DNA of 64,000 nt from Isoetes taiwanensis (taxonomy: Eukaryota; Streptophyta; Lycopodiopsida; Isoetales; Isoetaceae): assembly GCA_021234155.1 (NCBI GenBank), contig JAJEKV010000017.1, forward strand, positions 17,060,372 through 17,124,371, given 5' to 3'. This document shows, piece by piece, positions 1-64,000 of this stretch. Position numbers and translations under genes: made by a program. The notes under the pieces are model-generated. The model saw only the letters and a list, made by a program, of their open reading frames with translations, made no database searches and was not told the DNA's origin. Positions within the stretch are counted from its first letter, which is position 1; every line of letters starts with the position of its first letter.

Positions 1-379
1 GGAGACACACTTGCTATAATAAAACCAAGCTCAAGCAATTCACGAGTTGCTTCTTGAGCTCATCAACTCGTGTGCTCATCCTGTATGGTGCCTTGTTGGT
101 AGGCTTAGCATCCGTGCTAATGTGATCTCACACTCCACACCCCTGTAAAGGTGGTAGCTGCCGGATTTCATCCGAGGAAATACATCCTTGAATTCGAAAT
201 AAGCCTTGCTCTTGGCTTGGGCAATCGCTTCCCCTTTTTGGTCGTTCCCATCCGCTTATTGGGCTCAATTGCCTCCAATCTCAAAAATGTAATCCACCTT
301 ATTTCTTTCTATACTTTTCCTTAGTCTGCTTCAAAGAAATACATTAATCGCATAGAAGAAGTCTGTCTTCTTACCTCTC

Positions 380-764
380 ACTATGAATTTGGTGCCGTCC
401 GGGTGTCTGTCATGGCGACTTCATTAAGATTCGCAATCGATCATGGCTTTAAGCTGGCTTTAGGAACTCCATTCCTACTATAAGGTCATACCTTCCAATC
501 TCCATGACCTCTGCCCCCATCGCCACTTACTTCCACTAAAGGTCTATGTCGAATGTAATCCTCCTCCCCTTAGTGTGCGAATGGAACCGTTTGCCATAGC
601 AACGGCCTTGGCTTAGACTTCAATACCTTGTTCTTCATTAGGGCAGCCAGCCTAGGAGGCGAAATTGTGAGAGCTACACATTGTCTATGAGGACTACATA
701 TGGATTGCTATCTATGATTCCATCAGCGATCATCCTTTGCCGGTGATTTTCTATATCACCCGAC
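380..764 (-). pseudogene. Gypsy protease / pol linker remnant
   Basis: Minus-strand frames show VVLIDNV at the position of the aspartic protease active site, where LIDSG/LIDTG would be expected. After about 60 codons comes RYDLIVGMEFLKP (about 495-455), the conserved 'YDxILGMxWL' segment that ends gypsy proteases. Stops interrupt it and the catalytic DSG/DTG is lost. Reverse transcriptase should continue leftward beyond base 1. Confidence 0.55.
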
Positions 765-1760
765 TCAATATTTGCCACAGATATGGCACTCACCATCTAT
801 GAAGTCCTGGGCCTCATGTTGGTCGTCGTCTTCATCTGCTTCTGTCGGCGAATCCCAATCCATAAGCTCTGCCAAGGCTGCCTGCATGACGAATGGGCAA
901 TCATGTGTTCGGTGCCCTGGTTGGAAGCACTTGAAACATAGCTTCTTCTCGATACATTCTCGTCTCTTCTCTTTCGTCAGGCTGTCTAGAATACGCTTTA
1001 ACATGCTGCCCCCGATGCATTGCAAACTACGGTCCCCAAAGTTCTTACCACGAGCTCTTCCTTGCTGCTGGCCTCGATGGGCGTAGTTGCTGATTGCTTA
1101 CTCTGTTGCTGCCCTTGGTGCTTTGTCCGTTGACTTTCCTTTGAAGGCCCATTTGTCTCTCACTGGCGTTCTTTGGAGCTTCTTCAAACTTATGGCTTTA
1201 TCCTCGGCTTCTTCCAGCGACTTAGGGTTGATTGCTTTCGGACTAGCCTTTTGATATTCTTTGTTCCGGTCCCTCAATGTAAGTTTCAACCGCTTGCCTT
1301 TCAGGAGACTCGGGAACATGGAGCTGAGTCGCATGAATTCCTACTTTGCTCTTGACAAGGTACCACGGTTCAATCGTAGAAGCCTTTGGATCTGCACTTT
1401 TGCTAGTATGTGACCTAGGTACATAATGTCTGCGAAGGCCTTCTTTGAAGGTCTTGAATCTGCAAACTGTTCCTTTTGAGCTTGTTGGACTTTGCATAGC
1501 CTTTCCACCGGATTCTAGCTGCTCCTATCAAGTTTCTTTGTAGCAACTTTCCCTATATCCTTATCCTTCATGCCATAAGAGTTGCGAGAACTCTTCCATC
1601 TCATCAAGCCGGGCTTACGCCACCATACGATTTTGTCCTTCCCGAGAACTGACCCAACTTCCTAGTCTTCCACACATTGCTCATAGCCTTTGTCAACTTT
1701 CTTTGATAATCATCTTCCTTCCTTGCCACTGGCTCTTGTGTGGGGAGGTGCGGGACTCAC
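765..1760 (-). pseudogene. Gypsy gag remnant with CCHC zinc knuckle
   Basis: Gag-like sequence is spread over several frames. Near 1600-1440 it reads LDEMEEFSQLLWHE and later FADIMYLGHILAKVQ. Near 1230-1170 it reads SLEEAEDKAISL, the usual 'LEEA' region at the end of retrotransposon gag. It ends in a clean zinc knuckle, CFKCFQPGHRTHDC (C-x2-C-x4-H-x4-C, 938-897), followed by an acidic tail. Gag packages element RNA. Multiple frameshifts make it non-functional. Confidence 0.7.
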
Positions 1761-2348
1761 TTTCGAGCTAGAACTGTCTTGGTATGCTCAAGTGTCGATG
1801 AACTGGAGCTAGGTGGTGTTGGACTCATTCTGTTTCTCCTTTTCCTCTTCCGTCTGCGGCATTTCCGATTGTCCCCCCTCAGGCTGTGGACCTTCCTCGA
1901 TGCCTTCTTTGAGGAGGTAGCGGTGGAGGTGGTGGTGGAGCAGTGCATATTCTTGGGCATTCATCAATGGGGTAGCCCAGGTGGATCGGTGATGCATCGG
2001 TTCCTCATCCGCGACGAAAGCCTTGCGTTAATTGCTTCCGGCGTCATTTCGTCGTTGTTGTCATCTTGATCACGTCCAAATAGGTTTCTGGGTACCCACT
2101 GGTGATGTCGGCCTTGGCCTTGAGAACCCTGAAGTCGTGTTCCTGTCGCAAGGATTAATCATCAATGCTTGTTATTAAGTTACACAGTAGTCATTTTTGC
2201 TTACAATTAAATTGTTGTTAGGTACAAAAGAAATCATATGAAAATTCCACTTACAAGTCAAGATCATGGTAAGACATTAATTAGTATATAGAAATACATT
2301 TCATGAATTACATGATAATACTGAAGAGAGAGTTACAATACACTTTAA
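1761..2348. other. Spacer between pre-gag ORF and gag
   Basis: I see no clear gene. Short open frames on both strands here overlap each other and have no recognisable motif. The sequence probably joins the pre-gag ORF and gag. Confidence 0.35.
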
Positions 2349-3892
2349 TTAATTAACAAAACAAGTTTTCCATCGACGATGTCGCTTCATAGACTTGAAG
2401 AAGTTCTTGACATTCTTGAATCCTATGCCCTTGCCCATGTTCTGTAGGATTCTTGCCCCTGATCCTCCCTCCAATGCTCTTGCCATCTGTGGTGCCGGAA
2501 GTTCTGGTGCAGTTGCCGCCACTACTGACAAGTGCGCATCCCTGAGATGGCCCCTTGCGAAGTCGAGGGCATGAAGGGCTACGGATCTTTTGAAGAGGAT
2601 AACATGGTCCATTCCGTAATCTATCTTGGCATGTTGTCCGAAGCCTGAGAGTGCTATGAGGAGCGCCCGCAGTTCTTCACCCCTTGGGCTGAACTCCTTG
2701 TGGAAGACTATCATCCGCCCCACGGCTAAGGGCGGAAGATAGTACCCTCGAGTGATTTACCCTCGCTCGCCCCGTGGCTCCTGCATACTCCTCCTCCGAA
2801 GAGCTGCATCGCCCGAAAACATCTATTGCGATAAGATCTTCGTGGTCCCTCCACATTGTTGTTGCGTTCTCCATTGATGCCGCTAGATGCTTCACGATGC
2901 TCTGGAGCGACCGTCGGTCGGCTTGAGCTTGGGCTCTTCTTTGTACAACCCGCTTTGGATCTCCCGGAATTCTTCTTTCGAAATGGCCGGGTTGCTGCTG
3001 CTGAAACATCTGCCTTATCTGTTGGTACGCCTGGATGTCCGACATAGTTTCCCCTGCGTAGGAGTGTCGCTCGGCTACCTCCCTTGGGATCTCTTGGTAG
3101 GAGTAGTCGATGAAGTCACTGCCCTGCTCTTGTGCAATTAGGCCTAGGAGCTCATCGATCCTGAGGTCCTCTTCTTGACAATAGGGAAGGTTGAGAATAT
3201 CGGTGGCGAATATGTACTCCTCGCCGTCAATGATCACCGGGGTGAGGGCCGTGATACCTATTGGCGGGTTCCCGCCTTAGTACTTCCTGTTGCCGAGCTA
3301 GACGCTTCTCCATCCTTCTTGCCTCCCTCATCTCCCAACTTGGGTTCTCTTCCTCTTCCTCTTCGTAATCCTGCTCAATCTGCAACATAGGTGTTTCTGA
3401 TGTGGAGCCGTAATATTCATACTCCGCAGTCTCGATCTCGTGAATGCCTATCTGTGCCGTCCGGGTGTCGAGAGGTGCCAAATCCAAAGGTTGAATTGAC
3501 GGTTCCCCTGGTTGGTTAACTGCCCTGTACTGCATGAACAAAGCTAAGGCTGCTTGGTTTGAGACGTACCTATGCCTATGATGCTTACAGGTCATGTAGT
3601 CTGGCATGTTTCTGGTTCTATCCCACAGCCTACTCTTGCCCCTGGATCCCCCACCTATGGCTTGGGTAAGAGAGTCTAAGGAAACCCATTTCCCTCCCCT
3701 AGGTGGCAAGCTAACTTCCCAGGGTAGAATGTGCCGATCATATTGACAAATGATGTCAGTGTAGTAGGGAGTTCTGGTCAAGGTGGCATGAAGATCAAAG
3801 AGATGATCAAAGACATGAAAGGCTTGCTCAGCAGGGAATTCACGGATGTGATTGGAGTCATTGTACCATCTAACAAAGCTTGATGGCGCCAT
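2349..3892 (-). pseudogene. Unrecognised pre-gag ORF of the gypsy family (frameshifted)
   Basis: Three overlapping open frames on the minus strand (3892-3227, 3237-2677, 2723-2349) form one broken protein of about 510 residues. The first break lies near 3260-3285. In the downstream frame the sequence upstream of the internal Met reads ITALTPVIIDGEEY, which matches ITSLTPVIIQGEEY in the copy at 57473-58042. Shared blocks include RxMPDYMT near residue 90, PSIxPL, the GEEY block, RxDELL and SDIxAYxxIRQM. The middle is acidic (a run of Glu near residue 185), followed by an Arg-rich helix and a Gln run. I recognise no known domain. Retrotransposon gag follows separately downstream, so this is an extra ORF or a long gag N-terminal extension. 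Confidence 0.6.
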
Positions 3893-4636
3893 TGAGCAGA
3901 GATGGCTATGAAAAATGGCTGATGGGGATAAGCAAAGAGCTAGAAGATCGCCAAAGGGGCTGAGAGCATGCCTGATGGTGAGAAAATGACAAATGAGGGC
4001 CCTTTTTATAGACTAGGGGTGCCTCGGGTTCCGTGCACAGGGGTTCTTGATGAGGAAAGACTTCAAATCTATGGCCATGGTTGTCCAAATGAGCTACTAT
4101 GAAGTGCAATTCTAAGCAAAGCAAAGCAAGAAACACTACATGGCAGTTTGTTGGATCAAAATTGGTCAATTTGGCAAAATGGGCCGAAATCGGGATCGGT
4201 TCATTGTGAGTGGCTCTAGCGTTAAGTAACGCAGGCAGTATCCGCGTGATGCAACCCGATTTCGGGTCATTTCTATTTCTATGAAGAGTTTCGGGAATTT
4301 TAAAGATCCTAATATGACTTTATAGCATGATTCTAACCTAACTAGCAACTTTTGTTACTCAAATTGGACATCAATTAGTGACAGAATGCCGAAATCGGGT
4401 GGCATCGCGATGCGACCCGGTTTCGCCAATTTTCGCAATTTTTGAGTAATTAAGCTAGGATATTTAACTAATTAATTTTTCTTTGAACATCCCAATTTTA
4501 ATGATCAAAACTAAAGTAAAATTTGAGCTACTTAAACACATTTTCATACAAGAATTAAGGTCAGTTTGCACCAAAATTTTATATTTATAGGGGGGAAAAA
4601 CTTAACAATTACATTAATTTACGCAAAACTGCATCC
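3893..4636. other. Spacer between H3-like ORF and pre-gag ORF
   Basis: No gene is seen. The stretch is AT-rich with two related GC-richer hairpin segments (about 4171-4270 and 4389-4427), both containing CCGAAATCGGG-type sequence. Confidence 0.4.
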
Positions 4637-5034
4637 TCAAGGGTATTCCTTGCGGATGCGACGCGCCAAGTATAGATCCTTGGGCATCAGGGTTACCCTC
4701 TTCGTATGGATTGCGCAGAGGTTTGATTCCTCGAAGAGCTGGGTGAGCTCAGCCTCAGCGGCTACCTGCAACACCCTGGTTGTGAGCGGCGTCACCCTAT
4801 AGTCGATGACGAACTCCTGCATTACTTCCCGCATGAGCCGCTCGAACGGTGCCTTCCTAATCAGGAGATTAGTGCACTGTTGAAAGTGCTTAATCTCCCG
4901 GAAAACACGGGCGTGCGGCGAGTTAGGCCCGTGATGGACCTTCTTTGGCTTCTCGTGCGGGCGGCGGCTGGGCTGGTTCTTATTTGGTCCCCCCCCACAT
5001 AACGTTGGACGTTCGGGCGGCGATTACCGGTCAT
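4637..5034 (-). pseudogene. Divergent histone H3 (CENH3-like) ORF inside gypsy copy 1
   Basis: The last ~90 codons align end to end with histone H3: an alphaN helix ([17 protein letters not shown]), alpha1 ([14 protein letters not shown]), a loop/alpha2 equivalent, then the highly conserved [16 protein letters not shown] followed by [10 protein letters not shown] and the stop. The C-terminus matches the usual H3 end within a residue. The tail starting at the ATG at 5034 is about 45 residues, close to canonical length, but lacks the ARTKQTARKS motif and is Pro/Arg/Asn-rich. Tail and core are in different frames, offset by one base in a run of eight G (plus-strand C at 4989-4996), so this is either a one-base frameshift or a sequence error. 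The sequence [11 protein letters not shown] resembles CENH3 more than canonical H3, but loop 1 has the canonical length. There are no introns. It sits between the PBS and gag of an LTR element. Element cargo and host-H3 retrocopy are both possible. Confidence 0.75.
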
Positions 5035-5129
5035 TATACCTCGTCCAACGGCCGGAGGTATTCTTGGTATGCTTTTGAGGCGTTTGAAGAGGCTCCCTCC
5101 TTCGAGCGGTAACGATTAAATGTTTCGCC

Positions 5130-5767
5130 CTATATACGCTTCTTAACCACCTTGGGTGGCTTGGGCCACCGGGTAAAGGTGGTCTAGCGTGGGGTTTTGA
5201 GGGTTCCCCGGCTGCGTCTTCCTCGTCCCTCTGCTTCTACCTCCTCTTCTTCCTCCTCTACTTCCTCTTCTTGGCGAGGTTCGCCCGATAACGACAGTCC
5301 CGCGAGGGCTGTCGTTCCTTCTCTTTCGTCCTTCTCTCACACGCTCCCTCGGCTCCTTTCGCTCTCTCTTCTTCCTGCATGGCCAGCCCTCTCTTCCGGC
5401 CACTCTGCAGCCTTCTCCTTGCCCTTCTTCTTGGGCGAAGGGCCCGCCTCTTCAACACGCTCTTCAACTTTGCTCCTCAATCTGCTCCTCCACCTGCGTG
5501 TCAGGAGTGAGGCCGAAGTGGCGGGACTCGCCCGGTTCTCACAGGTGCCGCCCGACGAAGAGGCTGCTGCTGCTAAGGCGCCTCCTCCCTCCGAGCATCG
5601 TGATAGGTTTTGCGTCGGCTGCTGCTGGGGAAACTCCTCTTCCCCTTCTTAGGTCGAAGGTGCTCGGGAATTTTCTTAAGTATAATAGATCCTGCTGCTA
5701 CCGCTGCGCCATCGAGGCGTGGGTGCTCGCCCGAACTTCCTTCTTTATCTGTTTGGTCAGGAGCCAT
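5130..5767 (-). pseudogene. Decayed charged (Lys/Glu/Arg-rich) ORF in gypsy leader
   Basis: An ORF begins at 5767 (MAPDQTDKEGSSGEHP...) and runs 64 codons. The reading then shifts frame into a stretch rich in Lys, Glu and Arg with a run of acidic residues (about 5280-5230), broken by two in-frame stops. Composition alone suggests a disordered, nucleic-acid- or chromatin-binding region. No domain is recognisable. It lies directly upstream of the H3-like ORF and could have been part of the same transcript or even the same protein. An alternative is low-complexity noise in GC-rich sequence. Confidence 0.35.
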
Positions 5768-6323
5768 ACTTGGCCGGTCTAGAAAATGGATGGCGTAAGG
5801 GTGAGCAGAGAGAGATGGTGGAGGAAAGGGTTGGAGGGAAAATGAGGTGTCAAGGGTATTTAAAAGGAGGGTCCCAGGGAATATTCTCCTACCATAAATA
5901 GGCCTACTTATTAGCCCCCCTTATTAATTACACCATAGTACCCTTATTATTAATATGTGTTTAATTTTTAATACATATACTAAAATTCGTATTATACCTT
6001 TAGAATTTCAAATTTCCTAATATTTTGAAGTATTAATTATGGATTTGCGCCATTTTTCACCCAGGTCTCCGATTGGCATGATTCTTTGACCCATTTTAGG
6101 TGAAATTTGATGCTGAGATGCATAATTTTAAACTCAATTTTACTAGAAGGTGAATTTGACTCATTCACTTCTTAACCTAATTTCGGACCCACTACCTAGG
6201 AGAAAAATTTTTCCCCTATTTTCGAGGTTCGATGGTGGAAATTTCTATTTCACACCCCTATAGGTCTGTTAGACTACTTTCATGGTTATGGTCAGTGCTA
6301 GTTCTTGGTCAACCAAGAACATC
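5768..6323 (-). other. Leader region of gypsy copy 1, no gene seen
   Basis: About 550 bp lie between the PBS and the first ORF-like region. I see no coding potential, only AT-rich sequence typical of an untranslated leader. Confidence 0.5.
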
Positions 6324-6335
6324 GCTCTGATACCA
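6324..6335 (-). other. tRNA-Met(i) primer-binding site of gypsy copy 1
   Basis: The minus strand reads TGGTATCAGAGC, the 12-nt complement of the 3' end of plant initiator tRNA-Met, one base inside the LTR edge. This fixes the orientation of the element and its 5' LTR. Confidence 0.9.
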
Positions 6336-6336
6336 T

Positions 6337-7972
6337 TGTGACGCTCCCTACTAAACATACGGTGCTCGACCGTACACTCGGCAGGAAATCCCTCATCCGG
6401 CTCATCAACCGCACAGGCCCTCCGTCTATCCCGCACTCTGGAACCTCCGTAGTGTAGGAAGGGGACACGAAGGTGTCTTGCGCGCCCTTCCCCTATGGGC
6501 TCCTATCACATCGGAAGCATAACACGTCAGAACTAGCAATACAATACAATATGCTACCTCGAGGGGTATCTCAATCGCATATCCATAGATGCAAAGAACA
6601 TAATCATATGCCATAAAACATGAGAGCTCCTACCCGTGGCCCCGACACGTAAGGTAGTCGACTGACTGGATAGGCCTCAAGATAGAGCAGGCCGAATCAT
6701 AACAATGGCGGGGCTGGCATAAGACAATGGCTAGGGTTGATCACTCCATCCGCCCCTCCCTGTGCATACTTTTGCGGATGGGCTAGATCAAGGCGGGTGG
6801 CATGACTCTAACCTTCCGGATCGCAATCCCATGGCATCACCCATTGGAACTACTCGGGTTGCATCTCCTGGTCCGGCCCGAGGTAGGAAGGGTTGCATCT
6901 CCCCTTCCGGGGTCTAGAGGCTCCCAGGCGGCTAGAGAATCGTGGCGACACCACGATTCGTACCCAGTGAACCCCCAAAACAAGTGCCAAGGCGACACTT
7001 GCAACTCTTGAGAGGCGGGGCAACACCATTGCCGGGGAGGTGTCGGACCCATGCTCGGCCCACCGCAATTGACCGACCATAAGCCCTAGCCCACTATGGG
7101 ATCCCCGAAGCCCCCACTCGGCGGGGATCCTCCCTCCATCTTGCCTCTAGCCCCGTTGTGTAGTCTTTGAGTCACATCATAGCTTCCATAGCGGTGGGTT
7201 TCCTATGCAAGGCCGCTAACTAATAGGAACTAAGGGATCTACACATACTACATATAGCCCTAGGTCTCTACCCCCTTCCCAATACAAGAGGAGCACATGA
7301 TCAACCAATATCACATACATCACATCATGATCAATATCAATATCATATGAACATCTTAACCTAACATCGTAGCTAACTCTTGAGTTAGGGTTCCTTGATT
7401 AGGGTTCAAGATGTTCAACAAAGGATCTAGGGTGGCTCTACTCTAGACACGAATCACTAACCCATCTGGAGTGCTAACTTCCAGATGAACTAACATGAAC
7501 TCTACTCAACCTACCTCCTCCAAAAGCGCTTCCTCCCATCCCTGGCGTCTCCATGCTCCTAGACGTGGTTCGAAGGCTTGCTCCCTCTACGATCATACAC
7601 ACCTTCCAGGGGCTGCTGCTCCAGGCTAGACTATGACGAACGGTGCTCGAAACGGGGTTTCGGGCACGTGGATGAGAGTTCAGGTGCTAGGTCAGAGAAA
7701 AGGGTCTAGGGTTAGGGTTAGAGCTCATATAGGTGTGGGTCCACGTGGGATGCCACGTGGCACCACTAAGATGAGGTCGTGTGGCGGTTGCCCAATAGGA
7801 TAAGGCCATGTGAAAATGGGCCTTATCCTAAGGTTATCTAAGTTAAACAATTAACTTAGATGTGCACCCCTTGCCACTTATCCAAGGCATACAAGGTTAC
7901 CTAGGTAGACTTGTATGGTGACGGGTCCAGGAATATACGTATTTATGGCGTATATTCCCTTGGAACGTCACA
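6337..7972 (-). repeat. 5' LTR of gypsy copy 1
   Basis: The LTR is 1636 bp and bounded by the perfect inverted ends TGTGACG / CGTCACA. Its inner edge lies one base from the tRNA-Met primer-binding site. Several blocks recur in the truncated LTR at 52116-53267, for example the stretches near 6740-6775, 7060-7110 and 7270-7300, and the outer terminus is the same. The matching outer LTR of this copy lies outside the window, so age cannot be estimated from LTR divergence. Confidence 0.8.
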
Positions 7973-8384
7973 TTTCGGCATCATTCTTGGACTACCATAT
8001 CTCTGGAGTCTCAGATCTATGCCACGACTAAGACAGAATAGTTGGAAAGCTATAGAAGCTCGTTGAAAAATCCTCTATGTAGAAGCTCTATTGAAAAAGC
8101 CCACAGTCTTCCTGTTTACAGAAACTGCTCATGACAGTGTATGAGAAAACCCTGGTTATAAAGACCATATTTATAGTAGAAGCCCATTGAAAACCTTGTT
8201 CAGATCTTGGCGAACCCTGTTTACAGTTAGCAGTAGAAGCCAATTGAAAAATTATGTTTCTTCGTGAATGCAGGGAGGCGGAGGTGAGGTGAGGCGGCTG
8301 CTAGACGGCTATGGCGGATTTGCATTTTCCTAGAACAGACTTTTCACAGCCATATCCAAATCGGGAGGTTCACAGCCATATAAA
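7973..8384. other. Unassigned spacer with four short repeats
   Basis: No gene is seen. A motif close to GTAGAAGCYCNATTGAAAA occurs four times (near 8052, 8079, 8175 and 8232) in the same orientation, suggesting the remnant of a short tandem or dispersed repeat. Confidence 0.4.
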
Positions 8385-8530
8385 TGATGAATTAAAGGCA
8401 CATAAGCAAATAAACTTTAAGAGCTTCAAACCTTCGACCTTAATATTTGATACTGTAGCACTTGTAAATCATTAAAACATCACTGTAGCAACAATCTGAT
8501 TCATTATGTACCCCCGAAAACACAAGCACT
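8385..8530 (-). repeat. 3' LTR of the copia element, distal part
   Basis: This matches 18006-18151 almost base for base (for example the ACTGTAGCACTTG and TCACTGTAGCAACAATC blocks). It ends where the 2.4-kb TIR element has inserted. The next 27 bp of the LTR are found at 10909-10935. Confidence 0.85.
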
Positions 8531-10908
8531 AACAAAGTTTAAAATGAAACGCACTAATTTGCTCAAAACGCACTTCAAAAGGAATCTTTGAAAGATTCCC
8601 TAAAATCCCCCCAAAAAGGTCCCTTTTTATGGTATATTTGTGACAAGTGTGACAATTTGAAAATTTTAGGCATCATTTTGGAGGGGGGTGTGAACTTAGC
8701 TTCCATTCAAAATTTTTGACATCCCTTTTTGGCCCCCCTAGTTTGGTTTGCGAAATAGTAATATTTTCAAAAACTAAACAAAATAGACATTGAAAAAAAC
8801 AGCAAGCACGCTAAAGTGCCAAAAAGGTATTTTATTCAAAGTTTTCCAAATCAGTACAAAACTATGAACAAAACTGTAAAAAATGCAACACATTTTGACA
8901 TTGCCTCATTGAAGCAAACATTTTCACATGAAAGTATGCCTCATTGAACAAACTTACACTTTGAAGCGCAAGTTGGAGTCGAAGACGCTCGCTCTTCGTC
9001 TTATATACTTGCTCTTATTTGCTCATCCGTCTTGCTATAGACTTATGTATACCGCGATGACAATGCGTGGACATAACGTCTTCAAAATAAATTTCTGGGT
9101 GGTATAGATTTATACCACAATAGGTAGTGTTGTGCGGATATGACATGCCAGAGAGTTCGCATGGTATAAATTTATACCGCAAGTGGACTCGAGCGGTATA
9201 AATTTATACCGCAAGAGGACTCGAGCGGTATAAATTTATACCGCGAGAGCTCTCTCGATTCACTGCGAGAGCTCTCACGGTATAAATTTATACCGTGAGA
9301 GCTCCCTCGTTATACCACGAGAGCTCTCTCGGTATAAATTTATACCGCAGAAAACCTTCAGACAACCAATTTATACACATATATGTGTATATATATATAA
9401 TATATACACATAATTACATATATATATCCGACAAGAAAAGAGAACTCTTGCGGTATAAATCTATACGGAGAAACGGTATAAATTTATACCGAATTGCATA
9501 TATATAAGCTCAATGATAATCAGGTACCAGCTTTTCCCACTTGGAGTCGGGATTAATAAATCTTAGGACTAGTCCAGAACGCCATCATCATGCTATTTAT
9601 AGGGTTCTATTTTATTCATTATTTTTTATTATTATCAAAATTTGTTAGATTATCTCCATATTCCTAGATGATAGCATGTTTTAGTAAGTATCATGATTAT
9701 AGATCCTGCATTGGGAAGGTTGCTATGATAAAAGCATATATATATACATATATATATATGCAGTCCAGATATAAAGTATATATCGTGTAAAATCTTTTGG
9801 GGTCTTTCTTGCTCGCCAAAGGGTTTGGCAACTGAAAACTACTAAAGTAACACACATAAGGGATAATTTTACACACTGTTCTTAGTTTTTTAGTGTAAAA
9901 AATTCTAAAACGGTTCTAAATTTTCTGATCTTGTAATGCAATGTTAGAGCATAAAGTAGTCGAATCATGTTGTTAATTCTACTTTTTTTTCTCTACATAC
10001 ATGCGAACTTCACTCCAGGCAGCTAAAAAATTGCTACTAAAGGCAAAGAACTCCAAAATATTATGGTGACACAGGTGTTTGACTAGAAGGAAACCACATG
10101 GTTTATCCAGAGGAGAGCGAGGAGTAGCAACCCCTCAGAAGTTTACCTATTTATTTACAAAATATATAGGAAAGGGTAAAATGACGAATACTTCCTTTGC
10201 GAGGAGAAATGTGCATGGTGCCCTCGCTGGATGGCGTAATTGTGATGAATATGCTCAACATTGCTAAGGAGGTTGACTATCTTTTGAGCATCACCATGTT
10301 GTAGATTGGTATGTCGTTCGGAAATACATCTCAGAATAAAAAGGAGGGCATGTAATCACATGGCTTCATTACTTCAACTTTTGTATCCTCGGTATAAATT
10401 TATACTGCATCATCAACTAAAACTTCAGCTTAACTACAAGACATCGTGGATGTATTGGTATTTGTAATACTATGTGATGCAAAAACAATGGTTTGTCATT
10501 CAAGAAGTTTGTTCAACTGCCTCCCAATGTGTTTTAAGGTCCATTAGGATGTTCAGCCAAAATGGTTGTGAAATAACAAATTTCCTGTCTTCTAAAACAG
10601 CTAATATAAAAACTTTCAGGGACAAGGTACAAAAGCATCTAATTTCTTCATATGAATTTGCCCCATAGCCAATCTTTGAATTTCATTGTAGTTCTTTCCC
10701 CCTCTACAATGGGATTTTTTTTTTGTGTGTGTTTTTCCTTAATACTAAGTCTTCTTAAAATGTCTGTTTTTACGAGCAGTTTTATAAATCTTTCGACTAA
10801 ACGTAATAAAAGGGCCCTTTTTAGAGGGATTTTAGAATTTTATAAATTTTTAGAAGGAATCTTCCAAACGCACTTCTTAAATAAGTGCGTTTCATTTTAA
10901 ACCTTGTT
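8531..10908. mobile_element. 2.4-kb terminal-inverted-repeat element (non-autonomous)
   Basis: The termini form 25-bp inverted repeats, AACAAAGTTTAAAATGAAACGCACT at the left and its complement with one mismatch at the right. They are flanked by a CACT duplication (8527-8530 and 10909-10912). Comparison with the intact LTR at 18006-18502 shows an insertion between adjacent bases of that LTR. A 4-bp duplication excludes hAT (8 bp), Mutator (9 bp) and Tc1/mariner (TA). Sola and Ginger elements make 4-bp duplications, but I cannot assign a superfamily. No transposase ORF is present; short ORFs inside have no recognisable domain. The centre holds a palindrome array (9101-9490). Confidence 0.8.
9101..9490. 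repeat. Array of GGTATAAATTTATACC palindromes
   Basis: Eight copies of a 16-bp palindrome lie at 9101, 9163, 9195, 9227, 9279, 9331, 9452 and 9475. Five are perfect and flanked by C/G so that they read CGGTATAAATTTATACCG or close, and a further copy is at 10391. Between them sits a second palindrome, CGAGAGCTCTCTCG, at 9243-9260 and 9318-9331 and in variants. They lie within the TIR element. Repeated binding sites for a dimeric protein, or cruciform-forming DNA, are possible roles. Confidence 0.85.
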
Positions 10909-11023
10909 CACTTACAGATTTGAAGCAGTGCACCAATAATAATAATAATAATAATAATGTATTGAATCATGCCCTTTTTGGACCTTAAGGTCATGGGGCA
11001 GCAAATGTACAATGTAAAAAACT

Positions 11024-11392
11024 TCATAAATTTGAAAGAAGAGAATGATGGGAATCTATATCCTTGATAAATCTACCAAGAGTATATGGTTCCATCTCAA
11101 AAATCAAGTGAAATCGCGCAATGTCTACACCATATTTCATCCTGATATGTGCATAAGCAGGACATTCCAGCAAAACATGTTTTTCATCCTCAATACTTCC
11201 ATGTGTGCAGAATGAGCATAACCTGTTTTCCTTCGGTACCCCTGACCATCTGCCCGTTTCTGACCTCAGGTGATGGGAACTCATCCTGTACCTTGCCACC
11301 ATATGTTTCAAATATCTCGGTATGTTTGAATTCAGATAATCGTGTTCACTGTAAATAACCATCTGATTTATTTCATCCAGATATTGCTGCAT
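11024..11392 (-). pseudogene. LINE ORF2 C-terminal zinc-binding domain
   Basis: This contains SSHHLRSETGRW, LCSFCTHGSIEDEKHVLLECPAY and HIRMKYG. It is the Cys/His cluster found after the reverse transcriptase in many plant LINEs (zf-RVT-like). It starts in a different frame inside the end of the endonuclease ORF. The same 'IEDExH-ACPAYxHIR' pattern occurs in the LINE tails at 39521-39717 and 49330-49510, so these three share a LINE lineage. Confidence 0.75.
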
Positions 11393-12441
11393 TCTACTTC
11401 CCTTCGACTGCCATAATCTAGAAAGCGCTTCCCCCTACGCATTGTTGTGGAAGTTTTCCCAAACGTGGCCTTTGCAGCATCCTCAACTATCTGTGAAAAG
11501 GCTTCAATATCTGCCTTTAAATAGCCTGACCAATAAAAGCCATCAAGCAAATCCTCTGAAGTATTTTTATAGATAGAATGCTTTTCATATGCTAACTTTA
11601 GCCTGTTTTCAACGTGTCTTATGCCCTGTTCTTTTGCAGATATAGCATCACATGCGATGTCAAAGAAGAGAGGAGCATGATCAGATTCCAGTAACTTCGG
11701 CCCTACTGTAAATCCCCTGATCAGGTCTGACTGTTTTGCTAAAACAAAATCAATTGCGCTTGCCCCGTTGTGTGTGATGCAGGTGTAACCACCAGAGTGA
11801 GGAAACATGTCAATCCCATTCAGTATCTTCAAGTCACAGGCGGTTCCAAATTCTAAAAACAGTCTGCCCATTGTGTTAGAGTCTTGATCAGCAGACTTCC
11901 TGGCATACCTCGCATCTTCCACTTCCTCTAATGTGACATTCATTGGCTGCGCATATGCTAAAGTCTGGTCTGATCCAATCCTCGCATTAAAATCACCAAC
12001 CACCATTACCTCTGCATGCTCCTGAAAAGCCATCACTTCTTTGGACAAATCATGAAACGGATTTGTTTTATCGAATTCCCTGCCTTCATACAATTTCATT
12101 TGCAAGGGAGCATAATAACATATTGCAATCATGAGAGTCTTATTTTTCAAACTGATTTCTATCCAGAGATGTTGATTCCGAATGTTTACCAAATGTGATA
12201 CCTTGTCCTTGACATAAACTGCTATGCCACCATGCCCTCGACCCATTTGTTTTGATTTCTCATTCCAAACATTTCCCACTAATTGGTATCTGAACAACAT
12301 AGGCAAAGCTCTTGCCTGATGTTGCCATGTTTCTGTCACGAAAACCATATCCATATCACTCCAAACATCATGAACTGCCTCCATTTTTGCTTGGTTTGCT
12401 CCATGTGCATTCCAAGCCATGCACCTTAAGGCCCGAAGTTC
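11368..12441 (-). pseudogene. LINE ORF2 endonuclease domain
   Basis: The apurinic/apyrimidinic-type endonuclease that nicks target DNA keeps its signature motifs. Counted from the Met at 12420 these are WNAHGA (residues 3-8), TETW with Glu30, VVGDFNAR (Asp143, Asn145), SAIDFVL (Asp224) and ESDHAP (Asp247-His248). It lies in frame with ORF1, separated by one TAG. After about 340 residues the reverse transcriptase should begin, but the sequence instead switches frame into the C-terminal zinc region, the mark of an internal deletion. It cannot support retrotransposition by itself. Confidence 0.8.
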
Positions 12442-13152
12442 CTATGTCCGCTTCCTGCTGGTAATCACCGCCTTGCCATTCCTGTCAAGGTATGCAATTA
12501 CACCATTTTCCCTTGCCTCCTTCACCTTGGCCCACTCCTTCTTCTTGATTTCATTCTGAGCTTGCGTTAAATCAGGATCTAACCATAGTTTATGGCCCTT
12601 TAGCGCAGCCCTGTTGGCCATTATCCTGTCCCTATCTTCCACCTTGTCAAATTTGACAAGAATAGGCCGATGGGAGCTTCCTATCTTTCCTAACCTTCTA
12701 CAGTGCACAAACCCTGGATTGTGCAGATGCATAATTTCTTTGAAAAAATGACCAATTACCTCTGTTGTATTCTCATTTTCGGCTTCCTGGAGACCGCTGA
12801 TTTTCAGATTTTTTGCTCTAAACTGCTGCTCACTTTGCTCTGCCGAGGTTTTCTCTAGGTTATCCCTAGTTGTGTCTGCCACTACATGCATAAGTTCTTG
12901 CTTAATTTCGTCAATACGAAATTCTTTATGCCTTCCAATCATGCCGACCAGTTCTTGATTTTGAGCCTTGAGCTCCTGATTTTGCTTGGATAAATCTGTG
13001 TTTTGTGTAACCGGGACCTGGACGGTTTGCTGTAAGGCATCCATTTACTGCTTCAACTCTTGTAACAGAGCTATGATTTGCCCGCTGTCACCATCGTATT
13101 CGACCAGATCACCCTTGCCAGGTGATCCGATGCCCTTCTTCTTAGGAGGCAT
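12442..13152 (-). pseudogene. LINE ORF1 (coiled coil plus RRM-like)
   Basis: The ATG at 13152 starts MPPKKKGIGSPGKG. After 35 codons a TAA at 13047-13045 interrupts the frame, which then continues to a TAG at 12444-12442. The middle (about 13040-12800) is a Gln/Glu/Lys-rich coiled coil. The next segment (FRAKNLKISGLQEAE, then RPILVKFDKVEDRDRIMANR and KGHKLWLDPDLT) has the layout of the L1 ORF1p RNA-recognition domain and its C-terminal extension. ORF1p binds element RNA. ORF2 follows in the same frame just seven codons after the TAG. Confidence 0.7.
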
Positions 13153-13189
13153 ACCCTAAAATTCTTTTTGCTTTGTGTGCTACGAGCGG

Positions 13190-13583
13190 TGCACGAGCGA
13201 TTCGCTGCCTTAATAATATTCCAGGTAGAAAACCCAGAGCTGGCGATTCACCGCTTAGCATCCAATTCCAGATAGAAAATCCAGAGCCACAAAACACAAG
13301 AAGTAGAGAGCTTCTGATAGCTTGCTAAGAACACTGCAGCATCAATCTAAGTAACCCATGAATGAATCTGTGTGAATCGGCCCATTACACCCGCTTCAAT
13401 CCAAATCCGGCATCTGCATCTGTGACAGCCGCTTCTGCTTCTATTTCCTTTTATTCGTTGTTAAATATCTCAGCAATATCATTTCATTTTATTATCATAT
13501 TAGACCCATCGTATTCCGCCACATGCCAAGCCATGCTAAAATTTTATTCCCCTTTTCTTTTGTGACATGATATAATATTAACA
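13190..13583 (-). repeat. 3' LTR of the copia element, first part
   Basis: This begins at 13583 with the same TGTTAATATTATATC as the 5' LTR and follows it to about 13196. There about 30 bp present in the 5' LTR are missing at the border of the inserted LINE. The rest of this LTR lies at 10909-10935 and 8385-8530. Confidence 0.8.
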
Positions 13584-13593
13584 CTCCTCCTTC
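13584..13593 (-). other. Polypurine tract of the copia element
   Basis: The minus strand reads GAAGGAGGAG directly before the TGTTAATA start of the 3' LTR, the normal plus-strand priming site. Confidence 0.75.
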
Positions 13594-13704
13594 ATGTCAC
13601 ACTGATGCCAATCCTTAGTTTGAATTTGTCACATTTATCCTCTGGCAAAGCTTTTGTGAGAAGGTCCGCAATTTGACTATTACTTGGCATATATATGACC
13701 TGTA

Positions 13705-16700
13705 TTAGACCTTTTTTGACCAGATCTCTGACAAAATGCATATGTAGCGCAATATGTTTTGTTGGTTTTTGGTCATTGCTATGCAGCTCATGCTATCACT
13801 GTACAACACTGTATCACCTTGTGTTATTCCTAGTTTTTCTAACAATCCTTTTAGCCACATAACTTCTTTAGCTGCAAGTGACACTGCTGCAAACTCAGCT
13901 TTTGCCGATGACATAGCAACTGAGGATTGTTTCTTACTCCTCCATGATATAGCTGCTTCTCCAAACATGGTAATATAGCCAGATGTGGATTTGCGAGAAT
14001 CTATATCTCCTGCCCAATCTGCATCTGCATATGCCTTTAGAGCCAAGCTAGAATCCTTGTTCCACTTATATACTAGTCCATTATTGAGAGTTCCTTTCAA
14101 ATATCTAAGCACTCGTTTCGTTGCAAGCCAATGTGCTTGTCCTGGATTGTTTAGGAACCGACTTAGAAAATTAACTGCATAAGCTATGTCTGGACGTGTA
14201 CAATTAGCTACATATAGCAGACAACCAATAAGCTCTCTAAATGGTACCCTTTCCATAGAAGCCTTTTCAAAGTCTGATTTTGGACACATTTCATTACTTA
14301 ATTTTGCACCCGCCACCATAGGTGTTTTTGCTGGATTGCATGCATCCATTCTGAACCTTTCTAGAATGCCCTAAATATTTCTTGTTTGTGTAAGAATCAT
14401 TCTTCTAGATTCTTTCTCTCTATGTACCTCAATACCAAGAAATAGTTTTAGTTCACATAGATCTGTCATTTTAAATTTTTTCTTTAGCACTGTTTTGCAA
14501 TGATCTAGGCATTCTGTATCATTTGATGCCATTATACAATCGTCTACATAGAGAGCTATTATGCAGAACTTATCATTATTGCGAAAAATATAAAGATTCC
14601 CGTCAGATTTTAGCTTTTCAAATTTTTGTTGCTTCAGATGATTGTCCATGCATACATACCATTGCCTTGGAGCTTGCCTGCTTTTTTTAGTTTCCACACC
14701 ATGTCTTCTCCTTGCTTATATCCTGGTGCCTGCTTCATATATATTTCCTCTTCAACATCTGCATTCAAAAAAGTTGTGCTTACATCCATATGATGTAGCT
14801 CAAGGCCATTGGCATTAGCATATGCTAAAATAGTTCGCAAACTGGTTAGTTTAACAATAGGTGAAAAAGTTTCCCCATAATCTATACCTTTTTTCTGTGA
14901 GAATCCCTGTGCAACAAGTCTAGCCCATCTGGCCCTCTTTTTATTTTGAAAATCCATTTGTTCCCTACTATATTCTTTTCTTCTGGACGCTTTACTAGCT
15001 CATACATATTATTGCTAATGAATGATTGCATCTCATCGTCCATTGCATGCTTCCATTTTTCTGCATCTTCTGCATTAATTGCTTCATCAAAGCTATTAGG
15101 TATACCAGGTTCAAATAATGCCATAAGCGCAGGAACATTATCATCTGGCAAGAAAACTGCTTGTAGACGTCTACTTTTCCCAGATTCTTGTCTACCATAC
15201 AAGTCCTCTTCTACTTGCAAATTTTCTTTTAGGCGTTCAACTTCACTTTTGCGTTTTCTGAGGGGTTGAGTGTCACCTATATGTAACTGATCAACTATAG
15301 GTTCCTCATTTATTTGACTATCAAATTCACTGTTATTATCATCATCTATATCCACATTGGTCTTAGATTCTTCTTTATCTTCTGAATACTTATCAATAAC
15401 CTCCTCCTTGTTCTTAACATCCTTTATGAATTCTATCCTTATATAATATTGATTCATCAAAAGTTACATCTCTACTAACATATACCTTTTTTTATTCTGG
15501 ACTATACAGTCGATAGCCTTTTGCTTCTTCATCGTATCCTACAAGAAATGCCTCCATTGCTCGATCTTCAAGCTTTGTCCGCAACTCTTCTGGAATATGA
15601 ACATAGGTTAGACATCCATATACTTTAAATTTATCATAATCATGTGATCTGCCAGTCCATAATTCTTCTGGTATGCAACCTCTTATGCTCATTGTAGGTA
15701 ATCGATTTTGAATATAAAACGCAGTTTTAACTGCTTCTGCCCACAAATAATTTGGTAGCTTTGCATGTTTTATCATTGCTCTAGCGGCATCCAATACAGT
15801 TCTATTTTTACGTTCTGCTACCCCATTTTGCTGAGGACTATATCGCAAGTAAGTTGCCTTCTTATCCCCTTTTCTAAGCAAAAACTCTTAAACTTCCTTG
15901 ATAAGTACTCTCCTCCTCTATCTGACTGTATACATTTGACCTTTTTCCCTGTTTCACACTCAACTTCTGCTACAAATTGTTTAAATGCTTCCAATGCTTG
16001 TCTTTTCTCAGTTAGAAAATAACATTTTGCCCTTCTACTATAATCATCAATAAAAGATATATAAAACCTTTTTCCACTCATACTTCTTATATTCATCGGC
16101 CCACATAGATCTGTATGTACTAGTTCAAGAAAATCATGCACGTTGACTGCTTTTTTTGAAAGGTATTCTCGTATGCTTTCCTAGCATGCATCCATGACAA
16201 ATAAGTCGACATCTTTCTATAGAACAATCTATTAGACCTTTCTTAGCCATAAATTCAACATTCTTAATATGTGTGTGGGCCAATCTTTCATGCCATAATT
16301 TAACTGATGGAAGCATTGCTACATTCAGACTATAGACCTTATTTTTGGGCAACTCAAATAAATCCCCATTTCTTTTTGCTAGAAAAATCACTTTATTATC
16401 ACGCAGTATTTTGCATACTTTCTTTACAAACACCACCTTAAATCCCAAATCTATTAATTGACTTACAGAGATCAAATTCCTGATTAAATGTGGCACACAT
16501 AACACGTCTTTTAAGCTTACAGGATTTCCATCTAAATCAAATGATTCCAGCAATCCTACTGCGTCAAACCACTGCAGACTTCCATTGCCTAATTGAATAT
16601 GCTTAGTCCCAGTTCCTGAGTATTCCTTAAGCATGTCTGGAGAGCTGACTACGGATCGCTCAGCTCCACTATCTATTACAAGAGAATTAGCACGTGTATT

Positions 16701-17723
16701 AATATCAGAATCAGGATTGGATTTAGAAATTACCTCAACATCTTCTTCCTTAGTATCCGTTTCAACAGCTACATTAACTGCACTTGGTTTATCTTGACCT
16801 TTCCCCCTGATAGATACGCCTCGTGCCATACCTCCTCTTCTTCCTATGTTTCTCCCTGGATTCTTAGGAGAGGAACAATTAGAAGAAACATGACCTCTTC
16901 CACCACAATTATAACAAGAAATATCTCTAGCTAAGCTTGGGCAATTTGCTTTTATGTGACCATATGAATTGCAAGCAAAACATGGACCAATATTACCTCC
17001 TCTACCTCTTCGTCCACATCCACGTGTACGAGCAGCGGTATATAATATTTCAGTACCTTCATCATCATTCTTCACAACTTTCGTCTGTTCAATTTCCGTG
17101 CGAACCATTCTTTCTGCTTCTTCACGATTTCTGGCTACATTTCTTACAAGAATAGCAATCTGCTCGTATTCAGAAAAAGCTTTTGAAATAGCTAGTAATT
17201 CTGCCTCTTTTGAAAGCACATCACCAGCAGCTTTAAGATCAAATATTATCATATCTAAGGTTTGAAAAAACACTTCAAGATTATCACTATCATGATATTT
17301 GAGACGTCTTAATTCTTTTTCAAGAACATCTATCTGTGAGAAAGATTTAGTTTCGTAATTCTTAAGAAGATACAACCACATATCTTTAGGAGACAATCCT
17401 TGCAATCTTAATAGAATACTTGGGCCTACTTTGCTACAAATGATACCTATTGCTTTGCTGATTTTTGCAGATGTATCAGACGTACCAGCTTTCCTCTTGG
17501 ATTTGTCCTTCTCCTTTTTTACCTCTTCCTCACTTAGCTTGAGTTTCTCGAGTCTAGCCATGGCTTCTTGCAATTTGTCTGCTTCTTTTAGTGGCTTCAC
17601 AAGATCCCAGAGCCCTTCTGATTTCAAAACTCTTTTAATCTTTGCTTTCCATACCTGAAAACCGGATCCAGCATTAAACACCTCTACTGCACTTAATAAG
17701 GACGCTCCAAATCGTGTAGCCAT
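13705..17723 (-). pseudogene. Copia gag-pol polyprotein (broken into 6-7 frames)
   Basis: Domains in order: gag from the ATG at 17723 (MATRFGASLLSA), with two zinc knuckles CFACNSYGHIKANC and CYNCGGRGHVSSNC; aspartic protease with VIDSGAE; the GAG-pre-integrase segment (LWHERLAHTHIKN ... CxxCMLGK); integrase core (HTDLCGPM, FIDDYSR, QSDRGGEY, SPQQNGVAERKNR, ending near 15492); reverse transcriptase (GNKWIFKIKR, LVAQGFSQKKGIDYGETFSP, ALYVDDC); and RNase H (YADADWAGD, RKSTSGY, SSAKAEF). The D-D-E integrase residues and the YVDD active site survive. Frameshifts or stops near 16140, 15880, 15490, 14900, 14660 and 14370 inactivate it. The order integrase before reverse transcriptase is diagnostic of Ty1/copia. 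Confidence 0.9.
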
Positions 17724-17834
17724 CCTGTCCCTCCCTGCCTCGATCCCGGCTGCACACTCAAATGTCCTCATTTGCCTAAGCTTCCTTGTGTCCGCATCTT
17801 TTTGTTCTTTGTTCACTTCACTGGATTCTTCTAC

Positions 17835-17945
<111 letters not shown>

Positions 17946-17992
17946 AACAAATAAGAAGACACAACAAAATATATGACACAGCCACCGTACCT

Positions 17993-18004
17993 GCTCTGAT
18001 ACCA
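17993..18004 (-). other. tRNA-Met(i) primer-binding site of the copia element
   Basis: The minus strand reads TGGTATCAGAGC one base from the LTR end. It matches the PBS of gypsy copy 1 and is usual for plant LTR elements. Confidence 0.9.
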
Positions 18005-18005
18005 G

Positions 18006-18502
18006 TGATGAATTAAAGGCACACAAGCAAATAAACTTTAAGAGCTTCAAACCTTCGACCTTAATATTTGATACTGTAGCACTTGGAAATCATTAAAACA
18101 TCACTGTAGCAACAATCCGATTCATTATGTACACTCGACAACACAAGCACTTACAGATTTGAAGCAGTGCACCAACCTCAAATATAAAACTCCAGATTAG
18201 TGATTCGCTGCCTTAATAATATTTCAGGTAGAAAACCCAGAGCTAGCGATTCACCGCTTAGCATCCAATTCCGGATAGAAAATCCAGAGCCACAAAACAC
18301 AAGAAGTAGAGACTTCAATCCAAATTCGGCATCTACATCTGTGACAACCGCTTCTGCTTCTACTTCCTTTTATTCGTTGTTAAATATCTCAGCAATATCA
18401 TTTCATTTTATTATCATATTAGACCCATCGTATTCTGCCACATGCCAAGCCATGCAAAAATTTTATTCCCCTTTTCTTTTGTGACATGATATAATATTAA
18501 CA
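18006..18502 (-). repeat. 5' LTR of the copia element (intact)
   Basis: The LTR is 497 bp, starting TGTTAATATTATATC and ending TTTAATTCATCA on the minus strand, with canonical TG...CA ends. It is one base from the PBS. It matches the three pieces of the 3' LTR at high identity. On its outer side (18503-18541) it is preceded by the same ~38 bp, including the GAAGGAGGAG polypurine tract, that precede the 3' LTR. Confidence 0.85.
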
Positions 18503-18540
18503 CTCCTCCTTCATGTCACACTGATGCCAATCCTTAGTTT

Positions 18541-21431
18541 GAGATTTGGAGGCTAGCAATCCATTTTTTTTGGTAAGAAAGGGGCCACCGCACTAGCTTG
18601 TAACCCAATCAAGCCGCGTTTCAATCGATTTTGGCAAACTGCTTGTGCATTTTTGCTTCTTTTTTTTTCTTTTTCTTTCTCCCGGATTGAAGAAGCGCTA
18701 GATTGAAGAAGATGGAACCCAGATTGAAGAAGCGCCGGATCCGGGTCGACCTCCATAGCTGCGAAGTTTGCCCTATTCCACGGCAAATAAACTACACGAG
18801 AAATAAACTCTCTCCAAAGAAACTTCACGGGAGCGAAAATGGGTCCTCCCATTTAACAAAAAAGTTTAATGGAAATGCCCCTAACCGTTGTTAGGGGCAA
18901 TTCATCTCTCAGGGGGAGAGTCATAAATTTGTCTCTCCCCCTATCTCTCGTCATCTCCCATAGAAGAGCATACTCACATTTTCAACTACAACTTCTCGAC
19001 TGTGTCCCAAGTGCAAACGATCGAATCTCGACCTCCAATATAAACCCTTCAAGAACCCTATCTACACCACGGGGGTTTACGTTTGGAGGTCATATCCTAG
19101 TTAGATTCGACTAGGCCCTTTCACCATATCATCATGTAGAGGGAGAGTGTTGATGCCAGGAGAAGGACCCTGGAAACCCCTCGAAAGTAGCTCGCCCCAA
19201 AAATCCTCTTTCGAAGGCCCGCGCAATAGACGAGCAACTCTTGGAACTGTGAATTGGCTCTGCCAATGGACTCAAAATATCGATATTAGCTTGAGAATCA
19301 AGTTTTGTGTGCCTGCAAAATACTGCCCCGTGGGATGTTTGCATTTCTTCTTCGATTATGTTCTTACTACGACTACGGTCAGATAAAGTTCACAACTTTA
19401 AAACGCCTCGTTCAATAGTAAGTACGTGTTCCTAAATATCTACCCTGGGTTTTAAATCCAGGCCACATCAGGTACTCCTACTCCCATTTTTATTTTTTGA
19501 GAAAAGGTATGCTTATTCATCCTAGATCCAGCACTACATTATTATTTAATATCTTAGATTCACCATTCATTCATAGATTTACACCATATATCCCTTGATC
19601 TTTATTAGCTTACAACATGTAACATTACTTATTAACTTAATATATAACACCATGCTTTAACTTGACCCACAATGTGACATCAAAATCTTATCATGCATTA
19701 ATATTTGGTATCGATTACAATTAGCCATTTGTGACCAATCAAAGTTACCAAATTTATCTTTCCAATATTATCACATAAGTAGCACAATATGAGATCAGAC
19801 TAGACCTAGATTTCAGTCAACAACACTTCACAAAGACTGTTCAATGTGCATCCATCGCCAAACAAATGTATGTTTAACAATCTATAATGCCAATCATATG
19901 ATAAATATCACAAAAATAAACCCTTTTGGTTCCAGCTTTTGTTTTTCAAAAAAGAGTGATTAGCTTAAGTAAATTGGAGGTTCTGCCCATGTCCACCATG
20001 GACGGGATTGACATGTGGGGCTTTTTATAAATTGACACCACTTTGCATGGAGAAGAGCGCATGGTCTTTCAATCTTCAATCAAATTCTTTTCAAATGCAC
20101 TTAGGTTTTCAACCAACTTTTGTTTATATATTCAACTCCCTAACTCAAACCGCCAATTTTTAATTATGGCTTGTTGATCAATGTGCCTTAATGATATCTT
20201 CAAACCACCTAAGGTTGAACAAACTTTATGAGATTGTGTTGCTCGAAATGGCAAACATGGTAGTGTAGGTTGAGCCATGATATTTTTTAATAAATGAAGG
20301 TTATGCTATATTGCGCAATGAAAGTTTGGCCCTAACGATTTCGACAAATCAAGTGCTAGAAACTTGGTGGGTTATATAGATCATTTTTCCTAGTATTTAC
20401 AAACTTTTGTGGAATAATAGTGAACCAAATGGGAGCATATGTTCCAGGGGAGGCGATTCCCGCCAAAAACGTAGTTCTCAACGGAAGTTATTACACCTGT
20501 CCCTTTTTATATTTGTCAAAAAAATAAACCATAATTTATATGCCTCAGGCCATTGCATGGCAAGATGCTTTGGCAGTACCATCACAGAGGGCTCGCGGCC
20601 CTCTGCCTTAGCTGGAAGCACCGCAACATCATTATCCCCTGCAATGGCCTTTCTCCTCAAAAAACATTATATAGTACATTTAGGAACCATGCAAATTGTG
20701 TAGCACAATTAGGAACCATGCAAATTAAGTAAAATTAAAAAATGTGAAACCATTCAATAGTCGAGATGGGCCGAGATGAATGGCCTGGATTTTGATCAAG
20801 GTCGTATCATCCTATTGGTTGGGGCAGTTTGTGTTTCTTTCCCTTCTTTCCCGCTTTCCTTGTGCTGCAGCTATGGCGATCCCGTTTCCTGCTCCTTCCA
20901 GCTATGGCGATGGCAGCATCCCGTGAATCTGGCAGCATCCCCTGGTGAGCTCACGAATCTGTTCAGCCGCGAATTTGGCAGCATCCAGTGGTGAGCTCGC
21001 GGCCTGTTCTAGGTGATCAACACAAGGTTTCACTGGTAGAGCCAATATTCCCTCTTTGCCTACACATATGTAGCTGCGACCTCTGTGTTTGTCATGTTTG
21101 TCTCATACCTCTGCTTTTCTCTTGGCCGAATCTGCTTCGGTTGTGGGCTACTCTATCCATGTTGGCCGAATCTGCTTCTGCTGTGTGCTTCTGCTGTTGG
21201 GCTACTCTACCATATAGCTGAATGAAGAATGACAGGGAGCTTGGCACAGGGGTGATTTTGGCCCTATGGTTAGTCCCCAACGTATCTCTGATCAATAAAT
21301 GCTAAGACTCATTGAAATAACACAACATGAATATTTAGATTTCAATCTTTATTACCATATTTGAAATGAAGGTAAAGCATTAGATTAGTTAACCTTCTAG
21401 AATAAATATTATAAATCTCAAGTTATAAAAA
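18541..21431. other. Unassigned region with small local duplications
   Basis: No supported gene is seen in 2.9 kb. GATTGAAGAAG repeats occur near 18685-18730. Short imperfect duplications occur at 20880-21000 (GGCAGCATCC... units) and 21118-21210 (TTGGCCGAATCTGCTTC twice). Confidence 0.4.
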
Positions 21432-22982
21432 TTAAAGATATCTTGAAGCCAATGCTTTTTGAGCAGCTAACGTAACAAGAGTTCCTTCATAAGGTCGTGA
21501 ATATCGATAAAACATCTCACTCTTTGCCTGCATTATCAGTTGACAAAATGATTGTAAAAATTGATATGACATCCACTTAATGAGAGTTTTAATGCTCACC
21601 ATTCCATCAGCTGAGGTTAATCCAGATGACCCACGAGTGAAAAATGTTTTCACTCCAATTTTACCTGTATAAACAAAACCAATATCTTATATTTATAGAT
21701 ATAATATACATATATACAAGTAACATGTGCCCTTCTTACTTGTTGATCTTTTTTAGGTTTGGAGCATTTGTCCTTCAAAAAATTTAGAGCCTTTTCTGTG
21801 CGCCGAGTATAATAGTTATTTGTTGTGGGCGTTTGCAAAAATTCAGTCTCCTTTATATTAACTGGAGCCTATTGACACAAGCTAAAGGCTTGTTTAGAAG
21901 ATTACCCATCTATTCTTATTTATGTTGTTTAGAATAAAAAAATACAATGACATCAATATTACCTGAGGCTTAAACCCTTTATAGTGTGGCCATAGCTCCC
22001 TTGAAAACTGATCTAAGTCATATAACAACATCTTTTGTTTTTCTGATGGTCTTGGATCAAATGCAGTAGCGCTTGGTGGATTATGATCAGGTATATGACC
22101 CTGGTATCCAGGTATAAAATACTGCCCATACTTGGCTCTAGAGAAAATATTATCATCACCAGCGCACAATTAACAAATGTAATGCCCAACATGCTAAGAC
22201 AAATATTATTAATTAGATCTGAAATAATTCTATATGACTTTTGAAGTGGGTGACTATAAACATACTTGGGAAGATAGGTTAAGTGCAAATGAGCATTTGG
22301 ATTATATTCTAGCACAACATTCAATCGCAAAAAAAAAAAAAAAAAGAAGAAAAAGATATATTCCTCTTAAAATTATCTCTTGTTCGGATGTATGGGCAAC
22401 AAGAACCACTATTAAAACATTGTACAAACAGAAGTTGAAGGTAGCATCTAGGACCAAATGGTTCCATTTTCTAATCTTTGTTTGCTATACAACATGATCT
22501 CCAGAACATAACTATTTGCATAGTTATAAACATTAGAATAAGTGCCTTTCACATAGCCTCTATCAATTGTTGTTATGTGTTTTACGTCATAAGTAAGGAC
22601 TGCATGGACCCTCCAACATGTGATGCGATTGTTAGACTATTTGTGAGGTGAAATTGTCGCATTAAAATTGAGCCTTTTGAAATTACTAATACTCATATCA
22701 TAAGTTTACCTTGCAAGCCTATCTTGTTGTATTCGAATATCTTCTGGCAATGACCTAGTGCGGTTCCAAGGACGCTGCAACCTGGGATTTGAACATTTTA
22801 GACATTCCACCAAGCAACGATTTCAAGTTCTATTAGGAAAGATGCTATCTCACATCTATTCCAATTGATTCTATAGAAAGATGCCCATCTCACATCCATG
22901 CAACATCCAATTGCTTCATGAAATAACGAATTACCTAGATGTATCGGGTAACCTTGCCATGAGAGAAGTTTTGTTCTTCTAC
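21432..22982 (-). CDS. Spliced host gene, small protein with PGYQGHIP motif (about 188 aa)
   Basis: Six exons on the minus strand join with GT-AG borders: 22982-22935 (start ATG at 22960), 22781-22710, 22137-21963, 21868-21740, 21664-21600 and 21527-21432 (TAA). The first four join in perfect phase: the codon split AG|A gives Arg in LARAKYGQYF, and CCT-CAG|GCT-CCA gives KPQAPVN. Acceptors have good polypyrimidine tracts. The protein is basic with no TM segment. Recognisable features are FIPGYQGHIPD in exon 3 and FFTRGSSGLTSADGM in exon 5. PGYxGHIP-type motifs occur in ciliary microtubule-inner proteins of the FAM166/CIMIP2 type, so a sperm-flagellum role is a speculative guess. At the exon 4-5 join the frame is off by one base; as spliced it would stop after 138 residues. 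The last two exons join in phase with each other. A 5' UTR exon probably lies further upstream. Confidence 0.65.
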
Positions 22983-23965
22983 CTGCAAAAGCTATTCAAA
23001 TGAATGAAATGCCATATATATAAAGAGTATATGCTTGAAAAGAGCTATTTCTATGTGATATTCGACTAGCATGATATTAGATAGTGAAAAGTGATAAATA
23101 TAGGCTTTCGTTTCCAATAACATCTATTTTATATGCAATTATAAAATCAATATTATCATACAAAGTATAACCTAAAGCGAGTCCATTCACGACATGCGGC
23201 CTTGTTAACATCTAAAAATTGCATCAAGTAGCGAGGTGCCAAGTTCGTGAATAGCCCCACTGCAATGGCGTAGCATTGTGAAGAGTAGCGGTGACAGAGT
23301 TCTTGATCCCATAAAGGAATATATTTCGTCTACTACGAATACATAATATGTACAATTAGCGTCTTTGAATACATGCACTATTTAAATATATCATATATAA
23401 GATGAGATAATATTTCTAGTGGATAATGTCTCTAAGTTTGAAGATGCTATGATTATTAGTCATTGAGTTGCAGCAATGAGACAATAGAGAAAAACTCCTA
23501 AATACACCATTTGACATTGTTTTTTTTAAGGGGTACAAAGCAACAAGGGTCCAACAACAAGATGGCATCCACAATGACCAAGGGCCATGGAGAGTGAAGC
23601 AGAGGGCATTCATCATCATAGTAGATGCAATGGCATGGTACATGCAAGGCATTGATCAAGTTTAAATATATGAAAACTTATCTATGGTGATTGTTGTATT
23701 TGCACTTTTAGTTGAGAATAATTTTTGCATGTCTTGGCCTACATTTGAATTATTTTGTTAAAATCTTAAGGTATTTGGTAAAGTTTGAAGGATTTGAAGT
23801 GAAACTCTCGTGTTGCGCCAGTAGTCAGCCAAATTTACACGAGATAGCATCTGATTAGGATTCATCTTTGGGTCTTAAGGGCATTTGAGAAATTAACATA
23901 ATACATAAGGACATTTGGGGAATTGATGTTAGCATTTGAACTTCTTATAAAAAGAAATAACAAAA
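22983..23965. other. Unassigned, AT-rich; upstream of the spliced gene
   Basis: No further coding exon is evident. The promoter and a 5' UTR exon of the gene at 21432-22982 are expected here, but I could not place them. Confidence 0.35.
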
Positions 23966-23976
23966 TGCTTTGTATG

Positions 23977-24394
23977 CCTCCCTTTTTTTTTTTTTTGATG
24001 TCAAACTATATTGGAAGTCCAAGCCAAAAGACAGATACAACTGCACAGGCGAGATTAAAATCTCAGAGAACAGTCATCGCTGAGTAGAACCACCAGCCTA
24101 TGCATAAGACAACACACGCAAATGTGCCTCAAAGATTAACTGACGCTTGACAAGAGCAAGCGAAGCCTTGGCACCATCTTGAACGTCCCGGAAGACAATA
24201 GGAGGAGTATCCAAGCCCTTCAAAACACATAATCTTCTGCGCTTCCAAATAGACCACAACAACTATCCTGACGCATGTGAAAAGCTTGACTTCGCAGGTT
24301 ATTCCAAGTATCTAGATAAATAGCCAAGAGCACTTGTCGGCTTGTCAATGTCACATAGAAAGGAAAAAGCAGCCAAGACCAAACTGGCTAGAGG
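23977..24394 (-). mobile_element. 5'-truncated poly(A) LINE with 11-bp target duplication
   Basis: TGCTTTGTATG occurs at 23966-23976 and 24395-24405. Between them, the minus strand reads the very end of a LINE ORF2: WSIWKRRRLCVLKGLD, a typical 'LWxIWKxRN'-like segment, then a stop-interrupted C-terminus and an A-rich tail (plus-strand T run 23983-23996). Only the last ~400 bp of the element inserted. Confidence 0.75.
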
Positions 24395-24405
24395 TGCTTT
24401 GTATG

Positions 24406-26020
24406 TTGACCGAGAGCATCCCATGAATTTAAAAAAAAAAACTCAAGATCATTTCGTGAAATTCAAGATTTGTATTATCCAGAATTATTTTAAATAACTA
24501 GGATCTTTTCAGCTAAAATCCATGTGGAATCCAAAATAATGTCCAATTATTTGAATTAAACAAAACATACAAATACGTCAAAAGACAAAATGACCATCAT
24601 ATCTTTAGATATGCTCTCGGACTAATGAATTGTCCGTTTAATGGGAGCAATCCAAAAACGTGCCTTGTCCATAGTTAAAGATTGTTTGCATGTTCATTCC
24701 ATGGTACATGTAAAATGGAATGATAAAATACATCAGAATTGAATTGAAATGATTTTATCATCCACGGAAACCAAATGGCTATAGGACCCAAAAAAAAGCG
24801 CAACAGTCTTATCACTGTCCAGATTAGAAACCCCCCGCCCCAAACAATTTTTGAGGGAACAGAAAGACGTGTCTAAATAATCTGTGTTAATTTGCATTCT
24901 TAATGCAATAATGATTGAAATTTACACTTTAAATGGCAGGACATTGACAACTTGTATGCCACATAACATGTTTGTTGTATTTATGCTTTACATTCATATG
25001 GAAAGAACACATGTCCAAGAGAGATTCTTGCTTATTAGCTTTGGAATAGCTTGGAATAAGAGAACCAGGAAGAACACTAGAAATCGGTTTGAACTTCCCT
25101 TAGAGTATGCTTGGAGGAGAGTGAAATGTTCAGTGACCTAGAGCTCATAATAAATATTTGAAAGTTTTATACGACATGATATGATAGTTGTTGATCGTTG
25201 AATGCGTTAACATGAAAATAACCACACGAGTATAACCACCAAGAAATGGAATTGTTCCCTTATATTAAGACAAAGAAGCATGCTTTTCTTTTTTATTCCG
25301 AAAATCTTCTCTAAGTCAATGATTACATGCAATGGCAAAGCATAAATGCCAATAAAAAGCACATTTTAATAGCGGAGATATGTGTCAACATGAAGGTAAG
25401 GTTATTCTTGTGGCCAAGGCTGATAACTAAAAATGCATGATCGAGACTATACGTCGAGGCGAGATATTTGGCACGTAAGGCCGAGGTTCGCTATATGGGT
25501 GGAATAGTACTGATAATTAATTATCAGTATTCCTCCAGTACTGTACTGATAATTATGAACCTGCCCCAATAGTGATAACCAAAAAAACAAGGACTCTCAC
25601 TTTATACACATGAGTCCGATTAGATGCATAACATATTCAGAGGGAACATTTTCAAAAAGAGATGTCCATTGACCTTGCCATTAGTGGCATGAGTAATTCA
25701 ACTTTTAATTACACAAATAAATTAGCACATTATTTTCTAGGTCAATCATATTATGTTGGCATTATGTGCGATTGATAACAACCATATTCTCCAAGAGATC
25801 AATATCATTTAGAATACAAGAAACTTATCGCGGCGGCCAAGGCCGCCGCGAACGTTTCTCTTCGTCGTCTCATCTACATGTGTTGGAAGGATATGCAGGA
25901 CTTGAACCTGCACTTTGCACCCAATGTTCCAAGTGCCCGTACAATAGAAAGATGCTGATCATAAAGACTATTAGATCCCCAATATAAAGTTCATATATTT
26001 TCTTAATCATGTCATGCAAT
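24406..26020. other. Unassigned region with two strong palindromes
   Basis: No gene is supported. A perfect 22-bp palindrome lies at 25508-25529 (TACTGATAATT and its complement). A GC-only palindrome of 2x10 bp around AA lies at 25829-25850 (CGCGGCGGCC arm). A tRNA T-arm-like segment (minus strand GCAGGTTCAAGTCCTGC) is near 25890-25910. Confidence 0.45.
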
Positions 26021-26305
26021 AATAGCCAGTGGGTTTTGAACCTGGGCGGGGAACACCCGTATCCAATAGTCTGACCACTAGGCTACAACCACCATGAACA
26101 TAATTTATTCATGCCACCCAATGATAGCCAGTGGGCTCTGAGCTTGGATGGGACACACCCATATCCAATAGCCTAACCACTAGACCACCACTGCGATAAG
26201 CCTTTTACGGTCTATTCATGCTACCCAATGATAGGCAGTGGGATTTGAGCTTGGGCGGGGCACACCCGTAACCAATAGCCTAACCACTAGACTATCAATG
26301 CGATA
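26021..26305 (-). repeat. Tandem trimer of tRNA-derived (SINE-head-like) repeats
   Basis: Three units of about 100 bp start near 26021, 26122 and 26230. On the minus strand each carries an A-box-like segment (TAGCCTAGTGGTCAG, TGGTCTAGTGGTTAG and TAGTCTAGTGGTTAG) and, about 40 nt later, a B-box-like segment (GGTTCAAAACC, GCTCAGAGCC, GCTCAAATCC). The spacing fits a tRNA or tRNA-derived SINE head with an internal RNA polymerase III promoter. Linkers between units share TATTCATGCYACCCAATGAT. Confidence 0.7.
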
Positions 26306-26965
26306 AGCATTTCTTTTTGATAGATGAGAAAGGGGAATCTTATAGTCAATATGTAGCATACTGTCTATTGCATGGGCTATAATTATATATATCTGTATAC
26401 ACGTATTTTTTTTGTTCGAATATCAAATAAAACACAATGTGCTCAAAGGACACCCTTATATTGAAGCAACAACATATATTGCCATCCAGTAATAGCCAAT
26501 GGGATAAGCATTTTATTCAAACATGCAAGCAAGAGAAACATCTATATCCTATCCAAAAACTAGATCTTCATACATCTTCTAATTGCAAAAGTAAAGAGAA
26601 CGTACCTCAATGCATTATCGCAAGCAACACTCGATGCATTGTTGCTTGTGAACACATCATATATCTAGAAGGGTTTTATATTTTCCCATTGGAGAAAGGA
26701 AAATGAAGGAAGAATGTACACAGATAGAAAAAAGGAAAAACAGAACACAAGTCAATAGTATATAAATTGTACGCAATCAACACCTACTAGTGGTCCTTTA
26801 GCATAAATGACATCCAAGGCATATCCATAGGAGGATACTGATTATTCTCGCTCGTCTTCTCTCCTTCTCAGTATCAGATACAACAAACCTGTATTCTACA
26901 CAAGTCTACATTACATCTAGTGATAACTTCTTTCATGGATTAGGCGGAGAGAGCGTACCTTATTG
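26306..26965. other. 3' flank of the Helitron ORF, end not identified
   Basis: A Helitron should end in CTRR preceded by a hairpin. A CTAGT on the minus strand near 26789 has no convincing hairpin beside it. No other gene is seen. Confidence 0.3.
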
Positions 26966-29900
26966 CTAGAGTAGTTCCTTGTAGATGACATTCACTGTAC
27001 TTCTTGTCGTATTCTCTGGGGAGAGGAGGATTAGCACATCTTGCCTATTTCGTACACGAGTAAAGGCCGTATATAATTGACCATGCGCAAAGACATTCGT
27101 GCGCAGGTCAATGACCACTCGATCCAATGTTAAACCCTGGCAACTATTGAATGTGGTTGAATATGCAAGTCGGAGTGGTAATTGTCGTCTATGAATAGTC
27201 CATGGACGATTTTCTGGTTGATAGAAGAAATCTGTTCTTGAGATCGGGTAAGTATTCCCTTCCGGATCACCTAAGACTCTCACCATTACAAACTTTGCAT
27301 GCATCGATTCAATCACAACTCTAGCATTCTTCACAAGACCCTTCTCCATGTCTAATCGTTTCATCACGTGACAAATTGCCCCCACCTTAAGTCTAAGTTC
27401 ATGATTAGGAATCCCAGAGTGCGTGAAATTGTTTAAGAAATCTGAAGTCGCATAGGGATGATCATAGATGAGTTCATCTTGTTCAGTAATATGATCATGG
27501 CTGTAATACTTTCTATCCTGGTTAGGAACTTTGTTCAATATACGACCATTGAAGTCATCAACGTGTCTATTGATCGGAGCGAGGGAAACTCGTTTGTCGC
27601 ATTCCATTGGATCACGAAGAACATCTGGAGGATAAAGGAATTCAGCTGTATCTGCAATGTTAGTAGTTATATTAAATAAATTCAATGATACTGTAGTTTG
27701 TTCCCAGTTCTCTCCAAGATTGTCAACAAAACACATGAGCTCTGGATCTCCTGCATTTCGTATCGGCTGATGCAACCTCAAGACACGGAAGACTCTCCAT
27801 AATGATGATGATTTTATAGATGCATTGAATGCTGCGATCCTCCCTCCACCCTTCACGACAGGTGCAACTTGTCTGAAATCACCAGCAGCTATGAAATGTT
27901 TTCCACCAAAAGGAAGGTTGTTTCCACACAATCGTTGGAGCGCATGATTTACACATTCTATAACGGCTTTGTTAGCCATTGGAAACTCATCCCAGATAAT
28001 GACCTTGGCTTCAATGATGAGCTGTGCTGCTCCCGAATCATGCTCTAACATCGAATGAAGGCCGGCATTGTTTTCAACTACAGGAATTTGAAACAGGGAA
28101 TGTGCTGTTCGCCCACCTGAATATAACCGAGCTGCCAGTGCCGTCGTACCACATGGAAGAACTATGCCTTTGTTGCCGCGTATGAGAAAGCATATGCATT
28201 TCAAGACAAATGTCTTTCCTGTCCCAGCTTTTCCATCTACAAAGATGGGTTCATTGCTTTGAGGAGACTCTAACCATTGCTTTATGAAATTAAATATTTC
28301 CAGCTGGTTGTCATTCATAATACTTGACATTTGCAATGTAGAATTTAAATATGATGAGTGATCCGAAAATTTTGCTAGCTCATGCATTACATCTCGTCCA
28401 AGACGATGCTGCAACTGAAGGCCGAACGCCATGATGTTAGTGCCGTGCTGAACTAGAATATTATTGACTAAATGCAGGGATTCATTGAAAGCAATCACAT
28501 CATCATTTGGATATTCATCTAATAAGTCGAGGCTCATAGGCACCTGAAACTGGGTCCATAGATCGATTGCTGGTCCCTGGTCAAGTAGTAACATGGCAAA
28601 AAGAAAACGTAATTGCGTAGGACCCAATGATAGAGAAACTGCCTCTTCCATAACCAACATTGCTTCATTGTGTGCTGCAAGCAGACCCTCTGCTTCTGCA
28701 GCCTGTTGATATGTTTCATAAGATTGATCATTAACAACCTTTAATTCACTCCATGTCCTTGCAGGACGATGCAACAAAATTTGTCTTAAGTAAAACGCTT
28801 CACCGACCTTAGGTAATAGTAAACGTATCCTACATACTAATGGTTGCCTCGTCCTTTTCCTCACGATGTTTTGCGTAAATCCTTCTTGCTCCTGTTCTAC
28901 GTAAGATCCAGCTTCAGATGCTAGCGATGGATTAAATGCTGTTAACGTGTACTGTTCATAGTATTGGATATACGTAAGTGTATCGAATAATTGATCAAGA
29001 GGTCGTAGAAAGTACCTATCCAATAATGATCTCGTATTTGGTCGCAATAAATGCAAAGGTAGACACTTAACAGCTGGACTCTTGTTTGTTACGTCGTAAG
29101 ACATTATTCTCCAAGATGCCTCTGTGGCAGAAAGATAGCGTGCCTTTAGGTACTCATGTATCTCATTTCTAGGATTTGCTCTAGTGGCATGTCCTTGTGG
29201 AACGCCATCAAAACATTGACCTACATCACTATTTGTATGCTCGCTATTCATATGATCTTGCGTAGGCTGACCTATTCGTTGTTCAGGACCCGATGACAAA
29301 TCTGCATTTGTATGCCTATCTTGGGTTATCTGAAATCTCGCAGTATCAAAACCCTTATATATATAACCATACAGATAAGAGAAGACATGCACGGTGGATG
29401 CAATGTCAACCATAATATGGCAATCGAGTTCATGGAGGAGGAATGCATTGTATGGAACTACCCAAGCATCATCTATACTCCTCCTCATGTATTGCACGTA
29501 GCCCTTAGAGTCAAGGTGTGTCGTTGGATTAACTAGTTTTGGATATTTATAGCAGCAAGAAGAATTGCGTGGGGAGCATCTGTTAGAATGTCTATGAATC
29601 ATGAATTTTTCAACCTGTGCTCGAAGAATTGGATCACTAGGTAGCTCTGCAGATATAATTTCATCAACACATTCTATTGGTATATCCGGTTCAGTACGTA
29701 ACACAAGATGTGAATGTGGAAGTCCTCGCTTTTGGAACTCCACTACTGTTATTATGTATGATACGCGTTGGAAAAATTTATGTAACAACTCTTTTAATCG
29801 TTGTAACCTTCCATGAAAACATCGTACAACAGTCATAGGTATATCAGATGCATTCTGTCCAGGTCCAAGAGCAGCCTTTATTTCTGGCCAATCCGTATTC

Positions 29901-31816
29901 GTCGTCATCGTAATGAAGAAAGTTGGACGACCCTTTGATCTAGAGAGTGCCAAAGCATCTGCAACCTGTACAGAACACCAGCGTTGACAACCCAAAAATG
30001 ATGAAGGCAAGATAACATCATTTTGATCGTCATTTTCTCGTTCAGAATAATCCTCATCGTATTGGATTCTCCTATTTCGAAAGGCAGATGTTCTAAAGTA
30101 ATTTAATCTTGCATCCTCAATCCGTGAATACATGTCAACCAAATACTCCCCACATAAACGGCCTAGTTGAAGGAACCTATCCTCATGCAACAGTCGTGCT
30201 CTGTACCATTGTAATTGTGTGAGACCGTATTCATTTCTGAGACCCCAACCCGGCGTCCCGTGTGGAAAAAGGAGTGGATATTGTAAAGGTTCATACATGG
30301 GATCAAGAATGTTCATAAAAGTTGGTTCACCTTCAGTGCGAGCCCAAAATCCTGCAACTCGAGATGCAATATCAGCCGTATTGTTGACCTCTGCAATTGC
30401 CGCTATTTCACCACTTCCAATAATTCCTTCAATTGTAATATATGCTGAAGGCATATGCATACTTCCCATTGTCCGAAGATTTCTAATAAATGGATTTACT
30501 TGATCAAGTACTGAACCAATAGTTGCAATCCACTGAAAGGGCACATTTTGTTGTCCTGCTTGCACATAACGTTGTGTATCGTCATATATATACCAATGTA
30601 TGGGATTTCCCGTGTCCCTTGTTGGAAGCAACCGATGATATGTACGTCCCATGATCGTCACAGATGAAGGGAAGTCCAAATTGACAAACTCTCCATCGAC
30701 TCCAAGCACACTAAAGCAAAATAATCTATTTATCTTTCTACATACTCCGTTGAAGCCCGACATGTCGTATAAGTTAAGTAGTGCATTAGGCAATGGAGGT
30801 AACCGCGGGAGCAACCACTTACCCTTATTACAACAAAATCCATTTTGCTCAACGTTCAGCAAAGGAATCTGACAATACGTGCATCGCTTATTCCATGCAC
30901 ACATCATGAATTTACGACTGATCGCTGATCGCATATGTTGCGCACGAGCCCGCCAATGCGTAATTGTTCTTGACAATGAGTTATCATCCACACTACCTGC
31001 TTGCACGTCAACATAGCTGGATGATGTATCTGCATCATCTATGTTTATGCGACGTTCTCTCTCTATTAGACGTACACGATCCCTCTCCTCATCAGGCAAG
31101 TTTGCATAACGTTCCCTTCGTTTATGGCGTACTTCCTCTCTACCCTCTTCAGTTAACCTTGCATACCACCCCGCTCTGCATGTATTCTGGTCGCCCACAG
31201 TTGTCGGCGACCCATCGAGCAACTCACCTGCATTGGTTGATAAAACGTTTAGAGCTGGATCAACTTCTTCCATTGTCATAGAATGTAGTTGTCTTGATCG
31301 TTGTCTTGCTCTGTCACGAGCTACCTCTCGAGCAGTTTCACTCAAATTTGCATACCGCTCTCTTTGCCTACGTCGTACTTCCTCCCTACCTTCCTCACTC
31401 AGTCTAGCATACCATCCTGATCTGTATCTATTTTGCTCGCCTGCAACTACCTGTGATTCCTCAAGTGACTCATGTCCATTAATAGACAGAATGTCTAAAT
31501 TTGGAGCATTTTCATTTATTCTAATTCCAGATGTGGACGAGGAAGCTCGGGTTGGCTCGTTAACTATCCTGGATTGACGTTTTCTTGGTTGCTGTCTCGT
31601 TTTCTCACGTAAACGTTGTCTAGCACGCTCTCTCGCCATTGCTCGCAAATTTGCATATCGTCCCATCCCTCTCGGCTCTATATGATTTTCAGTTGAATTT
31701 GATGCACTATCATCCATATTTAATTCTATATGATTTTCAGTTGGATTCGATGCATTATCATCCATATTTAATTCAAATATTCTTGTAGCACAAAACGATG
31801 TAGAAGAACAACTCAC
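26966..31816 (-). CDS. Helitron Rep-helicase (RepHel), intact 1616 codons
   Basis: This is the replication-initiator/helicase of rolling-circle transposons. The N-terminus has three blocks of a basic repeat (RYANLRAMARERARQR about residue 53; YARLSEEGREEVRRRQRERY 136-155; YARLTEEGREEVRHKRRERY 217-236), then a Cys cluster at 306-329 (CAWNKRCTYC ... CC). The Helitron-like N domain follows. The HUH nuclease shows EFQKRGLPHSHLV with His701-x-His703 and the tyrosine segment YLYGYIYKGFD (residues 814-824). The PIF1-type SF1B helicase shows Walker A GKAGTGKT (1195-1202), Walker B IIWDEF (1274-1279), GDFRQVAPV (1312-1320) and TTFNSCQGLTLDR plus YTAFTRVRN near the C-terminus. There is no stop or frameshift, so the element was recently active or is still competent. 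The start could instead be one of the internal Mets; a 48-bp tandem duplication (31677-31772) lies just after it. Confidence 0.93.
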   Translation of the reverse strand: MSCSSTSFCATRIFELNMDDNASNPTENHIELNMDDSASNSTENHIEPRGMGRYANLRAMARERARQRLREKTRQQPRKRQSRIVNEPTRASSSTSGIRINENAPNLDILSINGHESLEESQVVAGEQNRYRSGWYARLSEEGREEVRRRQRERYANLSETAREVARDRARQRSRQLHSMTMEEVDPALNVLSTNAGELLDGSPTTVGDQNTCRAGWYARLTEEGREEVRHKRRERYANLPDEERDRVRLIERERRINIDDADTSSSYVDVQAGSVDDNSLSRTITHWRARAQHMRSAISRKFMMCAWNKRCTYCQIPLLNVEQNGFCCNKGKWLLPRLPPLPNALLNLYDMSGFNGVCRKINRLFCFSVLGVDGEFVNLDFPSSVTIMGRTYHRLLPTRDTGNPIHWYIYDDTQRYVQAGQQNVPFQWIATIGSVLDQVNPFIRNLRTMGSMHMPSAYITIEGIIGSGEIAAIAEVNNTADIASRVAGFWARTEGEPTFMNILDPMYEPLQYPLLFPHGTPGWGLRNEYGLTQLQWYRARLLHEDRFLQLGRLCGEYLVDMYSRIEDARLNYFRTSAFRNRRIQYDEDYSERENDDQNDVILPSSFLGCQRWCSVQVADALALSRSKGRPTFFITMTTNTDWPEIKAALGPGQNASDIPMTVVRCFHGRLQRLKELLHKFFQRVSYIITVVEFQKRGLPHSHLVLRTEPDIPIECVDEIISAELPSDPILRAQVEKFMIHRHSNRCSPRNSSCCYKYPKLVNPTTHLDSKGYVQYMRRSIDDAWVVPYNAFLLHELDCHIMVDIASTVHVFSYLYGYIYKGFDTARFQITQDRHTNADLSSGPEQRIGQPTQDHMNSEHTNSDVGQCFDGVPQGHATRANPRNEIHEYLKARYLSATEASWRIMSYDVTNKSPAVKCLPLHLLRPNTRSLLDRYFLRPLDQLFDTLTYIQYYEQYTLTAFNPSLASEAGSYVEQEQEGFTQNIVRKRTRQPLVCRIRLLLPKVGEAFYLRQILLHRPARTWSELKVVNDQSYETYQQAAEAEGLLAAHNEAMLVMEEAVSLSLGPTQLRFLFAMLLLDQGPAIDLWTQFQVPMSLDLLDEYPNDDVIAFNESLHLVNNILVQHGTNIMAFGLQLQHRLGRDVMHELAKFSDHSSYLNSTLQMSSIMNDNQLEIFNFIKQWLESPQSNEPIFVDGKAGTGKTFVLKCICFLIRGNKGIVLPCGTTALAARLYSGGRTAHSLFQIPVVENNAGLHSMLEHDSGAAQLIIEAKVIIWDEFPMANKAVIECVNHALQRLCGNNLPFGGKHFIAAGDFRQVAPVVKGGGRIAAFNASIKSSSLWRVFRVLRLHQPIRNAGDPELMCFVDNLGENWEQTTVSLNLFNITTNIADTAEFLYPPDVLRDPMECDKRVSLAPINRHVDDFNGRILNKVPNQDRKYYSHDHITEQDELIYDHPYATSDFLNNFTHSGIPNHELRLKVGAICHVMKRLDMEKGLVKNARVVIESMHAKFVMVRVLGDPEGNTYPISRTDFFYQPENRPWTIHRRQLPLRLAYSTTFNSCQGLTLDRVVIDLRTNVFAHGQLYTAFTRVRNRQDVLILLSPENTTRSTVNVIYKELL

Positions 31817-33560
31817 ATGTTTATATCCTCCGAAAATCGCACACTTTGAAATAACACCGGCATCAGTGACTGTAGTTGCAATAAGAGAGAAATGGTATTA
31901 TTAACATGATTCATCGTTCGTTCTAAGACATGAGTCGTTATTTATAACATCTAAAAAATAATACCAATGTACTACGTAGCATAAGATCCATGGCACAATT
32001 TGAAATTCACATCACAACATATATCTTGTGATGGTTCTAACACAATTCATTGTTCCTTCTACAACATAGACCATTGTTTTTAACCTCTAAAAAATACCGT
32101 CTATTTATTATGTAACATGAAATCCATGGCATAATTCACAATTCATCTCATAATACATGTCTTATAATCGATTCATTATAATGGGCTTATACTGCTAACA
32201 TATATGGTCTCGCAAATATCTATCTTATGACACATCCATATTAATAGCACGGCTATTTAAATATCACAAGCACACAAAGTGTTCAATTCATCTAAAATTT
32301 CTTTTCTGATACTGCCATCATCTCGCAAATATGTGTCTTATAATACATCCATATTAATACCATGATTTTCTAGTTATCACAAGCACACAAAGTGATTGCA
32401 AATTGCGCTTTCCAATTGTCATCCCAGATACGATGCAGCTCTTCTTTTTATTGTTCAAATGTCCAGTGAGGATTCATCAATCCCATTATCTACTTCAACT
32501 ATAGCCTCAGCGGTCCTTTCAACTAATTCCGCCATGTACTACAATATGTGTCAATATCAGTATTAAAATATTCAAAGGTACACTCGATAATCCATGCATG
32601 ACCAACTATCAACTACTAAATTAACTGTCACTGAATATCCCAACCTCTATCCTACCATCCACTATTTCGGCCTCCACTTTGAAGATGCCTACAGGGCCAA
32701 GGGGGCACAACCCATGTATTTTTCAAGGTAGTAGAATATGACGCCAGATGGATAATTTGTTTCCATCACTTCTAGTTTATTAAGAAGGGAATTAGGGAGA
32801 AAACGATCCACAGCTAATGTATCAAAAAGAAGCTTTGAAGATCCCTGGATCCAACCACACTCGACGTGGTATAACTCATCTCCCTTTCCTTTAATTGTTA
32901 TATATAGAAATTTTTTCATGCCCATCTGAAATGAAGGGCCATTGTCCAACTCATAAAATAGTGAGCATCTAAATAACTTAGAGTATATATTAAATAACTT
33001 GAAATAACAAATAATACTAAAGGCCTATAACATTGTAAGAGGAAAGAATCGATGAGAAAGGGGGAATTTAGCAATGCAATGAGCAATAGGGCTACCTTAG
33101 AAATATAAGGAGTGCAAAGTCGAGCGCCTCAAGTAACTTGAACCATGTTCGAACATTTGATAAGACTCTCTATTTATATGGAACTAGATGGACACGTTTC
33201 TTAATTTCAAATTAGCACAAGGGCACATGGTCAATCCCATTTCAAATCTACGTGATATGATATGATACGATTATATTATAATAATAATGGAGAATCGCCA
33301 ATATTTGAATCCCATATTATTACAACGATTGACAGTAATAATAACAGTGTAAAAGTCACATCAATCATCATGATGTATTTACCGTCTCCATCCAGTTACA
33401 CGTGCCATAATTCTCATAGATGCACAGGACGCAGCATCCCTCGCTCTGCCTTTCCTATAAACGTTAGATCGTAGGTGTTAATAATTAATAACAACTGAAC
33501 TGCTAAATGCTAGCAATTATCTGGATTTTCGAAATTGTTTGTCTTAGCGTCGAGAACAAA
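31817..33560. other. Upstream of Helitron ORF; one exon-like ORF
   Basis: This is AT-rich sequence with no defined Helitron 5' end. At 32689-32949 (minus) an 86-codon ORF is preceded by a good acceptor-like CCCTTCATTTCAG at its second Met and contains DELYHVECGWIQ and YPSGVIFYYLEKYMG. It reads like a real exon, perhaps host sequence carried or flanked by the Helitron. I do not recognise the family. Confidence 0.35.
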
Positions 33561-34289
33561 ACTCACCTCAGACCCACGGAATGATCTGCTTGCTTCTTGG
33601 CGTAGGTCTGTTTTTCGCTTCGAAATTTCTTGGCGATTTAGACTATCCGTGCATAGTCTACCTGCTTTTTCATATTACTATTGTCTTTGCATCAAATGAC
33701 TCGAACAAAGTACCTGAGGAGGCAAATAGAAGCTATGGAGTAAAAGGCAGCATACACAACTCAGCAGTATGGCCGATAACTCTGTAGAATGGGTTGATAA
33801 ATAATCCATCCAAATTTATCTCCAAATCAGTGGCTACCAACGTTTTAGAGAGCTTAGAATAGACCTATTGTCTTTTAAATGGCTTTGCTCAGAAAGGGCA
33901 GAATAAGGCGAAGTATTTCTATCATCACAGATAAAATGCTCTGTTTTATTCAATCCGATCAAGGCACGCCATGGCCTATGGCGTCTGTGTCTGGTCCAGA
34001 AGATTTGCCTGGGAGCACATGCCCTATGCTCTGGAATGCAGATTGTGCAGGCTCTGTGTGTATAAAATAAAAGAATAGCAGACAGATCCGGCAATATGGC
34101 CGTGAGACCCAGCTTCACCTCAGCCAATGCATGCAGTTCTAGTTCAAATAACCCAGAAAAGATATGCCGGTATGTAATTTTTTTATCGTCTTCTTTAGTT
34201 CGAGATGCAAAAGGCTTTTTTTGTTATGCCTACAGATTGGCCCAATCAAAATTTTTTCATCTCTAGCCACAGCATAAAAACCCTCTGTA
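33561..34289. other. Unassigned
   Basis: Open frames on both strands overlap each other and show no motif. This could include the 3' part of whatever gene the 34290-34546 exon came from. Confidence 0.3.
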
Positions 34290-34546
34290 CTAACTGAATT
34301 TCCACTTTACAGCAGGCTTTACAGCAGGCTTCCCAGTAATGAGTGCCACTTGGTATGGTGGTGATGAGCCAATATTAGATCGCTGCAGGAAGCCAGGATG
34401 GTCGAGCCCTGTTTGCAATCCGAAGCTAGCAGAGGCCACAACCAGAGGAGCAATGATTGAATGCAGCCAAGGCGAAATTTCTGCTCCTAATATACCATTT
34501 GCAGTTAAAACATCAATAGCTTTCCGCTCAAGAGGCGTCCTCCATT
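34290..34546 (-). pseudogene. Exon-like segment of an unrecognised protein
   Basis: An 85-codon frame without a Met starts right after an acceptor-like TTGAGCTAAG and ends in TAG. It has a gene-like composition: WRTPLERKAIDVLTANG, then a hydrophobic stretch (SPWLHSIIAPLVVASASFG) that could span a membrane, and HPGFLQRSNIG. A 12-bp tandem repeat near the end gives PAVKPAVK. No partner exons were found, so it may be the last exon of a gene or an isolated fragment. Confidence 0.4.
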
Positions 34547-35739
34547 CTTAGCTCAAATCTATATTGCACAAATCCTTCTTCTGAATAAACCTTTGGTTCA
34601 TTTCGCTCAATCTGACTGTCAAGAAAATTGAAAAACCTACGGATTCTAAACAGGCTAAGCAGAGAGATTGCTTGCAGGGCAAGAAAATGACGTCACGGTC
34701 GTTTTTTAGGCTTTAGGTTCATCTACAGGTGTCAATACCAGAGCTGCTCAAAAAAATATTACACCCTCAAACAAAAAATAAGACTGCATTATATATGTTA
34801 GGATATGATCAAAATAGAAAGAACCAAAAAATAACAAGCAAAACCACTTTTATGTGGAGCTCAACTTGTGTTTGATTCTTCTTGGTATTGTTGTTAATTT
34901 TCATATGTTTGTATTTAAAGATATGTCTATATGAGGCTTGCTGTAGACATAATCTTAAAACCCAAGCTATTGTTGAGTAGAATAATGTAGATATGGCCAT
35001 TTACATGTATGCAGTGCTAAGAGCATGATAAGACGAACATCTAATTGCATTAACTTTAATGTACACAAGCATAGAGGGAATGTCGGCATTTCTATGTTTG
35101 CTCGTCTTTTGCCATAGCTTTGATACTTGTTTCTGCTTACATCTGCCCTAGAATCGTGCACCCAAATCATCTGCAACCATGCATCTGAAAAAGGGAGGGG
35201 GAGGGGGGGGGGAGGGGGCTGAAAAGCAAGGTGCACGCCAGATGGGTAGGAGATGAGCAAGGATAGACAACTGAGTGGCCCTCTTTGAAGGCATATAAGC
35301 CCAGTTCCAAAGACCCGATTGAAAGAATTTCTATTTCTTTGCACAAATTAGATCTCAGGCTTTCTAGAATTTTTCTTCGTTTTGATTAAGAAATCCAGGT
35401 CTCCATTGCATTCAAACCTTAAATGCATGGTGACGAACAATACCATTTCTAAATGCTTCTTTTTTTCCATAAAAGATATATTTAAATGCTTTTAGAAAAA
35501 AATACAAAGCCACTTTGCAAGGGTACCCATCTGTGAATATGTGATGGGATAGCTACATGGCTTAACCTTGCACAATTCTCTTTTCCAACCTACCTCATAC
35601 TTCTACTTTTGCAGCTTCTATAGTCTCTCAAGTATCATATGAGAAGTCTATGTTTATATAGTCTCAGCTTTCATAGTCTCTCAAGTATAACATGAGAAGC
35701 GTGGAGAAGCTGATTTGATGATATATGTTCCTCCTGATC
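34547..35739. other. Unassigned; contains a G-rich tract
   Basis: No gene is seen. The plus strand at 35193-35218 has four or more runs of three or more G separated by single A, able to form a G-quadruplex. Confidence 0.4.
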
Positions 35740-36760
35740 CTCGTCAACGACTAGGGTATTCTTCCTTTTCCATGTTGATCAAATTGTCTAGGCTCTAGCT
35801 GTATAATGGAAGGCCTACTTTTTCATGATGCACCATTCCAATGGCAATTTATGGGTCCCTAAAGGGTATCTAAACCCATCCAGAATCATGCCCATACTAC
35901 ATGTAACTCTTCACATCACATAAGGTTGTGCTCTATGGACTCCTCTTCACCTTGGCACGTGGGATAGAGTGGGCAGACATTATTGTCCCATTTTGAGGCC
36001 CGTTGGTTGACCCTAGGAACCTTGTGAATCACTTGTCACAGAAAGGCGTGATGCATGGGGGCAGATTAGGGGAGATATTTCAGCTAGGCATTTTTCCAAA
36101 TATTTTAAGATGTTCCCCGTGAGCAAAAATTCCGACTTGATACATATATGGAATATCCCCTTAGTCCTCAAGGTCTTGTCTGCACAAATTTGTTAGGTTG
36201 AAGAAATAGGTCCAGACTCTATGCACAAATTTGTTAGGATGAAGAAACAGGTGCGGAACTTGTAGGTTTTGATTTCCTCTGCTAATAGCATTTGGGAGTA
36301 CCATAGCCACATATTCCCACCTAGATTGCTTTATGAGCCCCCTTAAACCAAATCGAACCTTAAATTCTACCTAGCTAACTAGTTGCTCTCTCTTGTACCA
36401 GTCAGCAAAAGAATCAATCCCACAGTTTTAATATTTCTTTACGATTATGGCATCAACCACGATACCTTTGTGCAATTCCATTGGTAATTTCTATGGAGGG
36501 AGGTCTATGCTTCAAACTTGTTGAGGTCAAATGTAAATACTTTCTTTATGGAATTCCAAGTCGAATCAATCACTTTAGGAAGGGGGAAGCTTCTCTACAT
36601 GGCTTTAGGTTAAAGAAAGGTGACGATGGGAGCGAGAGCTTGACGGAGGGCTTACAATGTTTATATGAAAATAATAGTCTGGAGGGCTTACAATGTTTAT
36701 ATGAAAATAATAGTCTAGTAGTACCTGGAGACTTCACATTTTTTCTCTAGGATCATCTAT
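35740..36760 (-). pseudogene. Old LINE ORF2 C-terminal remnant
   Basis: The minus strand reads, with stops, CPLYPTCQGEEESIEHNLM-CEELHVVWA near 35990-35890. This is the Cys/His zinc-binding end of an L1-type LINE ORF2 (CxxC...H...C...VW). Upstream frames near 36330-36270 look like the preceding segment. There is no clear tail or target duplication. A 36-bp perfect tandem duplication lies at its upstream end (36645-36716). Confidence 0.5.
36645..36716. repeat. 36-bp tandem duplication
   Basis: The 36-base unit beginning GGAGGGCTTACAATGTTTAT is present twice in a row with no difference, so it is recent. Confidence 0.85.
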
Positions 36761-39094
36761 ATGAATATATGGTTATTAAAATTTCATCTGCAATACTATG
36801 TTAAACATATCGATTCTATCTTCTGGTTTTGTCCCACTTGCACTTCCACCATGCAATCTTAATCACGAGGTATGAGTAATGGGCACGACAAAATGGCTAA
36901 ATCTATGGCAAAAAATGCCAATGTTTGAGGCAGTAAAAAAAATGGACAAAATTAAGTCAGTTGAACCTTTAGGTTGACCCTAAACTTCTCTCACCTAGGG
37001 TGCACTACAGTTTTGTACCATAATAGAGAGTTAAGTTCATAGTTTGGTGCACCTAACCATATAGACAACCCAGTTTAGATGGTTGCACAATGAGGTCGGG
37101 TTCTTATAAGTACAAAGGGAACAATGAGGATGGCACAATTATTTATATCGTGATTTCTATAATCTAGAAAGTCAAGCACTATGTGAAGTATAAAATTACA
37201 ACACAAGCTTGTTAAAGATGTACAAGCGTGAAAGCTATCCCTTACTGTAGTTTTGAATTGCATTTATTGAGGAAGGTTAAATGAAGGCAAAACTTTGAGC
37301 TTAAATTTCCTATAATCCATATAGATTTGATGCGTTGCAAGTTCAAAAAGTTATTCAGGATGAAGTGTGTGATAAACATATAGTGACACAATCCACATTG
37401 GTTCTTAGAGACCCAAAGAAGAAATAACACACAATGAAGGAATACAATGCAATAGACAATATTTTCTAGTTAGATGCATTAAAAAACTATTCCTAAATTA
37501 AATGCAATATTCACTGATTATACAAGATCTCTATATTGCTAATATATTGCTAACTTTTAGGGCTTGAAAATACAAGTACCTACCTCAATAGACCAAGTTC
37601 TTGATAGCTTCTACACCCTAAACGTTAGATAGACAGTGGAGCAATGCAAAGTTGCTAGGCTGCATCACAAACATTTATGCAACCTATTTCAAATGGTTGT
37701 ATGTTGTATGATCACAAAACATTGCATCATTTAACTAACCAATCATGCAAGATAGACAATAATCATTCAACCAATCGAACATGCAAAAGAGATCTTAACC
37801 ATTTAATCGATCATTTGTGGCATGTGTGCACAACACATTTGAAGCTTTTTTAGAATCAAGCAAATAGTGATGCTGAAAACTGAAAATTAGCATTAGACTA
37901 TAGTGGGGATGGACCTCACAGTGCCATAACGCCAAGAAAAAGGAAAACATGTCAAGTGATGAGGTGATGGATGGATGGATTGATTGATTTAACAACCATT
38001 AGAGATTGAGCTATAACATATTGCAGGCAGTTGCAGTTGGGGGAGTATGTGCAATAACAAGTTGACAGAATTGTAGGCTGCCCAATATGCATGATTGCAT
38101 TATTCCTCATTAAAATCTAAAAGGAGTAACATCTTCAAAATTCCAGGTCCAATGAGTCACGAACAGATATAACTATATCTTATACCCGCTTCTTCAATTC
38201 TATCAACCTAGTTTTCAATCTCAGCACTCATTTTGCTTAAAACCTCTTTGGACAGAAACAGGTCTTGGAAGATCCTCTTACTTATGGCAGTAAACTCTGC
38301 TAGTCCAGGAATCTGCTTTGTTTCATGAGGAAGAAACTAATAAATATGATTGGATATAGAGGACTGAAAATATCGACGATTGCAAGGAAGGAATCTAAGA
38401 GTAAAAACTATTCATAAATGTATTGCCAACCAAGCTCAAAAAACACAACTAAGAGTCCTGCTAATGCACATGATGGTTAGTATGAAACTTTATTTCAACA
38501 CAATAGCTAGGAAAACAAATAGAATCTTGCCCGTGCAAATACTTGCTTTGTCGTCCTAGGATTGAATGAAAGGGACTTTTACAGATATAAAAAAGCATCA
38601 ATTAGTACTGATTACCAACAAAAACAAATAGAACTGTTTTGTTGGTTCTGCTAGAGAAAATACTTGCTTTATTTCGTACAAGATAAGAGGTACAAATTAA
38701 AAAAGAGGATTTTGAGGATCAGAATGAAGAATAGTTAATAAACTTAAACTTGAATGTATCAACAACTAGCCTGAATCGGGATTTTAGTGCAAATGATTAG
38801 CTAGCTTGAAAATTATTACACGGCAATACTGTAACAAATAAAAGATGCTATGCTTTGGTTATACTGGTTGCAAATAACTGCCATGTTCTCCTAGTTTCCA
38901 CAATGGCCATGGATTCTAAAGAGGCAACCCAAAGATATTTTCCAATTGGTAAATTATACGAACCAATAGATGAATTCGGGCCTGAACCCTAAAGAGCGAT
39001 GTTTTGTTTCTAAGTCACAATAATGATTCTACTGCACGGCCATGGTAGAATCGACAATGGATTAGCAATCAAAGAAGACATCAAAGAAAAACAG
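36761..39094. other. Unassigned; weak exon-like pieces
   Basis: No gene is supported. On the minus strand near 38335-38190, after an acceptor-like site, a frame reads IPGLAEFTAISKRIFQDLFLSKEV before a stop. It looks exon-like and could be linked to the possible first exon at 39095-39295. Confidence 0.3.
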
Positions 39095-39295
39095 TTAAGT
39101 ATGAAACCCTAACCTCAAGAACACCACTTTTTGGATAGGAAGCAACACCGATGGCGGAATGACAGATGAAATTCCTTCAAATATCGGAAACAGAGGAGCC
39201 CGACCTGGTGCCGCTAGAGACAAGGAAACAGAGGAGCCCGATTTGCAGACACGGCGGGAAGAAAGAACTGAAGCGGCGGAGGGATTCCTCGCCAT
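39095..39295 (-). CDS. Possible first exon with transit-peptide-like N-terminus
   Basis: The ATG at 39295 opens MARNPSAASVLSSRRVCKSG, Ser/Arg/Ala-rich and free of acidic residues, as in mitochondrial or plastid targeting peptides. A donor-like TTGAG|GTTAGG occurs near 39109. The first eight codons lie in sequence also present at 49090, where the rest is absent. The gene beyond this exon is not established. Confidence 0.3.
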   Translation of the reverse strand: MARNPSAASVLSSRRVCKSGSSVSLSLAAPGRAPLFPIFEGISSVIPPSVLLPIQKVVFLRLGFHT

Positions 39296-39717
39296 AATTT
39301 TAGGCTAAAATGACAGTAATCAGGGCTTGGTGTGAATTACGTTTTGGCCATTGCAAAAATTCCTGAAAAACCATGGTCGCTGTTAATCCCATGCTCACGA
39401 GGGGCCACACCACTACCGCTGTTAATCCCATGCTCACGAGGGGCCCACACCACTACCTGCACACCCATCTACCCATGAAAAAGCGCAGGGTGATTGCTTC
39501 CATTCGCACAGGTGCACACCACCTCCGCATTGAGACAGGGAGATAGATTCGGGAGCCGCGTGAGGACAGAGTCTGTCAGTGCTGTCAACAGGGCGCCATT
39601 GAGGATGAAAGTCACGCCCTCCAGGCCTGTCCGGCGTACGAGCATATCCGGGCTCGGTATGCTCGGTTAGTTGTGCCCCATCAGGCCTTGCATGAGCTAC
39701 TGAGCACGGCCTCTGTA
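39272..39717 (+). mobile_element. LINE tail, copy 1 (left of CACTA insertion)
   Basis: Near its right end the plus strand reads HHLRIETGR, then EDRVCQCCQQGAIEDESHALQACPAYEHIRARY. This is the LINE ORF2 C-terminal zinc domain, the same lineage as 11024-11392. The frame is cut at 39717 by the CACTA element and resumes at 47740 (GLLGSYLREVMDTRT). A ~40-bp tandem duplication (39379-39455) contains TGTTAATCCCATGCTCACGA twice. A near-identical, uninterrupted paralogue is at 49090-49795. Confidence 0.75.
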
Positions 39718-40259
39718 CACTACAAGAGAATAGCCATTTTTCATCATTTTAATATCACCTAAAATTTCAAAAAGTATTAAGTGATATAAATAATGATATT
39801 CAAGGTAGAGTGACACTACCAATGACAAAATTCTATCACCCATAGCATCATCAATAATGTCATAAATATGGTCAACAATTATATCAGTACTAATTAATGA
39901 CAATATATGTGTTACTAATAGCGTCATGAATAATATCACATATTGCATTAATTTTACCATCATTTATCACTCCAATGGTGTTAATGACAATATAAGTGGT
40001 GTAGCTTATGCCAGTTACAATATCACCCATATCTTCATCTATAGAATCACATATTGACAATATTATATTCTTGCACTGCGACTCGCATGAAACCAACAAA
40101 GCGCCCGATAGGCTTCTCATTCATCTCAGCAGATTTCTACAATGGTGGGACGAGTGGATAGCGCACATTAACTACCCACTAAAAAATAAAAGGAAAATCA
40201 ATTATATCATTTGGACCCCAAAAACAAATACAATGCTAATAGATGAGTGGTGATGTACT

Positions 40260-40334
40260 GCCGAAAGCTTATCACGGGATTAAAAACCCGCCCTTCGGGT
40301 TTTCGAGGAAAAACCCTAGTGATAAGCCTTCGGC
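40260..40334. repeat. Foldback hairpin, 75 bp
   Basis: Outer arms 40260-40275 and 40319-40334 are inverted with one mismatch (GCCGAAAGCTTATCAC). An inner hairpin AAAACCCG / CGGGTTTT lies between. The whole is a nested stem-loop near the left end of the CACTA element. Confidence 0.7.
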
Positions 40335-40540
40335 AAGGGGCTTAGACAAACGTAAAGGCATAGAATCGCTCCCAAACCCCCGCATGGAGAAGTCAAAACG
40401 GATGGCGCCGCCAACCACACCGCACATCACCAACACAACAAAGCGAGAAACATACGTAGAATAGCATCACCGGTGGAAGGGAAAAAAGCATCACCCACGG
40501 GTGGAAAACATGAAAACAGGAACTTGTACAAAATATAATA

Positions 40541-41130
40541 AAACAAAGAAAAGGGGGGAGGGTGGGTTCAAAGAGAATAAGGTATCTGGCGAGAGAAGAG
40601 GAAACGCCGATGAAACGTCGATGAAGAATTCCGCAATAAGTAGCAAACGCCCAACCTAAGAAAGGCCAAAACGATGCGATGCATGCATGCGACGATGACA
40701 ACAGATGCATGTTGCCTTTAAAGAAGAATGCCGATTCGCCGCCGAATCGACGACATTCTTTGCACCGCACCGCGCATGAAACCAACAAAGCCCGAATACC
40801 AAAGGACTTCCTTAACAAACTAGGATCGAGGGGACCTAAGGTCACGGGATGAAGGCTAAAGGCCTGAAAGGACAACAGGAAAACAACGCCAAATTAGCCA
40901 AACCAGTGTGAAGAAGCCCCTCCCCGCCCGAAACAATTCAAAGAGAATAAGGTAATGGCGAGAAGAGGAAGAAGCCGATGAAACGCCGATGAAGAATCGC
41001 AATAAGTAGCAAACGCCCAACCCGGAAGAACGGTTCAAAACGCGACGCGCGATGCATGCATGACGATGCAATGCATGCATGCTCGCCTTGAAAGAAGAAT
41101 GCCGATTCGGGCACGCCAATTCGGCGGACT
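40541..41130. repeat. Tandem duplication of ~200-bp segments inside CACTA
   Basis: The segments at about 40550-40760 and 40920-41125 match. Both contain GATGAAACGYCGATGAAGAAT, CAATAAGTAGCAAACGCCCAACC, a GATGCATGCATG cluster and GAAGAATGCCGATTCG. This block interrupts subterminal sequence that reappears at 41155-41300, so it was inserted into the CACTA end. Confidence 0.7.
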
Positions 41131-42448
41131 ACATCGATACTAAGCGCCTTAAAAATATCACATATTGCATCAACTTTATCATCATTTATCACTCTAATAA
41201 TGTTTATGATAATATATATGTTATAGCTTATGCCAGTTACAGTATCAACCATAGCTTTATCTATAGTATCACATAGTGACAATACTATATCAGTGCTATA
41301 TGTGTCGATAATAGCATCATGGATAATATCACGACTTATAACACTCTTACTATCAATACCATGGAATAATTTAAGGGCTAATCTTAGCAATTTGGCGATT
41401 TTTTAGCACATTTAAAAAAAAAATTGGCTAAAGTAAATGGAAAAAAATGGGAAAATAATAATAATTTTAGCTTAACTTTTTTCGGGACTGCACCAATCCT
41501 GGAGCTCTTTAGCCAAACGCTAGAAAGTAAGAGAGTGAAATTTTGTACTGTTTAGCTAAACCATAGAAACTTTTAGAATGAATTTCGGGCTAGTTTAGCT
41601 AACATCATTCTAGTTTATATGAAATATATGACTAGTAGTTTAGTTTCTAGCATTATAAATTAATTTGAGTCCTAGACTTTGCTAGTTAGTATTATTTTAG
41701 AATGTTTTCACAAAGAAAATGACTAAAATAAGTGGAATATATTGAAAAAAAAGTATAGTAATTTGGCTTAATATTTTCTATTGGCCACACCATAGAAATT
41801 TTTGGGTTGATGTTTGGGTTAGTTTAGCTAAATGTTAGAAAGTATGAGAGGAAAAATGTGTAGAGTTTAGCTAAACCACAGAAAGTTTTGGGATTAATAT
41901 CGAGCAAGTTTAGCTAAAGTCATTCTGGCTAATAAGAAATATACGATTAGTAATTTATTCCCTGATCAATACTTGTTGTAATTTAATAATGATAATACAA
42001 GTGTTAATGCTTCTACCTTCTTCAAACTCCCATAGATGAAGTACATAAATAATATTATTAGAATAAGAAAGAAAAAGATTCTATTAGAGCAAACTCCAAA
42101 GTGCCACTTCATCTCTTATATCAGGTGTAATATCATCTAGTTCATCATTACCAAGTTGTAGACAACATGTCATGTTTATATATCAAGAAGTTACCATGAT
42201 ACATGGACGTGGATCAGTTTTAGACAAATTCAAATCAAGCTTGAGTGTCTCTATACGGGTGCAAACCAATAAATGTCATACACGAGGAAACAAAAAATAG
42301 ATCACGCCAAACCTACCAAATAGCAAAGTGAATTCCTAGAACGTAGATTAAACTTGTTCCTAGTTTCTAGATCAAACTTGTAGGAACAAATGTAGCAAAA
42401 AATGGCTCATTAGCTAGTTTCAAGATCCTTTGGCAATTCATGACAACC

Positions 42449-42660
42449 CTATTTATGGACAAAGAGCATTTCTAGTGCATAATCTATTACATAATATGTC
42501 AGAAGCACCCAAATTGATGATTCCAAAAAGGAGAGTGGAATTCTCATAACGGAAGCTGGAATTGAGAAAGCCCGTGCAGGGTAGAAAAGGTAATCTCGTT
42601 GCTTATAAAATACTGGAAGCATGTTTACTGTGAGTGACATCTCTAAAAATCTATTAAATA
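42449..42660 (-). pseudogene. PDR-type ABCG transporter fragment captured by CACTA
   Basis: The minus strand reads LPVFYKQRDYLFYPARAFSIP, then RIPLSFLESSIWVLLTYYVIDYA. This is the conserved transmembrane segment after the first nucleotide-binding half of plant full-size ABCG (pleiotropic drug resistance) transporters. A full protein has about 1400 residues; only about 60 are recognisable here. Neighbouring sequence up to 42919 stays open but is not clearly ABCG. Being inside the CACTA ends, it is most simply a gene fragment picked up by the transposon. Confidence 0.75.
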
Positions 42661-43150
42661 TGATAATGCAGAGTACAGAGATAAACGTGCATGTGAGCAA
42701 TGTTATTCCATTTTCTCGATGCACAATGTTCGTGGTAGTTTCATCGGTTAACACCATGCAGGTTGGCATGCATTGCCTCAACAACATCATTGATGTACGT
42801 GTCAAGATCGTCAATTTAAAGATACAAACCAAAAGCTTTGCGAAGTCCAATGCTACCTTCAAGCATGCTACTTTGTGTAACCTATTAATATCATAGAAAA
42901 GAATATTCAACACATGCATTAAAAACGATTCAAAATGTTGTTGGAATTGATGTAGTCTAACTGATGTTCAAAAGAAAAAGTCTACCTAATGATATAGTCT
43001 AGGGTTTTCAAAGCATGAAAAGAAGCACGGATTCACTTGCTCAAATGGAAAATTGCAATAATAGATGCATTTGCCATTCTAAAGCTTAAAGAAGGAAAAA
43101 TCGATTAAAAAACAATTTCACAGATCCTATGATGGAATCTATAAGGCAGG

Positions 43151-43246
43151 GAGCTTGGGGCTCCCTTCCGCAACAGGGGCAGGGGCCCAAAACGGCGGCA
43201 GCTAGGAGAGGGTCTGCCCCTGTTGCGGAAAGGAAGCCCCAAGCTC
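43151..43246. repeat. Foldback hairpin A in CACTA cargo
   Basis: The arms at 43151-43182 and 43214-43246 are inverted copies with one mismatch and one indel over 32-33 bp, around a 31-bp loop. The stem would be stable as RNA. It resembles a young miRNA or siRNA precursor, or a small foldback element. Confidence 0.75.
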
Positions 43247-43540
43247 TCTTCCTCTATAATAGAGAATGTGGGGAGTTGCTGCTGCGACCTGCTGCTTCTT
43301 CAAATCGACCTGCTGCTTTTTCAAATCAACCTGCTGCTCACCGAATCAGCGGAATCGGTTGCCTCGACCTCCATTCTGTGACATTGGAGTATCACAGGTG
43401 TCAGCACCAGAATCATCTTCTGCTCAAATGATCGATCCACATTTCATATTGTCTCCAGAGAGTGGAGTAACTGGAAAGTTTGCCGTCAGAATAACGGTTT
43501 CTCCTTCGTTTCTAGTGTATGTATTATTTTATTGTTATAA

Positions 43541-43630
43541 GGTAGGCTAACTGGGACAAGATTCCCAGTTTAGCTGCGACGGCAGTAGCCGGGAGCAGCT
43601 AACTGGGAATCTTGAACCAGTTAGCGTACC
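43541..43630. repeat. Foldback hairpin B in CACTA cargo
   Basis: The arms at 43541-43576 and 43596-43630 are inverted with about four differences in 35 bp, around a 19-bp loop. The geometry is the same as hairpins A and C but the sequence is unrelated. Confidence 0.75.
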
Positions 43631-44064
43631 CTACCAATATGACAATTGGGAAGCTTTTTCATCGCTATTTTTTGCTTCGGTCTGTTCGCGAGTTGCCTAG
43701 CCGCTGCTCTGCTTTGTTGAATGCAGGTCTGAACTTTGTTTCACGGAAGCTTACAACAAAGTTTACAGAATAGTTTAATATATTCTTATATTCTTCAAAA
43801 AAAAAAAAAAGTTTACAGAAAAGTTTCAGCAAAGCTTACCGTTTTTTGCAGAAACACGAAGCTTACAATATAGAAGTTGGGTCCGTTTTTTACCCTGGCG
43901 TGCATTTTCATGGTGCCACGTGGCGCAACCCAATATTGCAGAATGGGACCAGCTGCGCATATTAGAGTTCTTCATTTTGTTTTTAGGGTTTTTCATTTTT
44001 AGGGTCGCCGCCAGTTCTTCAATGAAGCAGGTGCACATAGATCATCAGTTCTTCACGCAGATTG

Positions 44065-44430
44065 AAGATGAAGCAGATGAAGCTTGTTCTTCACACAGAT
44101 CGAAGATGACGCAGATGAAACTTGTTCTTCACACAGATCGCCAGTGTAACACAGATGCAGAAGCGTAAATCTTATGATTTTTTAAATCTGTTTGCTTTGC
44201 TCGCCATAACAGAGCATTTTTGAAGTCCTTCTTTGATTTGCTTTGCCGGATCTTGTCGGATCTTGAAGCCTTGCTCCCGGCTTTGCCAGATCTTGAAACC
44301 CTGCTCTACTTTGCCCGATCTACTGCTCTGTTTTGCTTTGCTTCGCAGATCTTGAGGCCCTGCTTTGCTTCGTCGAATTTTTGAAGCCCTGCTCTGTTTT
44401 TGAAGCTCTACTCTACTTCGCCGGATATGT
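44065..44430. repeat. Short degenerate tandem repeats
   Basis: A ~33-bp unit (GCAGATGAARCTTGTTCTTC...) is present twice at 44065-44135. It is followed by several degenerate ~45-bp units built on TTTGCYGGATCTTGAAGCCCTGCTC up to 44430. Confidence 0.55.
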
Positions 44431-44480
44431 TCTTCGTTGCATCTAAAGCTGCTGAGGGAAAAAACGTCCTCATCTTCTGT

Positions 44481-44596
44481 AGGGGAATGGAGGTTGGGGC
44501 CTCCATTCCGGTTTCCAGGTGATCCGCTCCCGGCTAACGCCGATCGCAGAACTCCACCTGAAAATCTGGAATGGAGGCCCCAACCTCCATTCCCCT
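44481..44596. repeat. Foldback hairpin C in CACTA cargo
   Basis: The arms at 44481-44521 and 44555-44596 are inverted, perfect for the outer 29 bp and with three differences beyond, around a 33-bp loop. Each arm also contains a shorter internal palindrome (GGAATGGAGG / CCTCCATTCC). Confidence 0.8.
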
Positions 44597-45133
44597 ATAT
44601 AACAAAGCTTCGGAAAAGTTTACCAGGGTTTCTGAAGAGCTTTTTCTTCAGAACTTTTTCTTCAATGATCCTCTGCAAGCATGCAAACAGAGCTGCAAAA
44701 TTCTTCTATTCGTCCATTACACAGCAAACCCGGCATTACCATTACCTGCTAAACAGGTCATCCACAATGACATGATCCAATTACCATTAATATTGAGGCA
44801 TGCCACGTGTTACCATAAGAATGCACTGACCTGAAAAAAGTGAATGCAGGTATTCGTGACAAAATACCTGCTCGCAGACATCGATGGTTCTCATATTAGG
44901 GTTCATCCACCTCTTGCTCTGGAAGTCCACTGCATCAGGCTTCAGCATGCTCCTTCATCAACTACAGGTCAATTTTCGGCGGTGGTGGCGACTCTTTCCG
45001 GATATGGCAAGCAAATTCTGCGAGCAGAGGGCTCCAGTTTGCGCAGGCTTCATGGGTTGGAATTTCCATCCAACCATCCCGATATAGCGTTTCCACCGCT
45101 TTGAAATGGCAACACACAGGTGGATTTCTTCTT

Positions 45134-46083
45134 CTGTTATATGCAGGCCAATTTTCAGTTTTCTTTGGGCACAGACAGATCAACACCAGCTCCACTAACA
45201 GACCATTTTGTTGAATCTCCGGGCACCCTAGAATCTGGGATTAGTGAACGTGGTTCAGAAAAAAGGGTTTTTCAGGCCCGTATAAGGAGAAGAAAACATA
45301 GTGACTACTGGAGAGACTTGGACATGTTTCCTTTAGAATAAGCATCAATGACATACTCCAGCTCTCAATTTCCACTCTCAATCCTAAATACACTTCCAGG
45401 TACGAGTATTGCTGCCTTCACCCTCTTGATTCACGAATTTTATACCAGAATTATTAACCAAAGCCTTCATAGTCTTATGGAACTCAAATACTTTCTTTCT
45501 TTTTTCGCCTTCTATTCTTGATCCATCTTGACAATCGTAGCCTTATTCGGATCCTTTTTACATGCTGCTGAAGTTAAAAACTAACTAATGTGTAGAACTG
45601 CATATAAAAGTGGTGCTAAAAGTCTGAAAATTAACTATTGAGTTGATATGTGCAGTTACATATAAATATGCCAAGAATGCTGGAGAGGCACATGTTATTA
45701 GCTTCTTATTATCTGTTGTTTCATGTGGTAACACCCTCTCCCTCTAACTTTCTCAATATATCCCCTTGATTGCAGATCACCTGCAGCAGCTGCTTTACAT
45801 GTTCTAGGCCATTGAACAGCAGAGTACCCGGAGTAAATGTTCCACTGTGCAGGATCTTGAAACAAATAAGCCCATCAAAAAATGTGAAAAGACCGAGGAG
45901 CTTTTGTGGCACTGCGGTGGAAAGTAAGTATTGGTATTCATTCCGAGTTACTCAGTTTTTGTTCGTTGTTGAGTTTTTGGTCCAGAAACTCAAGAATGCC
46001 CTTCACAAGTTTCAAGGATCAGATTCGCAAAGTGTTGTGGCAGAGATTTTGTTCCTGGACTCCAGTCAATTTGCGGCAATGTA
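45134..46083 (+). pseudogene. Exon-like segments with splice sites in CACTA cargo
   Basis: Three plus-strand blocks look like exons. Block 1 is 45147-45341, after TTATATGCAG: FSLGTDRSTPAPLTDHFVES then VFQARIRRRKHSDYWRDLDMF, ending in a stop. Block 2 is 45777-45925, after GATTGCAG and before a strong GTAAGTATT donor. Block 3 is 45990-46083, after GGTCCAG: KLKNALHKFQGSDSQSVVAEIL then a stop. I do not recognise the gene or genes. They are probably host exons captured by the CACTA element, or non-coding exons of its own transcript. Confidence 0.4.
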
Positions 46084-46875
46084 GTAAGTCTGTGATCATC
46101 ATATGGTAATTTTTTTTTCTGTTACATATTCTTTTTAAGGTTCTGCTTTTGAGATCATTACGTGCCAGGCAGCAAAGATTCTGGTTTGTCTTCATATTCT
46201 AGTTCTGCAATTTTCTGTGTCTTTTCTGCATAAGTTTTTAATAACAGAATGTATATTATCGTGGCTTTGGAGATTAATTTGCAGCTGAGCATATTTTCTA
46301 CAGATAATAAGCATAGGGCTTGCATCTTATGGCAGGCAATCAATGCTTGCGGCAAAACTAGAGCTTCGTAGGTGGATTAGTAGAAGTTGAATTCTGCATG
46401 CTGATTTAGAAACTAGCAACTCTGACAGCAAATCCGACTGGTAAGAGGTGATTTTGAGAAAGATGTGACCATAGGATCTCTTGTATGGCAGCGATTCTCA
46501 TGATTAACGTAGTTCTTGTGGTATGTTATTATACCTCTTTGGCTGTCTTAAGATCCATGCAGGGTTCCTGTTTTGCTCTACAGGTCTGGATGATGGGGTT
46601 GAAACTTGATACCAGTGCCGTAGCTACATTAGTTTTTGGAGTCCTATGAACATCAATTTAAATTTTGTCTCACTACTAGAGTCTCCCAACCACGATTACT
46701 TTGCTTGTGACAATGTAATTTATTGTGTACTTTTAGGTAAACCTTTGTGGCAGTGATAACGCTTCTCGTCACTTCTCGTCTGGCCAAAGATACCCAATGT
46801 AATTTTTCTGTTGTGGTTTTGGCTGCTTCATGCTGGTAAACCAATGTGTTTGGCTTTTGTTTTGAGATCTTGGTT

Positions 46876-46940
46876 ATCGCAGCTTCCAGTGGTTGCTTAT
46901 GGATTAATGGTTTTGTGGGTTCAAATCCCACATTGAGATT
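46876..46940 (+). repeat. tRNA-derived SINE-like segment
   Basis: The T-arm GTGGGTTCAAATCCCAC at 46915-46931 holds a perfect B-box (GGTTCAAATCC). An A-box-like AGCTTCCAGTGGTTGC lies about 35 bp before it. A tRNA gene would need a matching acceptor stem, which I do not see. Confidence 0.5.
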
Positions 46941-47040
46941 TAATATAGGATTTACATTGATAATGTTATTGACAAGATAAAATTGGGCCTATATATGGCA
47001 TTATAGGTGGTGGAAAATATTTGATACAATTACCGTCTAA

Positions 47041-47640
47041 CTTGTAACAAGTAACAATATGTGACACTATATTCGACATTAATAATGATACAATTTTAAC
47101 CTCCACATGATATTATATGTGGCATTATCAATGATGCTATATCTGATACTAATCATGATGCTACATCTAACCTCCAGATGATATTATATGTAGCATTATC
47201 AATAGGCTACATCTGATAATATTAATCATGATGCTACATCTGATACTAATCTTGTTAGAAAAGATGATACAAATGATGATGCTCATGTGGCCATTATGGA
47301 TGATTTAATTATAGCAATAAAGATGATGTTATAGCTGACACTATTATAGTGCTACTATTGACATTATGAATGATTTAGTTATAGTAGTACATGTGATCCT
47401 ATAGCTGACACTACTATAGCACTACAAGGACAAAATGCATGATTTAATTATAGCAATACATGTGATCTTATAGCTGACACTATAAGGACAAAATGCATGA
47501 TACATAACTGTAGCTATAGATGATGCTATAAATGACATTATTATGCCACTACAATGCCATAAAATATGATATTACAACTGTTGCTATTGGTGATGCTACA
47601 AGTGACGATATAGATGATGCAATTTCATCAACAGCTACCG
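47041..47640. repeat. CACTA right subterminal repeats
   Basis: Many partly overlapping copies of motifs such as GATGCTACATCTGA, GATGATATTATATG and AGCTGACACTAT fill the last 700 bp of the element. In CACTA elements such repeats bind the accessory transposase. Confidence 0.65.
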
Positions 47641-47736
47641 TCATTTATTGTGTCAAAATCTGTAAAAATTGAAAGTGCGATTTTAAGCAAATAAATGATG
47701 AAACTAATGACTTAAATTGCTTATTCTCTTGTAGTG

Positions 47737-47880
47737 GTAGGCTTGTTGGGATCGTACCTCCGGGAGGTAATGGATACGCGGACTCAGTTATGCCCCCCTG
47801 TCCGACATTAACCTCAGCTGTACTTGTGATTATGTATATAACTGTGCAGTATGTCAGCATCCTTATTGCTACTAAGGTTT
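47737..47880 (+). mobile_element. LINE tail, copy 1 (right of CACTA insertion)
   Basis: This continues the LINE of 39272-39717 after the duplicated GTA. Homology with the copy at 49521-49665 ends at CTACTAAGGTTTT. Exon-like sequence of another gene begins immediately afterwards on the opposite strand. Confidence 0.7.
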
Positions 47881-47904
47881 TACCCTCAATAATTTCTATG
47901 GTCT

Positions 47905-48130
47905 GATTTGCCTCTTCAAAAACTAAACCTTGCTGTTGCATTTCAGATCCTGAGCTAGCAGCAACAGCACTTTTATTTTGACTCATCTTATAGTAAGATA
48001 GCATAGACTTACACTGATTGCCTTTTCTTCTGCTGATGGGCTCAATAATTTGCTGATTGCTTGATTGCCCGTATGCAGATTAACATAGGATCCAGCTTGA
48101 ACAATGGTCTGGTTGGCCAAATGTCTGATA
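47905..48130 (-). pseudogene. Two exons of an unrecognised host gene next to the LINE/CACTA
   Basis: One exon (about 48122-48014, after CTATCAG and before GT|AAGTC) reads HLANQTIVQAGSYVNLHTGN. It joins in phase to a second (about 47990-47890, after ACTATAAG) reading MSQNKSAVAASSGSEMQQQG and ending near a GTAAAACC donor-like site. LINE sequence begins directly after, so the gene is interrupted or is only a fragment. The Gln/Ser-rich, soluble composition gives no family. Confidence 0.4.
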
Positions 48131-49089
48131 GATAAAACAATAATACTTCTGCAGAATCCAAAGAAGAGGCACTTGGCTCTGATACTTAAAGAGATTTCTA
48201 CCTGAGTAAGAACAAATTCTAATTTGAGAACCAAATTCGAAATGGATGGATGGAAAATATGGCTAAGAAAATGGATGAATTCTTACAAAAAAGGCAAAGA
48301 AACTTACAAATTGCTTGAAGCCGAAATCTGTTGTTCTGTAAATGTTCTGGAGCCAAAACCTCAACCTCCTGTCTGTAAATGTCCTGCCTCCTATTCCGGC
48401 CTGAGAGTCATTCCCCAACTAATTCCGGCCTGATACTACTGAGTACTGATTCGTACCAGCATTTCGTCTCGTCTGATTCATACCAGCATGATCGGATCAG
48501 CAGCATTCTATTGGTAGCACAGATTCGGCATTGTGATTGCATGCAGCACAAGCAAGAAGCCAGCCAAGAACTCTAATGAATCTCTGATTGATCTTAGGCG
48601 GGCCGGGCAGTGAGCGGGCGATGAAGAAGAATCAAGATTCGAAAAAAAAAAAATCGAATTGTTAGCATAGATTTAGGAATTAGGATCTACTTTTCTTGAA
48701 TTAGCAATTTAGCATAAATTTAGGTTCGTGATTTTTAATGGTTGGTTGCATGCATGATTGCATCTAATAATTATAATGTATAAAACGTTAAAAAAATGGG
48801 GAGGGGGGATCATTGGAAATTTGGTATATGTAATTGTATCATTGTATACTGTATAGATTTATAATCAATATAATAATACAAATGTTTAAAAATTATAAAT
48901 ATATAGCAAGAAAAATGACGGGCATTTCTCTATTCGTAGCCTTTCAAATGACGTATATGTCTTGTAGTTGCCCTTCTCTATGACGGGCGATTGCCCAACT
49001 GCGACCTTTCATTTGCCATACGAAATTTTTTTTCACCTGTTTTGACGGGCAAAAATCCAAAAAACAGGCATGAAAGCCGTCAAATTTGA
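48131..49089. other. Unassigned AT-rich sequence
   Basis: No gene is supported. Short frames at 48224-48576 overlap each other with no motif. Confidence 0.35.
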
Positions 49090-49795
49090 GCCCTGCTGCG
49101 GCGGAGGGATTCCTCGCCATAATTTTAGGCTAAAATGACAGTAATCACGTTTTGGCCATTGCAAAAATTCCTGAAAAACCATGGTCGCTGTTAATCCCAT
49201 GCTCACGAGGGGCCCACACCACTACCACTGTTAATCCCATGCTCACGAGGGGCCCACACCACTACCTGCACACCCATCTACCCATGAAAAAGCGCAGGGT
49301 GATTGCTTCCATTCGCACAGGTGCACACCACCTCCGCGTGAGGCAGGGGAGATAGATTCGGGAGCAGCGTGAGGGCAGAAATGATCTTTGTCCGCCGAGA
49401 GCCATTGAGGATGAAAGTCACGCCCTCCGGCCTGTCCGTGCATCGAGCATATCCGGGCTCGGTATGCTCGGTTAGTTGTGCCCCATCGGGCCTTGCATGA
49501 GCTCACGAGCCACGGCCTCTGTAGGCTTGTTGGGATGTTACCTCAGGAAGTAATGGATACGCGGACTCGGTTATGCCCCCCGTCAGACATTAACCTCAAA
49601 TTTGTACTTGTGATTATGTATATAATCATGCGGTATATCGGCATCCTTATTGCTACTAAGGTTTTCCCCGAAACCCTTGGTGGGGTTTTTTAATCGGTAG
49701 TAATATCGCTGCTTTCTCTCTCTTTGTACTTGGGTCCCATAGGCCAGTTGGTCTCCGTGGACGATAAAATCATATTCTATTCTATTCTATTCATT
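49090..49795 (+). mobile_element. LINE tail, copy 2 (unoccupied site for CACTA)
   Basis: This is near-identical to 39272-39717 joined to 47737-47880, with a single GTA at 49521-49523 where the CACTA sits in copy 1. It carries the same ORF2 C-terminus, disrupted by a small deletion near 49380-49400, and ends with a pentanucleotide TTCTA repeat tail at about 49770-49795. Confidence 0.75.
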
Positions 49796-50475
49796 CACCT
49801 ATTTGTAAATTATTCCATCTATTGGAATTGTTGACAATATAAAAAACATTCGCCTTGACCACTTATGCTTAGCAATGTTTATAAAAGGCCTTCGGTAGGC
49901 TACACATTTGTTTGACATATTTCATCACATCATATGCATCTATCTCGTTTGTTACTCTATCTATATCTTTGCCTTTTACCTAGAGGACAATATGGGCATA
50001 TGGTCGGATAGCCTTGCATTTTTAATGCAATTCCAGCATATGTTGCAGCCAAGCCCATTTTTTGTAAGTAGTCGTAAAGGAAAGGATTGCATATGCTACC
50101 TGCAAGCACATCGTTCATTAAGGGTTCCCATGTATCTGGCTCAAGCACGCATGGCTTGTAATATGATGTATTGTTGCATGTAACACAGACGTGTAGGGAA
50201 AGCACCGTCTTTGCGGCAATTTCATTCTAACTTTCATGGTGTTCGATTATTTCTAACCATGAGTCTGTTATTACACACATATAAAACAGTATTATGTTCA
50301 CAAGTTACGTTGTCTTGTTATTTTTATGACATAGCCCAATAAAGACAATAGGTATACAATATGGAAAAAGACATTTAGATACATATTACAAAAATTTAAA
50401 TGGTTGTTAGTGGCATATACGAAGGGCATTGTTTTAATATGTTCAAAGGGGTGAAAATAGCTTTACCCTGGTTTT
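49796..50475. other. Unassigned; one gene-like ORF
   Basis: The minus-strand frame 50205-49957 contains LEPDTWEPLMNDVLAGSICN and reads more like protein than chance, but no family is recognisable. Confidence 0.3.
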
Positions 50476-50624
50476 GGTGATTCCGTCGCGGTGAATACTC
50501 TCCCGCGGTATCACAGGCCCTCCGGGAACGGTTCCGTTCCGAAGGTCCCGTGATTTGTACCTGACAGAGTCAGGCGTACTCTCTGATGGATCATAGCCGT
50601 TCGTCTGCAGGGTGCATCCTGGCC

Positions 50625-50973
50625 GTCCGTTTTATACCTTCCCACGGAATCACAACGGCAGAATACCGCCGGACGGAATCACCGCCCCTTTATTCCACGC
50701 GACAAAATCACACTGCTTTAATACCGCCGGATGGAATCACGTTCTAACATTCACCTCCGCAGAATCGCCCGTGGCAAATTCCACGGGACGGAATACTGTC
50801 GATGATATCCCACCAGGTGGAATCACCACGCGAAGTATTCCGCCCGTCAGAATCACCACAATCTAATTCCGCCCGGTGGAATCACCCCGATGTAATTCCG
50901 CCAGACGGAATCACCCCTGTTGCACTTCCTTCAGAAGGAATCACGTCGTTGTGATTCCTCATGACGGAATCAC
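50625..50973. repeat. 29-bp-period array of imperfect palindromes
   Basis: About 12 units each contain an imperfect palindrome close to ATTCCGCC-NN-GGCGGAAT followed by CACC, then 8-10 variable bases. The 'AATCAC' ends fall at 50653, 50682, 50711, 50740, ~50768, ~50797, 50826, 50856, 50885, 50914, 50944 and 50973, spacing 28-30 bp. Further degenerate units lie at 50480-50515 and 51108-51128. The period is not a multiple of three, so it is not coding. Confidence 0.85.
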
Positions 50974-51159
50974 CCCAGCTACTCAGTTGCATGTCCGACA
51001 CGTGACAATATCGGGACCACATATGAAGGACCAGATCGATGGCCATGGCATCGTCGTGAGTCCATCCCGCCAGAATTTTATAAATTCTTAGCCCCGTACG
51101 GCTGTTCATACCATCCCATGGAATCACCTGCTTTTGTTTTGCCCGCCTTAGTTCGATGA

Positions 51160-52115
51160 CGACGGCGGGGAGTTCGGCATGGACCTGGACGAGAAGATTG
51201 AGGAGGTAAATGCTTGGAACAACTCAATTCCATCTCCTTGCAATGGCACAAGCTCTGATATCATTCCTAGTGGCAGTTACAATGAGGCATTTGGCAAACA
51301 GACCCTGCAGATGGGCATTTTGACCACAGTCGACTACCCTGGATCATGTTAAAGCACCATGTTCCTAATCCACAAGGAGAAGATACTCAACTGGTGTGGG
51401 TGTGCCACATTCCCACCTCACGGGTTGGGGATTTCATTGTCGGGGAGCAAAAAAGTGGGGAAGCACCATGCAGTTTCTACAGAAGAAGCTCAAAAAGGAA
51501 TAAAGAGCTATCCAAACCGGGCAAAGGATGCCTAATTCATTCATTGTGCAACAAAGATACTGATGTGCCTATGGGCCAGAAGATAAATCTGAGAACACTC
51601 ATGTTGCCGAGGATCGACGTCCCCTTTTAGGCCAAAGAAGGAAGAGGGTTGAGAGGGGAGAGGCTGTTAGAAGGGGCTGCCAATGTCATTTTACTTTGAA
51701 ATAGCTCTACCTTCTTCCTGATTGCACTCAAATTACATACCACAAATGGGATCATGTGAACCAGCAAGATGCAATCTGCCACGGTAAAGCACTACCTATT
51801 GAGAAAGGGTTGAGGTATAGGCTAGCACCATGGCTCGCGGCTGAAAAGAAAGAATGGATCAAACAGAAGCTAGTGCATTATATAACACCTAGAATGGTGA
51901 TGAACATCCACCAAACGAGAGTGAACTTGAAGAAGGAGCTAGTCGGGTTGGATGGGCTTTGTAGGGACGACATGTTGAAGATGCATGAAATCTACAACAT
52001 TGATAAATTAGTGGCTCGAATTGTTTGGAAGTTGCATGAAGACCAAGCAACAAGCATCCATAATAACAAGGTAGTGTCTTCCACTACGAGCAAGGTGACA
52101 TCTTTCAACTATTGG
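51160..52115 (+). pseudogene. Decayed transposase-like ORF (MULE/FAR1-like?)
   Basis: The plus strand has three partly open frames. Near 51650-51760, in frame with a stop, it reads RGCQCHFTLK then LYLLPDCTQITYHKWDHVNQ and CHGKALP. It continues in the ORF at 51756: RYRLAPWLAAEKKEWIKQKL and DIYN-like KMHEIYNIDKL. The C-x-C-H layout and the following helical region resemble the DNA-binding N-terminus of FAR1/MULE-type transposases, but I am unsure. The ORF runs into the gypsy LTR at 52116. Confidence 0.35.
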
Positions 52116-53267
52116 GCTGGCATAGGAACATGGCTGTTGGGTAGTCCGCTCCATCCGCCCCTCCCGTGCACACTTTGCAGAGTAGATTGAAGAGTCTAGG
52201 GACTGGACCGTAGCCTGCCGGGTACGTAGCCAAAGGGGCTACTACTGGGTTGCATATCCCCAGTCCTGATGAGGCAGGAGGAGAGTCACTGCCTCCAGAA
52301 GCATGCATGCCCATCACAGGCGGCTAGAGGGCCACTGCCCGCATTCGACTTGAACCTCATTGAAGGTGACGCATCACCCAAGAGGTGTCGAGCTCATGCC
52401 TTGCCCACATGCAGTGGCAAATCATTAAGCCTAGCCCACTAAAATCCCTGATAGGCTTTACACACCAGAGGGATCAACCAATGATGGGACAAGTCCCCCT
52501 TATCCCACCGGTCTAGCCCTGCCATTCACAATTAGGCGGGCTCTTGTACACGGGCTGCATTAATTGGGAATTAATGAGGTTATCTAAAATCATCTGCTAC
52601 TGAAGGTTTCAGGGCCTCTACCCCCCTTCCCAATACACGGGAGAGCATAGAATGGAATGCCATCATCATCAAAGAACTGAAATACTGAATAATATCTAAT
52701 CTATCTACCTAAACATACATGGTTAGGTTCCTTCGTTAAGGCTGGTGATCTTAGGATCTATAAGGTTGCTAAGACTGATCTAACAAACTATCCTAACTCA
52801 TTGCCGGGCTAAGAGTCGGCTTTGCACAACAGAGTCACAGGTTACCTGATCCTTTGCTTGCTCCAGCTCCCCGAATCGCATCCATACCTTCGTTCTTGCT
52901 GAAGACAGCTGCTTTTGAAAGAACTATTGTGCAAATGCGGCTCGGCGGTGGCTGGCAATGCGGAATAGCAGCTTGGCTTGGCCGGAATGGCCCAAGGAAG
53001 CCAAAATGCAAAAATGAAAAAGGTTTAGGGTTTTCCCTTTTGTTCCTTTTACATGAACTTTTAGGTTTAGGTTAGAAGGGACCAATGCGGCTTTGCCACT
53101 TGGCAAAGGGGTTTAATTGCATATGTTTAATATACATGTGCAACATACGAGGTTGCCCCCTAGGCGCAACTCTTTACGGTTCTTAAGTACTTGTCATGGT
53201 AACATGTACATGTGACGTCGCAGTATAATATACATATTCGGACCGTATGTTATACTGGAACGTCACA
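52116..53267 (-). repeat. 3' LTR of gypsy copy 2, truncated
   Basis: This starts at 53267 with TGTGACGTTCC, as copy 1's LTR does. It shares blocks such as CTCCATCCGCCCCTCC and CCTAGCCCACTA. It ends near 52116, so about 370 bp corresponding to 6337-6710 of copy 1 are missing. Confidence 0.75.
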
Positions 53268-53280
53268 ATCTCCCCACCTT
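53268..53280 (-). other. Polypurine tract of gypsy copy 2
   Basis: The minus strand reads AAGGTGGGGAGAT directly before the TGTGACG LTR start. Confidence 0.75.
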
Positions 53281-54299
53281 GGATTGATGTTGTCCTCAGC
53301 ATCACGTGTCTCCCCTCCTTGAAAACCTGCATGAACCCTGCAACACATTCCATGCATACAATAATTTTACAACACAATTACCCCAAGATAATATTGGCAT
53401 GGCAACATTTTGATATTCAAGCAAGACAAGAATGTAATCTACATATTAAAAAAACATAATTAGAGTAGGATAGCACAACCGTATGGGAAGACGAATGTGC
53501 TCAATTCCATCAACTTCAGCAGCCCGTTTTTGGATTTCTGATATATCGACTCCAAAATATCTACAACATAGTTAAAGCCCCACAAATACATAGCTAAAGT
53601 TAACTCTTATCCTAGATATAATAACTACGCCAAAACTATGTCCATTGTCTATCAGAAAACCCTGGTCATCCCAAAGATACTGAATCATCATCTTTACAAC
53701 AAATAAGTTTAGATTTCATAATTATATCCTTGTTCGATAACATATTATAGTAAGCTGATCTCTCACCCTCCTACTTTATCATCTATTATTCATAAAATTT
53801 TATGGTTTGCACCATTATCATTAACATAGCTCCAAAATTCTCTAATTAAGGTTCCGTTTGGTCTCCTTTCAACACATTATGACAAAACATGTGTTGCATG
53901 TCTTCGCAGTGCGACCCCCCTGCTGCTAAACTTCTATTGGCCTGCAGGTCCAACACTACGTTAGTATACGTTTAATTATTATAAAGTTGGTTATTAGGGA
54001 ACCACCCATTACTTACAATTTATATGGATGCAAGGCTAATCTCCCGGTATAGGAAGATGATGTTTCTTCTATCTTGGCCGTGGAGACAGTGCTCTATCAT
54101 GCCTAAGATGATCACTCATGTCTACACCTTTAGTCGCCTTTGGCATAAAGGATGGCGTCCTTCCCGTAGTAGGCATTGACTAGAGGTGCTTTCCCATCAA
54201 CGCATGTCTAAATGACCCCTTATCTCTCAAGTTCGTCTACTTCCATAGCGACGGGAGTAGACTTCTTAATCTACCTCACACTCACCTATTGGTTCGGTG
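53281..54299 (-). other. 3' untranslated region of gypsy copy 2
   Basis: About 1 kb lies between chromodomain and polypurine tract with no recognisable coding sequence. Its AT-rich middle may hold older insertions. Confidence 0.4.
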
Positions 54300-55594
54300 T
54301 CGACTATTTCAGTGACGAGCCGATCCTTGCATTGCTCCATGAATTGGGGGTACTGCTTCTCCAAATCTGATTGTAGTACCCACATAGCGTCTTCCACAAG
54401 CAAGTGCGTCCATTTCACTAGGTATTAGAGAAATTGGGATCTTCTTATCTTCTTATAGGACCTATCAAGAAGAACCTATGGGACGATTTCAAGCTGGTCG
54501 TCCGTCATTTCCAGTAACTCTGTTGTCTCCAATACTTCCTACGGATTAGGAGTGTGCCTCTTCAAGAGATTTACATAGAAGACCCTATGGATTTTAAGAT
54601 GTGCTGGCAGATCCAACTTGTAGGATTGGTTACCTACTCTTTTGGTTATCCTGAACGGCCCAGCCCATCTTGGAGCAAGTTTCTTGTAATTGCCGATACG
54701 GAGCTTCGCTTGCTTGACCTTGATCTTCAGCCATACATTGTCCCCAACTTGGAACTCTCTTACTGTTCTGTGCTTATCATCTACACTCTTCTGCCAGCTT
54801 CTTGCTGCTATAAGATATCCTCTCAATTCTTCCACTAGCTACTGTATATCAGATAACATCTATTGAGAAACTTTAACCTTGGACACTGGATTGTGCCACG
54901 TATCTGGTGTCAAGCATTGATACCCATAATTGATCATGAAGGGAGGCATCTGGGAAGATTCTTGCTTGGTGCTATTATAGGCAAACTCCACCAAGTGAAT
55001 GAAGTCATCCCACTTAGATTGCTTGTTCCAGACATAGTTTCTCAACATATGTTTTATGATTCGATTCGTGCAATCCGTCTGCCCATCCATCTGAGGATGA
55101 TACGTCGTACTCATGGAGAGCTTTGTCTGAATCATGCTGAACAAGTCTTGCCAGAATGCGCTCATGAACTTTGAACCTCTATTTGAGATTATTTCTCTCG
55201 GCATCCCATGGAGTCTAAAGATCTCTTTGGTGAACAATACGGCGGTATCTAATGTTGTGTCTATGGTCCTGCACAACACAAAATGTGCCATCTTTGACAA
55301 TTTGTCCACTACTACCATCAAGGCATCTTTGCCCCTTACGGTTCTCGAGAGCCCTGTAATAGAGTCCATGCTTATTACTTCCCATTTCGCATTCAGCACA
55401 GGCAAAGGCTCTAATGCTCCAGGAATTCGGAGTTGTTTAGCCTTCGTCTGTTGACATAGTTGGCACTCACAAATGTACCTGGCTATCTGCTTCTTCATGC
55501 CGGGCCAGAAGTAGCTACTTTTGATCTTAAAATAGGTCTTTATAAAACCTGCATGTCTGGCTATTGGGTTGTTGTGTGTATCATGGAGTATCAA
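54300..55594 (-). pseudogene. Gypsy integrase with chromodomain (catalytically altered)
   Basis: The frame 55594-54860 begins at the HHCC zinc domain (HDTHNNPIARH ... CECQLC) and continues through the core: VISMD (Asp77), EIISNRGSKF (Asn138 where the second catalytic Asp is expected) and MDGQTDCTNRI (Asp174 where Glu is expected). After a break, 54835-54539 gives the C-terminal GPF/Y-type region (RWAGPFRITKRVG ... IHRVFYVNLLKRH). Beyond two stops, near 54435-54330, it reads YLVKWTHLLVEDAMWVLQSD, a chromodomain (YLVKW...ATWE pattern). A chromodomain directs integration to modified chromatin and marks the chromovirus lineage. Confidence 0.85.
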
Positions 55595-55728
55595 CTTCCC
55601 GACTCCCGATGACTCTTCTTATGGTACAATAGGTTACCTTCCTTCTTAAAATGCTTTAAGGTTCCCTCTCTTTGTTCGTTCTTGCCTCCTTAGAAAGGCT
55701 TGTCCATGCTTCCTTGAAGTCTCGGTCC

Positions 55729-57113
55729 ACCTTTGGGATGAGACAAATGGATGGAAACCTTGGGAAACAGTAGCTGAGTTAACAAAGGGTCACAGCTGGA
55801 CAGAAAGATCTACAAGGTAGTTATGGAGAAAATTAGGCATGTGGATGAACTGGCTAGTACCACTAATCAATGGCAGCTAAAGGGCAGTGAAATTTACTCG
55901 GTTAAAGAAATCTACAGGGCACTAATTAATCATAAACCCTCAAAGGCTACTTTGTTATGGAATTATGAAGAAGAGAAGCTGGCAGCAATATGCAATAAAG
56001 GATGGAAAAGCTACACTGCAAACAAAATAAAGGCATTTAGGTGGCTTATACTACACCAGGGGTTGACAACAAATTCGAGAAGACATAAGATGGATCCTAA
56101 TATCTCAAAGATGTGTCCAATGGGGTGTGGAGAGATAGAAACATCTAATCATGTATTTCAGTGTCAATTTGTTTCAGATTTTTGGAACTGGACTACTCAG
56201 ATCAACAAAGCATCAATGGGAGAACAGGGCCTTATAGAATTCCTAAATACTGATAATAGAATATTATGTACTACAAGGTCATTGGGCTGATGGGCAATAT
56301 GGAAGCACAGGAACAGAGTGGCAATGGAGAACAAGAATCCCAATCTCATATGGCTTAAACAAATTTTCCAAGCAGAATTGGCTAACTCAGCAGTGGCACA
56401 TAAGTCCCTGAGAGGAAAAAACTATGATAAAGGCTGGAATGCCTTTGGTAGATTTCAAGGTAATTATGAATTCTTTGTTCTTAATCTAACTGCTGGTGAT
56501 GATGTGTTACACAGATGCCATGAAGAGACTCAATAGATGTGGAGCTGTTGACAGGGGAATGGGAGTTGCAGAAGACTCGGATAGTGAAGACTCAAATCTT
56601 CCAAGTATTGAAGAGGAAGACATCTTTATTCAGCTAAAACAGGAACTCATACATGCTTCTGCACTTAAAAGGATTCTTAAGAAACCTGAAGCATGGAGAC
56701 ATAATAACCTTCGGCCATTTTTCATGAACTTGTTTCACAAATGGCAACAGAAAAGAGAGGCTCATGTCCTCTTACTGCTGGATTTCACAAACTACCCGGT
56801 GGCAAAATTGGATCTGTTACTCAATATCTTTGGCCGGAGGACAGTTCAAGACCTTACCATGCAAGACTTGATCGATGCACAATGAACTTTGCTGCTTTAC
56901 ATCTGAACTGTTTATTTATACGTCTGGACATATGATTTTTGATGTATGTTTTGTGTAACAGACTTAGATCTGACTTATAGCACAGTTCCTACTATACGGA
57001 ATGTGCAATTTTACTCATTGTATACCATCTATGGTATACTCCATATATATGTAAGTTTTTAGTATGAATATAAACTCCACCTTGACTCCAAAAAAAAAAA
57101 AAAAAAAAAAAAA
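55729..57113 (+). mobile_element. Poly(A) LINE (L1-type), 5'-truncated, 12-bp target duplication
   Basis: AAGTCTCGGTCC occurs at 55717-55728 and 57114-57125. Removing one copy with the intervening sequence restores the gypsy reading LPTDRDFKEAW across the junction. The insert ends in a run of about 25 A (57090-57115) after a short 3' UTR. Confidence 0.9.
55823..56885 (+). pseudogene. LINE ORF2 C-terminus
   Basis: WQLKGSEIYSVKEIYRAL begins the segment following the reverse transcriptase, then the zinc-binding motif CPMGCGEIETSNHVFQCQFV. A TGA at 56288-56290 replaces an expected Trp before WAIWKHRN. A frameshift near 56500-56530 leads into an acidic C-terminal extension (EDSDSEDSNLPSIEEED and beyond) ending at 56885. 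It is a 5'-truncated, dead copy of a different LINE lineage from the one at 10935-13190. Confidence 0.8.
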
Positions 57114-57125
57114 AAGTCTCGGTCC

Positions 57126-57295
57126 GTTGGCAACATTCCTTTTATCTTCTTGCCAAACTCCCTGGTGAGTGTTTATATAGCATGGCAATGGACTCTCGTC
57201 GTCAAGGGGTGCCTTGTGAGCACATCCGCAATCACATTGAGCTTGCCTGACTTGTACATGATGACAAAGTCGTACTCCTCCAGGAACTCCATCCG
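57126..57295 (-). pseudogene. Gypsy RNase H end
   Basis: The minus strand reads EFLEEYDFVIMYKSGKLNVI then ADVLTRHP. This is the last segment of gypsy RNase H (EYDFxIxYxxGKxNxxADxLSR). It is followed by KIKGMLPTDRDFKEAW leading to the integrase after LINE removal. It is joined at its 5' side directly to the pre-gag ORF, so gag, protease and most of reverse transcriptase are deleted. Confidence 0.8.
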
Positions 57296-57309
57296 GGTAG
57301 CTCCTGTTG

Positions 57310-58042
57310 TATCATCATCTGTCGGATGCCGGAATACGCTTCAATGTCTGATGATGACTGGCCAGAGTAAGTGTGGGTCTCCTTGATGCTGATGGGAAAA
57401 TCCTGTGTCTCCTGGTCGATGAAGTCATCGAGATCGGGCTATTGGTGTAGAAGGTGCAAGAGCTCGTCCACCCTATAGCCTCTCTCTACAGTTTGGAAGA
57501 TTCTTTATGTCGTGCAGCGTCAGGTATTCTTCTCCTTGGATGATGACTGGGGTTAGACTGGTGATGCCTAACCCAAGTGGAGTAGTTGTCCTCGTTACTC
57601 TCAAACCTTCTTCGAAGCCTTGAATCTCTTCTTGTGCCTGTTGCCTCTCTTGTATGGGGTCGACGTCGATGATATCTTCAACGTCGTAGCCTTGTCCTTC
57701 TTCGGTCTCTTCCTCCTGCTCTGAACCTGCATATTCCAGGAGCATTTGCTCTTCTGCTTCTGCTTCTGTGGCCATGAGTTCAATCTCCAGAGGATGAATG
57801 GAGGGTTTCCATATATGGGTTTGAGCTCTATGGGACAAAAAGATAGCTACAGCTGCAGTATAAGAGAAATACCTTTTCCTACTTATGGATACGGTCATGT
57901 AATCTGGCATGCGAGCAGCTTTATTTTCTATGTATTTATCTATGTTTCGGATATCATTCAGAGCTGCACGGAGGGCTATTATAGGTGCAAAATAGCTGTC
58001 TATCCATCCACTTGAAATAGGTTGCAGCGACAGGCTTTCCAT
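57310..58042 (-). pseudogene. Pre-gag ORF of the gypsy family, copy 2
   Basis: The open frame 58042-57473 (189 codons) contains RMPDYMT, PSIHPLEIELMATEAEAEEQ, an acidic stretch and ITSLTPVIIQGEEY. After a frameshift the homology continues (RVDELLHLLHQ ... FIDQETQDF ... SSDIEAYSGIRQMM) to about 57310, where the RNase H remnant begins. Comparison with 3892-2677 gives about the same order and spacing of blocks, so the protein was encoded by this element family. The function is unknown. Confidence 0.65.
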
Positions 58043-58545
58043 TTAGCATTAGGTTGATTGGTGCAATCTATCTATAAAAGGCGACAGTGGTGTATCCTCA
58101 AGGGCTTAACAATTACTACTGATCAAGTTCTTCATGAGTCAAAAGGTAGATTGATGAATGCATACCTATGTTTGCAACTTGCTTCTGAGAAGAAATGCTT
58201 GGTTTTTGAGGAAGATTTGTGTATATTATCTCTTGCATAGGTGGGTTGCTACACTCAGTAGATTATCTTTGTCTGTTGAGATTTTATTTCTGTCTTTGCA
58301 ATTATACACGTACTTTCTTGGGATATTGAATAGCTTGATGTCCTTCAAAAAATAAAACATCTTCTAACTAAATGACCAACAAATGTGGGTCACATCTTCT
58401 GGCAAAACAAGTAAGTATGATAATATTGTATTTGCTTCATCTCCTTAAAAATACCTTAGGCACATAAGTTGTACTCATTGGAAATTTTATGTCAACATCA
58501 TATAAGGACATATGATAGCCCCCCAAATGTCCCTATATAACTGTC
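58043..58545. other. Unassigned
   Basis: No gene is seen. In particular there is no histone-like ORF or LTR upstream of the pre-gag ORF here, so copy 2 is truncated at its 5' side near 58042. Confidence 0.4.
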
Positions 58546-58560
58546 CCCTAAATGTCCGAA

Positions 58561-58626
58561 GAGGGGCTTGAACGCAAAACCTCTTAATAGCTAACCTAAA
58601 GGACTAGCCACCAAACCACAAGGAGG
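58561..58626 (-). repeat. tRNA-derived SINE-like segment
   Basis: The minus strand has an A-box-like TGTGGTTTGGTGGCTAG followed about 35 nt later by a B-box-like GCGTTCAAGCCCC. No tail or target duplication was found. Confidence 0.4.
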
Positions 58627-59706
58627 AAAATATATTAAGAACTTATATTGAATCTAAAATGTAACTACAGATCATGAAAAAGGTGAATCAATGGCAATGC
58701 ATACAAAGAGATAGTCAAAACTATAGCTTGGACAAAAGAACGTCATTTAATGATTAGAGCATACAAAATATAGCTTGGACAAAGAGTGTCATTTGATGAT
58801 TAGAGCGATATTTTGTTCACACTTTGCATTTGACTTGCAAATAAAGTCTGGCATTTGGTTTAGTTCTATAGCGCCTCTTGAACTCGACATGGTTTGCATC
58901 TCGACTGCTTTTCGAAGTGATTAAACACCATGGCTTTATAAGTAGCTTTACTAGTAAGTAAGTAAATAAGTAATAGATGAAGCTTAGAGTCTTTATTCTC
59001 CAAAACGGTGCCAGGACTATAAGTTTGCAACCTGGTACGTGAGCACCACTACCAACATAGCCAAATTTTAATTAGCCATTCTTCAATATTAAACTATGCC
59101 ATGTTTGCTGTTGGCATGATTTCCTGATTACGCCTAGTATAGTGTCTATAATTTCTGAAATATGTATACTTATCTAATGTTTGTCTTACCAGTGTTTAAC
59201 ATATGCATTTTTCAACAGAAACTTATCACTCCTGAAATCATTCCAGCCTTTTTTCATTACCAAAATTTCATATACATAATGTCAATATTGTTTTAAGACA
59301 TAGACTTATGTATAATATTTCAGGTTTCCTCCATATATATTTGTTTGTTTCTACATCAGACCATATTACGCTACAAAATTTTCTGTTCTATCTGCACCTA
59401 CCCTCAACTTATGCACCCCCTGTGGGTCTGCCAGTAGAAAGGCCTTAGTGCGGCGAGAGTACGCTGTTGTCTGCCTAAAAATACTTGTTTCACCTTTCTA
59501 CCCAGTCCTTCCCTTTTCGCTAAGCAATTTATCCAAGAGCACAAGTGATTATATAAAAACAAAACAAAAAGAAGAAATCTTTACATAATTAACATCTTCA
59601 CGCTCCCACATATCATCTCGTGCCTTTTGTTGCATGACACCTTGTGTCCATTATATTGATGTCCCCGCGTACCGCGCATACCTTGCCCTTATTACACAAC
59701 TGTAAA
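58627..59706. other. Unassigned
   Basis: AT-rich, no gene or strong repeat seen apart from a short local duplication of AGCTTGGACAAA..GTCATTTRATGATTAGAGC at about 58725-58805. Confidence 0.4.
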
Positions 59707-60480
59707 TTATGTCCCAAGCTTCATTAACCACATTATGCACATGCATTCTTTCATTTTGAAAAGCTCCCCTTGTAGCCACTTCGAATTCACCTCAGTGCTC
59801 GATTTGTATCCCTTATTATTCCACCCTAGTGGTGCAAATGCATAAAAATCTTCCATGCCGTATCCTTTCTCCAGTGAATCATGCAGGTGGTGTAGCCTCA
59901 TGCATTTGAAGCAGTGTACTTTCAGGCAGTAGGAGCATGCCATTTGCCTTCGACTATAACAACCACAGTTGTGCCCACAAAAGCAATAGGCTACTTCTGT
60001 TTCTGTTACCGGCCAAATCTTACCTCGAATTTCGGCCTTCTCCTCAACTAGGTTCTCCCTGACAACGGGCTCTCCTTCCTCGGCTGCGGGTCCTACGCTT
60101 CAACTGATTTACCTTCCGCCGCACCTCTTATCCTTTTCCTTCTCTCCATCGCCATCGCTAGTACTACATCCTTTTGTCTTTCAGACTCTGAGCTTTCTCT
60201 TCAAGCTTTTATCCCCAACCTTTTAAATTAGATTGGACATAATACTTGCAATCGTCTGATCCCTGCGAACTGTCCACGAACTTGAACCCTACTGCCCAGA
60301 ATCGCATCGTCTTAAATCCCTTCCTTAAAGACATCTAGATATTCTTCCTTTATTTCATTCTCGCGCTGCCATCTATCCATCACCCTGTTCTGGCTTCCTT
60401 TCCTAATATTCCGAAGACTAGCCTTAGACGTTCTTTTAACCTACTTTATCCGGCCCCGTTGCCACACTTTAAGTAAAAAT
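59707..60480 (-). pseudogene. Decayed gene with Cys-rich zinc-binding-like region
   Basis: One minus-strand frame, interrupted by several stops and at least one shift, reads DRWQRENEIKEEYLDVFKEG, SESERQKDVVLAMAMERRKR, GEPVVRENLVEEKAEIRGKI, then CFCGHNCGCY ... CSYCLKVHCFKC. The last is a dense Cys/His cluster that could bind two zinc ions. It ends at 59707. The cluster is not one I can assign. The last ORF from 59943 is open but has lost its N-terminal context. Confidence 0.4.
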
Positions 60481-61157
60481 TTGTTTCTTTAAATTTATCT
60501 ACAATATCCACAATTCCGGCCTATCAATTTCCTCAATTGCCAAACTTAGCTTTTATCCTCAAATGCTTTAAATTGAAATTTAGATTTAAATTTTATTTTA
60601 AATTTTAAATTACCATGAAGTTTGAAGCTAGAGAGAGAATATTTGTGGTGCAATTTGAGTTCAAACTTCTTTTTTAATACACAACAATATGGCAATGCTT
60701 TCACGTTTAAGTTTTATCAATCTTCACAAACATTAAATAGTAGTTCAATTCCTTGATCATGTGCTTGGTCTTCCCTCTCTTACGAACAAAATATATAAGC
60801 ATTCTATTGTCAAAATATATTTTAATAAATTTTTAGTCTAAAAAAGACAATTAATAACCTATACAAGTTAGATTACCGAAATGAAACAACTTATGAGAAA
60901 TCATCAAATATAGAATAATGCACTACTTATGTACACAAGAAAAATAAACATGTTTTCTTGCACTTAGGACCTTATATCACCATTCTCTTAGTTGCATGTA
61001 TACCCTCTGTTTTCTAAATTAGAGCTCCACAATCATTCCCACTAGCCTCCATTAGAGCTCCTATATTTGCTCTTTCATTCCATGCATGTTACAAGATGTT
61101 ATCATTTATTGTCACACTATTTTCCATTACCTCTATTTACATAAGAGAAGTGGACTA
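60481..61157. other. AT-rich intergenic sequence
   Basis: No gene or repeat recognised; probably includes the 3' flank of the Ser/Pro-rich gene. Confidence 0.4.
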
Positions 61158-62702
61158 TCATATGATGCGACGATGATGTAGAAGAAGGAATGATGAAGGT
61201 TTTGGAGTGGAACTTAATGGTGATGTGGGGTTGTTTTGGTATGCTATGGGAACTAATATGGGGTTCAAATTTAAGCTTGGACTTGGACCAAAAGTTGGAC
61301 TATGTGAAGGGGGAACATATTGGTTACTTTCATGCGACGGTGCTGATACGGTGGCAGGACTAATACTATAACTTGGTGAACTTGGAGGATTAAGCACTGA
61401 TATTGGGTTCATGGAACTATAACTTGGTGAATTAGGAGAAGGTGTGCTAGAAGCTGATATTGGGCTCAAGCTTTGTATTGGATTTGAAATTGAAGTTGGG
61501 CTTTGTGTTGGGCTATGACTATTAGATCTTGGACTCAAGGTCTGCGTTGGACTTGGTGCTAAATTTTGGTGATGCATTGGACTTGTACTATAGTTTGAAC
61601 TTTGGCTTGAGGGGCTTAAACTTTGTTGTGATCGTTGGCTTGAGTCGGGAGAGCTTGGCCTTTGGTCTGGACTTTGATTGTTAGAACTTGGACTCAAAGT
61701 TTCTGCTGGACTTGGTCCCAGATTTTGGTGATATGCTGGACTTGAATCATTGTTAATATTTGGGCTTTGGCTTGGACTTGACAAGTTTGAAGGTGAGAGG
61801 CTTGGCCTTTGGCCTTGGCTTTGGTTGGATCTTGGGTTCATAAATTGTGTTGGACTTGGTACAAGATTTTGGTGGTGGGGACTTGATTGTGGTCCCTGGA
61901 TTGAGTGTGAAATTTGGCCTTGGCTTTGATTAGATTTTGGATTCATGGTTTGCGTTGGACTTGGTGCAAGATTTTGGTCATGTGGACTTGATTGTGGTCT
62001 TTGGGTTGAATGTGGAGGGCTTGGCCTTTGGCCTGGGCTTGAGTGTGGTGGACTTCGATTTGAATTTGAGTGTGGTGGATTTGGCCTTTCACTTGGGCTT
62101 GAGCGTGGTGGTCTTCGGCTTGAACTCGAGCGTGGGGAGCTTGGCCTTTGGCTTGGACTCAAGTGTGGTGGTCTTCGGCCTGAACTTGAGTGTGGGGGGC
62201 TTTTTTGAGTGTTAGATCTTGGGCTTAAGGTTTGTGTTGGACTTGGTGCCAGATTTTGGTGATTTTTTGGACTTGTACTATTGTCTTTGTTGGAGCTTGG
62301 ACTTGATTGTGGGGGGCTTGGCCTATGGCCTGGGCTTGAGTGTGGTGGACTTCGGCTAGAGCTTGAATGTGGAGAGCATGGTCTATGTCGAGATCTGTGG
62401 CGTGCACCTGAGCTTGAATGTCGAGAAACTGGTCGTTTGCTTGAACTCGAGTGTTCGCAACCACCATGATGGATTCTGGTAGAGTTATGGTGCCTACGAG
62501 CTTTGGCATGTTGCAAAGGTATATGATTCACTACTATCTCACTTTGATGCATAAAATCAGATCTATTAGCTTCATAAATAACAACGTTAGATGCCAATGT
62601 CCCCAATTGAGAATCATCATTTGATGTTACTTCAAGTGGATGTATGGCGTCTAGCCTTTGCACAAACATGCTAAATGCAAATAAGACCAAGGCGAGTTTC
62701 AT
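61158..62702 (-). CDS. Secreted Ser/Pro-rich (hydroxyproline-rich glycoprotein-like) protein
   Basis: An uninterrupted 514-codon frame starts at the ATG at 62702, chosen because it opens a clean signal peptide (MKLALVLFAFSMFVQRLDA); an upstream in-frame Met at 62753 would put 17 residues before it. A ~75-residue mature N-terminus follows, ending in a His/Arg/Lys-rich patch (KARRHHNSTRIHHGGCEH). Next are about 340 residues dominated by Ser, Pro, Gln and Asn. The unit HQNLAPSPTQTLSPRSN recurs five times with variation among SPPHSSPGQRPSPPHS-type stretches. The C-terminus is Ser/Pro-rich. Many SP and AP pairs are potential sites for hydroxyproline arabinogalactosylation, as in cell-wall AGP/extensin-like proteins. 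There is no GPI signal or kinase domain. Repeat expansion is clear in the DNA (61480-62460). Confidence 0.75.
   Translation of the reverse strand: MKLALVLFAFSMFVQRLDAIHPLEVTSNDDSQLGTLASNVVIYEANRSDFMHQSEIVVNHIPLQHAKARRHHNSTRIHHGGCEHSSSSKRPVSRHSSSGARHRSRHRPCSPHSSSSRSPPHSSPGHRPSPPQSSPSSNKDNSTSPKNHQNLAPSPTQTLSPRSNTQKSPPHSSSGRRPPHLSPSQRPSSPRSSSSRRPPRSSPSERPNPPHSNSNRSPPHSSPGQRPSPPHSTQRPQSSPHDQNLAPSPTQTMNPKSNQSQGQISHSIQGPQSSPHHQNLVPSPTQFMNPRSNQSQGQRPSLSPSNLSSPSQSPNINNDSSPAYHQNLGPSPAETLSPSSNNQSPDQRPSSPDSSQRSQQSLSPSSQSSNYSTSPMHHQNLAPSPTQTLSPRSNSHSPTQSPTSISNPIQSLSPISASSTPSPNSPSYSSMNPISVLNPPSSPSYSISPATVSAPSHESNQYVPPSHSPTFGPSPSLNLNPILVPIAYQNNPTSPLSSTPKPSSFLLLHHRRII
61480..62460. repeat. Coding repeat expansion in the Ser/Pro-rich gene
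   Basis: Imperfect direct repeats of 50-130 bp built on CTTGGACTTGGTGCMAGATTTTGGTGAT and GGGCTTGAGTGTGGTGGACTTCG fill the region in frame. Confidence 0.8.
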
Positions 62703-62753
62703 GGCGCTCTGCCACGAGAGAATAGACACACATATGGCTTTTAAAGGGTACAA

Positions 62754-64000
62754 TTATCAAAGTACATGGGAAGATTGTGTGTAGGCATAATTTAAGAGCA
62801 TCTTTCTAAGTGGTAGGTATAATAAATTTTATATGATAGTGTTAGGTAGAACAATAGAATACAATAAAGCTTTACATGATTATGCAGTCATGTTATTTGC
62901 ATGGTTCTAGAGTTTATTCATAGACTCATATATGTGTGTACACTTTATAATTGCAAGAAGCGTTGTTTATAGTGCATGCATATAGTCAATCAGAAGTAGA
63001 ATGGTACTATTTTAAGCAAATTCCATAGAGAACAAGCAACTCATTTATTGCAATAGCATAGGCAAAACATCCATTAAACTAGAATCCTACAAAAAATTAT
63101 ACCAACATGTGCAAATATTTCCAATTAATTGCATACCCGAGAAATTGCTAAGATATCGGAACATTTCAATAGTATAGACATGAGAACATTAACATGGTCT
63201 CCTAACTCCTCCATATTATTATGCAATCTTTATGACTAACCTCACATCGTGAGAGTGTAATTTTTTAGATTTTACTTATAAGTTATAACTTAAGATATCA
63301 ATACCTTAGTTGTGGTGATTCCAATGATAATTGTGATACTGGCAAATGGTGTGGGGTTCTAGATATAATTGTGTAACAAAATTGTGCAGTTACATGCTTA
63401 CTGCGCAGGTTTCACTATTTTTTGGGCTTTGTTCAATCCAAAACTGCTTCAACCCATTTTTTCTTTGCTCTTACATGTTCTTATGTCGCAGCCCATTCCG
63501 ACTCACTTAAAAATGGAGCAAAACAAAATGGTTGAATATATGAGGAGAGCATCTGGCAAAAATAATGATTCAAAACCATTTAAGGGGCAAGCACAGTCAT
63601 TTTGACTGTGCAAATGTGTCAGGAAGCTATGATGCTATTATTGAAATCGCACCACTGGAATTTCCATGACTGGGATTGGGAATATTTTAAGCCAAAAGTT
63701 GTGATACTGTAAAAGATTTCAATATATAGACATATAATTCATTTGTATTTCGGGGTGTATTATGCTTCATGAAATGGAGTATATATACATGCACCAACTG
63801 CAGCTAGATCTTTACCCGTGCATACACATTTATTCCATCTTTACATCTGTTAAAACCAACAATTCATTGCCTTATTGCAATGCCTTATTGCAACAGGTTT
63901 GCATAAACAAACTTAGTCTCATATACTGCAAAGTTAGGAGAAATCAAAATCCCAAACCAGTGCTAAATTGGAAAGTACAAGGACCACATTTCCTTGATTT
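62754..64000. other. Promoter side of the Ser/Pro-rich gene and unassigned sequence
   Basis: AT-rich; a plus-strand frame at 63369-63605 is open for 78 codons but shows no motif. No repeat or RNA gene recognised. Confidence 0.35.

Follow-up and report, generated by a model that had tools for sequence, protein, structure and literature searches.

A histone H3 gene carried as the first open reading frame of a multi-copy chromovirus-type retrotransposon family in Isoetes taiwanensis

The element in the window

The window, the whole 64,000-nucleotide stretch of Isoetes taiwanensis DNA analysed here, opens with a decayed minus-strand copy of an LTR retrotransposon in which a histone H3 sequence lies between the primer binding site and the gag region. 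A truncated relative, copy 2, lies on the same strand further along. The features of the two copies are as follows.

6337..7972, minus strand: 5′ LTR of 1636 bp, TGTGACGTTCC...GGGAGCGTCACA (read from the sequence; the LTRs of relatives L016, L021 and L025 have the same termini)
6324..6335, minus strand: primer binding site (PBS) TGGTATCAGAGC, initiator-Met type (read from the sequence)
4637..5767, minus strand: ORF1, the H3 ORF, 376 codons plus stop, broken here (ATG in the H3 frame)
5738..5767, minus strand: degraded H3 tail tip, reading MAPDQTDKEG (MARTKQT(A/Y)RK in 21 of 22 relatives read)
4640..4918, minus strand: H3 core, alphaN to C-terminus, open (PF00125, 1.1e-28)
2349..3892, minus strand: ORF2, decayed (tblastn with family ORF2s)
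1179..1687, minus strand: gag capsid (tblastn with family capsid, 1.6e-9 and 2e-7)
768..1025, minus strand: frame with gag zinc knuckle CX2CX4HX4C (zf-CCHC, under the cut-off)
26..778, minus strand: protease region (tblastn, 1e-19)
53267..58042, minus strand: copy 2, truncated relative, from part of ORF2 to the start of the 3′ LTR
58042-57476, minus strand: copy 2, ORF2 part
57292-57122, minus strand: copy 2, RNase H piece
55615-54905, minus strand: copy 2, integrase
54424-54272, minus strand: copy 2, chromodomain trace, partial and below the Pfam cut-off
about 53267, minus strand: copy 2, polypurine tract (PPT), then start of the 3′ LTR

Between 5023 and 4640 the minus strand is open for 128 codons, stop to stop, and encodes an H3 fold (PF00125, 1.1e-28; best PDB chain H3.1, 3.3e-28), so the intact H3 that a preliminary description had placed here, in the same orientation as the LTR, is indeed present; family H3s match its core at 54-59% identity (tblastn). 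The start assigned to it at 5034 had to be moved, because comparison by eye with the open frames of relatives L070 and L071 makes that position internal and puts the start at the ATG at 5767, as set by eye alignment with L070, L071 and L072-L091. The window H3 forms the C-terminal end of a longer ORF, the first of the element, which spans 5767-4637 and in this copy is broken by several frame changes between 5767 and about 4989 and by stops; a run of eight G lies on the coding strand at about 4989. A coding-potential scan of 5887-4600 picked out the H3 core clearly and gave a mixed result for the stretch upstream of it.

The LTR, whose ends read TGTGACG...CGTCACA (7972-6337), and the Met primer binding site (6335-6324) both lie upstream of the H3 and in its orientation, as had been described. 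The gag and protease reported downstream are there in part: capsid lies at 1687-1179 and protease at 778-26, but the ORF at 3892-2349 that had been taken for gag is ORF2, which family ORF2s match at 3892-3467 (E 0.002) and 2774-2445 (2e-4) in tblastn. Used as a protein query, the window's ORF2 drew 153 candidates, none at E<=0.001, and the open ORF2 of L021 (a 470-codon frame) has no Pfam or PDB match. Past the window edge the copy, whose locus is L029, continues with reverse transcriptase (RT), RNase H (RH) and integrase (IN) at L029 9899-7844, or 9899-7179 through the chromodomain traces (Pfam), and is colinear with the family element; no 3′ LTR was found for it within 9.9 kb. Both copies match Chromo in part and below the Pfam cut-off (E 3.8e-5 in copy 2, 0.0066 in the window copy), and the single L031 frame scanned with Pfam gave none; of the chromodomain previously ascribed to copy 2, what survives is a trace of this kind.

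No H3 was seen upstream of ORF2 in copy 2, which is truncated. A 10-mer and a 12-mer at 58095-58116, upstream of ORF2 in copy 2, also occur, in swapped order, where the H3 ORF of the window's first copy ends (4601-4643), and are perhaps a trace of a lost H3, or chance. By eye, a poly-A-tailed LINE-like insertion on the plus strand (55780-57118) lies within copy 2 and divides its pol region. A promoter module duplicated upstream of H3 and ORF2 was considered and rejected: the local score of 68 exceeds the mean of 40 and maximum of 56 from 100 shuffles, but the composition is uneven. Elsewhere in the window, a Copia-like element was recognised by eye at 8385-18548, with one LTR seemingly interrupted; its pieces at 8385-8534 and 13196-13628 match 18006-18548 at 95-97%, and the 4.7-kb insertion includes a LINE-like endonuclease frame. 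An extended (GA)n tract lies at about 17840-17940. Palindromic repeats of the GGTATAAATTTATACC type occupy 9163-9480 (repeat pair, 80%), and a 1643-codon open frame on the minus strand at 26966-31897 reads by eye as a Helitron Rep-helicase.

A multi-copy family with H3 as its first ORF

The carrier of the H3 is a multi-copy chromovirus-type Ty3/gypsy LTR family whose first ORF is an H3 enlarged by a long N-terminal part, all copies described here coming from one genome, a 1.66-Gb assembly. A PF00125 search of this assembly gave 8705 loose candidates, 150 of which were scored. Fifteen of these run from profile position 2, and the five of them that were translated are canonical H3. The other 135 are not full canonical matches; they begin at position 4-25, lie in frames of 108-494 codons and are spread over many contigs. 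Twenty of the 135 loci were fetched, 18 picked for long frames and two short, and the 337-494 codons of the 18 are no estimate for the family, since they were chosen long. The LTR start motif is found in 19 of the 20, the exact PBS 12-mer in 16, a capsid downstream of the H3 on the same strand in 17, and knuckles homologous to the window's after the H3 in 11, at a distance of 3.3-4.0 kb in ten loci and 1.3 kb in one. The H3 cores of L016, L020 and L025 score 142-147 bits against PF00125. A further H3 C-terminal fragment (L023:1227-1352) lies within the same 10-kb locus at L023.

The element is ordered LTR, Met PBS, ORF1 with the H3 at its end, ORF2, gag capsid with knuckle, protease (PR), RT, RH and IN, followed by SH3_Tf2-1, a weak chromodomain, PPT and LTR. 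Pfam finds Ty3_capsid, RVP_2, RVT_1, RNase H, H2C2 and rve in this order in L021 and L031, and RT, RNase H and rve in L029. The far end was sought in 9.9-kb pieces for four elements, the window copy included. Both LTRs, the PPT AAGGAGGGGAGAA and target-site duplications (TSDs) are present in L016, L021 and L025, with LTR pairs 91.8%, 96.5% and 95.3% identical and TSDs of 5-6 bp (CCATT, GTGGC and GTGACC, respectively) outside the LTRs, enclosing the H3; in L022, on a 1.1-kb piece, the TSD is a match at four of five positions only (ACTGC vs ACCGC). As these duplications flank the element from LTR to LTR, the H3 moves as part of it. Repeats around the window H3, considered as marks of a nested retrocopy, gave no convincing TSD.

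ORF2 was also used as the query, so as not to select by H3, and 90 places were scored of 7250 candidates. A listed H3 lies 170-2044 bp upstream on the same strand at 35 of the 90, and none lies on the opposite strand within 8 kb of any of them. From the 55 places without a listed H3 we fetched the first 19 plus the last; 19 of these 20 encode an H3 there, several of them decayed; L051 has none upstream of ORF2. The H3 ORF at the same place in other copies, which the preliminary description had proposed to look for, was thus found at 54 of 90 ORF2 places and is absent from one, the other 35 lying outside the sample. With the window H3 itself as genome query there were 9061 loose candidates, and the 150 scored are the window and 149 other places 82-92% identical to it; by our count, 13 of these 150 rows contain an internal stop.

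The alternative offered at the outset was that a host H3 retrocopy sits inside one dead element. Such an origin would agree with the decay of the window copy and with the multiple H3 genes of the host, but the retrocopy is refuted by the H3s at the same place beside ORF2, by TSDs that run from LTR to LTR in three elements instead of surrounding the H3 segment alone, and by the 149 further places with the window's type of H3, and we give it virtually no credence. Nor is there a single recent retrocopy; there is instead a family of copies under purifying selection. That the H3 belongs to the retrotransposon, which carries an H3 variant of its own as the preliminary description had proposed, is strongly supported by its many copies, fixed place, TSDs and constraint.

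Types, constraint and descent of the H3

Four types of ORF1 were seen, with about 280-360 residues ahead of a complete H3 core. In types A-C the cores are 84-89% identical to host H3 and stand behind 315-363 residues for which searches gave nothing significant; A and B are 83% identical in the H3 core vs 32% in the N-terminal part. These types lack the ARTKQTARK tip, with 4, 2-3 and 4 of 7 matches to MARTKQT, and a reading of K9 as replaced by proline was dropped because the tail alignment shifts with gap settings. Compared with L021, L025 and L026 have capsids 95-96% identical, N-terminal parts 30-33% and ORF2s 43-49%. L024 and L021 share 90% identity in the LTR. The synonymous difference is greater in the H3 than in the capsid in 21 of 21 comparisons, obtained by pairing seven A copies with each of L023, L025 and L026; L024 and L012 yielded no comparison. 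Such sequences suggest that ORF1-ORF2 cassettes may have been exchanged on a related backbone, by recombination between types.

Type D, the window's own, was sampled as 16 copies, about every tenth scored row, with one row containing stops exchanged for its neighbour. Their cores have a median identity of 94% to one another and are 58-63% identical to host H3, and because they are so uniform, their distance from canonical H3 characterises the type and does not reflect decay. L070 (367 aa) and L071 (385 aa), picked for their open frames, start with the ten codons that open canonical H3, MARTKQTARK; after a charged spacer, their cores begin at residues 278 and 296. Twenty further D copies were taken by open-frame length, and 19 start with MARTKQT(A/Y)RK, L082 being the one without. 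Among the 21 tip-bearing copies, codon changes within the tip are synonymous except for A7/Y7, and the residue that follows the tip is A, P, T, F or Y, and S in none. When neutral drift was simulated from a host H3 coding sequence to the identity of the window core, 29 of 2000 runs matched, which is weak alone.

Selection was gauged as the median of pairwise Nei-Gojobori dN/dS, a comparison among element copies that had also been proposed beforehand. For the H3 core the median is 0.045 in type A (104 finite of 105 pairs, 15 copies) and 0.015 in type B (6 pairs, 4 copies), in copies taken from the top of the H3 score list and so biased to conserved ones, and 0.064 in type D (109 finite of 120 pairs, 16 copies). 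The ORF2-anchored cores, from 20 copies none of which is in the H3 list, give 0.093 (36 pairs, range 0.024-0.322) with nine of the 20 used as ungapped and 11 dropped. With the gag capsid at 0.031 (10 ungapped copies, 41 finite of 45 pairs), constraint on the H3 core comes within about a factor of three of that on an essential element protein. The N-terminal part has low values as well (0.110 in A, 34 finite of 45 pairs; 0.146 in B, 6 pairs), and is therefore constrained too in these types. At medians of 0.015-0.093, the H3 core in the copies sampled is under strong purifying selection.

The residues that we take to form the DNA and H3-H3 contacts are mostly kept: of 20 A-C copies, 15 differ at K64, four at R42 and one at R63, and of 17 D sequences, one each differs at R69, D123 and R129. 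The chaperone site at 87-90, SAVL or TAVL in the host, reads FAIL (15), HAIL (4) or FAVL (1) in the 20 A-C cores. In type D this alpha2 site is LTTR in all 17 sequences (the 16 copies and the window), and with the motif lost, host chaperones may not load the D protein. At position 89, nine ORF2-anchored copies have I in five, V in three and L in one.

In the tree, A-C form one clade (99/95) beside host canonical H3 (85/91), and were likely captured from an H3 of canonical type. D is a separate long branch (100/100), and a single origin of A-D is neither supported nor rejected (p-AU 0.08). D shares with CENH3 a divergent H3 core and a long N-terminal part, but the label 'CENH3-like' in the preliminary description is not established: a clade of D with the one CENH3 in the tree is likewise neither supported nor rejected (p-AU 0.46), the D core has no loop-1 insertion, and its tip is that of canonical H3 (MARTKQTARK). 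Arabidopsis CENH3 has a longer loop 1, and CRM elements target CENH3 chromatin.

In a set of 5.8 billion proteins the closest to the window H3 is P0001 (59% over 71%), which is no close relative; with longer proteins admitted, P0061 comes out on top (61% over 70%). Scans of viral and prokaryote contigs found no relative of the H3, and the viral contig scan none of the integrase. P0061, P0001 and P0040 form a separate long-tailed H3-like clade (99/100), which may represent a second mobile family that carries a histone, in a different genome. These three are encoded on ENA contigs of 240-424 kb.

Possible functions and precedents

We judge a role in marking chromatin for integration the most likely; next come the packaging of the element's DNA and an interference with silencing. 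In the first, which we hold to be an even bet and in which each functional step is inferred, the ORF1 protein would join host H4 through its conserved H3 core, and the pair would go into nucleosomes formed either on the host's chromatin or on newly made element DNA. The extension would be displayed on those nucleosomes and could guide or license the integration machinery, in which chromodomain traces follow the integrase. The H3 tail tip is the kind of peptide that chromodomains read. As the D extension starts with a free tip, ARTKQT(A/Y)RK, the element may provide its own docking mark; in this form, docking cannot apply to A-C, which lack the ARTKQTARK tip. A bolder and quite unlikely version is a self-written address, in which the H3 core would enter nucleosomes and a modified tip, on a charged spacer of ~270-285 residues, would be bound by the integrase chromodomain of the element itself and so steer insertion to chromatin of its own marking, sister types having swapped the tip for another N-terminal part on a related gag-pol backbone.

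It is possible, if on the whole unlikely, that the ORF1 protein instead coats or compacts element cDNA or RNA, in the particle or nucleus-bound, as has been proposed for giant-virus histones. The DNA-contact residues are kept, the host chaperone motif is lost in D, ORF1 lies upstream of gag, and the H3 core is about as constrained as the capsid, all of which would fit. Marseilleviridae histones also lack the chaperone motif, a loss taken as consistent with no assembly into nuclear chromatin (PMC9145170, available text). However, H3 alone was seen in ORF1, which would require recruitment of H4 (and H2A/H2B) from the host, A-C retain an xAIL/xAVL chaperone motif, and packaging has no need for a conserved H3 tail tip. 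We rate no higher a decoy H3 that would titrate silencing enzymes, H3 chaperones or readers, or form silencing-resistant nucleosomes, and so let the element escape repression. The D tip, with K4 and K9 kept and S never the next residue in 21 copies, is compatible with such a decoy, and bracovirus H4 provides a precedent, a histone that is incorporated into the nucleosomes of its host and whose extended tail suppresses host immunity (PMC9145170, available text); but A-C have no recognisable tail tip, and K9/K27 readings there failed with gap settings. A captured host H3 might also be of no use to the element and look conserved since the copies are young. Gene capture is known in plant LTR elements (PMC7264820, available text), and the placement of A-C beside canonical H3 makes such a capture likely for these types, yet the median dS between H3 copies is 0.47-0.70 at a median dN of 0.01-0.07, and there is synonymous variation within the tail tip, which makes a passive passenger very improbable.

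Whatever its function, the family resembles chromoviruses (CRM, Tekay, Galadriel, Reina, Tcn1-like) in its LTRs, Met PBS, gag capsid and PR-RT-RH-IN order, and in the Tf2-1-like SH3 domain and chromodomain traces after the integrase, but unlike them it has, between the LTR and gag, two additional ORFs, of which the first is a histone H3. Ogre has an ORF1 upstream of gag. The extra ORFs of the family are likewise upstream of gag, as are some additional ORFs of plant LTR elements, and as with such ORFs (env-like, antisense aORFs, Bs1 transduction) an extra ORF is present in most family copies. Unlike plant aORFs, ORF1 is a recognisable host chromatin protein and strongly constrained; the word 'histone' does not occur in an aORF review (PMC7264820).

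Single viral histones include the H4 of bracovirus and the H3 of xenomavirus, Dishui Lake phycodnavirus and Sylvanvirus, mostly with 73-89% host identity in the fold and some with an extended N-terminus (PMC9145170, available text). The family likewise has one host-like histone, with A-C inside that viral range, and V89I in 19 of 20 A-C cores recalls the SAIL/TAIL motifs of DNA-virus H3s described in the same text. It differs from the DNA-virus histones in its carrier, a multi-copy LTR retroelement, and in the more divergent type D; neither 'retrotranspos' nor 'retrovir' occurs in PMC9145170. No retrotransposon histone appears in the available text of PMC7264820, PMC5348765, PMC5408684, PMC3350952 and PMC9145170, and full-text literature searches, with subscription papers and preprints outside their scope, returned no histone-coding retrotransposon. 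In the literature searched, histones of selfish elements are described for DNA viruses only.

If an H3 gene is held under capsid-like constraint in this family, retroelements would have a new means of acting on chromatin. With thousands of loose candidates, at least four ORF1 types, related backbones and insertion sites as a readout, the genome also offers a natural experiment. The family is a warning for annotation as well, since such genomes may appear to contain very many 'histone H3' genes and surveys of H3 variants may be counting transposons. The tight constraint on the H3 in the copies sampled suggests that these elements exploit their own chromatin protein.
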